The notes under the pieces: generated by a model
The model's database searches: none
What the model was told of the DNA's origin: nothing
Seen by the model: only the letters and a program-made list of their open reading frames with translations
Shown: piece after piece, positions 1 through 44,639 of the stretch
Layout: each line of letters starts with the position of its first letter
Position numbering within the stretch: the first letter of the stretch is position 1
Assembly: GCA_018823885.1 (NCBI GenBank)
Contig: JAHJHG010000008.1
Coordinates: 1-44,639, forward strand
Reading direction: 5' to 3'
Origin: Patescibacteria group bacterium
GTDB lineage: Bacteria > Patescibacteriota > Microgenomatia > UBA8517
DNA length: 44,639 bases
Program-made: the position numbers and the translations under genes

Positions 1-1644
1 CATTTAACATCTGAGGCTAAAGATTTATGGGATGACGGAAAACTCAAGGAGATATCGGGAATAGGTGCGAGTATTGAAGAACATCTCGATGAAATATTTA
101 GGACAGGAAGATCAAAACACTTTGAGGTTGTTGCAAAAGGAATTCCCCCCGCAACTTTCGAGTTGATGAAAGTATCTGGAGTTGGTTCTAAAACAGCGTT
201 TAAACTGGCAAATGAACTTAAGATAAAAGAAGCAAAAGGAGCCATTAAGAAGTTAAAGAAAGCTATAAAAGAAGGGAAAGTGACGGACATTGAAGGTTTT
301 GGAGAGCAATCTCAAGAAGCGATTGAAAAATCAATCAAGGAAGTTACGAGTAAAAAGCGACGCCTGCTTTTACCGTATGCCACGAAGGTTGCTGATGAAG
401 TTATAGAATGGATGAAAAAAGAGAAAAGCGTTAAGAATGTAGACGTTTTGGGAAGCCTGAGAAGAAATACTTCAACAATAGGAGATATAGATATTGCCGT
501 TGCCACTGATTCGCCGGTCAAAGTTCTTGATCATTTTACGAAGTATCCCAAAAAACAGAGAGTATTAGAAAAGGGAGACAAAACAGCATCAATAATTGTT
601 TCGGGTAGCGTGCAAGTAGATATAATAGCCCAATCTCCAGATTCATACGGATCCCTTCTTCAACACTTTACGGGATCGAAGCATCACAATATTGCTTTGC
701 GGGAATATGCAATAAAAAAGCAAATGAGTCTTTCTGAGTATGGAATAAAGAAAAAGGGCAAGTTGATAAAATGTCCTACCGAAAAAGATTTCTATCAAAA
801 ACTGGGAATGGATTGGATAGAGCCGGAGTTAAGAGAAGACACAGGTGAGATTGAAGCGGCCATTAACCATAAACTTCCTAAATTAATAGAATTAAAAGAT
901 ATAAAAAGCGACTTACAAATTCATTCTGATTTTGATATAGAAACGAGTCATGATTTAGGAGAGTCCTCGATAGAAGCAATTGTAGATAAGGCTAATGAGT
1001 TGGGTTATGAATATATTGCCTTTACAGAGCATAACCCCAGTCAAAGTGGACATAATGGTAAACAAATAATAGACATTCTTAAGCGCAAGAAAGAAAGAAT
1101 TGAAAAACTTAATTCCTCAATAGCAGAAAAGGGGACAGGGAGCGTAAAAAAAGTGTTCAATAGCCTCGAGATAGATATTTTACCAGATGGGCGACTGCCT
1201 GTTCCTGACGAGGGGTTAGAGTTGTTAGATTTTGCCCTTGTTTCCATTCATTCGAGCTTCAAACAACCTAGAAATACTGTTACCAAAAGAATTCTCAGTG
1301 CCCTAGCCCACCCTAAAGTAAAAATATTTGCTCATCCAACTGGAAGAAAACTCGGTTATCGGGAAGGAGTAGAACTTAACTGGCCGCAGATTTTTGACTT
1401 TTGTAAACAAAATAATAAATGGCTTGAAATTAATGCTGAGCCGATAAGATTAGATCTACCGGATGTTATCGTCCGGGATGCGACAAAAGAAGGAGTAAAG
1501 TTAACCATGGGAACAGATGCTCACCACAAAGACAGTTTGAATAACATGATATTTGGTGTGTCGGTAGGAAGACGTGGTTGGGCGACCAAATCAGATATTG
1601 TAAATACGAAGCCTTTAAGAGAATTTCTAAAAATGGTAAAGTAA
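1..1644 (+). CDS. polX: DNA polymerase/3'-5' exonuclease PolX (Pol beta-like nucleotidyltransferase plus PHP domain), 5' end outside window
   Basis: Frame is open from base 1 (HLTSEAKDLWDDGKLKEISGIG...), so the listed start at 163 is internal. HhH motifs, GSLRRNTSTIGDIDIAV nucleotidyltransferase motif, C-terminal PHP domain (LQIHSDFD, FTEHN, GTDAH). Confidence 0.93.
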   Translation, partial: HLTSEAKDLWDDGKLKEISGIGASIEEHLDEIFRTGRSKHFEVVAKGIPPATFELMKVSGVGSKTAFKLANELKIKEAKGAIKKLKKAIKEGKVTDIEGFGEQSQEAIEKSIKEVTSKKRRLLLPYATKVADEVIEWMKKEKSVKNVDVLGSLRRNTSTIGDIDIAVATDSPVKVLDHFTKYPKKQRVLEKGDKTASIIVSGSVQVDIIAQSPDSYGSLLQHFTGSKHHNIALREYAIKKQMSLSEYGIKKKGKLIKCPTEKDFYQKLGMDWIEPELREDTGEIEAAINHKLPKLIELKDIKSDLQIHSDFDIETSHDLGESSIEAIVDKANELGYEYIAFTEHNPSQSGHNGKQIIDILKRKKERIEKLNSSIAEKGTGSVKKVFNSLEIDILPDGRLPVPDEGLELLDFALVSIHSSFKQPRNTVTKRILSALAHPKVKIFAHPTGRKLGYREGVELNWPQIFDFCKQNNKWLEINAEPIRLDLPDVIVRDATKEGVKLTMGTDAHHKDSLNNMIFGVSVGRRGWATKSDIVNTKPLREFLKMVK

Positions 1645-1669
1645 TCTTTGGTCAGGGGGTGATAGATAG

Positions 1670-2251
1670 ATGAATTATATTTTAATTGGAATAGCTGTTG
1701 TTTTAATATTTTGGATTGTATCCACATACAACTTCTTTGTTTCGGCTAAAGCCAGAATCAAAGCGGCTGTTCAGGAAATAGGCAATCAGTTAAAAAGACA
1801 GGCGGATTTAATTCCGAATTTGGAGTCTTCAGCCAAAGGATATCTAAAACACGAGAAAGGAATTTTTAAGGACCTAACAAGCGCTAGAAAAGCAATTGAT
1901 CGTGCGGTTAAATCCGGTGATGTACAAAAGATGGCGGATGCTGGAAGTCAATTTGCCCAGGTTTTACCAAAAATACAAGTACTTGTCGAAAGCAATCCGG
2001 AGATAAAAGGAGCAGGGGTTGTGACAAAGTTGATGGATGAGTTAAGAGACACTTCTGATAAGGTGATGTATTCAAGAAGACTGGTAATTGATTTAACAGC
2101 CGATTTTAACGTTAAAAGAGTTAGCGTGCCTTCAAACATAATTGCCGGTATGTTTAAATTTGGAGAATTACCTGGATTAATTACTCCCGAAAAAGGAGAA
2201 CACACAAGCGTATCTTCAAAAGATGTAAAAACGCCGAAGGTGAATCTTTAA
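1670..2251 (+). CDS. LemA family protein
   Basis: N-terminal TM then YNFFVSAKARIKAAVQEIGNQLKRQADLIPNLESSAKGY, typical LemA motif. Confidence 0.9.
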   Translation: MNYILIGIAVVLIFWIVSTYNFFVSAKARIKAAVQEIGNQLKRQADLIPNLESSAKGYLKHEKGIFKDLTSARKAIDRAVKSGDVQKMADAGSQFAQVLPKIQVLVESNPEIKGAGVVTKLMDELRDTSDKVMYSRRLVIDLTADFNVKRVSVPSNIIAGMFKFGELPGLITPEKGEHTSVSSKDVKTPKVNL

Positions 2252-2259
2252 ATTTATCA

Positions 2260-3189
2260 ATGATTAATATTTACGAAGCAATTAGTGCTAATAAGCGCAA
2301 AAGTGTGATTGTTGTGGTTGCGTTTGTGTTATTTATAACACTGGCCACTTATGTTTTTGCCCAAGCGTTTGGTGCATATTCGGGCTATAGAACGGGAGGA
2401 CTTGGGTATGTAGGCATTGCCTTCATTATTTCAGGACTGATGAGTATCGGTAGTTATTATTTTAGTGACAAAATCGTGTTGGCAATTTCCGGTGCAAAAC
2501 CGGCGGATAGGAAAAAGGATTTTGCTTTTTATACAGTGGTTGAGAATTTAAGCATAGCCACTGGTCTTCCAAAACCAAAAGCTTATGTAATAAACGATAC
2601 GGCGCCTAATGCATTCGCAACAGGAAGAGATCCCGATCATGCGGTGATATGTGCAACTCGGGGGTTGTTAGATAAACTTACTAGGACAGAACTGGAAGGT
2701 GTTGTTGCCCACGAATTAAGTCATATTAAACATTACGACATACGTCTTGCTGGTATTGTGACAGTCTTAGTAGGTTTAATTGCCCTTCTTGGTGATTGGT
2801 TTTTGCGTGCAAGTTGGATGAGAAAAAGAGGTTCAGATAGACGAGGAAATCAACTAGATGCCCTATTTATAATCCTTGGCCTTCTTTTTGCAATTTTAGC
2901 TCCGATTATAGCGAAGCTTATACAACTTGCGATTTCGAGGAGGCGTGAATTTATGGCAGATGCCGGCGCTATAGCCATTACACGACAGCCTCAAGGTTTG
3001 ATATCAGCTTTAGAAAAAATTTCTTTAGACAAAGAGCCTTTGGAGGTAGCCAACAAAGCAACGGCTCATTTCTATATCGTAAATCCTTTCAAAGATAAAG
3101 CTCACGGAGCTATTAATCGGTTTTCGGGGATGTTTAATACCCATCCTCCAGTAGCCGAAAGAATTAAGGTTCTTAGTAGTATGGCCTGA
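2260..3189 (+). CDS. htpX: M48 family zinc metalloprotease, HtpX-like
   Basis: HELSHIKHYD (HExxH), multiple TM segments, RRREFMADAGA motif; follows lemA. Confidence 0.92.
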   Translation: MINIYEAISANKRKSVIVVVAFVLFITLATYVFAQAFGAYSGYRTGGLGYVGIAFIISGLMSIGSYYFSDKIVLAISGAKPADRKKDFAFYTVVENLSIATGLPKPKAYVINDTAPNAFATGRDPDHAVICATRGLLDKLTRTELEGVVAHELSHIKHYDIRLAGIVTVLVGLIALLGDWFLRASWMRKRGSDRRGNQLDALFIILGLLFAILAPIIAKLIQLAISRRREFMADAGAIAITRQPQGLISALEKISLDKEPLEVANKATAHFYIVNPFKDKAHGAINRFSGMFNTHPPVAERIKVLSSMA

Positions 3190-3272
3190 TGTTGGTATCT
3201 TCTGCCCAAAATACATTGACCTGAATAAATGCTTGTTGTTGTATTCTCGTAGATATAAGATAGTATGAAAAC

Positions 3273-3581
3273 ATGAGCAAAATAAGCAAAAAAGACGTTG
3301 AGCATGTGGCTAAGTTAGCGAAATTAAAAATCACTGACAGCGAGATAAACAAGTTTTCCAAACAACTTTCAGAAATAATTTCTTACGTAAAAGAATTAGA
3401 CAAAGCTGATACTTCAAATACCGATCCGACTAGTCAAACTATCGGGCTGGAAAACGTTTCAAGACAAGACAACAAGAATTTAGAGAATGTTTTGTCTCAA
3501 GACGAGGCTCTCTCAGGAACAGAAACAGACCACAACGGATATTTTGTGGTGGATGCAGTGTTTCAACCGACGAACGAATAA
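3273..3581 (+). CDS. gatC: Asp-tRNA(Asn)/Glu-tRNA(Gln) amidotransferase subunit C
   Basis: VEHVAKLAKLKITDSEINKFSKQLSEIISYVKELD...; adjacent to gatA. Confidence 0.92.
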   Translation: MSKISKKDVEHVAKLAKLKITDSEINKFSKQLSEIISYVKELDKADTSNTDPTSQTIGLENVSRQDNKNLENVLSQDEALSGTETDHNGYFVVDAVFQPTNE

Positions 3582-3582
3582 G

Positions 3583-4986
3583 ATGGAAATACCTCTAACA
3601 ATAAAAGAAACCCAAGAAGGGTTGATTAAGAAAAAATTTAGCGCGGTGCAATTAGTTGACGCGTATCTTGCCCGAATAGAGAAATTTGATAAAGATATAA
3701 ACAGCTTTCTGACATTGTCAGAAGAAATGGCCTATTTGCAGGCAAAAGAGGTAGATAAAAAAATAGAAGAATTAGGAGAAGCAGCATTTGATAAAAATCC
3801 TTTACTCGGGGTGGTTGTTGCTCATAAAGATTTGTTTTTGACAAAAGGACTGAGAACTACGGCTGCTTCAAAAGTTTTAGAGAACTTTGTTCCTGTTTAT
3901 TCAGCAACAGTTGTAAAGAGATTGGAAGATGCGGGAGCAATTACCTTAGGTAAAACTAATTGTGACGCTTGGGCTCATGGAGCCTCAGGAGAAAATTCTG
4001 ATTTTGGTTCAACAAAAAACCCTTGGCAAAAGGAGTATGTACCAGGGGGCTCATCTAGTGGTTCTGCAGCTGCTATCTCAGCACAGTTTTCTTTGATCGC
4101 CACAGGGACGGATACAGGTGGTTCAATAAGGCAACCCGCAAATTTCTGTGGAATTGTCGGATTCAAGCCAACATACGGAGTTGTACCAAGGTATGGGGTA
4201 ATTGCAATGGCTTCTTCTCTTGATTCTGTAGGTCACTTTGGAATGACAGTCGATGATGTGGAAAAGGTGTTTGAGGTTACTAAGGGAGAAGACGAAAGAG
4301 ATAGTACTGTGAAAAATATTAGATCCAATAAATCGAACAGTAAAATCAAAATAGGCATACCAAAGGAATACTTTATAAAAGGATTAGATTCCGAAGTAGA
4401 AAAATCTGTAAAAGAAGCAGCTGATATTTTTAAAAGTCAAGGTATTGAACTAGTAAATATAAGCCTACCTCATACAAAATATGCAATATCGGTGTATTAC
4501 ATTGTTCAGCCCGCCGAAGTATCTTCAAATCTCGGCAGATATGATGGAATTAGATATGGAAAGAATAGAGATTCTTTTGGAGACGAAGCAAAAAGAAGAA
4601 TCATGCTAGGAACGTATGTATTGTCAGCAGGATATTACGATGCATATTATTTAAAAGCGCAAAAGGTGCGATCAAAAATAATTGAAGATTTTGAAGATGC
4701 ATTTAACAAAGTTGACGCTATTATTGCTCCAGTTTCACCCACACCAGCATTCAAATTGGGAGAAAAAGCAGAAGATCCACTGCAAATGTATTTGGCTGAT
4801 GTTTTAACAGCAGCAGCAAACGTTGCAGGAATCCCTGGATTGGCTATCCCTAGCGGATTTTCAAGTAAGGGGCTGCCTCTTGGCTTTCAATTAATGGGTG
4901 CAAGATTTTCTGAGCCTACGCTATTTAAACTTGGCAAGCTGTATCAAAGGACGGTTGGCTGGAAACCGAAAATAGCTTTTCAATAA
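3583..4986 (+). CDS. gatA: Asp-tRNA(Asn)/Glu-tRNA(Gln) amidotransferase subunit A
   Basis: Amidase signature GGSSSGSAAAISAQFSLIATGTDTGGSIRQPANFCGIVGFKPTYG. Start placed at ATG 3583 because the listed ORF start at 3487 overlaps gatC. Confidence 0.95.
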   Translation: MEIPLTIKETQEGLIKKKFSAVQLVDAYLARIEKFDKDINSFLTLSEEMAYLQAKEVDKKIEELGEAAFDKNPLLGVVVAHKDLFLTKGLRTTAASKVLENFVPVYSATVVKRLEDAGAITLGKTNCDAWAHGASGENSDFGSTKNPWQKEYVPGGSSSGSAAAISAQFSLIATGTDTGGSIRQPANFCGIVGFKPTYGVVPRYGVIAMASSLDSVGHFGMTVDDVEKVFEVTKGEDERDSTVKNIRSNKSNSKIKIGIPKEYFIKGLDSEVEKSVKEAADIFKSQGIELVNISLPHTKYAISVYYIVQPAEVSSNLGRYDGIRYGKNRDSFGDEAKRRIMLGTYVLSAGYYDAYYLKAQKVRSKIIEDFEDAFNKVDAIIAPVSPTPAFKLGEKAEDPLQMYLADVLTAAANVAGIPGLAIPSGFSSKGLPLGFQLMGARFSEPTLFKLGKLYQRTVGWKPKIAFQ

Positions 4987-4993
4987 AAAATAC

Positions 4994-6262
4994 ATGCAAG
5001 ACTTTAAACCTTTAATAAAGAATTCTAAATTTGTTTATCTTTGGACCTCTCAGGTTCTTTCTCAGTTGACGATTAACATTATGAACTTCCTCTTGCTAAT
5101 AAGACTTTATGAACGGACAGGTTCATCTATCGCTACTTCATTTTTATGGGTTGCGTATGCCCTACCGGCAATATTAATAGGCCCAATTGCTGCCGCTAGT
5201 GTTGACATATTTGACAGAAGAAAAATGCTTGTTATTGCAAATTTATTACAATCAGCAGCTATCTTTGTTTATGCCTTTTTACACGAGACAAGCTTTTTCT
5301 TACTGTATGGAATTGCGGTTACCTATTCTTTCTTTAATCAGTTTTATGTTCCGGCTGAAGCGGCATCTCTTCCGTCATTAGTAAAGAAAAAATCTCTTCC
5401 TCAGGCCAACGGTTTATTTTTCTTGACTCAACAAGCTGCCTTAATAATTGGGTTTGGTTTTGCCGGATTATTAAATCACACACTAGGTTTCAGTTCTTCC
5501 CTGTATCTTTGTTCATTCTTTCTATTACTGGCCTTTATTAGTGTTAGTTTTCTACCAACGATGAGGACAAGGGAAAGAATGCCACGAAGTTTCGAACAAG
5601 CCTTGTATAAATTCTTTTCACGGATAATAGAAGGATATAAGTTTATTAAAGAAAATCGATCAATATTATTACCATTTGTTCTTATGATGGGATTGTCAGT
5701 TTCTTTGTCTGTGATTGTAGTCAGTATGCCGGTATTGGCGGAAGACATATTCAGAATAAATGTTAACTCAGCTGGAGTGATGATTGTTGTGCCAGCCGGT
5801 ATAGGAGCCGCCATCGGCACTTTTGTTGTGACTCGTTTACTAAACAAAGGTTGGCGAAAGAAGAGAGTAATAGAAACCTTTTTACAAATGATGGCACTTA
5901 TTTTGTTTATATTTACCTTTATTCTTCCTGAAATAACAAATTATGGAAGGATTATATTGGGAACAACCTGTGTATTATTAATTGGCCTTTCGTTTATTGG
6001 TATTCTTATCCCTTCTCAAACATATTTACAGGAAAAGACACCTGGTGGTTTAAGAGGGAGGGTTTTTGGTAATTATTGGTTTCTGGTAACGGTAGCAACG
6101 GTTTTCCCAGTGATATTTTCGGGTGCAATAACTGAAATTTTTGGAATACGACTATTAATGTTTCTTCTGACAGGATTAGTTATAACTGCGCTATTCTTTT
6201 CAAAGAAATACGGCCAGAGTGTAATTGATGAAGGGCTAAACTTTTATAAAAATGGAGAATAA
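4994..6262 (+). CDS. MFS transporter
   Basis: About 12 hydrophobic segments, MFS-like loop [16 protein letters not shown]; 422 aa. Confidence 0.88.
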
Positions 6263-7610
6263 GTCATCGAAATTCATACCGATAATTGGTCTGGAGGTCC
6301 ATATAGAATTAGGAACTTTTTCTAAGATGTTTTGTGGGTGTGATACAGACCATTTTATTAAAAAACCCAACACCCTAACCTGTCCGGTTTGCCTCGGGTT
6401 ACCTGGCGCGCTTCCATTTGCCAATAAAAAGGCAATTGAGGACACTGTCAAACTTGGAATAGCCTTTGGTTGCAAAATCAATACTTTTTCTAAATTTGAC
6501 AGAAAACACTATTTTTATCCAGATTTACCAAAGGGTTATCAGATTAGCCAATACGATGAGCCTTTATGTTCGAGCGGTGATTTCGAATTTCCTCATTCGT
6601 CTGGCAAGTTAGGTACGAAAACTAAGATACGGATAAGGAGAATACACCTAGAAGAAGATACGGCCAAGCTAATACACAACGAGATAAACAAAAAGAAAGT
6701 TACTCTAGTTGATTTTAATAGAAGTGGTGTGCCTCTTGTCGAAATGGTTACGGAACCGGACTTTAGGAATATAGAAGATGTTGAAAAGTTTCTAAGAGAA
6801 GTGCAGCTTGTTGTACGTTATTTAGGTATTTCAAGTGCAGATATGGAAAAAGGCTCAATGCGTCTTGAAGCAAATGTTTCTTTATCTAACGATGCACAAA
6901 AAATACCTGATTATAAAGTTGAATTGAAAAACATAAATTCTTTCAAGTTTCTCAAAAAAGCAATCAAAGCAGAACTAGTGAGACAAGAAAAGATACTTTC
7001 GTCGGGGAAAAGAATTGCCCAAGAAACTAGGGGTTATGATGAGGCAAAGCAAGATACCTATTTACAAAGGGTAAAAGAAGAAGAGAAGGACTACCGATAT
7101 TTTCCAGAACCCGACATACCTCCTGTTAGAATTGAAAACGAGGAAATTGAGAATATTCGTAAAACAATGCCCGAATTAGCTGCAAAAAAACGAGAAAGAT
7201 ATTCTAAGGAATATAAATTACCAGAAAACTACATAGAAGTATTGGTTCAGAATATTGATAGAGCAAAATATTTTGAAAGCGCTATTGAGTTGGGACATAA
7301 ACACAGCTTGTCGGTGAAAATGATAGCGGGTGCTATGATCAATCAGCATCTAGATCAGAAATATGAAGAGCCAGCTGGATTAGTCAAAAACTTAGTAGAT
7401 CTTACAAAAAAGGTATATGCGAGTGAAAAAGTAGTGGCAAAAGAAGTGGTAAAAATAGTATTGCAAGAGAAGAAGGCAGTTCAGGATTACAAAAGTGGAA
7501 AAGTAAATGTAATAGGATTCTTAGTAGGAGCAGTACAGAAAGAGCTTAAAGGAAAGGGTGATCCAAAGTTAACAAGAGAACTCCTTTTAGAGTCTTTAAA
7601 GAAATCTTAA
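6252..7610 (+). CDS. gatB: Asp-tRNA(Asn)/Glu-tRNA(Gln) amidotransferase subunit B (C-terminal YqeY-like tail)
   Basis: [56 protein letters not shown]. Confidence 0.95.
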
Positions 7611-7639
7611 TAAGGAAATAGGAAGAAGACAAAAAGATT

Positions 7640-10600
7640 ATGCCTAAGAAGTTTGTTCATATTCATCTACATACAGAATATTCACTTCTGGATGGTTTAA
7701 GTAAGATATCCGATTTAACATCGCATGTTAAAAAGTCTGGAATGAATTCGGTGGCTATAACCGATCATGGTGCGATGTACGGAGCCATAGAGTTTTATAA
7801 AGAAGTAAGAGCCCAAGGCGTTAAGCCAATAATAGGAATTGAGGCATATACGACAAACGTAGACCACAAACTTAGACCAGAAAGAGGGAAATTCAAAAAT
7901 TTTCACTTACTTCTCCTTGCGAAGAATAATCTTGGGTATAAGAACCTAATGAAACTAACTTCAATTGCTCATCTTGAGGGTTATTATTACCGTCCGCGGT
8001 TTGATAGAGAAACTTTAGCGAAATACTCAAAGGGCCTGATTTGTACGTCTGCGTGTGCTCAGGGAGAGGTACCTCAAGCTTTAATTAATGACGATTATTC
8101 TGAGGCCAAAAAGGTTGCGAAATGGTTTTTAGATGTTTTCGGGAAGGACTATTACTTGGAAATCCAAAGACATAATTATAATCAATATGTCCCCGGAATA
8201 GATAATCAGGAAATACGGCAGGGAGTGGTAAGAATGGCCGATACGGAGGAAAAGATAAATAAAGGTATTGTTAAACTAAGTCGAGAATTGGGAATTCCAC
8301 TAGTGGCCACAAATGATGCCCATTATATTAAAAAGGAAGATGCTTCAGCCCAAGACGCTCTTGTTTGCATTGCCACTGGCAAAAATGTTTCTGACACAAA
8401 AAGAATTAGATTTATAGACACGCCGGCTTTTTATGTAACAACTCCAAATGAAATGGCTGAAAGGTTTTCCGATGTACCAGAGGCGGTGGATAACACTGTT
8501 AAGATTGCTGAGAAATGCAACTTAGAAATAACACTGGACAAGTGGCATTTTCCAAAATACAAGCTTACTGAGGGCAAAACTTCAGATGAGGAGTTGGAAA
8601 AAATTGTTTGGAAGGGTATAGCTGAAAGGGTTAAAAAAGTAACGCCCGAAATTAAAAAAAGGTTGAATTATGAGATGAAGATTATAGAAGACAAAGGATA
8701 TGCAACATACTTTTTAATAATGGCAGATATTGCAAATTGGGCAGCTGAAAGCGGTATTGTCACTAACACTAGGGGTTCGGCGGCCGGCTCATTAGTGTCA
8801 TATGCAATGAGAATTATTAATATCAATCCATTGAAATATGATCTTCCGTTTGAAAGATTTTTAACCCCATGGCGTCCTTCGCCGCCTGATATTGATTTTG
8901 ACATTGCCGATGACAGAAGAGAAGAAATTATAAACTACATTGGCGAAAAGTATGGACACAACAAAGTTGCTCAAATTAACACCTTTGGAAGAATGATGGC
9001 TAAAGCCTCCGTACGCGACACGGCGCGCGTATTAGGCTATCCTTATTCGACTGGAGACAGGATAGCGAAATTGATTCCAATAGGATCCCAAGGTTTTCCT
9101 ATGGATATTGATAAGGCAATGACAATTTCAAAGGAGCTGGCAGAGATTTACGACGATGATAAAGATGCTAAAAAGATTATAGATTTAGCAAAACAGATAG
9201 AAGGAAATGTAAGGCACGTATCTGTTCATGCTGCAGGTTTAGTGATAGCCCCCGAAGAGATAACGAATTTCACCCCAATACAGAATGATCCTGAAGGAAA
9301 AAGGATCATTACCCAGTATGATATGTATGCTCTTGACCCAAACATGTCGCCGAAAGCCGTAGGTCTTCTGAAATTTGATCTTTTGGGTTTGAGGAACTTA
9401 TCAATATTAGGGTCCGCCATTAGAATAATAGAAGAAGTTTGCGGCAAAAAAATAGATCTACAAGAAATACCCCTAAACGACAAAAAAGCTTATGAAATGT
9501 TGTCTAGAGGAGACACAATGGGAGTTTTCCAGCTTTCTGGTTCAGGAATGACTAGGTACTTAAAAGACCTCAAGCCGACAAAAATAGAAGATCTGATGGC
9601 TATGGTGGCCCTCTATCGTCCGGGACCAATGGCTCAAATTCCAGAATATATTCTGCGCAAAAATAATCCAAGTAAAATTAAATATTTTGATCCACGAATG
9701 AAAGAATATTTGAGCAAATCTTATGGCCTATTAGTATATCAGGACGATGTGCTAACCACGGCTATTAACATTGCGGGCTATACATGGGAAGAAGCAGATA
9801 AATTCAGAAAAGCAGTAGGTAAAAAAGTACCAAAGGAAATGGAAAAGCAGAAAATTAAATTCATTGAGGGATCAATAAAGAAAGGGATGAAGAAAAAGAA
9901 AGCAGAGGAATTATTTAGATTAATAGAGCCTTTTTCGGGTTACGGGTTTAATAAAGCCCATGCAACGAGCTATGGCATGGTTGCCTACGAAACAGCTTAT
10001 CTTAAAGCTAACTACCCAGTAGAGTTTATGTGCGCTTTGTTAACGGCAGAATGTAATGACTCTGAAAAAATTTCTGCGGCTGTCCATGAGTGTAGAAGAA
10101 TGGGTATACAAGTGTTGCCACCAGACATTAATGAAAGTGCGGTAGATTTCATTATATCGGATGACAAAGGAGCTTTAGATGAAAATGGTATCCGTTTTGG
10201 CTTAAATGCTATTAAAAATGTGGGGAAAGCGGCTATTGAGGCCATATTAGAGGCACGCAACGAGGGCGAGTTTCTATCATTTGCAGATTTTCTAAATAGA
10301 GTTGATGCAAGAAGGGTTAACAAAAAGGTTTTAGAGAGTCTAATAAAAGTGGGCGCCCTAAGTGCATATGGAAAACGGGCCGTTTTGCTAGCCACATATG
10401 AGGAGATTAGAAATAGAGTTTCTAAGCCTAAGGCGTCAAAAGGACAGCAAGGTCTATTTTCTCAAGATGAAATTACTAAAAGTTCTAAAACACAGAGCGT
10501 GCAAATAATGGAGGATATGGATGAGTTTTCAGACGAGGAATTGCAGGCGCTAGAAAGACAACTTCTTGGATTTTCTTTGTCGGCGCGCCCGTTAAGTGAA

Positions 10601-11158
10601 ATTATTGGTCCTCTAGAACATAAAGCCACGCACAAGATTTTTGAAATATCACCTCATGAAACGATCGGCGAGAATGTTAGGATAGCAGCCATAGTTTCAG
10701 AAGTAAAAATAATTGTCACAAGACGATCAGGCCAAGAAATGGCTTTTGTAAGAGTAGAAGATGATACTGGGTCTCTTGAATTGGTAATATTTCCAAAAAT
10801 ATTTAGCCAAACTCGAGATCACTGGATAGATAACAAAGCACTTATTGTTTCAGGGAGGGTAGATAATCGGGAGGACGCACCTACCCTTATAGTAGATACG
10901 ATAGAAACAAGTACGGATGAAAAAAACGAAAATAACCAAATTGTTTATATAAAGGTGCCAAAAAAAGCAAAGGGAAGCGACTTATCCCAATTAAAAAAGC
11001 TTTTATTAAAGCACCCAGGTGAACAAAAAGTGATTTTGGTTTTTGAGGGAAGAAAGGAAGAAAAAGTAAAACTACCTTATAAGATAACCTGGAACGCAAG
11101 GTTAGCGCAAAGGATTGCGGAGGCTCTTGAAGGAAATGCCGTACCTGATGTACAATAG
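7640..11158 (+). CDS. dnaE: DNA polymerase III subunit alpha
   Basis: 1172 aa; PHP N-terminus ([11 protein letters not shown]), [34 protein letters not shown]-terminal OB-fold. Confidence 0.96.
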
Positions 11159-11196
11159 ACATCGTCCCACAAAAAGTGGGCGTTTATTTTAGAAAA

Positions 11197-11631
11197 ATGG
11201 CACTTACTGCAACACATATACAAATATCTAGTGAAGGCAAGCAAACACAAACAAAATTTGGCGTTGGCGATACCGTTCGTGTATTTACTAAAATCAAGGA
11301 GGGAGAAAAAACTAGACAGCAAGCTTTTGAAGGAATTGTATTAAAGATAAAGGGAAGAGATGAAAGTAAAACTTTTACGGTAAGAAGAATAGGGGCGCAA
11401 CAGATAGGTATTGAGCGTATTATTCCTTTGGCTTCGCCAACAATCGACAAAATTGAAGTGGTCAAGAAAGGCCTGAGAGGGGTTAGAAGAGCCAAACTTT
11501 ATTACATTAGGGAGAAATCCAGAAAAGAGATAGACGCGATATATACAAGAGCGGGGAAAAAGGAAGAAAGTAAATCTGCGGCAAAAAAACAGACAAAGAA
11601 TGTGAAGGTGAAGAAAACTTCAAAGAAATAA
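11197..11631 (+). CDS. rplS: 50S ribosomal protein L19
   Basis: [30 protein letters not shown]...[27 protein letters not shown]; start placed at ATG 11197. Confidence 0.93.
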
Positions 11632-11685
11632 ACTAGATTTTCCCTCTAGTAATGATAGATGTTGGTATAATACTGTGTAACTATC

Positions 11686-12306
11686 TTGAAGATTAGAAAA
11701 GTAGTAACAGGTCAACTTCAAACTAACTGTTATTTGGTATTTGATAGCCAAGCTTCAGATTGTATTATCATTGATCCTGGTGATGATGCTGATTATATTG
11801 CCAGGCATTTGACAGATTTGAATTTGACACCTTCTAAAATCATTGCCACCCATGGGCACTTTGATCATCTGTTGGCTGTTACAGAACTTAAACTTGCCTA
11901 TAGCATCCCCTTTTTGATTCATAAAAATGACGAATTTCTTTTAAAGAGACTTCGATCCTCAGCAAAGCATTTTCTTGGAATACAAACTGATCCACCACCT
12001 CTTGTGGATGAATATTTAAAAGAAGGTGATGAAATTAAGGTTGGAAAATATGTTTTGAAGGTTATTGAAACACCGGGGCACACACCGGGCGGAATTTCTC
12101 TTTATTGCAAAAAAGCAAAAGCTCTTTTTGCCGGTGATACTGTTTTTGAGAATGGTGGTGTAGGCAGAACAGATTTTGCATACTCCAACAATAATCACCT
12201 AATGGAATCGATTAAAAAATTATTAAAGCTTCCTGATGAAACAGTTGTTTATACTGGCCATGGAAGCAATACAACAGTTAAAAAGATTAAAACACATTTT
12301 GCATAG
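11686..12306 (+). CDS. MBL-fold metallo-hydrolase (glyoxalase II-like)
   Basis: IATHGHFDHLL, ETPGHTPGG, LFAGDTVF, VYTGHGSNT; TTG start. Confidence 0.9.
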   Translation: MKIRKVVTGQLQTNCYLVFDSQASDCIIIDPGDDADYIARHLTDLNLTPSKIIATHGHFDHLLAVTELKLAYSIPFLIHKNDEFLLKRLRSSAKHFLGIQTDPPPLVDEYLKEGDEIKVGKYVLKVIETPGHTPGGISLYCKKAKALFAGDTVFENGGVGRTDFAYSNNNHLMESIKKLLKLPDETVVYTGHGSNTTVKKIKTHFA

Positions 12307-12329
12307 CTGTAGTAAAATATTAGTAATCC

Positions 12330-12578
12330 ATGACAAAAAGGGATAAAAAGAGGTTTAATACTCATTTTAGGCAAACTGTTAAAGAATTCAAGGCCGCCCG
12401 CCAGACACAAATCTACAGCCATCTTAAAAGAAACATACCTTATAAAATATTCAAAATTTCAAAACCGCAATTTTTAAGCAAAGTAAAAAAATCAAACATT
12501 CTAAAAAGGAAGAAATTAACATTTTTTGGAAAACAGCCTTTTAAAATGAAACAAGCGCTGAAGAAAGGTGTACGATAA
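12330..12578 (+). CDS. hypothetical small basic protein
   Basis: 82 aa, very Lys-rich; followed by a strong hairpin terminator that overlaps the stop codon. Confidence 0.55.
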   Translation: MTKRDKKRFNTHFRQTVKEFKAARQTQIYSHLKRNIPYKIFKISKPQFLSKVKKSNILKRKKLTFFGKQPFKMKQALKKGVR

Positions 12579-12604
12579 TCTGTACGACCTAGTCCAGCGC
12601 TTTT
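12553..12604 (+). terminator. Long stem-loop with T-run overlapping the end of the preceding CDS
   Basis: AAGCGCTG...AGGTGTAC-gataatct-GTACgACCT...CAGCGCTTTTG. Confidence 0.7.
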
Positions 12605-12621
12605 GTTTATGAACTTATAAA

Positions 12622-12819
12622 CTAATACGTCAGCAAGAGTGCTCCAAAACCAATCAATATTGCTCCCACTATCACCTGGCCTTTGACTCGACTCTCTTTC
12701 GCCTTATTCTGGCACACTAAGGGAATGCCGAAAATGACAAAAAGAACGCCAATAGGTCTAAGGCAGCACTCAAGCAGTATGGTGTTGACACCGTAGAAAT
12801 TTATTAACGCTTGAATCAT
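12622..12819 (-). CDS. hypothetical small membrane protein
   Basis: 65 aa, two hydrophobic segments; adjacent to another small minus-strand membrane ORF. Confidence 0.6.
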   Translation of the reverse strand: MIQALINFYGVNTILLECCLRPIGVLFVIFGIPLVCQNKAKESRVKGQVIVGAILIGFGALLLTY

Positions 12820-13157
12820 TTTTCACCTCGTTTGGCGACTAGATAGAACCAAGGTATAGAGGCCAGCATAATGATACTTGACGCAAAATATCCTATGACA
12901 GGGGGCAAAGATAAAGTCAGGTAAACGTATGTTTCCTGCCCAGTCGATATTTTTGCTATCAATTCTAGCGCGCTAACGAATGCTAAAATTACGCAGGTCA
13001 ATGAATAAAGAGATGCGATATATGGCGTAACCTTTGTCGCAAAAGTGCGTGTAATTATAACAAAACACGCAAGAACTACGAACGTGGTACCTACTATAAG
13101 CTGTATGGTAGGAATATTCATCGTAACCCTCCTTTTAAGGTTCTGAATGCGAGACAA
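12816..13157 (-). CDS. hypothetical membrane protein
   Basis: About 113 aa with several TM segments; 4-bp overlap with the downstream ORF suggests translational coupling. Start may be the internal ATG (MNIPTIQL) preceded by AAAAGGAGGG at about 13122. Confidence 0.6.
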   Translation of the reverse strand: MSRIQNLKRRVTMNIPTIQLIVGTTFVVLACFVIITRTFATKVTPYIASLYSLTCVILAFVSALELIAKISTGQETYVYLTLSLPPVIGYFASSIIMLASIPWFYLVAKRGEK

Positions 13158-13307
13158 GAGTTGTTTTTCTTGACAGACGGTTAAAGAGCGACTGCTGAAT
13201 AGAAATTACATTATAAGATATAATTTACTTTGTGTCAAACTTATGTAAACGAGCCGCAGAAGACCCAATATCCTTCAATGATAGTATTTCGTAGTATAAT
13301 GAAAGAC

Positions 13308-13814
13308 ATGCTTATTTTAGGTATAGATCCAGGCACGGCGACTACCGGTTACGGCATCATTAAAGTGGAAAATAAAAACTATGATGTTGTGGATTTTGGT
13401 CTGATTGAGACCGACAAAAACGGATCTCCCGGGAAAAGGTTGGAAATAATTTATATGGAGATGATGAAGATTTTCCGTAAGCACAAGCCTGACGTTATGG
13501 CAATTGAAAAGATCTTCTTTGCTCGAAATGCCAAGACGGCGATTAGGGTAGGACAAGCACTAGGTGTGATGCTGTTTTCTGCCGCAAGAGCGAATACAGA
13601 AATAGCGGAGTATGCTCCAGGACGGATTAAAAAAGTGGTTACAGGAGATGGCAGGGCAGATAAAAAGATAATTCAGAAGTCCGTAAGAAAAATATTAGGA
13701 GCGAAAGTACGAAGCAAAAAAGGAAAGAAAACTCATTTTGATAATGCAGCCGACGGTTTGGCAGTGGCTCTGTGTCATGCACGTTGTGTAGTTGGTTCAG
13801 AAAATGTAAAGTGA
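13308..13814 (+). CDS. ruvC: Holliday junction endodeoxyribonuclease RuvC
   Basis: LILGIDPGTATTGYGII, MAIEKIFF, HFDNAADGLAVALCH. Start placed at 13308 (listed ORF starts at 13230). Confidence 0.93.
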   Translation: MLILGIDPGTATTGYGIIKVENKNYDVVDFGLIETDKNGSPGKRLEIIYMEMMKIFRKHKPDVMAIEKIFFARNAKTAIRVGQALGVMLFSAARANTEIAEYAPGRIKKVVTGDGRADKKIIQKSVRKILGAKVRSKKGKKTHFDNAADGLAVALCHARCVVGSENVK

Positions 13815-13830
13815 AGGGGGTGATTAAAAG

Positions 13831-14082
13831 TTGGCAGATTTTAAAATAGGCAAAGTAAAACACTATTACGACAAAATAGGCGTAGCCGTAGTTGAACTAG
13901 ACGGAGGGTTGTCTAAGGGAGACAAGATTAAGTTTGTACGCGGCGGAGAGGATATGTTTGAGCAAGAAGTGGAATCAATGCAAATAGAACACGATAAAAT
14001 TGATTCTGCAAAAAAGGGTGATGTGGTAGGATTAAAAGTTGACCAGGAGGTAAAAGAGGATGCAGAGGTTTACAAAATATAA
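13831..14082 (+). CDS. translation elongation factor-like protein (EF-Tu domain 2-like fold)
   Basis: KIGKVKHYYDKIGVAVVELDGGLSKGDKIKFVRGGEDMFEQEVESMQIEHDKIDSAKKGDVVGLKV; TTG start, GAAGGGGGTG ribosome-binding site. Confidence 0.8.
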   Translation: MADFKIGKVKHYYDKIGVAVVELDGGLSKGDKIKFVRGGEDMFEQEVESMQIEHDKIDSAKKGDVVGLKVDQEVKEDAEVYKI

Positions 14083-14518
14083 TCTACGCGTCCAACTAAA
14101 GCCTAAAAGAAAAAAAGCGAAGGCTGCGAGGATAGATTGGCAACCTGCTCCAGATGTAGATAAGAGAATTAAATATTTATCGAAAAATTTAGATTTAGAT
14201 TGGCTTAAAAATGATAGTCTTCATGGTTTCAGGTCAACGAATTCAAAAACACGAGCATATGCAAGAATTTGGGGACTTCCAAGGATCTGGCAAAAAGCAC
14301 TTCAAGCAGAAGCTTCATATATAATCGAGGTTATTTCGGAAAAGTATGACAGGCTACCAGAAAAAGAAAGAGACAAGGTCTTATTGCATGAAATAGTACA
14401 TATTCCCAAGAATTTTTCCGGCAGTTTAGTCCCTCACTACCGAAAAGGTAAACGAAACTTTCATAAACAAGTGGAAGTTTTGCTAAATGAATATAGGAAA
14501 CATAGAAAAGGTAAATAA
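14060..14518 (+). CDS. putative metallopeptidase (HExxH)
   Basis: KVLLHEIVHIPKNFSGSLVPH; resembles phage-type putative metallopeptidase domain; overlaps the upstream CDS. Confidence 0.7.
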   Translation: MQRFTKYNLRVQLKPKRKKAKAARIDWQPAPDVDKRIKYLSKNLDLDWLKNDSLHGFRSTNSKTRAYARIWGLPRIWQKALQAEASYIIEVISEKYDRLPEKERDKVLLHEIVHIPKNFSGSLVPHYRKGKRNFHKQVEVLLNEYRKHRKGK

Positions 14519-14520
14519 AA

Positions 14521-15197
14521 TGAAAATAATCCTTATACACGGGGATCACTCCCTTGATAGCTATAATCGACTACAAATGCTAATTCAGGTCGCTAAAGAG
14601 CGTGGTTGGGAAATAGTAAAGATAGATTCTAGCAATAATCTGTCCCTTCCTGAAAAATTCACGACCTCGAACTTATTTGAAGGAGAAAGGCTTTATGTAA
14701 TGGAAAATCTGGCAAAAATTAAAAAAACCGACTTTGAGTGGTTAAAGAAAAACATAAAAAGACTTTCTGGAACGACAATCATTTATCATGATGGCACGAT
14801 CACTAATAACCTGTTGAAATTAATTCCCAAAGTTACAAAAACTGAGGAATATAAACTTCCGAAATTGATTTTTAAATTTCTCGAATCTTTTTGGCCAGGC
14901 AACTCAACAAACTCGATTAAGTTATTGCACGAGGTCATTAAAGAGGAGTCACCTGAATATATTTTTAATCTTTTATCTCGTCACTTCAGGGATTTGTATT
15001 GGGCAACATTGGATAGAAACAGCATGTCTTATCCCGCCTGGCGTGTTTCCAAGCTGACCCAACAAGCAAGTCGTTTTGAAAATGGAAAAATTGAAGAATT
15101 AATTAAAACATTTGCAGAGGTAGACATAGAGGTAAAAACATCCAAGGCAAATATTGTTGACTCTCTCGATTTCATAATTGCAAGCGAATTAGAATAA
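14521..15197 (+). CDS. holA: DNA polymerase III delta subunit-like protein
   Basis: ILIHGDHSLDSYNRLQ..., C-terminal LTQQASRFENGKIEELIKTFAEVDIEVKTSKANIVDSLDFII; start at ATG 14521. Confidence 0.7.
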
Positions 15198-15211
15198 TAT
15201 AGACTTATATT

Positions 15212-16564
15212 ATGCCCGAGAAGAAAAGTCTTTTTGGAACGAGTGGGATCAGAGGACCCGCTGACACATTGTTCACGGAACAATTTTGCTTCGATATCGG
15301 CAAAACCTTCATAAAATTTTTGGAGAAACATTACAAAACTGGCCCAATTGCGGTTGGTATTGACCCGAGAGATTCAAGTCCTCGAATTAAAAAGCAACTT
15401 TTTAAAGGATTAGCCACAAGTGATCTAAAATTGTTTGATGAAGGAATCACCCCAGTACCATCTATGAATTGGCTAATTAAAAATACGGAAATCGAAGCGG
15501 GGGTAGTGGTCACAGGAAGCCATATTGCACCGGAACTAAATGGAGTTAAATTTTACGCTCATGATGAAGAAGTCTCATATGAAGACCAGAAAAATATTGA
15601 AAGCATCTATGAAGAGCTGAAAGAAAAGGAGAAACCGCCCGAATTAGAGGCAAGGACACAACAAGAAAGTCGGGCTCGGGATCTTTACAGCCAAATGTTG
15701 TTTGAAATGATAAAAGATTCTTTACCAAAATGGAAGGTTGCTGTTGATTGCGCCAACGGCGCTCAGTCCATTGTCATACCTGCATTATTAAGAAAGCTTG
15801 GACTTGAAATATTTGAAATTAATTGTGATACGGAAAAAGATTTCATTGCTAGAGATACTGATACAGACGATAAAGCAGAGACGGAGGAGTTAAAGAAAGC
15901 CGTTGTAGAAGAAAACTGTGATTTTGGCATTGCCTATGACGGGGATGGCGACAGAGTGGTTTTCATTGACGAGAAAGGCCAATTTATTCAAGGAGAATAC
16001 TCTTGTTCATTAGTGGCTAAGCACTCTCCCGGCGATACTGTAGTTACTACAATTAGCTCTTCACAAGTGGTGGAGGCGATTGGCAAAAAGATAATTAGAA
16101 CCAAGGTGGGTTCACCCTATGTTGTTGGAAAAATGAAAGAACATAAAGCCCCTTTTGGCTTTGAGCCAAATGGAGGAGCTATTTCGGGGGAAATTATGTA
16201 TACCCGGGATGGTGGTTCGATGACAATGAAGATAATAAGCCTCTATTCTAAATTGAATGGTAGTTTTTCATCAATGTTTGCCCAGCTCCCCAAATATTAT
16301 ATGTTAAGAACAAAAGTTGATTATAAGTGGGAGTTGAAGGATAAAATCATGGAAGAGGCAGAAAGGAGATTTAAAGGTATTAAGGTTGAGAAAATCGATG
16401 GTTTGAAAATTTGGGTTGATGACCAATCTTGGATACTTTTTAGGTCTTCGCAAAATGCCCCTGAATTTAGAGTTTTTGCCGAAAGTGCTGCAGAAGACAA
16501 AGCCAAAACACTTCTTGATGACGGAGTTAAATTTGTAAAGGAAATAATTACTCAGAATGAATAA
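15212..16564 (+). CDS. phosphoglucomutase/phosphomannomutase family protein
   Basis: LFGTSGIRG, VVVTGSHIAPELNGVK (active Ser), YDGDGDRVVFID, C-terminal phosphate-binding loop. Confidence 0.92.
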   Translation: MPEKKSLFGTSGIRGPADTLFTEQFCFDIGKTFIKFLEKHYKTGPIAVGIDPRDSSPRIKKQLFKGLATSDLKLFDEGITPVPSMNWLIKNTEIEAGVVVTGSHIAPELNGVKFYAHDEEVSYEDQKNIESIYEELKEKEKPPELEARTQQESRARDLYSQMLFEMIKDSLPKWKVAVDCANGAQSIVIPALLRKLGLEIFEINCDTEKDFIARDTDTDDKAETEELKKAVVEENCDFGIAYDGDGDRVVFIDEKGQFIQGEYSCSLVAKHSPGDTVVTTISSSQVVEAIGKKIIRTKVGSPYVVGKMKEHKAPFGFEPNGGAISGEIMYTRDGGSMTMKIISLYSKLNGSFSSMFAQLPKYYMLRTKVDYKWELKDKIMEEAERRFKGIKVEKIDGLKIWVDDQSWILFRSSQNAPEFRVFAESAAEDKAKTLLDDGVKFVKEIITQNE

Positions 16565-17627
16565 ACTTGATTCCTTAGAAACGATTAAAAAGTTTGATGA
16601 AAAAGGAGTTCTTTCTTCTATTAAGTTGTTGCCTAAGCAGGCAGAACAGGCATGGGTAGAAGTCAGCAAACTGAAACTCCCAAAATCTTTTGCCAACACT
16701 AAAAATATTGTGGTTTGTGGAATGGGAGGCTCCGCGCTTGGTGAAAGAGTTATCGATTCTTTTACAGATAAATATATCAGAGCACCAATGGAAATTTTTA
16801 CACAATACTACATACCTGGTTATGTTAATAATGATAGCCTTGTAATTATCTCCTCCTACTCAGGAAATACCGAAGAAGCTTTGTCTTGTGCCCACCTTGC
16901 TTTGGAAAGGAACGCATGCGTATTTGTTATAACAACAGGAGGAAAGCTTGCAGAATTGGTTAAGAATGAAGAATTGATGGCTTACGTTTATGATCCCAAG
17001 CATAACCCCGGAAAACAACCAAGGCTTGCTTTAGGATATTCAATTTTTAGTATCTTGGCATTGTTAAACAAAACAAACTTCATCACTCTGCCAACGGAGC
17101 GTTTCAATGATATCAATAAGTGCTTAGGTAAATTTATCGATGAATTTGGACCAAGGACGCCTGAAATAAAAAATATGGCCAAAATATTAGCTAATGGAAT
17201 TCAGAGAAAGATACCTCTTATCGTAGCCTCGGAACACTTGAGTGGTACGGCTTATACTTTCAAGAACCAGCTTAACGAAACATCTAAAACATTCAGCACA
17301 TTTTTTGAAATTCCTGAGTTGAATCATCATTTAACGGAGGGGTTGAGGTTTCCTGCTAAAGCTAAAGAAATCTTGCACTTCCTTTTTCTAAAATCAGAAC
17401 TTTATTCTGAAAGAGTTTTGAGGCGATATCCTTTAACAGCCGAAGTAATAGAAAAAAATTCAATAAGTCAAGATTGTTACGTCGTAAGGTCTGGAACAAA
17501 AATGGAGCAAGTTGTTGAAATTCTCGCTCTTGGTACTTTTGTGAGTTTCTATCTCGCTGTTTTAAACAATGTTGACCCGGCAGAAATCCCCTGGGTTGAT
17601 TATTTTAAAAAGAAACTTTCGGACTAA
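16557..17627 (+). CDS. bifunctional phosphoglucose/phosphomannose isomerase
   Basis: VVCGMGGSALGERVIDSF, ISSYSGNTEEALSC, NQLNETSKTFSTFFEIPELNHH; SIS domains. Confidence 0.92.
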   Translation: MNKLDSLETIKKFDEKGVLSSIKLLPKQAEQAWVEVSKLKLPKSFANTKNIVVCGMGGSALGERVIDSFTDKYIRAPMEIFTQYYIPGYVNNDSLVIISSYSGNTEEALSCAHLALERNACVFVITTGGKLAELVKNEELMAYVYDPKHNPGKQPRLALGYSIFSILALLNKTNFITLPTERFNDINKCLGKFIDEFGPRTPEIKNMAKILANGIQRKIPLIVASEHLSGTAYTFKNQLNETSKTFSTFFEIPELNHHLTEGLRFPAKAKEILHFLFLKSELYSERVLRRYPLTAEVIEKNSISQDCYVVRSGTKMEQVVEILALGTFVSFYLAVLNNVDPAEIPWVDYFKKKLSD

Positions 17628-17675
17628 TAATTCTTTCCTCTTTTACTCTTTAGACATTTAATCTAAAATAATTAT

Positions 17676-19961
17676 GTGACTGCCCAAAAATATATACTCT
17701 TCTTTAATCAAATCGACAAGGACGATTTACCGTTAGTTGGAGGAAAAGGGGCCAATCTGGGAGAAATGACGAAGGCAGGCTTTCCCGTCCCTAATGGTTT
17801 TGCTGTAACGGTTGCTGCCTATGATGCTTTTCTGGACGAAAATGATATAAATAAGCAAATTAGCAACATTTTAAAGGCTACAGACAAGAGTGAACCTAAC
17901 CAACTTAACGCCGCGTCCAAACAAATTGAACGTCTCATTTTAAAGAGCAATACCCCAAAAGAAGTTGCACAAAATATATTCGCCGCATACAAAAAACTAT
18001 CTGGAAGATTTAAAAAATCCCTGGTTGCAGTAAGATCATCCGCCACTGCTGAAGACTTACCTACAGCCTCCTTTGCTGGTCAGCAAGAGAGCTTTCTAAA
18101 TATTAAGGGGGAAGCAAATTTAATAGAAACGGTAAAAAAATGTTGGGCATCTCTTTTTACGGCAAGAGCAATTTTTTACCGCGAAGAAAATAATATTTCT
18201 CACGAAAAAGTAAAAATTTCCGTAATGGTTCAGCTGATGGTTCAATCTGAGGTTAGTGGAGTGGTTTTTACAATAGATCCTGTTACGAATGATAAAAACA
18301 AAATAATTATCGAGGCAGTATGGGGTTTAGGAGAATTTATGGTAAAAGGACAGGTTGTACCGGACAGATATTCGGTGCAAAAAGAGACATTTTCTATACT
18401 TTCTAAAAAAATTTCAGATCAATCTGTTCAACTTGTTAAAAAAGGGGCAGACACAAAAAAAATTGATGTTCCAAAAAAGAAAAGAAATTTGCAGAAAATA
18501 AATGATAAAGAAATAACAAAACTAGCGGTAATTGCAGACAAGCTTCACAAACACTATTATTTCCCCCAAGATGTTGAGTGGGCAAAGCAAGGAAAGAACT
18601 TATACATAGTTCAAACAAGACCAGTTACAACAACGCTTGAAACGAAAGACAAAAAGAAAGGCTCTAAACCTGAAGTGGAAGGGATTGAGAGTGCAAAATC
18701 ACACATACTTACAGGAGCTCCGGCTAGCCCAGGGATAGCTACAGGGCATGTCCGCATATTAAAAAGTGCTAAAGAAATCGATAAAGTAAAAAGTGGAGAC
18801 ATCCTTGTTTCGGAAATGACATCACCAGATTTTGTTCCGGCAATGAGAAAAGCCTCAGCGATTGTTACTGATCAGGGAGGTCAAACAAGTCATGCCGCCA
18901 TAGTTTCAAGGGAGCTAGGCGTTCCATGCGTAGTTGGCACAAAAGAAGCAACTACCAAATTAAAGGACAATCTTTTGGTTACAGTAGATGGAAGCAAGGG
19001 ATTGGTTTTTCTGGGAGGCAATATTAAGACTGAAATATTGAAGGTTAAACCCAAGAAAGAAAGAGAATTGAAGCTAAAGACAGCCACTAAGCTTTATGTA
19101 AATCTTGGAGAACCTGATTTAGCCAAAAGAGTGGCCAAAAAAAATATTGATGGAGCAGGATTGGTAAGAGCTGAATTTATGATTGCCAACATAGGCATTC
19201 ATCCTAAAGAAGCAATAAAACTAAAGAAGCAGGAAAAATTCATTGAGAAATTATCAAAAGATCTAATGACTTTTTGTAAAGCCTTTGGTTCGCGCCCTGT
19301 TGTCTATAGAACAACAGATTTTAAAACAAACGAGTATAGAGCATTACCGGGCGGTAAGGCTTGGGAACCTGAAGAACCGAATCCAATGCTTGGATATCGC
19401 GGTGCATATCGTTACATTGCAGATCCAGAAGTTTTTATGCTTGAATTACGAGCAATAAAAGAGGTACGACATAAGTACAAGAATCTTTGGGTAATGATTC
19501 CTTACGTTCGTTCACCAGAGGAATTGGCCGCAGTCAGAAGAATGGTGGCAGCAGAAGGTTTATTCGAAAGCCCAAGTTTTAAATTTTGGATGATGGTAGA
19601 ACTTCCAGTTAACGTAATTCTTCTCGATAAATTTATTGAGGTGGGCATTGATGGAGTTTCAATTGGATCAAATGACTTAACAATGCTTATTTCAGGAACA
19701 GATAGAGATAATGCAGAAGTGGCTAAAGCATTCAACGAGCGTTCACCGGCGGTAAAATGGGCAATAAGACGCGTCGTTAGAATATGTAACAAAAACAATA
19801 TCTCTTCTTCTATTTGCGGACAAGCACCATCAACATATGATGACTTGGTAGAAGAGCTTGTGGGCTATGGAATAACAAGTATTTCCGTAAATCCGGATGC
19901 CATAAATCGAGTAAGGCGTGTTATTGTAGATAAAGAGAGAGAAATAATTAGAAACAAATAA
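17676..19961 (+). CDS. ppsA: phosphoenolpyruvate synthase
   Basis: VGGKGANLGEMTKAGFPVPNGFAVT, VRSSATAEDLPTASFAGQQESFLNI, TDQGGQTSHAAIVSRELGVPCVVG, SSICGQAPS; GTG start. Confidence 0.95.
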   Translation: MTAQKYILFFNQIDKDDLPLVGGKGANLGEMTKAGFPVPNGFAVTVAAYDAFLDENDINKQISNILKATDKSEPNQLNAASKQIERLILKSNTPKEVAQNIFAAYKKLSGRFKKSLVAVRSSATAEDLPTASFAGQQESFLNIKGEANLIETVKKCWASLFTARAIFYREENNISHEKVKISVMVQLMVQSEVSGVVFTIDPVTNDKNKIIIEAVWGLGEFMVKGQVVPDRYSVQKETFSILSKKISDQSVQLVKKGADTKKIDVPKKKRNLQKINDKEITKLAVIADKLHKHYYFPQDVEWAKQGKNLYIVQTRPVTTTLETKDKKKGSKPEVEGIESAKSHILTGAPASPGIATGHVRILKSAKEIDKVKSGDILVSEMTSPDFVPAMRKASAIVTDQGGQTSHAAIVSRELGVPCVVGTKEATTKLKDNLLVTVDGSKGLVFLGGNIKTEILKVKPKKERELKLKTATKLYVNLGEPDLAKRVAKKNIDGAGLVRAEFMIANIGIHPKEAIKLKKQEKFIEKLSKDLMTFCKAFGSRPVVYRTTDFKTNEYRALPGGKAWEPEEPNPMLGYRGAYRYIADPEVFMLELRAIKEVRHKYKNLWVMIPYVRSPEELAAVRRMVAAEGLFESPSFKFWMMVELPVNVILLDKFIEVGIDGVSIGSNDLTMLISGTDRDNAEVAKAFNERSPAVKWAIRRVVRICNKNNISSSICGQAPSTYDDLVEELVGYGITSISVNPDAINRVRRVIVDKEREIIRNK

Positions 19962-21233
19962 ATGGCAAAAATTACGAAAATTTGGGCTAGAGAAATTCTT
20001 GACTCTAGAGCAGTACCGACTGTTGAGGCAGCATGTCAGATAGATACTGGACATGTCGCTGTTGCCTCCGTGCCCTCAGGAGCCTCCACGGGCACACACG
20101 AAGCCCTAGAGCTTAGAGACAAAGATCCTGAGAGATATAGAGGTAAAGGAGTTTTAACAGCGGTCTCAAATGTAAATAAAGTATTAGGGCCAGCTTTGGT
20201 AGGTATGGACCCTACTCAGCAAGAAGCAATAGACGCTAAATTGATTTCTTTGGATGGAACAGAAAATAAAACGAAATATGGAGGAAATGCAATTCTAGCC
20301 ATTTCTGAGGTTGTTTCCAAAATCGGGGCAATGGCATCGAAACAACCCCTATATGCATGGGTTAATATACTTTCTCAAAAAGCAGGGATGAAGCCCGTTT
20401 TAAAGGTACCGACTTCTATTTTTAACATGATAAACGGAGGACTGCATGGTGCCGGAAATTTGGACTTCCAGGAATTTCATGTAATTCCTGCGTCAAGTAA
20501 AACATTTGCTGAAGGATTAAGGGCCGGCGCAGAAATATACGTATCATTAGGGGAAAATCTAGCCCGGAGAGGCGCAATTCATTCAGTAGGTGATGAGGGA
20601 GGTTATGCTCCTAATTTATTTACAAACGCTGATGCTCTAGAGATTGTCGTGGAGTCGATAAATGAGACGAGTTATTCCCTCGGCAGAGATGTTTCTTTGG
20701 GTCTTGATGTCGCCGCAAGCGAGTTTTACAAAAATGGTGAATATTCTATTCGTGACAAATCGTCTCCAATGGATGAAACTGCCTTTATTGAATATTACAA
20801 GAATTTAAATACTCGATACCATTTGGCTATTTTGGAAGACCCTCTTCATGAAGACGCTTGGGATAGTTGGAAGAAACTTTCAGCTCTAATGTCTCCTCAT
20901 CTCAGTCTTGTTGGTGATGATTTGTTGGCAACTAACCCCAAACGAGTCCAAAAGGCAATAGACGAAAAGGCGTGTAATGCTATTTTAATAAAGCCCAACC
21001 AGATAGGTACGATTACAGAAACACTTAAAGTAATAAAGATGGCGAAGGACGCTAAATGGAAAGTGATTGTTTCGCACCGGTCTGGGGAAACCAATGATTG
21101 GTTTATTGCCGACTTCGCTGTTGGTGTTGGAGCAGAATATGTAAAATTTGGAGCTCCTGCAAGAGGAGAAAGAATCGCAAAATACAACAGGCTTACGAAC
21201 GTTGAAACGGAAATCTTGCGGGGAAAAGTATGA
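19962..21233 (+). CDS. eno: enolase
   Basis: AREILDSRAVPTVEAA, VPSGASTGTHEALELRD, NMINGGLHG, LIKPNQIGTITETL, SHRSGETNDWFIADFAVG. Confidence 0.97.
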   Translation: MAKITKIWAREILDSRAVPTVEAACQIDTGHVAVASVPSGASTGTHEALELRDKDPERYRGKGVLTAVSNVNKVLGPALVGMDPTQQEAIDAKLISLDGTENKTKYGGNAILAISEVVSKIGAMASKQPLYAWVNILSQKAGMKPVLKVPTSIFNMINGGLHGAGNLDFQEFHVIPASSKTFAEGLRAGAEIYVSLGENLARRGAIHSVGDEGGYAPNLFTNADALEIVVESINETSYSLGRDVSLGLDVAASEFYKNGEYSIRDKSSPMDETAFIEYYKNLNTRYHLAILEDPLHEDAWDSWKKLSALMSPHLSLVGDDLLATNPKRVQKAIDEKACNAILIKPNQIGTITETLKVIKMAKDAKWKVIVSHRSGETNDWFIADFAVGVGAEYVKFGAPARGERIAKYNRLTNVETEILRGKV

Positions 21234-22897
21234 CTCTTCTTAAACGTACAAAATTCGTTGTTTTAGCTGTCCTTGACGGTTGGGGCATTGCCCCTCCAGG
21301 TCCCGGCAATGCAGTTTCTTTAGCCAAAACACCGAATATGGATAGACTCTGGGCTTCTTACCCCCATACTCAACTTAAAGCGTCTGGGGAGGCGGTTGGG
21401 TTGCCCAGAGGAGATGCAGGCAATACCGAAACAGGACATTTAAACTTAGGAGCGGGAAGAATTGTCTATCAAGATTTAGAAAGGATAAATAGGGCCATTG
21501 CCGATGGTTCATTCTTTAATAATAGAGTTTTTCTAGACGCTTTTGAGCATGTCAAAAATAATAATTCAAATCTACATTTAATGGGCTTGATCGGAGCAGG
21601 CGGTGTTCACTCAAACCTTGACCACTTAATTGCTCTAATACAATTAGCAAAAAAACAAAACATTTCGAAGGTTTTTTTGCATTTGTTCACTGATGGAAGA
21701 GATTCGCCCCCAACAGCTTCTTTAACGTATATTAATCAACTACGACAAGTAACCAAAAGGGAAGGTCTGGGCACAATAGCATCAATCATGGGGCGGTATT
21801 GGGCAATGGATAGGGACAGAAGATGGGATAGAACAGCAAAAGCATATTTTGCAATGACGGCCGGACAAGGACAGTATGTTAAAACCCCCGAGGAGGCAAT
21901 TGAAATTTCCTACAATCAAGGAAAAACAGATGAATTTATTGAGCCCTCTTTAATTTCTGATAGTGAAGGTAATCCGATATCCACAATTCAAGACAACGAT
22001 GCCTGCATTTTCTTTAACTTCAGAATCGATCGCCCCCGACAATTAACTTCAGCATTTTTGGTGAAAGATTGGAGACAAGAAAATATGGCTCTAGAATTTG
22101 ATCCCTATTTGGAAAAGTACGAAAAAACCCACATTCCTTCAAAGGTGGCTGATCACCAAAAACTTTTCGATAGAGGAGAACCTCTTCGAAATTTATATTT
22201 TGCAACTATGACAGAATACAGCAAATCTTTGGTTGAAGCTGGAGCAAAAGTAGCCCTTCCTCCGGAAAAAGTAGAAACGACTCTTGGTCAAGTAATATCC
22301 GACGCAAACTTAAGACAATTAAAAATGGCCGAGTCTGAGAAAGAAAGATTTGTTACTTTTTATTTTAATGGCCAGTACGAAAACCCTTTTCCCGGAGAAG
22401 AACGACTTATAATCCCTTCACCTGCAGTTTCAACATATGATGCTAAGCCCGAAATGTCGGCGCGTGAGCAGACAGAGAAACTGTTGGAAAAACTGAAAGA
22501 CGGAAATGACCATGCATTTGTGCTTATAAATTTTGCGAATCCCGACATGGTTGGACACACCGGAAATATTGGTCCAGCGGTTAAAGCTTGTGAAGTAGTT
22601 GATGAATGTGTGGGCAAAATTGCAAATTTTGTTTCTGCCTATGGAGGTACTCTTATCGTTGTTGCTGATCATGGAAATGTTGAGGAAATGATAAATGCTC
22701 ACACGGGCGAAATAGATACTGAACACAGTACAAATACGGTTCCCTTCATTGTTGTTTCTAAGGAATTTCTGGGGAAATCTATAACTCTCCCTGCGGGTAT
22801 TTTGGGAGATGTTGCTCCAACCATTCTTGGTTTACTGGGTGTGCAAAAGTCAAAAAATATGACTGGTAGAAACCTACTTGAAGAGATATTTAAATAA
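21230..22897 (+). CDS. gpmI: 2,3-bisphosphoglycerate-independent phosphoglycerate mutase
   Basis: LDGWGIAPPGPGNAVSLAKTPNMDRL, GNTETGHLNLGAGR, VVADHGNVEEM, EHSTNTVPFIVV; ATGA overlap with eno. Confidence 0.97.
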   Translation: MTLLKRTKFVVLAVLDGWGIAPPGPGNAVSLAKTPNMDRLWASYPHTQLKASGEAVGLPRGDAGNTETGHLNLGAGRIVYQDLERINRAIADGSFFNNRVFLDAFEHVKNNNSNLHLMGLIGAGGVHSNLDHLIALIQLAKKQNISKVFLHLFTDGRDSPPTASLTYINQLRQVTKREGLGTIASIMGRYWAMDRDRRWDRTAKAYFAMTAGQGQYVKTPEEAIEISYNQGKTDEFIEPSLISDSEGNPISTIQDNDACIFFNFRIDRPRQLTSAFLVKDWRQENMALEFDPYLEKYEKTHIPSKVADHQKLFDRGEPLRNLYFATMTEYSKSLVEAGAKVALPPEKVETTLGQVISDANLRQLKMAESEKERFVTFYFNGQYENPFPGEERLIIPSPAVSTYDAKPEMSAREQTEKLLEKLKDGNDHAFVLINFANPDMVGHTGNIGPAVKACEVVDECVGKIANFVSAYGGTLIVVADHGNVEEMINAHTGEIDTEHSTNTVPFIVVSKEFLGKSITLPAGILGDVAPTILGLLGVQKSKNMTGRNLLEEIFK

Positions 22898-22920
22898 AAA
22901 TATAATATGCCTTCGCTGAC

Positions 22921-23544
22921 ATGGAAACAATAACACATTTTTTTGTTGAGAATTTAACAAATCTTATCGAAAGTTATGGACTTTTTGCTGTTTTTGTACT
23001 TATGACGGCAGAATCCGCTTTAATACCTATACCTTCGGAGATAACTATGCCTTTTGCCGGATTTATGGCAGGGCGAGGCATTATGAGCTTCTGGGCCGTA
23101 GTTTTTACAGGGGCATTCGCTAATCTAGCTGGGTCACTTCTTGCCTATTGGTTAGGTTATGTCAAGGGTGAAGAATGGTTAAGAATTGCAATCAAGCGAT
23201 GGGGAAAGTGGCTATTAATTAAAGAGTCCGAATTTGATAAGGCGAAAGATTGGTTTCATACGAAAGGTCAATGGGTTTCGTTTGGGTCGAGAATGCTTCC
23301 AGTCGTTAGAACTTTTATTTCCCTTCCTGCCGGGATAGCAAAAATGAACCTCCCTCTTTTCAGTTTGCTTACATTTCTGGGTTCATTAATTTGGACGGCA
23401 TTTCTTACTTATCTTGGGCTTAAAATGGGCCAAAACTGGCAGGCAATAGAGCCATATTTCAGGAAGTTTCAATTTCTAATTGTCGGATTGGGACTTGCTG
23501 GAGTTATTTTCTACATATGGAGTCATTTCAAAAAGAAGAAGTAA
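22921..23544 (+). CDS. DedA family membrane protein
   Basis: ESALIPIPSEITMPFAGF, GSRMLPVVRTFISLPAGIAKM, several TM segments. Confidence 0.9.
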   Translation: METITHFFVENLTNLIESYGLFAVFVLMTAESALIPIPSEITMPFAGFMAGRGIMSFWAVVFTGAFANLAGSLLAYWLGYVKGEEWLRIAIKRWGKWLLIKESEFDKAKDWFHTKGQWVSFGSRMLPVVRTFISLPAGIAKMNLPLFSLLTFLGSLIWTAFLTYLGLKMGQNWQAIEPYFRKFQFLIVGLGLAGVIFYIWSHFKKKK

Positions 23545-23550
23545 TAGAAT

Positions 23551-24174
23551 TTAATTTTTAAGATATTTTCTGATTAGGCCAACAACTCTTCCCTGAATTC
23601 TTACATTTTTAACAAAAATAGGGTCCATGGAAGCATTGGCTGGTTCTAGTCGAATTCTGGTCGCCTCCTTAAAAAAACGTTTAAGTGTTGCCATTCCATT
23701 ATCAAGCAATGCAACAACGATGTCGCCATCATTAACGTTTCCAACCTGTTCAATAACAACGTAGTCCCCGTCTCTAATTTGTTCTTCAATCATCGATTCT
23801 CCTCTAACCTGCAGGACGTAGACCCTTTTCTTTCCTGACATAAAGTTTGGAGGAATGGGAAAGGTAGCATTAGGGTCTGTGTATGCTTCAATCGGAGCGC
23901 CTGCGGCGATATATCCTAGGATGGGTACTTCAACTCCTTCAGGCGAGAAGTCTTCATGAAGGCCAACAATCTCTATTGATCTTGTTTTGCCCGGTTTTCT
24001 TTTGATTAGACCTTTTAGTTCAAGAGTAGAAAGGTGTTCGTGTACCGTAGCAAGAGAAGATACACCAATAGCATCTGCTATTTGTCTTAGAGTTGGTGCA
24101 CTACCGTTTGCTTGAATAAACTGTTTTATGTAATCGAGGATTTGCCCTTGTCTTTTGTAAACTACTGGAGCCAT
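23551..24174 (-). CDS. lexA: LexA repressor
   Basis: KRQGQILDYIKQFIQANGSAPTLRQIADAIGVSSLATVHEHLSTLELKGLIKR; cleavage region GYIAAGAP; GESMIEEQIRDGDYV catalytic Ser; ATLKRF catalytic Lys. Confidence 0.95.
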   Translation of the reverse strand: MAPVVYKRQGQILDYIKQFIQANGSAPTLRQIADAIGVSSLATVHEHLSTLELKGLIKRKPGKTRSIEIVGLHEDFSPEGVEVPILGYIAAGAPIEAYTDPNATFPIPPNFMSGKKRVYVLQVRGESMIEEQIRDGDYVVIEQVGNVNDGDIVVALLDNGMATLKRFFKEATRIRLEPANASMDPIFVKNVRIQGRVVGLIRKYLKN

Positions 24175-24287
24175 AGATTAAAATTACTAAGAAAACCCGA
24201 AGATGTCAAGTGTCAATTTTTAGATAAATATGTCATGTTCACTATTTTTCACAGACACAAACGAGCCACATAAGTTATACTAAAAAT

Positions 24288-26180
24288 ATGTTTAAGAAAA
24301 TTATTGTCAGCTTTGTCGCTTTTTTAATTTTTTTAATAATTCCTAGCAAGGTCCATGCCCAAGAAGAATTTATTATTGATGTCAACGTAAATTACAGCGT
24401 TCTAAACACAGGTATTACTAAAGTCACTCATACAATTACTTTGGAAAATGCTCTTTCAAATCTATATGCGCAGTCATATCTTTTGAGTCTTGAAAATATT
24501 GACCCCCTCAATCCTGTTTCCTACGAAGGAGATAAACAGCTTGCGCTCACTAAAACTGAAAAGGACGATACTGTATCTCTGCAAGTAAATTTTGATGATG
24601 CCGCTGTCGGGAAAGGTAAGATCAGAACATTCACAATTAGTTTTGAAGAAGCAAATTTTGCAAGTAGAACAGGGGAAGTGTGGGAAATTTCAATCCCCAG
24701 ACTTTCCGAAAGCAATAACTTTCGGTCGTATAATGTTAATTTAATTGTTCCTTCATCTTTTGGTAAAGAAGCATATATTTCTCCTGACCCTAAATCTACG
24801 AATACTGGAGAGGGCACGATTATTTATAGTTTCGATAAAACATCTATTCAGAAAACGGGAATAACAGCCGGCTTTGGTAAATTTCAAGTTTTCTCATTTA
24901 CCCTCAATTATCATTTAGAAAATCCGCTTAATAAAACGGCTTCAACGGAAATTGCTATACCTCCCGATACTGCTTTTCAAAAAATATATTATGACTCTAT
25001 CAATCCTGCTCCCGAGGAAGTCTATCTAGACAAGGATGGGAACTGGCTAGCCGTTTACATACTTGACCCTAGGGAACGCATAGACGTAACCGTGATGGGA
25101 ACGGTGCAGATATATGCCAACCCGCGTGAAGTACAAACACCCACCTTTGAGGTTCTTCAAGAAAATTTGAAGGAAAGTGAATATTGGCAGGTTAATGATC
25201 CTCAGATTCAAAATTTAGCCGGCTATCTTCGTACGCCTGAAGCAATTTATGACTTTGTTTCAACCAACCTTTCATACAGTTATGACAGAGTTAAACCGAA
25301 TGTAACGAGATATGGCGCATCAATGGCTCTGAATAGTCCGAACGAGGCCATATGTATGGAATATACGGATTTGTTTATCGCTCTCACACGCGCGGCAGGT
25401 ATTCCAGCAAGAGAAATAAACGGCTTTGCATATACAGAAAACCCTGAAATTCAACCACTTTCCTTGGTTGCGGATGTTTTACACTCATGGCCTGAGTATT
25501 GGGATGAACACAAACAAGTTTGGATTCCGGTTGATCCAACCTGGGGATCTACTACGGGTGGTGTTGATTTCTTCAATAAATTGGATTTAAGACATTTCAC
25601 CTTTGTGATACACGGAACTGATGCCATCATGCCATATCCACCAGGATCCTACAAACTTGGTCCAAGCCCGCAAAAAGACGTTTTTGTTAATTTTGGACAA
25701 CTACCCAAGGAAAAAATAAGTAAGCCTGAAATCAATGTGAGTGTAAAAAACAGCCTACCCTTTATGGATACACAAGTCTCTGCGATTATAAAGAATCCAG
25801 GACCGACGGCATTATACAATTTAGAGCCAGCTATATATTTTGACGAAATCCTTGCCGAAAGAACTATTGTCCCGGTATTGCCACCATATGCATCGTACGA
25901 ATTTAAATCACGAATTCCGTTTAGCTTTTTAGGTACAAATACTCCTGAAAAAGTAGTCGTAACAGCGGCAGATACAAAAGTACAAATTCCTTCTAACAAA
26001 ACCCAAGTCATTATTTACAATCTATTAGCTATTTTTATTGCTTTTTCATTAATTATTGCAGTTGTTGTTGTTAAAATTAAGAAAATATCCTTTGTAAAGG
26101 TAAAAAATAAGTTGGGGACTATTATTGCATCTTTAAAATTTAAAAAGAAAGACAACAAGAAGAATAACATTCAGCCCTAA
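24288..26180 (+). CDS. secreted/membrane-anchored transglutaminase-like protein
   Basis: N-terminal signal peptide; EAICMEYTDLFIALTRAAGIPAREINGFAY...HSWPEYWDEHKQVWIPVDPTW; C-terminal TM. Confidence 0.85.
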   Translation: MFKKIIVSFVAFLIFLIIPSKVHAQEEFIIDVNVNYSVLNTGITKVTHTITLENALSNLYAQSYLLSLENIDPLNPVSYEGDKQLALTKTEKDDTVSLQVNFDDAAVGKGKIRTFTISFEEANFASRTGEVWEISIPRLSESNNFRSYNVNLIVPSSFGKEAYISPDPKSTNTGEGTIIYSFDKTSIQKTGITAGFGKFQVFSFTLNYHLENPLNKTASTEIAIPPDTAFQKIYYDSINPAPEEVYLDKDGNWLAVYILDPRERIDVTVMGTVQIYANPREVQTPTFEVLQENLKESEYWQVNDPQIQNLAGYLRTPEAIYDFVSTNLSYSYDRVKPNVTRYGASMALNSPNEAICMEYTDLFIALTRAAGIPAREINGFAYTENPEIQPLSLVADVLHSWPEYWDEHKQVWIPVDPTWGSTTGGVDFFNKLDLRHFTFVIHGTDAIMPYPPGSYKLGPSPQKDVFVNFGQLPKEKISKPEINVSVKNSLPFMDTQVSAIIKNPGPTALYNLEPAIYFDEILAERTIVPVLPPYASYEFKSRIPFSFLGTNTPEKVVVTAADTKVQIPSNKTQVIIYNLLAIFIAFSLIIAVVVVKIKKISFVKVKNKLGTIIASLKFKKKDNKKNNIQP

Positions 26181-26239
26181 GTTGTTGAATATTCCGATAA
26201 TTCTCAACTATACTTAATAAGAATCTCAAAACAAAGTAA

Positions 26240-26638
26240 ATGAAAAAAATATTAAGACATTATGTTATCAACACCTTTATCCTTTATATTGTTTCGCGAG
26301 TTGCATCAGGGTTGTTTTTTGAAAAGGGTCTAGAGACAGTGGTGATAGCTGGAGCTGGATTAACAGTTGCTTCGCTCTTAGTCAAGCCGATTATAAATCT
26401 ATTGCTATTACCAATTAACCTTATTACATTTAACCTGTTTAAGTGGGTTTCTTCAGCGATTGCTTTGTATTTAGTAACCTTGGTTGTTCCCGGTTTTAAA
26501 ATCACTGGCTTTATGTTTGCTGGACTATCGTCTCAATGGCTAGATCTACCCGCTGTCAATTTAGCCGGGTTTTTGGCATATGTCGCCTTTTCCTTTATTT
26601 TCTCCCTTTTTGCATCATTTATTTACTGGTTGCTTTAA
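26240..26638 (+). CDS. small membrane protein, phage holin family/YvlD-like
   Basis: About 4 TM segments; LINLLLLPINLITFNLFKWVSSAIALYLVTLVVPGFKI pattern. Confidence 0.75.
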   Translation: MKKILRHYVINTFILYIVSRVASGLFFEKGLETVVIAGAGLTVASLLVKPIINLLLLPINLITFNLFKWVSSAIALYLVTLVVPGFKITGFMFAGLSSQWLDLPAVNLAGFLAYVAFSFIFSLFASFIYWLL

Positions 26639-26685
26639 ATTTTGTTAGGTTTCGCAAATAAGGTATACTTTTAGGCTGAACGCTT

Positions 26686-26889
26686 ATGAAAAACGCATTC
26701 TTAGTCATTCAAATAATTAGTGCCATATTACTAACGGGCACAATACTTATTCAGGCCCGAGGCACGGGGTTCGGAAGAGGGTCAACTGCTTCATTTACAC
26801 GTCGTGGTTTGGAAAAACTAATTTTCCGCCTTACCTTTGTTTTTGCGGCAATCTTTATGTTAGTTTCTATTCTGCAGGTTGCCCTATAA
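26686..26889 (+). CDS. secG: preprotein translocase subunit SecG
   Basis: 67 aa, two TM segments, ILIQARGTGFGRGSTASFTRRGLEKLIFRLT. Confidence 0.85.
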   Translation: MKNAFLVIQIISAILLTGTILIQARGTGFGRGSTASFTRRGLEKLIFRLTFVFAAIFMLVSILQVAL

Positions 26890-26898
26890 GCATTAACG

Positions 26899-28221
26899 AT
26901 GTTAACCCTTCGATATCTTGTTCGTTTAATTAGAGCGTTTTTGACACGCTTTAAAGGCATTCTTTTTTTAAGCTTTGCTTTGGGAATTTTGTCTTTTGTG
27001 ATACTAAACCTCTTAGGTCCAACCCTGCTAAGCAGAAGTACGAAGAAAATAGGTATTACAGGTAGATTCAGAACAGACAATCTTCCTGATTTTATAATAA
27101 ATAATGTTAGTGATGGGTTAACCAAATTGGATGAAAGCGGTGTTGTCGAGCCATCCCTCGCATCTTCTTGGGAAACACCGGACAAAGGGAAAACATGGTT
27201 CTTTTATTTGCGTGACGATATTTATTGGCAGGATGGAAAAAAAGTAACAAGCGAAACGATTGGATATGATTTTTCTGATGTAGAAATAGAAACACCAGAT
27301 GAAAAGACCGTCATATTTAAACTGTCCAATGCTTTCTCTCCTTTTCCTACGGTGGTCTCCAAACCAACTTTCAAAAAAGGGTTGTTGGGAACAGGGGAGT
27401 GGCGAGTCAAAAATATTACCGTCGCCGGCGGGTATGTTCAAGAATTAGTTTTAACAAACAAGGAAGAAGGGAAAATTATCTATCGGTTTTATCCCACAGA
27501 AGAAAGAGCAAAGCTTGCATATAAATTAGGGCACGTAGATCGTCTTATCAACATCTATGACCCAACCCCATTAGATTCATGGAAATCAGTAGAAATAGTT
27601 AAAGAATCCAATGACAATCAGGTTGTTTCCATCTTTTTCAATGTTCAAGATAAATATTTGTCAGAAAAATCACTAAGGCAAGCCTTGGTTTACGCGATTG
27701 ACAAAGAATCATTTGACGGCGAAAGGGCTTATGGGCCTCTCTCACCAACCTCATGGGGCTATAACCCTCAGGTTAAAACATATGGTTATGACGAATCTCG
27801 AGCAAAGGAACTGATAGAAGAATTAGACGAAGAACAGACAAAAGATCTAGAGATAAAATTACTGACAACTCCAATACTCTTACCAACGGCAGAGAGAATT
27901 GCTAAATATTGGGAAGCAATTGGAGTTAAAACCGTATTACAGGTTTCATCAGGAGTTCCAGCTGACTATCAGGCTCTTTTAGCCGTCTTTGAAATTCCTA
28001 AAGATCCGGACCAATATTCTATATGGCATTCAACTCAATCGTCGACAAACATTTCAAATTATCAAGACCCAAGGATTGACAAGCTGCTTGAAGACGGGCG
28101 TGCCGAACTTACAATTTTGGAGAGAAGTAAAGTATACTTAGATTTTCAACGCTATCTAGTTGAAGATTCCCCAGCTGCTTTCATATATCATCCAACTTCA
28201 TATACAGTTAATAGAAAATGA
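26899..28221 (+). CDS. ABC transporter substrate-binding protein, family 5-like (peptide-binding)
   Basis: N-terminal TM; SGVVEPSLASSWETPDKGKTWFFYLRDDIYWQDGKKVTSE, LRQALVYAIDKE. Confidence 0.88.
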   Translation: MLTLRYLVRLIRAFLTRFKGILFLSFALGILSFVILNLLGPTLLSRSTKKIGITGRFRTDNLPDFIINNVSDGLTKLDESGVVEPSLASSWETPDKGKTWFFYLRDDIYWQDGKKVTSETIGYDFSDVEIETPDEKTVIFKLSNAFSPFPTVVSKPTFKKGLLGTGEWRVKNITVAGGYVQELVLTNKEEGKIIYRFYPTEERAKLAYKLGHVDRLINIYDPTPLDSWKSVEIVKESNDNQVVSIFFNVQDKYLSEKSLRQALVYAIDKESFDGERAYGPLSPTSWGYNPQVKTYGYDESRAKELIEELDEEQTKDLEIKLLTTPILLPTAERIAKYWEAIGVKTVLQVSSGVPADYQALLAVFEIPKDPDQYSIWHSTQSSTNISNYQDPRIDKLLEDGRAELTILERSKVYLDFQRYLVEDSPAAFIYHPTSYTVNRK

Positions 28222-28254
28222 TATTTAGTGGCTGGAAGTGTTGAATTAAGCTTA

Positions 28255-28728
28255 TTATTCCTTAAGGGTTGGTTTCTCGGTCTTTTTCTTTGCCGTGCTC
28301 TTAGGCTTGATTTTTTTGTTTTTGGCCACAGCTTTTATCACTACTTTCTTGGCCTTAATAATTTTAGGGGTCGATTTCTTTTTACCACCTGACTCAAGCA
28401 CATTAAGAATTCTATCTAGTTTTGTATTCAGGGAGCTTACTTGTTCCAATAATTGTTTGTTTGTATTATCTCTTTTTCCAAAGTCAGATCCTCCTGAGCC
28501 TCTTCGGGTTGGTCTTCTTGGGCTTCCTCCCTCCTTTTTCTCAAAGCAGCTACTACAATATATTGGCTTGTCTCCACTTGGTCTAAATGGAACCTCGCAG
28601 CTGTTTCCACACTCGTCACATACCGCCTTGTGCATTTGTCTTTGGCCAGAATCACGTCTACGAAAATCTCCTCCTCCGCCTCCATATCCTCCACCACCAG
28701 ACCTATTATTTCGATTGTAGTTACCCAT
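28255..28728 (-). CDS. CxxC-x17-CxxC zinc-ribbon protein with Gly/Arg-rich N-terminus and Lys-rich tail
   Basis: VCDECGNSCEVPFRPSGDKPIYCSSCFEKK; RNNRSGGGGYGGGGGDFRRR; KKSTPKIIKAKKVVIKAVAKNKKIK. Confidence 0.88.
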   Translation of the reverse strand: MGNYNRNNRSGGGGYGGGGGDFRRRDSGQRQMHKAVCDECGNSCEVPFRPSGDKPIYCSSCFEKKEGGSPRRPTRRGSGGSDFGKRDNTNKQLLEQVSSLNTKLDRILNVLESGGKKKSTPKIIKAKKVVIKAVAKNKKIKPKSTAKKKTEKPTLKE

Positions 28729-28806
28729 ATTTTCCTTACTTAAATATTATACTCCATATATATATAAAAACCATAAACAATATATTCTGTGACTGTGTAG
28801 ACTACT

Positions 28807-29052
28807 TCAAAGAAGTTTCTCTCTCAACTGTGAGACCAGGATTGCTTTATCGCAATATTTTCGTGTCTTTTTTGTTCCATCACATTCAAGGCACCTTTTT
28901 TGCTCCTTAGAAGACGCGGTGTCAAGAGTTAGGTGTTGGAAGCTCGCTAGTTTTTCAAGGTGAAAAGGTAAATAATTCTTCCAAAAACACAAATCTCTTT
29001 CTCTCATACCGGAAATATTACCATATTTATCTGAAATTACTATTTTTTCCAA
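28807..29052 (-). CDS. hypothetical small protein
   Basis: 81 aa with CLECDGTKKTRKYC; TTG start preceded by GGCGGGGTG; no recognised family. Confidence 0.35.
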   Translation of the reverse strand: MEKIVISDKYGNISGMRERDLCFWKNYLPFHLEKLASFQHLTLDTASSKEQKRCLECDGTKKTRKYCDKAILVSQLREKLL

Positions 29053-29198
29053 TAAAACACCCCGCCTTCATGATTTTGCTATTAAACCCAATACCACTCT
29101 CTGCTTGCCTTCTCTTTCTATTATTACAGACACGAAGCAACTATAGTATTGGCATTAAAATTTTTCAACTTAACCTCAATCAAAAGGAGAGCTTCTTT

Positions 29199-29234
29199 GG
29201 GTGGATAATGACCTTTATTTTTGAACCCTTTTAT
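29199..29234 (+). repeat. Interspersed element subfamily B, copy B1
   Basis: gggtggataatgacctttatttttgaacccttttat; same GGGTG...GAACC architecture as B2/B3, with one extra T. Confidence 0.7.
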
Positions 29235-29236
29235 TG

Positions 29237-29256
29237 TGTCTAACTGTTGTTAGACA
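29237..29256 (-). terminator. Perfect 8-bp stem hairpin overlapping the cold-shock gene stop codon
   Basis: TGTCTAAC-TGTT-GTTAGACA. No strong T-run on the minus side, so terminator function is uncertain. Confidence 0.4.
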
Positions 29257-29447
29257 AGTTTTACATTCTTAGCACTAAGGCCTTTTTCGCCATCTACGAC
29301 ATCGAACGTAACTTCTGCTCCTTCTTGAAGTTCATCAAAAGTTACACCGTCCAAGTCTGAAGAGTGAAAGAAAAGATCCTTTGTTTCTCCCTCACGGGAA
29401 ATAAAACCAAATCCTTTATCTGTTTTTGTTTTAACTACTCCGTTCAT
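29250..29447 (-). CDS. cold-shock domain protein (CspA family)
   Basis: MNGVVKTKTDKGFGFISREGETKDLFFHSSDLDGVTFDELQEGAEVTFDVVDGEKGLSAKNVKLV. Confidence 0.95.
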   Translation of the reverse strand: MNGVVKTKTDKGFGFISREGETKDLFFHSSDLDGVTFDELQEGAEVTFDVVDGEKGLSAKNVKLV

Positions 29448-29539
29448 AGAATTTTTGATAGATTTATATATTAAATCCTCTTGTACCTCCTTTCATTCTT
29501 TATATTATACAGCCTTGGGCGACAATCATCAATTGTGTT

Positions 29540-29577
29540 GGGTAGCTTACCAAACGATGTTAGAACCCATTTCATAA
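29540..29577 (+). repeat. Interspersed element subfamily A core, copy R1
   Basis: gggtagcttaccaaacgatgttagaacccatttcataa. Confidence 0.93.
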
Positions 29578-29631
29578 CTTCCGAAGGTAATGATGTGGTG
29601 TTGTTTAGTAGTTACTTTCTCCAATAAAACT

Positions 29632-29674
29632 GAGGGCCGTTTGAATAAAGATTTCTCTTTACACTCGTACCCTC
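29632..29674 (-). terminator. Hairpin downstream of R1, likely terminator of the minus-strand gene ending at 29688
   Basis: gaggg ccgtttgaa taaaga tttc tcttta cactcgta ccctc; T-rich tract (AGTTTTATT) follows on the minus strand; near-identical to 38512-38554. Confidence 0.7.
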
Positions 29675-29687
29675 TAAGTACTATATG

Positions 29688-30386
29688 TTACTTAACATCT
29701 TCAGTACCAGTAGTTACAACATCCTCGCCAAGATATATTGTGCAGCCCGAAACTAAGTATTCTTGGTTATGCCATACCTCGCAGTTTGGATTATGTGCCA
29801 CTAGACTAACCCGAAGACGTAATCCTTTTTTGAATCCAATTACTTCCCTGTCATCCTGGAAGAAATAATAGATTTTATTTCCCTCTACGGTACAATTGTC
29901 GGTTGTCCCAGGAATACAGTCAGGTAAAGGTCTGTGGTTATGGATAGGCTCAAAGAGCTCGTAGATGTAATCATCTGCGGTAATGCCGAAAGCATATTCT
30001 CCATATTCTGCATTAGTGGAAACTTCCAGCACCAATGTAAAATCGGGACCATGGACGATTTCTCCGTTTTTGGGAGAAATTATTGTTATATTGCCCCAAA
30101 TTTCTTCCTCTTCCTGAAAAGGGGTTTTAGTCTCTTCGATTTCCACAATCACTTGTCCGGTGATTTTATTCCCATCTTCAGAATCTTCAGAATCTTCTAA
30201 CGGATTTGATACGCCTAGATCTTCCGCCATTTTCTCGACGTTAGAATAGGCAACGTCCTCTGCAACTTCAAAGGCGTCGTAACAACCACCAAGAATTAAA
30301 GAACCTGCCAGTAAAACTGCTAATACTACAAGCTTTTTCATTTCGCACCTCCTTTGATTAGCGATTGTGCTAAAGCATATTTTCAA
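29688..30386 (-). CDS. hypothetical lipoprotein
   Basis: Lipobox MKKLVVLAVLLAGSLILGGCYD (start probably the internal ATG preceded by AGGAGGTGCG near 30341); no recognised domain. Confidence 0.75.
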   Translation of the reverse strand: MKICFSTIANQRRCEMKKLVVLAVLLAGSLILGGCYDAFEVAEDVAYSNVEKMAEDLGVSNPLEDSEDSEDGNKITGQVIVEIEETKTPFQEEEEIWGNITIISPKNGEIVHGPDFTLVLEVSTNAEYGEYAFGITADDYIYELFEPIHNHRPLPDCIPGTTDNCTVEGNKIYYFFQDDREVIGFKKGLRLRVSLVAHNPNCEVWHNQEYLVSGCTIYLGEDVVTTGTEDVK

Positions 30387-30402
30387 TTATTGTTTTCAAA
30401 TT

Positions 30403-31227
30403 TTACTGCATATATTTTGCCCACAGTTCTTCAAACATCTCATTGGCTATTAGCCAGATTTGCTCGGCGTGATCAAAACACCAATCGATATATTTAGGAT
30501 CACCTTTGCCGACCATCGGTTGATTATCTGAATCCTCGGGCCAATAGAAATCCAATACTTCTTTAACTGCTTGCTCTCGATCGTTGTACCCTATGAGCAA
30601 TCCATACATGGGCTCAAGTGAATTTCCGAGATCTGCTCGAATTTCCCCACGTTTTCCATTTATATTCCACTCATAATGCCTCCAGCCCTCGTATTCCAGC
30701 TCTGCTGCAATCCTAAAATATAGAGACATATCGTAAACATCTATTTCACTGTCTCCGCCAGGCAAGACGACGCTAAGAGTGTGTTGTTCACTCCATATTT
30801 GCCAAGTATAGTCAGACAAGAAACTTGGGGGAATTCTCCCTTCGCTGTTATCCTGAAAGATTACTCTTCTTATGTTGTTTACAGGCTCTTCAATATTGGT
30901 CAGCATCACTTTCATTTTTGCGAGATCCCTTTGCTTTCTCTCAAGATATTCATCACGACAAACATATCCACCATTTGCGTTGCAGTCACCGCTTGCACAA
31001 TCTGAGCCTGTTAAACATTGTTGTCCGAGCTCGCAAGGATTACAGTATCCACCACAGTCTATATCACTTTCCTCCCCGTCTTTAACGCCGTTATTGCATG
31101 TTTTTGTTTTTTCTTCTATGTCTATTGTGGGAGCAGCCTGTTTTGACTGACACCCTCCTACTAAATGCGTCATAGCAATAAGTAAAAAGCATGCTGTCTT
31201 ATTCATCATGTTCTCCTTTAAATACAC
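30403..31227 (-). CDS. hypothetical Cys-rich lipoprotein
   Basis: Signal/lipobox MMNKTACFLLIAMTHLVGGCQS preceded by AAGGAGAAC; CNNGVKDGEESDIDCGGYCNPCELGQQCLTGSDCASGDC disulfide-rich module. Confidence 0.75.
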   Translation of the reverse strand: MYLKENMMNKTACFLLIAMTHLVGGCQSKQAAPTIDIEEKTKTCNNGVKDGEESDIDCGGYCNPCELGQQCLTGSDCASGDCNANGGYVCRDEYLERKQRDLAKMKVMLTNIEEPVNNIRRVIFQDNSEGRIPPSFLSDYTWQIWSEQHTLSVVLPGGDSEIDVYDMSLYFRIAAELEYEGWRHYEWNINGKRGEIRADLGNSLEPMYGLLIGYNDREQAVKEVLDFYWPEDSDNQPMVGKGDPKYIDWCFDHAEQIWLIANEMFEELWAKYMQ

Positions 31228-31363
31228 TAGTTGAAGCTTGTTAAAGAGCTTGTCTTTAAGGTAGGTTTCTGCGCAGATGCAAAAACCACCATAGATTTAA
31301 TTCTTGTCTAGAATTGGCGCTATTATATATAAACTGAAGTAAAAAATCAAAGCTATGGGGTTT

Positions 31364-31401
31364 GGGTGACTTACCAAACGATGTTAGAACTCATTTCATG
31401 A
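31364..31401 (+). repeat. Interspersed element subfamily A core, copy R2
   Basis: gggtgacttaccaaacgatgttagaactcatttcatga; this copy also forms a perfect hairpin GAACTCAT-TTC-ATGAGTTC. Confidence 0.93.
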
Positions 31402-31627
31402 GTTCAGAAGATAAAGAAAATGTGATGTTGAAGTATTGTTTTTAAAAGATGTGACACTGGGTGAATATCTATTAATGGTGTCTTTAATCTTATCCAAAGG
31501 AAGAATCTTTAGTATTTCCTAGAAGTAGATGAAACGGAAAAACAGCACGAAATAGGAACAAAGTGTATTTGCAATAAATACACACTGATACAATTTCGAG
31601 AGCAACCAAATTACTCTGTTTAGAGAG

Positions 31628-31664
31628 GGTGCCTCTACCAACAAACAGTAGAGACACCCACAAG
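31628..31664 (-). terminator. Hairpin downstream of the minus-strand secreted-protein gene
   Basis: GGGTG-C-CTCTA ... TAGAG-A-CACCC, just 3' of the stop codon at 31682. Confidence 0.5.
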
Positions 31665-31681
31665 TAGCAAACAGTGCTTGG

Positions 31682-32338
31682 TTACGGAGTAAAGTTGTGG
31701 ATGTTTGCACGCCACGCATCGACGTCCAAACGATTTCCCGAACCTCCGATCAAGTGGTCGCAGACCCAGGTGTTGTTGTCATAGACAGGTCCGTAACACG
31801 GTACGTTTGTGGCTACCCACTCAGGGTTGGTCTTCGGGAAGCACAATGCCGCCTGCACCTCTACACCAACGTAACCTACCGGTGACGCCAAAGCGCACCA
31901 GGAGCCGTCATCGGCGGTACCAAGCCAGGCGCTAAACACGACCGTGGCTTCGGGTCCACCAGACGTTGGTACGGATGGCGGGGCACAGTCCAGCCAAATT
32001 TGTAAAGTTTGAGCCTTGCCGCCATTCTGAACAATGTAGCCTTCTTCTGGGGGCGTGTAGGTATAACCGAATGGTGTGTTCGGGTAGTTTACTCCACCAG
32101 CGGTCGATGCCCCAGGCTTCCATACGACAGATTCGCCAACAGGGTATATGTTGCCTTGGACACCAGCATTAACCACTACTAGGCCCGTTGGGCAAGACCA
32201 CCCTCCCCATCCTGTACCACTGTAATTCAGGGGCGATGACACTACGTGGGTTATTCCCCCACCGTTAGCGAACGCCGATCCTAAGGGTAGTGCCAACAAG
32301 AACACTACCAGCAAAGTCAACAAATACTTCTTTTTCAT
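31682..32338 (-). CDS. hypothetical secreted protein
   Basis: Signal peptide MKKKYLLTLLVVFLLALPLGSAFA preceded by AAGGAGAAGGT; G+C clearly higher than neighbours. Confidence 0.8.
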   Translation of the reverse strand: MKKKYLLTLLVVFLLALPLGSAFANGGGITHVVSSPLNYSGTGWGGWSCPTGLVVVNAGVQGNIYPVGESVVWKPGASTAGGVNYPNTPFGYTYTPPEEGYIVQNGGKAQTLQIWLDCAPPSVPTSGGPEATVVFSAWLGTADDGSWCALASPVGYVGVEVQAALCFPKTNPEWVATNVPCYGPVYDNNTWVCDHLIGGSGNRLDVDAWRANIHNFTP

Positions 32339-32592
32339 CTTACCTTCTCCTTATTTATAGGTATCTCGGCTTGATAGAACACTATTTGTTACTTTCATTA
32401 CCTCCTTTTTGAATTATATTGGTTGCGACTTTCCAACAAAGTTGAAAAGTCTGTTTTTCCGTTGTCAAAGTTCTTTAAAAGTGATTTATCCATTATCCTC
32501 CCAAACTGGAAAGCTGTGGATAATCGGATAGATTATAGATAAAAGGGTCTGGTTTGTCAATTTTATGGAAGCTTTAGCGGTGCTTAAATTTA

Positions 32593-32630
32593 GGGTGACT
32601 TACCGAACGATGTTAGAACTTATTTTATAG
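32593..32630 (+). repeat. Interspersed element subfamily A core, copy R3
   Basis: gggtgacttaccgaacgatgttagaacttattttatag. Confidence 0.92.
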
Positions 32631-32702
32631 CCCCAGGTCACGATCAAGAGAAAACATTATTGGGTAATTTAATTCGTGTGAAACCTGTGTATTTTGAATG
32701 TA

Positions 32703-33206
32703 TTACTTAGGAGACTTTTGAAGCCAATTCCAAGCATTCCAAAGCCTATTTGGATACTGACTGACACCGTGGTCGCTTAGAAATATATATGAACACTCAT
32801 TACCATCTTGTATTCCTTCGCAATCAACTTTCCACGCAGCCTCATCTTGATACGGCTCACTCGTTACAACAATTTCTCCCATAACCTCATCATTATGACG
32901 TAATAATAATTTCATTCCCTTCTTTATCTCCTCAGGTTTTAATATCTGTTTGTCACCATGAATTTTTTGCTCGACTGCTTGAAAAAAACCATGCTTTTTC
33001 AGCTTTTCAGCTATTTCGGGGTTTCTCGCAGAATCCAGAAAATCTTCAATGTCGAAAGGATGTATGCCTGGCGACTTGTCGAGTATCTCTTCAAATCCTG
33101 AGTACTCCTTTGATACAAGCTGAATATGTATGTGCCCTGGCACAAGAGGATTATCTGCTTCTAGTGTCATTTCGTGCATTCTAATAATAAATATACAAAT
33201 AGTCAA
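32703..33206 (-). CDS. hypothetical protein
   Basis: Long ORF between two elements; start could be the internal MHEMTLEADN. No recognised domain. Confidence 0.6.
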   Translation of the reverse strand: MTICIFIIRMHEMTLEADNPLVPGHIHIQLVSKEYSGFEEILDKSPGIHPFDIEDFLDSARNPEIAEKLKKHGFFQAVEQKIHGDKQILKPEEIKKGMKLLLRHNDEVMGEIVVTSEPYQDEAAWKVDCEGIQDGNECSYIFLSDHGVSQYPNRLWNAWNWLQKSPK

Positions 33207-33261
33207 TAAAAGTAAACTTTATCAGCAACTTCTACATAAAATACTAGACTAATTGAGGCTG

Positions 33262-33299
33262 GGGTGACTTACCGAACGATGTTAGAACTCATTTGATAA
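33262..33299 (+). repeat. Interspersed element subfamily A core, copy R4
   Basis: gggtgacttaccgaacgatgttagaactcatttgataa. Confidence 0.93.
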
Positions 33300-33462
33300 C
33301 TGTTGAGTACAAAGAAACAATACTGTTGGCAAAATATAACTATTTGCAAGGATCGCAGGTTTTTGAGTTGAATTTGGAGGTTGTTAAGTTTTTTTAGACA
33401 AGCAAACCCTATGCCGATTTGTTTAGAAATCCGCATAACTAGGCTAATTTTTTAAACTGCAA

Positions 33463-33534
33463 CTACTTCTGGCACTCGCAAGTTTTGCAATCACAGTTGC
33501 AAGAACAACACTTTTCGTGTTCTGACACAAACAT
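33463..33534 (-). CDS. putative metallothionein-like Cys-rich micropeptide (not in ORF track)
   Basis: Manual translation MFVSEHEKCCSCNCDCKTCECQK*, 7 Cys in 23 aa; AAGGGGGTG immediately upstream. An alternative GTG start at 33526-33528 gives better spacing. Confidence 0.5.
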   Translation of the reverse strand: MFVSEHEKCCSCNCDCKTCECQK

Positions 33535-33629
33535 CACCCCCTTCCACTTTAAGATTAGCAAACGTGTCAAGTGTTGGCGTTGTTTGTTTACGAAGTTTAA
33601 ATACTATTTTTTTTGGTAAACAAATCTAG

Positions 33630-33672
33630 GGGTGGATAACGACTTTTATTTTGAACCACATTTAGCCTTATT
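33630..33672 (+). repeat. Interspersed element subfamily B, copy B2
   Basis: gggtggataacgacttttattttgaaccacatttagcctta. Confidence 0.75.
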
Positions 33673-33728
33673 CATGAAACTTCAAGGGGCATATCCAGAG
33701 TGTAAAGGACAGTTTAGTTGTATTTAAA

Positions 33729-33752
33729 AGTGACTTACTGAAGATGTAAGGG
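33729..33752 (+). repeat. Degenerate subfamily A remnant
   Basis: agtgacttactga-agatgtaagg resembles GTGACTTACCGAACGATGTTAG with one deletion. Confidence 0.35.
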
Positions 33753-33836
33753 TATTTGCAACCTTATCGCACTTTTGATTAGATATAGATGTCAAAAGAT
33801 TTGAAGATGCAATACTTTTATGATAGCATGCCCTAG

Positions 33837-35807
33837 ATGCTTAAAACAGTTAGTAAACAAATTAGGTTTGTTTTTAACTTCTTTTTTCTTCTTTTTGTTT
33901 TAAGTTTGTTGTCCCCTAATACAATTTATGCACGTGATTACGAGTGGATAGATCAGTTTGGCAACGAATTATACTATCTTCATGATTCTGCGGGGGGCGC
34001 TGTCTTTAACGATGCAGATGAGTTGTATGTTTTGTCTACTACATATGACTTTTTAAACGGGAATAACGTGCGCGATACTTTCTTGAGAAAATATGATCAG
34101 ACAGGTTCTTTGATATGGGAAAATAACTCTATTCCGGGAGGCATGGGAGGTGTTGCCTTGGACAATGAATCAAATATATACGTTACTACATTTAATCTCC
34201 ATGATGGTAATTTTGTGGCTTATTTAGTAAAACTTAATTCTTCAGGGAGCGAGCTTTGGACGAAAGAATTTGGATTTAGTTCAAATGCGTCCATAATTGT
34301 TCACCGAGTCGCAGTTGATAATTATGGAAACAGCTATGTGGTAGGAGTTAGTTATGGAGGTGGATTTATTAGAAAGTTTGACCCTTTGGGCAACGAGCTT
34401 TGGACTAACTATCATGACCGAAGTGAATTTAGAGGAGTAACAGTAAAAGACCAAAATCTTTATGTATCTGGACAAGCAAACAATAGGAGTTTTGTCGGCA
34501 AATATGATTTAGATGGGAATGTTCAATGGGAAAGGGAAAATTATTCTGTGGATGCTCGAGATCTGTCCATTGATGATTTTGGAAATATATATGTGGTTGG
34601 TAAAAGTTTCACGGGCGGATATATTCAAAAATATAACTCGGAAGGTTTTGAACTATGGAACAGAGAAATTAGTAATCCGTGGACGACGGCAACGTGGAGT
34701 AATGGGGTAGAAATAGGTGCAGATGGAGTAGTTTCTGTTGTTGGAGGATCCAGCTCGTCTTTAACAGAACCTTATATAAGTTTTGGGAATTATAGACCTT
34801 ATGTTCAAAGGTATGGGACTGGCGGAGAGCTTCTTTGGACATATTTTTATACTAATTCTGACATAACAAATGGAAATGGTCGTGATGTTGCAGTGGGAAG
34901 TGATGGAAGATTTGCTGTTTCGGGACAAATTACTGGAACCATTGCTGGAGAAACTCAAGATGGAACCGATGCCTTTGTTGCCTATTACTCAACCAATAGC
35001 TCGCCGATAGCCAATGCTGGTCAGGATCTAATAATTGAAGAAGGTTTTGACCTAATTTTAAGCGGGTCTGGTTCTTACGATCAAGATGGATTCATCGACA
35101 TCGTCAATTATGATTGGGATTTTGGAGATGGATTGACAAGTAGCGGAGAAACTATGAGCCATACTTTTACTGATAACGGTATCTATTCTGTCACTCTTAC
35201 TGTTACTGACGCTGAAGGAAAATTTGATTCAGATACTGTCACTTTCACCGTTAACAACGTTTCCCCAATCGGTACTTTAATAATTTCTCCTGCGGCAATT
35301 TCTCCTGGTGAATCATCTACTTTGAGTTTCAGTAATCAATATGATCCCAGTATTACCGACTCTATAGCCGGATTTACTTATTCCTACGACTGCACCAACG
35401 ATGGTGTTTTTGAGTCTGTAGATAGCCAATTTGCAACGTTCACTTGTCATTATCCAAATGTTGGTATATATACGGCCAAGGGGCAGATTAAAGACAAAGA
35501 TAATGGTTACAGTCATTATACCGTTGCCATTAATGTTCGAACACCTTCAGAGGCGATCTATGAAATAATCGATCTCGTTGAGACTTTTAACTTCGAGCAA
35601 GGAATTGATAATGGTTTGGACGGTAAACTTGATGCCGCCCTAAGTACGCTCGATGACCTAAACGAAAACAATGATGTCGCTGCTATTAATTCTCTTATTT
35701 CATTCATCAATACTGTTGAAAATCAAAGAGATAATTTGATAACTAGCGAACAGGCAGATATCTTAATTACCGCAGCACAAGCAATAATTGATGGCCTTTC
35801 TTCCTAA
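33837..35807 (+). CDS. secreted beta-propeller (SBBP-like repeats) + PKD domain + C-terminal FIMAH-like domain protein
   Basis: Signal peptide; repeated GNxYVVGxSxxGGxIxKYxxxGxELW; SPIANAGQDLIIEEG...GSGSYDQDGFIDIVNYDWDFGDG PKD; terminal FNFEQGIDNGLDGKLDAAL...AINSLISFINTVENQRDNLITSEQADILITAAQAIIDGL. Confidence 0.82.
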   Translation: MLKTVSKQIRFVFNFFFLLFVLSLLSPNTIYARDYEWIDQFGNELYYLHDSAGGAVFNDADELYVLSTTYDFLNGNNVRDTFLRKYDQTGSLIWENNSIPGGMGGVALDNESNIYVTTFNLHDGNFVAYLVKLNSSGSELWTKEFGFSSNASIIVHRVAVDNYGNSYVVGVSYGGGFIRKFDPLGNELWTNYHDRSEFRGVTVKDQNLYVSGQANNRSFVGKYDLDGNVQWERENYSVDARDLSIDDFGNIYVVGKSFTGGYIQKYNSEGFELWNREISNPWTTATWSNGVEIGADGVVSVVGGSSSSLTEPYISFGNYRPYVQRYGTGGELLWTYFYTNSDITNGNGRDVAVGSDGRFAVSGQITGTIAGETQDGTDAFVAYYSTNSSPIANAGQDLIIEEGFDLILSGSGSYDQDGFIDIVNYDWDFGDGLTSSGETMSHTFTDNGIYSVTLTVTDAEGKFDSDTVTFTVNNVSPIGTLIISPAAISPGESSTLSFSNQYDPSITDSIAGFTYSYDCTNDGVFESVDSQFATFTCHYPNVGIYTAKGQIKDKDNGYSHYTVAINVRTPSEAIYEIIDLVETFNFEQGIDNGLDGKLDAALSTLDDLNENNDVAAINSLISFINTVENQRDNLITSEQADILITAAQAIIDGLSS

Positions 35808-35898
35808 AACCTCAATAATGTTTTTTGATTAGTCTCTAACAAACTTTACCAGGCACCGTATCTACGAATTGCCCGATATCACGGCCATTTATGCGTCT

Positions 35899-35936
35899 GG
35901 GTGGACTACCGGACGCTGTTAGAACTCATTTCATAA
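35899..35936 (+). repeat. Interspersed element subfamily A core, copy R5
   Basis: gggtggactaccggacgctgttagaactcatttcataa. Confidence 0.92.
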
Positions 35937-36050
35937 ACTCAGGGATAGGGAACAATAAATGGCAGAAAATTCAAGAATATATTCGTTGAAGTGCAGATGG
36001 TAATATAATTAGAAATTAAATAATTCCTATAGTATAATATATCCACTAGT

Positions 36051-37643
36051 ATGCTTGAAAGAAAACAAGACTTTATAAGAAGAGATTTTCTTAAAGCTTC
36101 CTCGGTAATCGCCGGAGGCTTACTGCTTTCTGCCTGTACAGATCCTAAAAAGAATATTCCTGTAACAGCAACTAATATTGCAACTAAATTTCCCACAGAA
36201 ACTACTACTCCCACTCCTACAAGTACGGAAACCCCCACCCCCACTCCAGAGGCAAGGGTGGATGGACTTCATTACTTAGATAATGTTCCATCCCCAAAAG
36301 AACTTGAAAGCGGAGACATTCAGGGGTTTGATAAATATCTTAATGCGTTTGAAACATCTCACGATGAGGTTTTTTCAAGATTGGAGATTCGGGATTGGCT
36401 AGTGGGTAAAGATGGAGAAGAAAAACAGCTAAAGGACGCAAAGGGGAACCCTTTGGTAGTTGTTGTTGATAAGGAAACACAAATTCCCCTTCTTTATGCA
36501 AAACAAAACGAAGAAAAGGTTTGGAAATGGAATAGGGCTACTCTTAGAGATTATGCAGAATTAAATGACATGATTATAGAGTCGATTGTCGGTGTAGACG
36601 GACGAAGAGCGGATCCAATAAACGAAATTGTTAATAAAATAGTTATCGCAGGAGCATTCGATATGACTCAATTTTTCCGAAGTTTTGGACCCTATCATTG
36701 GGATAAAGTCCTTGAAAATTGGGACGAAATAATTACCAAGATTAATAAAGGTGAAAAGCTCTCAGAATTTACGTATAACAAAGTTGGTTTAAGAGAGATG
36801 ACTGAACAGGTAGAGAAATATAATGTAAAAATCAGAGCCCAACATTTGCTTTATGGCATAGATGTTCCAGCTAGTATTAGATACGGAGGTTATACACATG
36901 AGGAGATTGAGAAGCTGGCAGAATTTACTGTTAAATTTCGTGTAAATGAATACAAAGACATGGTTGAAACGTGGGATATTGCAGATGAGGTTGTTAACTC
37001 TCATTATTATGGAGGCGACACTTGGAATTTTTGGATGGTACGATTGGGAGGATATAAAGAAATGACTCTCAAGGTTGCAAGATGGGTTAAGGAAGTCGAT
37101 CCCAATGCAAAGCTGGTAGTAAATGAAGATAATGTTTTGGACAATTCTTTTCCTCAGCAACCTTTCCAAAGAAGAAAATTCATAGAGCTTTTGGAGTATT
37201 TAAAAGAAAATGGGGTTGAGGATGTTGGTGTCGTAGTCGAAAACAACCTTTGGATTTTCGATCCACCGACTTTTGAAGGAAATTACAGTGTCCGAAGCCG
37301 GCTAAAAGAAATATTAGAAGTAGGATATCCCTTTGTGGGTGGTGAGACAACCATTGTCGTTTCTGATGATTACCCTTCCTGGGGAGGTAGGCCCAAATCA
37401 ATATGGGGAGTAGAAGACAGGTACAAAGCACAAGAGGAAATGTATGTTGACCTCTTTCAAAGCTATTTGGATGTTGGTATTAAAGCTTTCGGTTTTGGTG
37501 TCTGGGCAGACGCATATGCATGGCAAAAACTAATTGGATCGGAAGATTCTGACCCGTGTATTTTTGATGACAATGCCGAACCTAAAAAGGTTTACTATCG
37601 CCTTATAGGTCTTTTGAACAGTAATCTTATTAAAAACTCCTAA
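36051..37643 (+). CDS. GH10-like (endo-1,4-beta-xylanase family) lipoprotein with twin-arginine-type signal
   Basis: IRRDFLKASSVIAGGLLLSAC Tat-like plus lipobox; Thr/Pro linker TPTPTSTETPTPTPE; KIRAQHLLYG, VETWDIADEVVNS (acid/base Glu region), VGGETTIVVSDD (possible nucleophile region). Confidence 0.75.
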   Translation: MLERKQDFIRRDFLKASSVIAGGLLLSACTDPKKNIPVTATNIATKFPTETTTPTPTSTETPTPTPEARVDGLHYLDNVPSPKELESGDIQGFDKYLNAFETSHDEVFSRLEIRDWLVGKDGEEKQLKDAKGNPLVVVVDKETQIPLLYAKQNEEKVWKWNRATLRDYAELNDMIIESIVGVDGRRADPINEIVNKIVIAGAFDMTQFFRSFGPYHWDKVLENWDEIITKINKGEKLSEFTYNKVGLREMTEQVEKYNVKIRAQHLLYGIDVPASIRYGGYTHEEIEKLAEFTVKFRVNEYKDMVETWDIADEVVNSHYYGGDTWNFWMVRLGGYKEMTLKVARWVKEVDPNAKLVVNEDNVLDNSFPQQPFQRRKFIELLEYLKENGVEDVGVVVENNLWIFDPPTFEGNYSVRSRLKEILEVGYPFVGGETTIVVSDDYPSWGGRPKSIWGVEDRYKAQEEMYVDLFQSYLDVGIKAFGFGVWADAYAWQKLIGSEDSDPCIFDDNAEPKKVYYRLIGLLNSNLIKNS

Positions 37644-37699
37644 GGTCAGCAATTAGGCCAAAACCCCCCTTCCTTTTGTTTGAAGCATAGATGCGGTGT

Positions 37700-37921
37700 T
37701 TAAATATATTCTTTTGCATTAAACCTAAGTGAAGGATCCGGATTTTCTCCAATAGAGATACGGTTGGTTGCCCACGTAATGGGACCGAATTGATTAAGGC
37801 CAACATAATTTCCGTTCACTGCGTTTGGATCTACCACATATTGAGCTGTGAATCTTTCAATTAAGGCATTAATCCGCTCCGAACTTATTGGCGCTGGTGT
37901 GGGGACGAAAGATGGAGTTGG
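37700..37921 (-). pseudogene. C-terminal gene fragment truncated at the left edge of element R6
   Basis: Minus-strand translation PTPSFVPTPAPISSERINALIERFTAQYVVDPNAVNGNYVGLNQFGPITWATNRISIGENPDPSLRFNAKEYI*; no start codon; the frame reaches a stop inside R6. Confidence 0.65.
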
Positions 37922-37958
37922 GGTAACTTACCAAGCGATGTTAGAACTCACTACATAA
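37921..37958 (+). repeat. Interspersed element subfamily A core, copy R6
   Basis: gggtaacttaccaagcgatgttagaactcactacataa. Confidence 0.9.
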
Positions 37959-38006
37959 CTTCAGATGCTGCAGTAAATGGCATTTTGAAAAAAATGTTAC
38001 AAGCTA

Positions 38007-38012
38007 TATAAT
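38007..38012 (+). promoter_or_regulatory. -10 hexamer TATAAT, 6 nt upstream of ATG 38019 (putative leaderless promoter)
   Basis: TATAAT-TACTTT-ATG. Confidence 0.55.
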
Positions 38013-38018
38013 TACTTT

Positions 38019-38345
38019 ATGGGTCTGGAAGACGGCGAAAGCGTAAAGATAGATAAACCATTTAAAGAGGGTAGTGTTTCTGATTTAATCGAAAATCTAG
38101 AAATATTAGACCATAAAATTCAAGGACGATTTCTTGCTTTAGATTCCAATGCAGGTAGACTAGTTGAAGTTCAATTTAAAACTCCAGATAACAAGAAGCA
38201 ACTTACTGGTTATGTAGAGAAATGGAATTCCGAGGGTGATTTGTGGGTTATGGTACAAAAAGAACCAGATAAATCAGAATTTAAACACTATCGACTTTCG
38301 CCAAACCAAAATATCAGATCAAGATTAATAAATCTTAACAAATAG
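38019..38345 (+). CDS. hypothetical protein
   Basis: 108 aa; promoter-like TATAAT directly upstream; sits between R6 and R7. Confidence 0.6.
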   Translation: MGLEDGESVKIDKPFKEGSVSDLIENLEILDHKIQGRFLALDSNAGRLVEVQFKTPDNKKQLTGYVEKWNSEGDLWVMVQKEPDKSEFKHYRLSPNQNIRSRLINLNK

Positions 38346-38420
38346 ATTATCGAGGCCCACTTCTAAGTTCGAACCACTATTATTCCTAAAGTAGGGGGCG
38401 TTCCTGAGGTTGTACGATTG

Positions 38421-38458
38421 GGGTGACTTACCGAATGACGTTAGAACTCATTTTATAA
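38421..38458 (+). repeat. Interspersed element subfamily A core, copy R7
   Basis: gggtgacttaccgaatgacgttagaactcattttataa. Confidence 0.93.
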
Positions 38459-38511
38459 AGTCTGAAGCCAACGCATATGTGGTCTTAAGCAATTACTTTC
38501 TGCAAAAAACA

Positions 38512-38554
38512 GAGGGCCGTTTGAATAGAGATTTCTCTCTAAGCTCGTACCCTC
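38512..38554 (-). terminator. Hairpin downstream of R7, likely terminator of the minus-strand gene ending at 38571
   Basis: gaggg ccgtttgaa tagaga tttc tctcta agctcgta ccctc; TGTTTTTTG follows on the minus strand; homologous to 29632-29674. Confidence 0.75.
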
Positions 38555-38570
38555 TTTTTGCACCTTGTTA

Positions 38571-39074
38571 TTAGATTTGTCCTAGGTTTTTCAGAATTTG
38601 GAGTATAAGTATCAAAAATAAGACAATACTGATCACGCTAAGAATTTTTCTCCTTTTCTTTATTTCTGGAGTGATTGGATCGGGTTTGGGCCGCAATTCT
38701 TTTTTGTACTCTGTTGAAAGAGAGTTCCATTGTTTCCAGTTCATCGGCTCCCCCCTGAACCCTATCCTAGGTTTCCACATCATCATAAAAATACAACCCA
38801 CGAATTGAAGGGCAAGGCCTATGATCAAACCAATGAGTGGATTACGTCCTTTACCATCGGCAACGGCCCAACCAATTACTGCCCAGACGATGAAGTAAAT
38901 TCCATAGCAGCTCATGCCCGCAATTTGCCGCGCCAGACACAAACCCGTGAGCCCCGCTATGGGGTCGTTGTCGCTGCATCCGGCCTGAGCACTTGCACTA
39001 AAGATCCACAACCAGGCAATTCCGTAGATTACCACAGGTACATAGTAACGATAGGATATCCACAGTTTTTTCAT
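38571..39074 (-). CDS. hypothetical membrane protein
   Basis: About four hydrophobic segments; start preceded by AAGGAGGGCG. Confidence 0.75.
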   Translation of the reverse strand: MKKLWISYRYYVPVVIYGIAWLWIFSASAQAGCSDNDPIAGLTGLCLARQIAGMSCYGIYFIVWAVIGWAVADGKGRNPLIGLIIGLALQFVGCIFMMMWKPRIGFRGEPMNWKQWNSLSTEYKKELRPKPDPITPEIKKRRKILSVISIVLFLILILQILKNLGQI

Positions 39075-39218
39075 TTTCGCCCTCCTTGTGGCGAATGATT
39101 AGACAGGATTGTCAAGGTACGCAAAAATACCCGAAGGATTCGGGCAAGTAGCTATATTATACTCTATAACATCAATTTTGAAGAGAATTGATGATATCTT
39201 TTTATAGAAGAGTATTTG

Positions 39219-39256
39219 GGGTGACTTACCGAACGATGTTAGAACTCATTTCATAA
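39219..39256 (+). repeat. Interspersed element subfamily A core, copy R8
   Basis: gggtgacttaccgaacgatgttagaactcatttcataa. Confidence 0.93.
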
Positions 39257-39398
39257 GGTCGGGAAATAAAGAAAAGACATTATTGTTCAATATATTGCCT
39301 TTAAAAAATAGCTGTTGGAGTTAAAGCTTACATGGAATACCTTCCGTCAACAGCTGAATTGTATATTCAAACTGGTTGATGATATATTATTATTAAGC

Positions 39399-40835
39399 AT
39401 GGAAAAAGAAACAACACAAGATAGTAAAACCACAATACCTGAAGTTCAATCTGAACCTAAAGAAGATCTTCAACCCGTCACTCAAGATCCTGAAACTCAA
39501 CAAATATCTCCTGAGGTGGTAATGGACTCCGAATCAGTCATTAATCAGCCTGTCAAAAATAAAAACAAATTGTTGATGATAATTCTTGTATTACTTCTAA
39601 TTTTAATCGGGGCTGGTGGGTTTTTTGGCTATAGATATTACCAATCAATGCAACAACCCGCTGAAAATGGGGTAACTGTTCCGGTTCAAACGGAAGAGGT
39701 CGATCTTTCAAAATCACACAACACTTTTGGTTTTAACTTGTTTAAGAAATTAGCCTCAATAACCACAGCTGAAGATGAAAATGTTTTTATTTCTCCTACA
39801 AGTATTTCTGTCGCGCTTTCGATGATATACAACGCTGCTGATGGTGAAACGAAAGAAGAGCTTTCCAGTTTGCTGGGATTTCAAAACCTTAGTACAGATA
39901 ATATAAACCAAAATACAAAAGACCTTTTGGACAGTTTCAATTCAGAATCTGATATTACCTTACATTTACTAAATTCATTGTGGGGAAATAAAGTTTTTGT
40001 TTTCAATCAGACCTTTATCGACACACTAGAAACTTATTACGAGGCAGAGGTTTCATCAGTGGATTTTGCTGATCCGAATACTGTTGACACAATCAACGGT
40101 TGGGTTAACTCTGCCACTTCAGGAATAATTGAATCTGTTTGTTCAGATCTTCCAAAAGACGGAACCAATGTTTTAATTAACGCTATTTATTTCAATGCTA
40201 GGTGGTCAAGTATGTTTTTATCTTTTCTATCTTCTGACTTACCATTCAACAATAATGATGGAGAAGTGGTTATACATCCTTTTATGAAACAGACAAGATA
40301 TAGAGGAAACTATGCCGAAACTGACAATTACCAGGCAATTCGGTTGCCGTATGGGATAAATGAAGAAGTGGCAATGATTATTGTCTTGCCAAAATTTGAC
40401 GTTGATGAGTTTATAGAAAATATAGACCTAGACGCTTGGAACTCAATTCTAGAGCAGTTTGAATTTAAAATAGGTACCATTATTCTCCCAAAGTTTAAGG
40501 TGGAAAGTAATTACCAAATGGACGAAATCTTACCATTGCTTGGTATGATAAAAAGTTTTACTCCGGAGGCTGATTATCTCAACATGTTAGACGATTCGTC
40601 CAACTTACCATATGTCTCTATTGAGGAAATAATTCACAAAGCTATTATTGAAGTAGACGAGGAAGGAACAGAAGCGGCAGCTGTTACTGCTATCCTTCCA
40701 ATAGCAATGGGAGGGAAACCGCCAGAGTTGCCTGAATTTTATATGGAAGTAAACAGTCCGTTTATCTTTGCTATTCAAGATGAACAAAGTGGAGAAATAT
40801 TATTTATTGGAACGATAAAAAACTTGTCTAAATAA
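39399..40835 (+). CDS. membrane-anchored serpin (serine protease inhibitor family I4)
   Basis: N-terminal TM (KLLMIILVLLLILIGAGGFFGYRYY); NVFISPTSISVALSMIYNAADGETKEEL; hinge EVDEEGTEAAAVTA; C-terminal FYMEVNSPFIFAIQDEQSGEILFIGTI. Start placed at ATG 39399. Confidence 0.92.
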   Translation: MEKETTQDSKTTIPEVQSEPKEDLQPVTQDPETQQISPEVVMDSESVINQPVKNKNKLLMIILVLLLILIGAGGFFGYRYYQSMQQPAENGVTVPVQTEEVDLSKSHNTFGFNLFKKLASITTAEDENVFISPTSISVALSMIYNAADGETKEELSSLLGFQNLSTDNINQNTKDLLDSFNSESDITLHLLNSLWGNKVFVFNQTFIDTLETYYEAEVSSVDFADPNTVDTINGWVNSATSGIIESVCSDLPKDGTNVLINAIYFNARWSSMFLSFLSSDLPFNNNDGEVVIHPFMKQTRYRGNYAETDNYQAIRLPYGINEEVAMIIVLPKFDVDEFIENIDLDAWNSILEQFEFKIGTIILPKFKVESNYQMDEILPLLGMIKSFTPEADYLNMLDDSSNLPYVSIEEIIHKAIIEVDEEGTEAAAVTAILPIAMGGKPPELPEFYMEVNSPFIFAIQDEQSGEILFIGTIKNLSK

Positions 40836-40855
40836 AAAGAGTTCAAAGACTTAAA

Positions 40856-41428
40856 ATGGAAAAAATGAAATCTACCCGTTTTGCTAAACATGTTATTAAG
40901 ATTTTATCTAAAGAACATAGAGGCATGACTCTTTATTTCTTCTGGGGCGGCTTCACTATCTTGCAAATTCTTTTTGTGACCCTTATAAGTACTTTTTTTG
41001 TTTGGGCGGTATTTTATTTTGTAGAAAATAATCAAGGATTTTATATCGCCGCAAGCTTGGGAGTATTGCTTGCATCTATAACCATATCACCTCTTCTATT
41101 GGCTGTGACGACTGAAAAAACAGAACTTGAACGCCTACTTGTAAGAGGGAAAGAGCTTTGGAAGGAGAAGACACTTGCTATGCTCAATAACAAAAACCCA
41201 ATCTTTAATAAATTTATGAGCGCGCCGTATTGGAAGGTTGCACTGCTTTCAGTGTTAGTTTATTACCTTTTTCCTTCAGACAATAATATAACAGAATGGT
41301 TTGTGGTGACATTGTCTTTTTTCATGGCCACGACGGCGATAATTCTTTTACTGGCTAGGCTTGTTCTTTTTTTGAAATTTAGAGGTTCATTGAAGAAAAC
41401 TCTCGGCGATCCTGTTCTAGAAGGGTAA
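40856..41428 (+). CDS. hypothetical membrane protein
   Basis: 190 aa with four TM segments. Confidence 0.7.
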   Translation: MEKMKSTRFAKHVIKILSKEHRGMTLYFFWGGFTILQILFVTLISTFFVWAVFYFVENNQGFYIAASLGVLLASITISPLLLAVTTEKTELERLLVRGKELWKEKTLAMLNNKNPIFNKFMSAPYWKVALLSVLVYYLFPSDNNITEWFVVTLSFFMATTAIILLLARLVLFLKFRGSLKKTLGDPVLEG

Positions 41429-41608
41429 AAAGAAATGGCCTTTTTTAATGTTTTGAATCAGCATTGGGCCATATTGACAGTACCCATCCCAAAGCGCACC
41501 ATCCTCGGTCTCGCCACCACATGGGATTTTAATAAACCATAAGAATATGCCTAATATAAGAAATATAAAAAGTATTATACGAACTATAATAAAATCTTTT
41601 CGCCTCAC
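41417..41608 (-). CDS. hypothetical small membrane protein
   Basis: 63 aa, one TM segment, Cys-containing tail; weak support. Confidence 0.4.
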   Translation of the reverse strand: MRRKDFIIVRIILFIFLILGIFLWFIKIPCGGETEDGALWDGYCQYGPMLIQNIKKGHFFLPF

Positions 41609-41666
41609 AATTTAATATGTCATCATACATTAAGGAAGTCAATGATATTGAAGCTAATAATACTAT

Positions 41667-41710
41667 GGGTGACTGATGCATCTTATTTTGAACCGCTTTT
41701 AGCCCATTTC
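41667..41710 (+). repeat. Interspersed element subfamily B, copy B3
   Basis: gggtgactgatgcatcttattttgaaccgcttttagcccatttc; the first eight bases match subfamily A (GGGTGACT). Confidence 0.65.
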
Positions 41711-41756
41711 GAGCAATTAAGGCTTATTTACGAAGCCGAAGAAAAGGAGGAAGGCC

Positions 41757-42197
41757 ATGCATAATTCCTCACTTTTCGACGAAACCACCTTCTACAAGCA
41801 ATTTAGCAAAGATTTGCGTTCCTGCAAAACCGAGGTAATTATCGAAAGTCCCTTCATAACCTCGGACAGAATGGCCACATTGTACCCTATTTTTGAGAAG
41901 CTTATTCAGCGTAAGGTGAATGTGTATGTTATAACTCGCGACCCCAGTGAACATTCGGATGTGTACAAAAAACAGTCTGAAGCGGAAATTCAACGCTTTG
42001 AAAGTCTCGGCGTTCAGGTCTTTATTTGCCTGGGGAACCATCACAGAAAACTGGCGATTTTGGACAGGAAAATACTTTGGGAAGGCAGTTTAAATATTCT
42101 GTCTCAAATGAAGAGTCGGGAAATTATGAGACGCATTGAGAAAAAAGAAACAGCAGGGGAGATGTTCCGTTTTCTAAAACTGGAGCGGTTTATTTAA
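41757..42197 (+). CDS. phospholipase D-like domain protein (single HKD motif)
   Basis: EVIIESPFITSDRMATLYPIFEKL...HHRKLAILDRKILWEGSLNILSQ; preceded by AAAGGAGGAAGGCC. Confidence 0.85.
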   Translation: MHNSSLFDETTFYKQFSKDLRSCKTEVIIESPFITSDRMATLYPIFEKLIQRKVNVYVITRDPSEHSDVYKKQSEAEIQRFESLGVQVFICLGNHHRKLAILDRKILWEGSLNILSQMKSREIMRRIEKKETAGEMFRFLKLERFI

Positions 42198-42246
42198 TAA
42201 TGCAGTTGAACGTGATATTCTTATCTAGTATAAAAAGGTAGAAGTT

Positions 42247-42501
42247 ATGAACAAAGCACCTAAAGAAAAAGAAATTCAAAAAATCTTAAAAATTCTAAAA
42301 CAAACACACCCGGAGAAAGCCACGCGGAAGTACGCGATCAAAACCATCAAGAGTATGAGGAAATTTGCATCTATGGTTATTGACAGAATCGAGGAGGACT
42401 TGGAGTCTGGGAAAATAAAAATCTCAGAGAAGGGCGAAGTTATGAGGGAGGGGAAAGTAATTAAAAAAGCCGATGATCCAGAAAATAAGTCAAAAGGGTA
42501 A
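42247..42501 (+). CDS. hypothetical protein
   Basis: 84 aa, charged; no recognised domain. Confidence 0.55.
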   Translation: MNKAPKEKEIQKILKILKQTHPEKATRKYAIKTIKSMRKFASMVIDRIEEDLESGKIKISEKGEVMREGKVIKKADDPENKSKG

Positions 42502-42696
42502 AATTTTGGAAGACTTTACCTTCAGGGCTTTGGCTATCTTCTCCAAAACTTCAAAGGTCGGGTTTTCTTCGCCTCTTTCTATTCGGGCGTAATAATTAAC
42601 ATGAATCCCCGCCTTCTCGGCTATGTCTGCCTGGGTTAAACCAAACCTCTCTCTTACCTTTTTGATGTTTTTTCCTAACTTATCTTGTAAAACCAT
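42490..42696 (-). CDS. XRE-family helix-turn-helix regulator
   Basis: LGKNIKKVRERFGLTQADIAEKAGIHVNYYARIERGEENPTFEVLEKIAKALKV. Confidence 0.92.
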   Translation of the reverse strand: MVLQDKLGKNIKKVRERFGLTQADIAEKAGIHVNYYARIERGEENPTFEVLEKIAKALKVKSSKILPF

Positions 42697-42789
42697 AAAA
42701 CTTTAAATCCATTTTATATTATACAACTTTTGTGGATAGCTGTTTCTGAGTTATAGCCTGCTTCTAACGGCAAGGGCTAGTAAACTATG

Positions 42790-43401
42790 TCAGGAGCTTC
42801 CTAAGAATACCCTCGGATTTACGGGAATCCCGAATACATTAATCTGGAAGTGTAAATGATTTCCTGTTGCCCAACCTGTACGCCCTTCTGTTCCGATTAT
42901 ATCTCCAGGTTTAACATCCTGTCCCTTTTCGACATTTATTGTATCCAAATGGGCATAAATTGAGGTGAGGTTATCTTCGTGGTCAACGACTACATGCTTG
43001 CCGAATCCCCAGAAAATCCGTCCTGCATAAACTACCTTGCCCTGCATAAACGGAGTAATCGGATCTCCCTTTTTGCCATCGGGGTTTGCTATATCAATAC
43101 CTGTATGAAATGGTTGGAAAATGCTTGATTCTCCGAATTCTAAAGTAATTACTCCTTTAACTGGCCAGACAAAGGTCCCTGTTATTTCCTTATAAACCGA
43201 GCCGTCTTTGGGATTTTTAATTAAAACCGATCCGGTGACGCTGTCATATTCAACCAACTTGTCCGAAACGGCATCAATTCCGACCCTGGTTATGACGATT
43301 ACGGCAATTATCGGCAAGATTATGGCCAGCAAGAAGGCCGTTGCTACATAAATTATTTCTTTTCTGAAAGAAAAAAGCGTAAATAGAAGCTGGGGGCTCA
43401 T
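42790..43401 (-). CDS. M23 family metallopeptidase, membrane-anchored
   Basis: N-terminal TM; FHTGIDIANPDGKKGDPITPFMQGKVVYAG...VVDHEDNLTSIYAHLD...GRTGWATGNHLHFQI. Confidence 0.92.
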   Translation of the reverse strand: MSPQLLFTLFSFRKEIIYVATAFLLAIILPIIAVIVITRVGIDAVSDKLVEYDSVTGSVLIKNPKDGSVYKEITGTFVWPVKGVITLEFGESSIFQPFHTGIDIANPDGKKGDPITPFMQGKVVYAGRIFWGFGKHVVVDHEDNLTSIYAHLDTINVEKGQDVKPGDIIGTEGRTGWATGNHLHFQINVFGIPVNPRVFLGSS

Positions 43402-44639
43402 CGGATTGGATATAGCTCGGCGGGGTGGGTGGTAATTAGCGGGTGCTCCTTTTTGGAAGCAACTATTTTCAAAGCAACGTGGTTTGAATCGGCGATAATC
43501 AAGGCCTCTCCTTTGTCGCAGGTTAAAAGGAATTTGTGTTCGTATTCACTTAACTTGAACTGCTCAACCACATTATTAATAGTAGTTGTGTCCTGGCGCA
43601 TCAAAAGCCGGAGCGATGCTTGCGAAGCTATGGCCTTTCCGTATTCGTTATTTAAGAAATCGTTGGCTTGCTGTGAAATTATACTAACCCCTAAGTAATA
43701 CTTTCTTGCCCTTCTTGTTAAGCCCGCAATAAACCTGGCTGATTCTTCGTGCTCCAAAAGCATCCAGGCCTCGTCAATCACCAGAAGTCTTTTTTGGGGT
43801 TCTTTTTTAACCTGGTTATAAACATAATTGGCAATAATTACCATCATTATTTGCCTGATTGATTCGGGCAGGTCTTTGATGTCAAAAACAACCAGCCGGT
43901 TGTCAAGCTTGATGTTTGTCCGGCTGTCAAAAACGCTTGACAGCGAGCCTTTGACGAACTTCTCCATTCGGGTGTAGAGCTTTTTGTTTCGGGTTGAGCG
44001 AAGGTTTTTGTAAAGGTCTTTTAAAAGTGGATAGGATTTTCCTTTTGTTCTGGTGTTTTTGCCTTTTATCGACCAGCCGTGTTTTTTGTATGTTGCGATA
44101 ATTGCTTTATCAATCACCGCCTTTTCCTGGGCCGTTAAGCCGTCGACCATAAGAGATATTATTTCGGTTAAGTCCTGAATGTGTTCTGCCAAGTTTCCGT
44201 CTCCGTGGGAGCCGACAGAAAAATCAAAAGGGTTTATTTTTTCTTTTGACTTGGCCGAAAGCTTGATGTAAGTACCCTTCAAGGAGTCGGTCAGCTGCTT
44301 GTATTCTCTTTCCGGGTCAATGACGATTACCTTTGTCTTTTGCATAAGCTGTCTTAGAATTTCTACCTTTGCGGCGTAGCTTTTGCCGCTTCCAGATTGA
44401 GCGAAGATGATACTGTTGGCGTTATTCAGGGAAAAGCGGTCTATCATGACAAGAGAGTTATTCGACTTGTTAATCCCGTAGAGGATCCCGGACTCCTGGA
44501 CAAACTCGCTTGATATAAAAGGAAAAGTCAAAGAGGCGGACGAGCTGTCGAGGTTTCTTTTTTGGGAAAGAAGATTTTCTCCTCTCGGAAGGACCGATTG
44601 AAGGGCTTCAAGCTGCTGAAAACTGGCCGTTTTGGTGTA
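43398..44639 (-). CDS. VirB4/TraC-like conjugation ATPase, 5' end outside window
   Basis: Walker A AQSGSGKSYAAKVE, Walker B KRLLVIDEAWMLLEHEESARFIAGLTRRARKYYLGVSIISQQ. Frame is open to the window edge (YTKTASFQQLEALQSVLPRGENLLSQKRNLDSSSASLTFPF), so the listed start at 44531 is internal. Confidence 0.9.
   Translation of the reverse strand, partial: YTKTASFQQLEALQSVLPRGENLLSQKRNLDSSSASLTFPFISSEFVQESGILYGINKSNNSLVMIDRFSLNNANSIIFAQSGSGKSYAAKVEILRQLMQKTKVIVIDPEREYKQLTDSLKGTYIKLSAKSKEKINPFDFSVGSHGDGNLAEHIQDLTEIISLMVDGLTAQEKAVIDKAIIATYKKHGWSIKGKNTRTKGKSYPLLKDLYKNLRSTRNKKLYTRMEKFVKGSLSSVFDSRTNIKLDNRLVVFDIKDLPESIRQIMMVIIANYVYNQVKKEPQKRLLVIDEAWMLLEHEESARFIAGLTRRARKYYLGVSIISQQANDFLNNEYGKAIASQASLRLLMRQDTTTINNVVEQFKLSEYEHKFLLTCDKGEALIIADSNHVALKIVASKKEHPLITTHPAELYPIR

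Follow-up and report, generated by a model that had tools for sequence, protein, structure and literature searches.

Results

The window, that is, the whole 44,639-nucleotide stretch of contig C8 of the genome under study (G000), carries a run of unrelated genes punctuated by short repeated sites. Eight copies of a 38-bp sequence (type 1) are located at 29540–29577 (R1), 31364–31401 (R2), 32593–32630 (R3), 33262–33299 (R4), 35899–35936 (R5), 37921–37958 (R6), 38421–38458 (R7) and 39219–39256 (R8, the consensus copy). All are ungapped and on the plus strand, exactly as the first-pass annotation had placed them, and the rest of the window contained no further type-1 copy. R1 is followed by a coding-like tail, GSLPNDVRTHFITSEGNDVVLFSSYFLQ, reaching 29627, and R2 by the tail GDLPNDVRTHFMSSEDKENVMLKYCF; in R3 an in-frame stop (TAG) immediately precedes the coding-like tail. 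Three copies of a distinct type-2 site (GGGTGGATAACGACTTTTATTTTGAACC), also all on the plus strand, are mixed into this array. Those at 29199–29226 (GGGTGGATAATGACC...) and 41667–41694 bound the reported region; the other lies at 33630–33657. The sole strong type-3 site of the window is found at 42773–42800 (plus strand), and a decayed type-3 site (33205–33241, plus strand), which scored just 8.4 bits with the profile, abuts R4 upstream.

The left flank of the array is a gene for a cysteine-rich protein (28255–28728, minus strand), which also adjoins type-1 sites in genomes G058 and G006. The cargo on the minus strand comprises genes for a cold-shock protein (29250–29447), two predicted secreted proteins (29688–31227), a predicted exported protein (31682–32338; GC 0.54, the highest percentile of the genome), a 167-aa protein whose 3′ end overlaps the R3 tail (32703–33206) and a 167-aa membrane protein (38571–39074). 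A beta-propeller/PKD exported protein (33837–35807), a glycoside hydrolase family 10 protein (36051–37643), a 108-aa protein (38019–38345) and a serpin (39315–40835) are encoded on the plus strand. No Pfam match was obtained for the secreted proteins, the exported protein at 31682–32338, the 167-aa protein at 32703–33206 or the 108-aa protein. The gene strands beside the copies had been read correctly in the first-pass annotation, and where a site lies does not depend on which strand the adjacent gene occupies. Base composition is heterogeneous (gene GC 0.30–0.54), and of 20 array genes, eight have a GC content in the outer ~7% tails; the cargo looks foreign in composition.

A search with the consensus allowing three mismatches recovered five of the eight copies and gave no match in 100 shuffles, and an unguided repeat search grouped all eight as one family (D1). 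Scanning the assembled genome (756,347 bp) with a profile yielded 10 type-1 copies at 49–61 bits, eight in the window and two on another contig (C5:7426 and C5:9474); nothing else exceeded the 11-bit cut. The site has a sharp left boundary at GGGT. Copies within the array diverge at up to ~8 of their 38 positions, which makes it hard to see in them a strict recombinase site.

The first-pass annotation was right about the type-1 copies but had overlooked a second array, at C1:33.3–37.1 kb, with eight type-3 copies (~36–46 bp), all on the minus strand and almost identical across 28–36 bp. Its intervals mostly hold one small gene each (the cargo includes NUDIX, glyoxalase and two MazG-type proteins), and sometimes the intergenic gap consists of the site alone. 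The type-1 sites and the sites of this array are the only short repeats with at least five copies genome-wide. Strong sites are one-stranded in each array: plus on C8 (eight type 1, three type 2 and one type 3) and minus on C1 (eight).

The 38-bp core is real, but its coding character and the tail of ~50 bp that is conserved as coding sequence in relatives had been missed in the first-pass annotation. Type-1 sites open a coding-selected fragment of ~30 codons, with strong selection in single-copy genomes and relaxed selection in arrays. Among 20 type-1 copies, from genomes mostly holding one or two, the synonymous fraction was 0.469, whereas column shuffles gave 0.228 ± 0.041 and reached 0.320 at most. 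None of these 20 copies had a stop in the type-1 reading frame, compared with 16–20 in each of the other five frames. Nevertheless, a start codon is missing in about half of the copies, with in-frame stops just upstream. An intact gene X was sought in 52 genomes of the family, 384 of the class and 384 of the phylum, but none of the significant matches fell in an open frame of more than 85 aa; no head gene was present upstream of the first sites, and phage, plasmid and viral collections held no intact host gene for the tail. Nor did the fragment match Pfam, NCBIfam or PDB entries; a motif match to the FtsA C-terminus (C5:23.4 kb) looks like chance. The type-1 site probably descends from the 3′ portion of a coding gene. 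For type-3 sites, the same coding test was not significant (0.301 compared with 0.245 ± 0.066). We therefore dropped type 3 as a coding site, and its likeness to type 1 is tentative.

Related genera carry sites at matching chromosomal positions, mostly facing the same way, but the genes between the sites differ; these shared loci, too, had escaped the first-pass annotation. A type-3 platform extends from an M50/L28/fmt/def/priA block to rnhB in G000, G003, G015, G030, G034 and G045; at this fmt–rnhB spot, sites of six genera all face the same way with respect to fmt or the PGA_cap gene, and the intervening genes differ. The eight-site array on C1 and a three-site array in G015 have common orientation and common flanks, with umuC and DUF192-like genes on one side and methyltransferase and LysM-like genes on the other. 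Only one gene of at least 60 aa lies between the sites of G015, and G000 lacks a homologue of it. The array in the window has its orientation and flank genes in common with type-1 sites of G010, G058, G006 and, through the obg gene, G043. At one platform (G006:C14 versus G000:C2), weak type-3 sites in opposite orientation are an exception and speak against a cassette reading. Cargo turnover was judged from genomes of different genera, in which neither an excised circle or junction nor an empty site or movement between strains was seen; the same-genus pair G009/G041 was not syntenic and was uninformative. Across genera, gene order between copies was not conserved and cargo differed at syntenic loci, indicating cassette turnover. 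The copies were confined to arrays rather than scattered over the genome, and in many genomes sites are solitary. Both patterns named in the first-pass annotation as refuting its reading, scattered copies and conserved gene order between them, were absent. DUF1905-like, GIY-YIG and phosphoglycerate-mutase-like genes recur beside sites in different families. The cassette-array-like layout proposed in the first-pass annotation is thus supported by one orientation per array, unrelated cargo and turnover at syntenic loci.

The sites were further compared with integron and RNA elements. As in integrons, cassettes follow one another in tandem and their sites face one way. However, a GTTRRRY/RYYYAAC pair 40–140 nt apart was found in none of 16 sites (eight type 1, eight type 3), nor was there a common offset. 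On either strand, z-scores for single-strand folding were spread about 0, and 21 copies had no consensus RNA structure or conserved hairpin. Identity with attC was ruled out by the missing core boxes and folding. The two tyrosine recombinases of the genome scored at best 123 and 48 bits against TIGR02249 (IntI), compared with a cut-off of 265. The earlier impression of no recognizable known system therefore holds for integrons. Rfam and tRNA searches gave no match in the window array, and the literature library searched contained no description of such arrays.

The first-pass annotation had suggested looking for a co-occurring recombinase, but no recombinase family tracks the arrays. Both tyrosine recombinases of G000, at C1:92622 and C6:83780, are of the Xer type, and this pair occurs in nearly every genome of the family, many of them without sites. 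G000 also has two SCC-like large serine recombinases; in the recombinase survey, G015 and G006 had arrays and the Xer pair only, without a serine recombinase. The assembled genome had no convincing dif or dif-like sequence, the best candidate agreeing at 16 of 22 positions.

Discussion

The sites have a definite identity and, in each array, one orientation; they are confined to arrays, and their platforms are conserved between genera while the cargo is changed. We prefer to regard the window as a gene-cassette array built by directional recombination at a site other than attC, a reading that we hold about equally likely to be right or wrong. Cassettes of one to a few genes would be joined by short recombination sites facing one way, and would enter and be lost by directional recombination at sites on fixed chromosomal platforms. 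The arrangement would resemble a sedentary chromosomal integron without an integrase in cis, and its site might be a short, unfolded, duplex-type sequence. Recombination would then be site-specific and cassettes would move as units. The reaction may be carried out by either of the Xer tyrosine recombinases, both near-universal, or by an integrase that acts in trans or has been lost. By itself, the cassette model does not account for the coding constraint on type-1 sites.

The sites could instead be short direct repeats that need no dedicated enzyme and provide homology for RecA-type recombination after natural DNA uptake. Homologous exchange leaves direct repeats in one orientation, so that orientation would be kept automatically while genes are swapped or deleted between repeats; the lack of a co-occurring recombinase and the near identity of the C1 sites over 28–36 bp fit this scheme. 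It is unlikely in our view, as homologous recombination works poorly on repeats as short as the 38-bp type-1 copies when these carry several mismatches, and the origin of the site, its single copies in distant genera and the sharp GGGT boundary are left unexplained.

The coding selection on type-1 sites that lack a start, together with that boundary and the SCC-like serine recombinases of G000, would suit integrative elements accreting at the 3′ end of a target gene. Each element would carry a replacement 3′ end of gene X and therefore leave a headless coding tail at every junction; the product of gene X would be expected to end in W-G-S-L-P-N-D-V-R-T-Y-Y...F-A-S-L*. We consider this quite improbable, because no intact gene X was found in the genomes searched, the first sites have no head upstream, G015 lacks a serine recombinase and the coding test was not significant for type-3 sites.

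A transposon or REP-like element that inserts beside genes in biased orientation, the cargo being a bystander, would also produce several types of short element that are dispersed, face one way and in many genomes are solitary. Clustering at shared platforms with cargo turnover, strict confinement to arrays and the lack of a conserved hairpin or structure make this very unlikely. We give a similarly slight, marginally smaller, probability to a role outside recombination, in which copies of a tiny gene or of a regulatory element (RNA or DNA) stand next to genes: the strong coding conservation of type-1 copies outside arrays agrees with it, whereas the start codons missing in about half of the copies behind in-frame stops, the negative Rfam and structure results and the indifference of sites to gene strand do not. 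A true integron or CALIN with unusual attC sites is hardly credible despite integron-type cargo, compact cassettes holding a single gene and stop codons located at the site, given the absence of core boxes, folding and IntI and sites (~36–46 bp) shorter than attC.

If the favoured cassette reading is taken further, the arrays might represent an independently evolved second gene-cassette platform native to Patescibacteria, driven by the cell's Xer or an undiscovered enzyme, whose site is a protein-coding piece at the same spots across genera; we offer this tentatively and would sooner doubt than assert it. Patescibacteria have very small genomes, and their route of gene gain is poorly understood. 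A platform conserved across genera would, if true, give them integron-like gene capture and show that cassette arrays are possible without IntI and attC. The objects are open to testing: the site is defined, two Xer proteins are candidate enzymes, and the platforms are defined as fmt–rnhB, umuC–methyltransferase and the places next to obg and to the gene for the cysteine-rich protein. The headless, coding-selected type-1 site poses a separate puzzle: its reading frame is under purifying selection and, in the form observed, lacks a start.

Several known systems share parts of this organization. In the pdif modules of Acinetobacter plasmids (XerC/XerD), gene modules likewise lie between short sites, and here too only Xer recombinases are available. 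However, successive pdif sites face opposite ways and are similar to dif, whereas the sites described here all face one way and no convincing dif-like sequence was found in the assembled genome. Headless 3′-coding fragments also mark the junctions of SCC at rlmH (Ccr serine recombinases) and of e14 at icd, and such elements can stack in tandem, as here. In contrast to them, no target gene was found, the cassettes measure 0.4–2.6 kb and G015 has an array without a serine recombinase. Integrons are bacterial gene-collecting devices, and CALINs are attC arrays without an integrase. Sedentary chromosomal integrons and CALINs resemble our arrays in their small unrelated genes, including NUDIX, glyoxalase and MazG-type cargo, in sites of one orientation with ORF stops in or at the site, and in conserved platforms. 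Unlike them, the arrays described here lack IntI, and their sites of ~36–46 bp have neither a hairpin nor attC core boxes; one array mixes three site types, genes lie on both strands and the type-1 site is under coding selection.

Arrays of short directional sites

Repeats and sites were counted in the genome under study (756,347 bp), which was pieced together from fetched stretches. The first-pass annotation had described eight copies of a 38-bp element (type 1) in the window, and all eight (R1 to R8, 29540 to 39219) were recovered on the plus strand without indels in the 38-bp core. Type 1 is confined to ten copies genome-wide, the other two lying on contig C5. When the genome was compared blindly with itself for short repeats present five or more times, two families only emerged, type 1 and type 3 (TTGARGCTRAATTGCAGGGGCTAGTAAACTTTGTCAGGAACTWCTTT). 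Eight type-3 copies make up an array at C1:33347-37053, all on the minus strand and spaced by 0.37-0.96 kb; smaller type-3 sets lie at C1:141991/142554 and C2:1717/2317, and a single plus-strand copy at window 42773. Type 2 (GGGTGGATAACGACTTTTATTTTGAACC) is restricted to the window array, with three copies (29199, 33630 and 41667), all on the plus strand. Immediately past the second of these lies a decayed type-1 site (AAGTGACTTACTGAAGATGTAAGG, window 33720-33760). A terminator-like 50-bp segment (GAGGGCCG...CCCTCT) occurs at window 29626-29675 and 38506-38555 (90% identical), at the equivalent place behind R1 and R7 only.

The products of the window-array genes are a cold-shock protein, a beta-propeller/PKD exported protein, a GH10 protein and a serpin, besides several proteins that are exported or unknown. 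In the C1 array the genes are NUDIX, glyoxalase, two MazG-type and one DUF5680-like, and on C5 there are a restriction-modification gene of Eco57I type and a Schlafen AlbA_2 gene. Most C1 intervals hold one small gene. In places the site alone fills the entire intergenic gap, and genes antisense to the site terminate at or within it. Array genes range in GC from 0.30 to 0.54, and eight of the 20 lie in the outer ~7% tails; their GC3 showed no average difference. The exported protein gene at window 31682-32338 (GC 0.54, genome 0.38) falls in the top percentile among all genes. Three kinds of gene are found next to type-1 sites in more than one family: DUF1905-like, GIY-YIG and phosphoglycerate-mutase-like.

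Changed cargo at conserved platforms

Gene turnover between sites, which the first-pass annotation had proposed as a test, was seen at the genus level as conserved platforms with changed cargo. In six genera (G000, the genome under study, and G003, G015, G030, G034 and G045), type-3 sites lie between an M50-L28-fmt-def-priA block and rnhB, in a single orientation relative to fmt (gauged in G034 from the PGA_cap gene instead), and the intervening genes vary. LAGLIDADG-like and HTH-transposase-like proteins are encoded close to this platform (G015:C10:4054-4848; C1:140884-141543). The C1 eight-site array and a three-site array in G015 have equal orientation and common flanks, umuC and a DUF192-like gene on one side and a methyltransferase and a LysM-like gene on the opposite side; between the G015 sites lies a single gene of at least 60 aa, for which G000 has no homologue. 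Type-1 sites in G010, G058, G006 and G043 adjoin, in matching orientation, flank genes of the window array (those at 26899-28221 or 28255-28728, or obg). Three genomes of genus g104 share a YtxH/gmk neighbourhood and differ in the gene runs ahead of the type-1 site. As an exception, weak type-3 sites at a common spot in G006:C14 and G000:C2 have opposite orientations.

Candidate recombinases and proposed mode of exchange

The genome encodes two tyrosine recombinases, both Xer-like and scoring below the integron-integrase cut-off; canonical dif was not found in it. Two large serine recombinases (C1:23987-25564 and C6:127812-129305), with CcrB and XisF as closest NCBIfam relatives, have 3' ends that extend into tRNA-rich DNA. 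They are probably integrated at tRNA genes, because their C-termini resemble translated tRNA genes. In G015, which has both array types, and in G006, the Xer pair is present and serine recombinases are absent. Co-occurrence is uninformative for Xer, since almost every genome of the family has the pair. Xer-type tyrosine recombinase genes in G015:C11, G046:C2, G022:C7 and G002:C79 are interrupted in frame by ~1.3 kb of inserted sequence at profile position 135, leaving open frames of 738-747 aa; the insertions look like inteins.

The likeliest reading, to which we give about even chances, is cassette exchange by directional recombination at the sites. The data show the sites themselves, their common orientation, their confinement to arrays, the platforms and the changed cargo, from which we infer excision and insertion, the unit of movement and the enzyme; the latter would be Xer, or one acting in trans or since lost. 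The main rival, homologous exchange between short direct repeats following DNA uptake, is rather unlikely.

Coding character of the type-1 site and comparison with integrons

In frame, the type-1 38-mer reads G-[DS]-L-P-N-D-V-R-T-[HY]-[FY]-I, followed by 15-30 codons up to a stop. Profile searches found such tails in 24 of 384 class genomes, typically one each (consensus G-S-L-P-N-D-V-R-T-Y-Y-S-T-L-x-Q-E-L-x-F-F-R-T-x-F-A-S-L-stop). Codon differences of a single base were scored for the share that is synonymous, and this share was compared with 200 column shuffles. For 20 type-1 copies, from genomes mostly with one or two sites, it was 0.469 versus 0.228 +/- 0.041 (maximum 0.320), with stops in 0/20 in the coding frame versus 16-20/20 in other frames. 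The signal was weak in the G000 and G015 arrays (0.345 versus 0.219 +/- 0.050; stops in 5/16), where the site looks fixed as a DNA sequence. Conservation sets in sharply at the G preceding GGT; 5' of the site an in-frame stop commonly occurs within a few codons and there is no consistent start. No open frame above 85 aa with a significant tail match occurred in any genome searched. Type 1 therefore resembles the 3' terminus of a gene, X, that is absent from the examined chromosomes. Type-3 sites read L-V-N-x-V-R-N-F-F in the aligned frame, with no significant signal in the coding test. Target-gene accretion accounts best for the coding tail, but the target gene is missing, and we consider it more improbable still than homologous exchange.

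Should Xer or a new enzyme be shown to act, the arrays would be a new kind of system. The GTTRRRY/RYYYAAC pair at attC spacing was present in 0/16 sites; folding was consistently better than shuffles in 0/16, with no consensus structure. Although the arrays thus failed integron membership, their working appears cassette-array-like.

Follow-up and report, generated by a model that had tools for sequence, protein, structure and literature searches.

The window, i.e., the whole stretch of DNA analyzed here, is contig C8 (44,639 nucleotides) in a genome of 756 kb (98% complete, 9 contigs) that belongs, as the earlier note had considered, to a Patescibacterium, one of Microgenomatia type. At about 29.5–41 kb, about nine mostly unrelated genes are placed, mainly singly, between copies of one short site; there are eight copies within 9.7 kb, all on the + strand and all intergenic. 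From left to right, the region contains:

26899..28221, + strand: SBP_bac_5 protein, left flank of the hot-spot, conserved across the family
29188..29236, + strand: second repeat family (D2), copy 1
29531..29608, + strand: site copy 1, subtype A
29688..30341, - strand: cargo, predicted lipoprotein, 217 aa, no family; lipobox LGGC; a better start at 30341 shortens the gene
30403..31209, - strand: cargo, predicted lipoprotein, 268 aa, Cys-rich segment, no family; lipobox VGGC; a better start at 31209 shortens the gene
31355..31432, + strand: site copy 2, subtype A
31682..32338, - strand: cargo, 218 aa, classical signal peptide; GC3 5.1 sd above the genome mean
32584..32661, + strand: site copy 3, subtype A
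32703..33179, - strand: cargo, 158 aa, without export signal, no family
33253..33330, + strand: site copy 4, subtype A
33619..33667, + strand: D2 repeat, copy 2
33837..35807, + strand: cargo, secreted beta-propeller (SBBP/PQQ) plus PKD protein, 656 aa, N-terminal signal
35890..35967, + strand: site copy 5, subtype A
36051..37643, + strand: cargo, GH10-like lipoprotein, 530 aa, RR-type signal RRDFLK...SAC; GH10 E=7e-15
37912..37989, + strand: site copy 6, subtype A
38019..38345, + strand: cargo, 108 aa, without export signal
38412..38489, + strand: site copy 7, subtype A
38571..39074, - strand: cargo, polytopic membrane protein, 167 aa, three TM segments; GC3 3.7 sd above the genome mean
39210..39287, + strand: site copy 8, subtype A
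39399..40835, + strand: cargo, serpin, 478 aa, TM anchor near residue 57, hinge EEGTEAAAVTA; serpin E=1e-94
40856..41428, + strand: membrane protein, 190 aa, between the last site and D2 copy 3
41656..41704, + strand: D2 repeat, copy 3
41757..44531, no single strand given: right flank with PLDc, HTH, M23 peptidase and VirB4-like ATPase (CD1110-like)

The site is 38–78 bp long, with about 38 bp conserved and then a weaker tail. Its core is GAYGTTMGAACYYATTWTA and its left part is variable; whatever the subtype, almost every copy has GTTAGAA or GTTCGAA as its core. Zero matches are expected in shuffled sequence, and when ten sites were placed at random in 20,000 simulations, no cluster was larger than four, versus the eight seen. 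Two more copies form a pair on contig C5 of the same genome. Six of the intervals contain one gene and two contain two genes, the cargo genes point in both directions, and the gaps around them are long (median 324 versus 40 bp). The cassettes at 29531 and 38412 have an additional 50-bp tail in common. The idea that D2 derives from the site by divergence was rejected, the resemblance not being significant. Other identities of the site were likewise discarded: there is no Rfam match, the site is without RNA structure, the canonical tmRNA copy is elsewhere in the genome, and the window has no tRNA that could provide an att site.

In Microgenomatia, a peptide profile detected site copies in 24 of 374 genomes, and a DNA pattern gave 29 listed sites versus about ten for the reversed control; across the phylum, the site was found in 4 of 380 genomes. 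Most site-bearing genomes have a single copy. Arrays or pairs in which all sites have the same orientation are present in the following genomes:

G013: array of 5 sites
G009: pair, 2 sites
G043: array of 3 sites
G359: array of 5 sites
G056: array of 3 sites
G103: pair, 2 sites
G172: pair, 2 sites

Each array genome has its own subtype with a distinct left half of the site. Please note that a sixth copy in G013 and weak matches in G012, G016, and G017 are left out of our claims. In G013, 91 bp separate two of the sites, the spacing that an empty cassette would leave, and G009 and G068 have homologous genes immediately upstream of their sites. Cargo differs from array to array: the cargo or nearest neighbors of the other arrays include RelB-like antitoxins, AbiEii, a methyltransferase, M23 genes, and unknowns, together with a ParE-like protein whose score is below its cut-off. 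The PLDc-HTH-M23-VirB4 module of the right flank is also found a few kb from the G043 array, the M23 proteins being 71% identical. Since the gene content changes from array to array, GC3 is foreign in two cargo genes, and the locus is variable, the cargo looks exchangeable, as had been proposed earlier.

In family f1, the sites occupy a variable interval between the SBP_bac_5 gene and the PyrG/DRG-GTPase genes, at 3.6 kb (G018), 4 kb (G019), 7 kb (G009), 11 kb (G021), and 14 kb (G008) downstream of the SBP_bac_5 orthologue. The contig carrying the G013 array ends in the DRG-GTPase gene, which closes the interval elsewhere; G010, a weak or unplaced case, does not fit the f1 locus. In G172, which is from another family, the sites are also beside an SBP-like gene, as judged by eye. 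GC skew places the array locus near the predicted replication terminus. In the complete genome G007, where no site was detected, the skew goes from +0.2 to about 0 at 560–590 kb, starting at the SBP_bac_5 gene, and then turns negative; in the window, it drops from +0.15 to about 0 ahead of the array. In G242 and G018, no more than about 8 kb separates the site from the skew maximum; in G113 the distance is 24 kb, and in G191 the site is away from a skew change.

Among proteins with a lipobox, the three in the array (29688, 30403, and 36051) are the only credible ones in this 98%-complete genome; the few other matches of the lipobox regular expression look like a kinase, a metallo-hydrolase-like protein, and artefacts of start choice or composition. 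LspA (PF01252) is absent from the genome itself and from all sampled family and order relatives; it is present in four genomes of other families, and the control was positive in 10 of 14. Inspection by eye of 29 polytopic proteins gave no evident candidate for Lgt. With LspA missing, the array lipoproteins cannot be matured canonically, and since they are the only credible lipoproteins of a genome without LspA, the simplest inference from these sequences is that they were probably imported from lipoprotein-making donors. GC3 is foreign in two further cargo genes (31682 and 38571). Searches of plasmids and viral contigs gave neither relatives nor donors of the cargo. Lipoprotein genes in a genome that lacks LspA would serve as a concrete sign of recent import.

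We consider it reasonably probable that the 29.5–41 kb region is an array of mobile gene cassettes at a directional, lineage-specific site, of an undescribed type that is integron-like or dif-module-like; the literature searches made turned up no publication on integrons or cassette arrays in Patescibacteria. A cassette would usually be one gene plus one site copy, and the variable locus that follows the SBP_bac_5 gene, near the terminus, would be the favored place for cassettes to come in or be exchanged. If integrons and dif modules are taken as models, the sites would be joined in one orientation by a tyrosine recombinase, for which a resident Xer-type enzyme is the most plausible candidate. 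Cassettes for exported proteins would have accumulated in this strain, several of them probably from lipoprotein-processing donors. The observations on which this is built are the repeats, their orientation, the mostly one-gene spacing, the clustering, the locus, the arrays of relatives, the absence of LspA, and the cargo classes; from them we infer mobility, a recombinase, donors, and selection. Directional site-specific exchange within a cassette array accounts for the orientation, the spacing, the presence of one subtype per genome, and the turnover of cargo.

This genome encodes two Xer-like recombinases, at C1:92574 and C6:83426, both on contigs other than that of the array, and in G043 a tyrosine recombinase of 182 aa lies within about 4.5 kb of the array, the only array with one so near. 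The large serine recombinase of G008 was rejected as the enzyme, its 19-bp att repeat being a different sequence. Against mobility, the data contained no excision product, no empty site among close strains, and no exchange at the level of strains. Two further observations count against a cassette array: subtypes A–C show protein-like conservation, which a plain recombination site would not be expected to have, and sites are single-copy in most genomes, with G191 and G113 off the terminus pattern. If cassettes do move, then streamlined, possibly host-dependent bacteria would have a route to gain single foreign genes, and the sites would be a handle to find cargo genome-wide.

The protein-like conservation resides in one reading frame, in which subtypes A–C read GxLPNDVRT(H/Y)(F/Y)... 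and continue for about 10–40 codons; the peptide reading amounts to about 30 codons, and only one of the six frames shows conservative changes throughout. The coding test is biased on protein-found copies and was repeated on DNA-found sets, where z was about 2.6–2.8 for the copies of this genome, 5.0 for the tails of pattern matches outside the pattern, and 4.7 within one genus. The Arg codon varies (AGA, AGG, CGA, CGC, CGG, and CGT), and many changes are synonymous, e.g., in L135–L138. Stop codons often precede the frame. A parent gene for the peptide was sought in genomes, IMG/VR, phages, PDB, and Pfam, and none was found. These data raise the alternative that the sites are a small selfish or peptide-coding element of about 30 codons inserting in the gaps of a plastic, gene-poor terminus region, in which case the genes between them would not be cassettes. 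Such an element would agree with the protein-like frame of the DNA-found sets (z 2–5) and its synonymous changes, with the different loci in related genomes, and with the mostly single copies. Nevertheless, we regard it as unlikely: within each array the copies all point the same way, roughly half of the copies have no start codon or one in another frame, and the subtypes of G043, G359, and G056 keep the core without the coding tail. It is a similarly tentative idea that the two are combined, i.e., that the cassette system is new and largely restricted to Microgenomatia, and that its directional site near the terminus is, in several lineages, also a translated coding sequence of about 30 codons, in which case each exchange would swap the tail of a peptide along with the gene.

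The cassette-array explanation has a more specific form, in which the site would be a dif that has diverged and XerC/XerD would move the cassettes as Xer/dif-type modules. The terminus-zone location, the single copy in many genomes, and the two resident Xer-like enzymes, although below equivalog cut-offs, are in line with this, and so is the toxin-antitoxin-like cargo, which is also known from the dif modules of Acinetobacter, where the sites are a mixture of C/D and D/C (PMC6449649). We nonetheless hold this form to be doubtful. The window sites score -8 to -19 against a dif weight matrix (built from five dif sequences), all arrays have one orientation with no mixing, and most genomes have no element, though dif should be nearly universal.

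A different question is whether the array is a store of exported proteins, as the earlier note suggested. Each protein that it named has the export feature given for it, and all named genes are accurate, but the export-negative genes 32703 and 38019 were left out of its list. For the statistics, 720 called genes (87% coding) and two added by hand were all classified by the same rules, i.e., our own hydropathy and lipobox rules on our own gene calls. Any export or membrane signal is present in seven of nine array cargo genes (three lipobox, two signal-peptide, one TM-anchored serpin, and one polytopic) versus 315 of 713 other genes (44%, p=0.046), and the lipoprotein, signal-peptide, or single-TM class accounts for 6/9 versus 158/713 (22%, p=0.006); all these export tests are post hoc, with the region picked after the fact and small counts. 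The enrichment of the array in envelope and secreted proteins is thus confirmed at this scale. When the C5 pair is pooled in with its two cargo genes, the latter class remains significant (6/11, p=0.02), whereas any TM or signal peptide loses significance (7/11, p=0.16). Under a stricter rule, the extended array has 8/11 (p=0.045), but among the 22 cargo genes of C5 and the six other arrays, 3 have a lipobox or TM segment, versus a 43% background, a depletion (p=0.004), and the export share differs between our array and the other arrays (p=0.0014). The array is not unique in this genome: at 64–76 kb of contig C1, the run of consecutive exported genes is even longer. The excess is modest and local to the 29.5–41 kb array, and the proposal that element-bounded genes generally show it fails in the other arrays plus C5. 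Exported cargo is best seen as a feature of the holdings of this strain, not of the cassette system.

The array as a dedicated exchangeable repertoire of surface or secreted proteins for host-cell interaction is accordingly distinctly improbable in our judgment. The over-representation of exported products in the array itself stands, and a serpin with an inhibitory-type hinge, a GH10-like protein, and a PKD/propeller protein are plausible outside the cell; a surface function is possible for this array. It does not hold as a rule, with the exported share below background elsewhere, and the missing LspA weakens the case for a surface repertoire as the working function. Since related arrays carry other kinds of genes, the array looks more like a collection of interchangeable genes than like a store reserved for surface proteins.

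That the array is an integron cassette array without integrase (CALIN) with attC sites is very unlikely: at least two same-orientation sites with genes between them, single genes bounded by sites, one subtype per genome, and toxin-antitoxin-like cargo fit, but GTTAGAA/GTTCGAA mismatches the attC R' box GTTRRRY (which pairs with RYYYAAC), neither strand forms a hairpin (mean folding z +0.1 and -0.3, no consensus fold), the site is instead strongly conserved linearly, and the two recombinases of the genome, both Xer-like, score 118.9 and 48.5 bits versus the TIGR02249 integron-integrase cut-off of 265.

Two of the cargo proteins match known domains. The 36051 protein resembles GH10 xylanases and differs from them by the fusion to an RR/lipobox signal, and the 39399 protein resembles bacterial serpins and differs by its fused N-terminal TM anchor. 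As for the array, integrative elements using Xer (IMEX) that are stacked at dif insert in tandem near the terminus, and every insertion adds a copy of the site; the cassettes here differ in being 0.5–2.6 kb, mostly single-gene, and without phage or integrase genes. With integrons and CALIN, the array shares single genes bounded by genome-specific sites of one orientation and accessory cargo including toxin-antitoxin-like genes, but it is without R'/R'' boxes, hairpin, and integron integrase, has genes in both directions, and is in the terminus zone. With the pdif modules of Acinetobacter (PMC6449649), it shares the short conserved sites on either side of the genes, the toxin-antitoxin cargo, and host Xer enzymes, but the 28-bp dif motif is not recognizable, the sites have one orientation, and the array is chromosomal in a Patescibacterium. 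By the features tested, the array is neither an integron nor a canonical dif module; it may work like either.

A peptide of about 30 codons, conserved across subtypes A-C, can be read in one frame of the site; the variation in this frame is mostly synonymous, and the start codon is not consistent among copies. A second repeat family, D2 (49 bp), has three copies genome-wide, every one of them within the array or at its edges and in identical orientation.

29559-29650, and equivalent positions in all copies; also in stretches L133, L135-L138, L141 and L146: site peptide frame
29188, 33619 and 41656, +: D2 repeat copies

Elsewhere in the same genome, about nine genes in a row encode exported or transmembrane products (C1:64000-76000), and the density of such genes is higher in this run than in the array. 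A tmRNA lies at C9:1509-1881; the tag predicted for it, ANKNVGLAGVSDYNFAFA, is rather long. In the relative G359, a 4.5-kb contig (C17, L254) consists for nearly all of its length of a five-site array that carries RelB-like and ParE-like cargo.

The variable hot-spot is the interval downstream of the SBP_bac_5 gene (window 26899-44639), and the chromosomal change in GC skew coincides with this hot-spot (560-590 kb in the complete genome G007). In G008, the same hot-spot holds an element of about 10 kb with a large serine recombinase (L181:6575-16860); a perfect 19-bp repeat, ATCCCGTCGACCACCCCAA, stands on both sides of this element. A PLDc-HTH-M23-VirB4-like module, whose VirB4-like ATPase belongs to the CD1110 family, lies next to arrays in genomes of two different families, and the window contig stops within this ATPase or just past it.

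Window 41757-44531; L197 9082-12707: PLDc-HTH-M23-VirB4-like module
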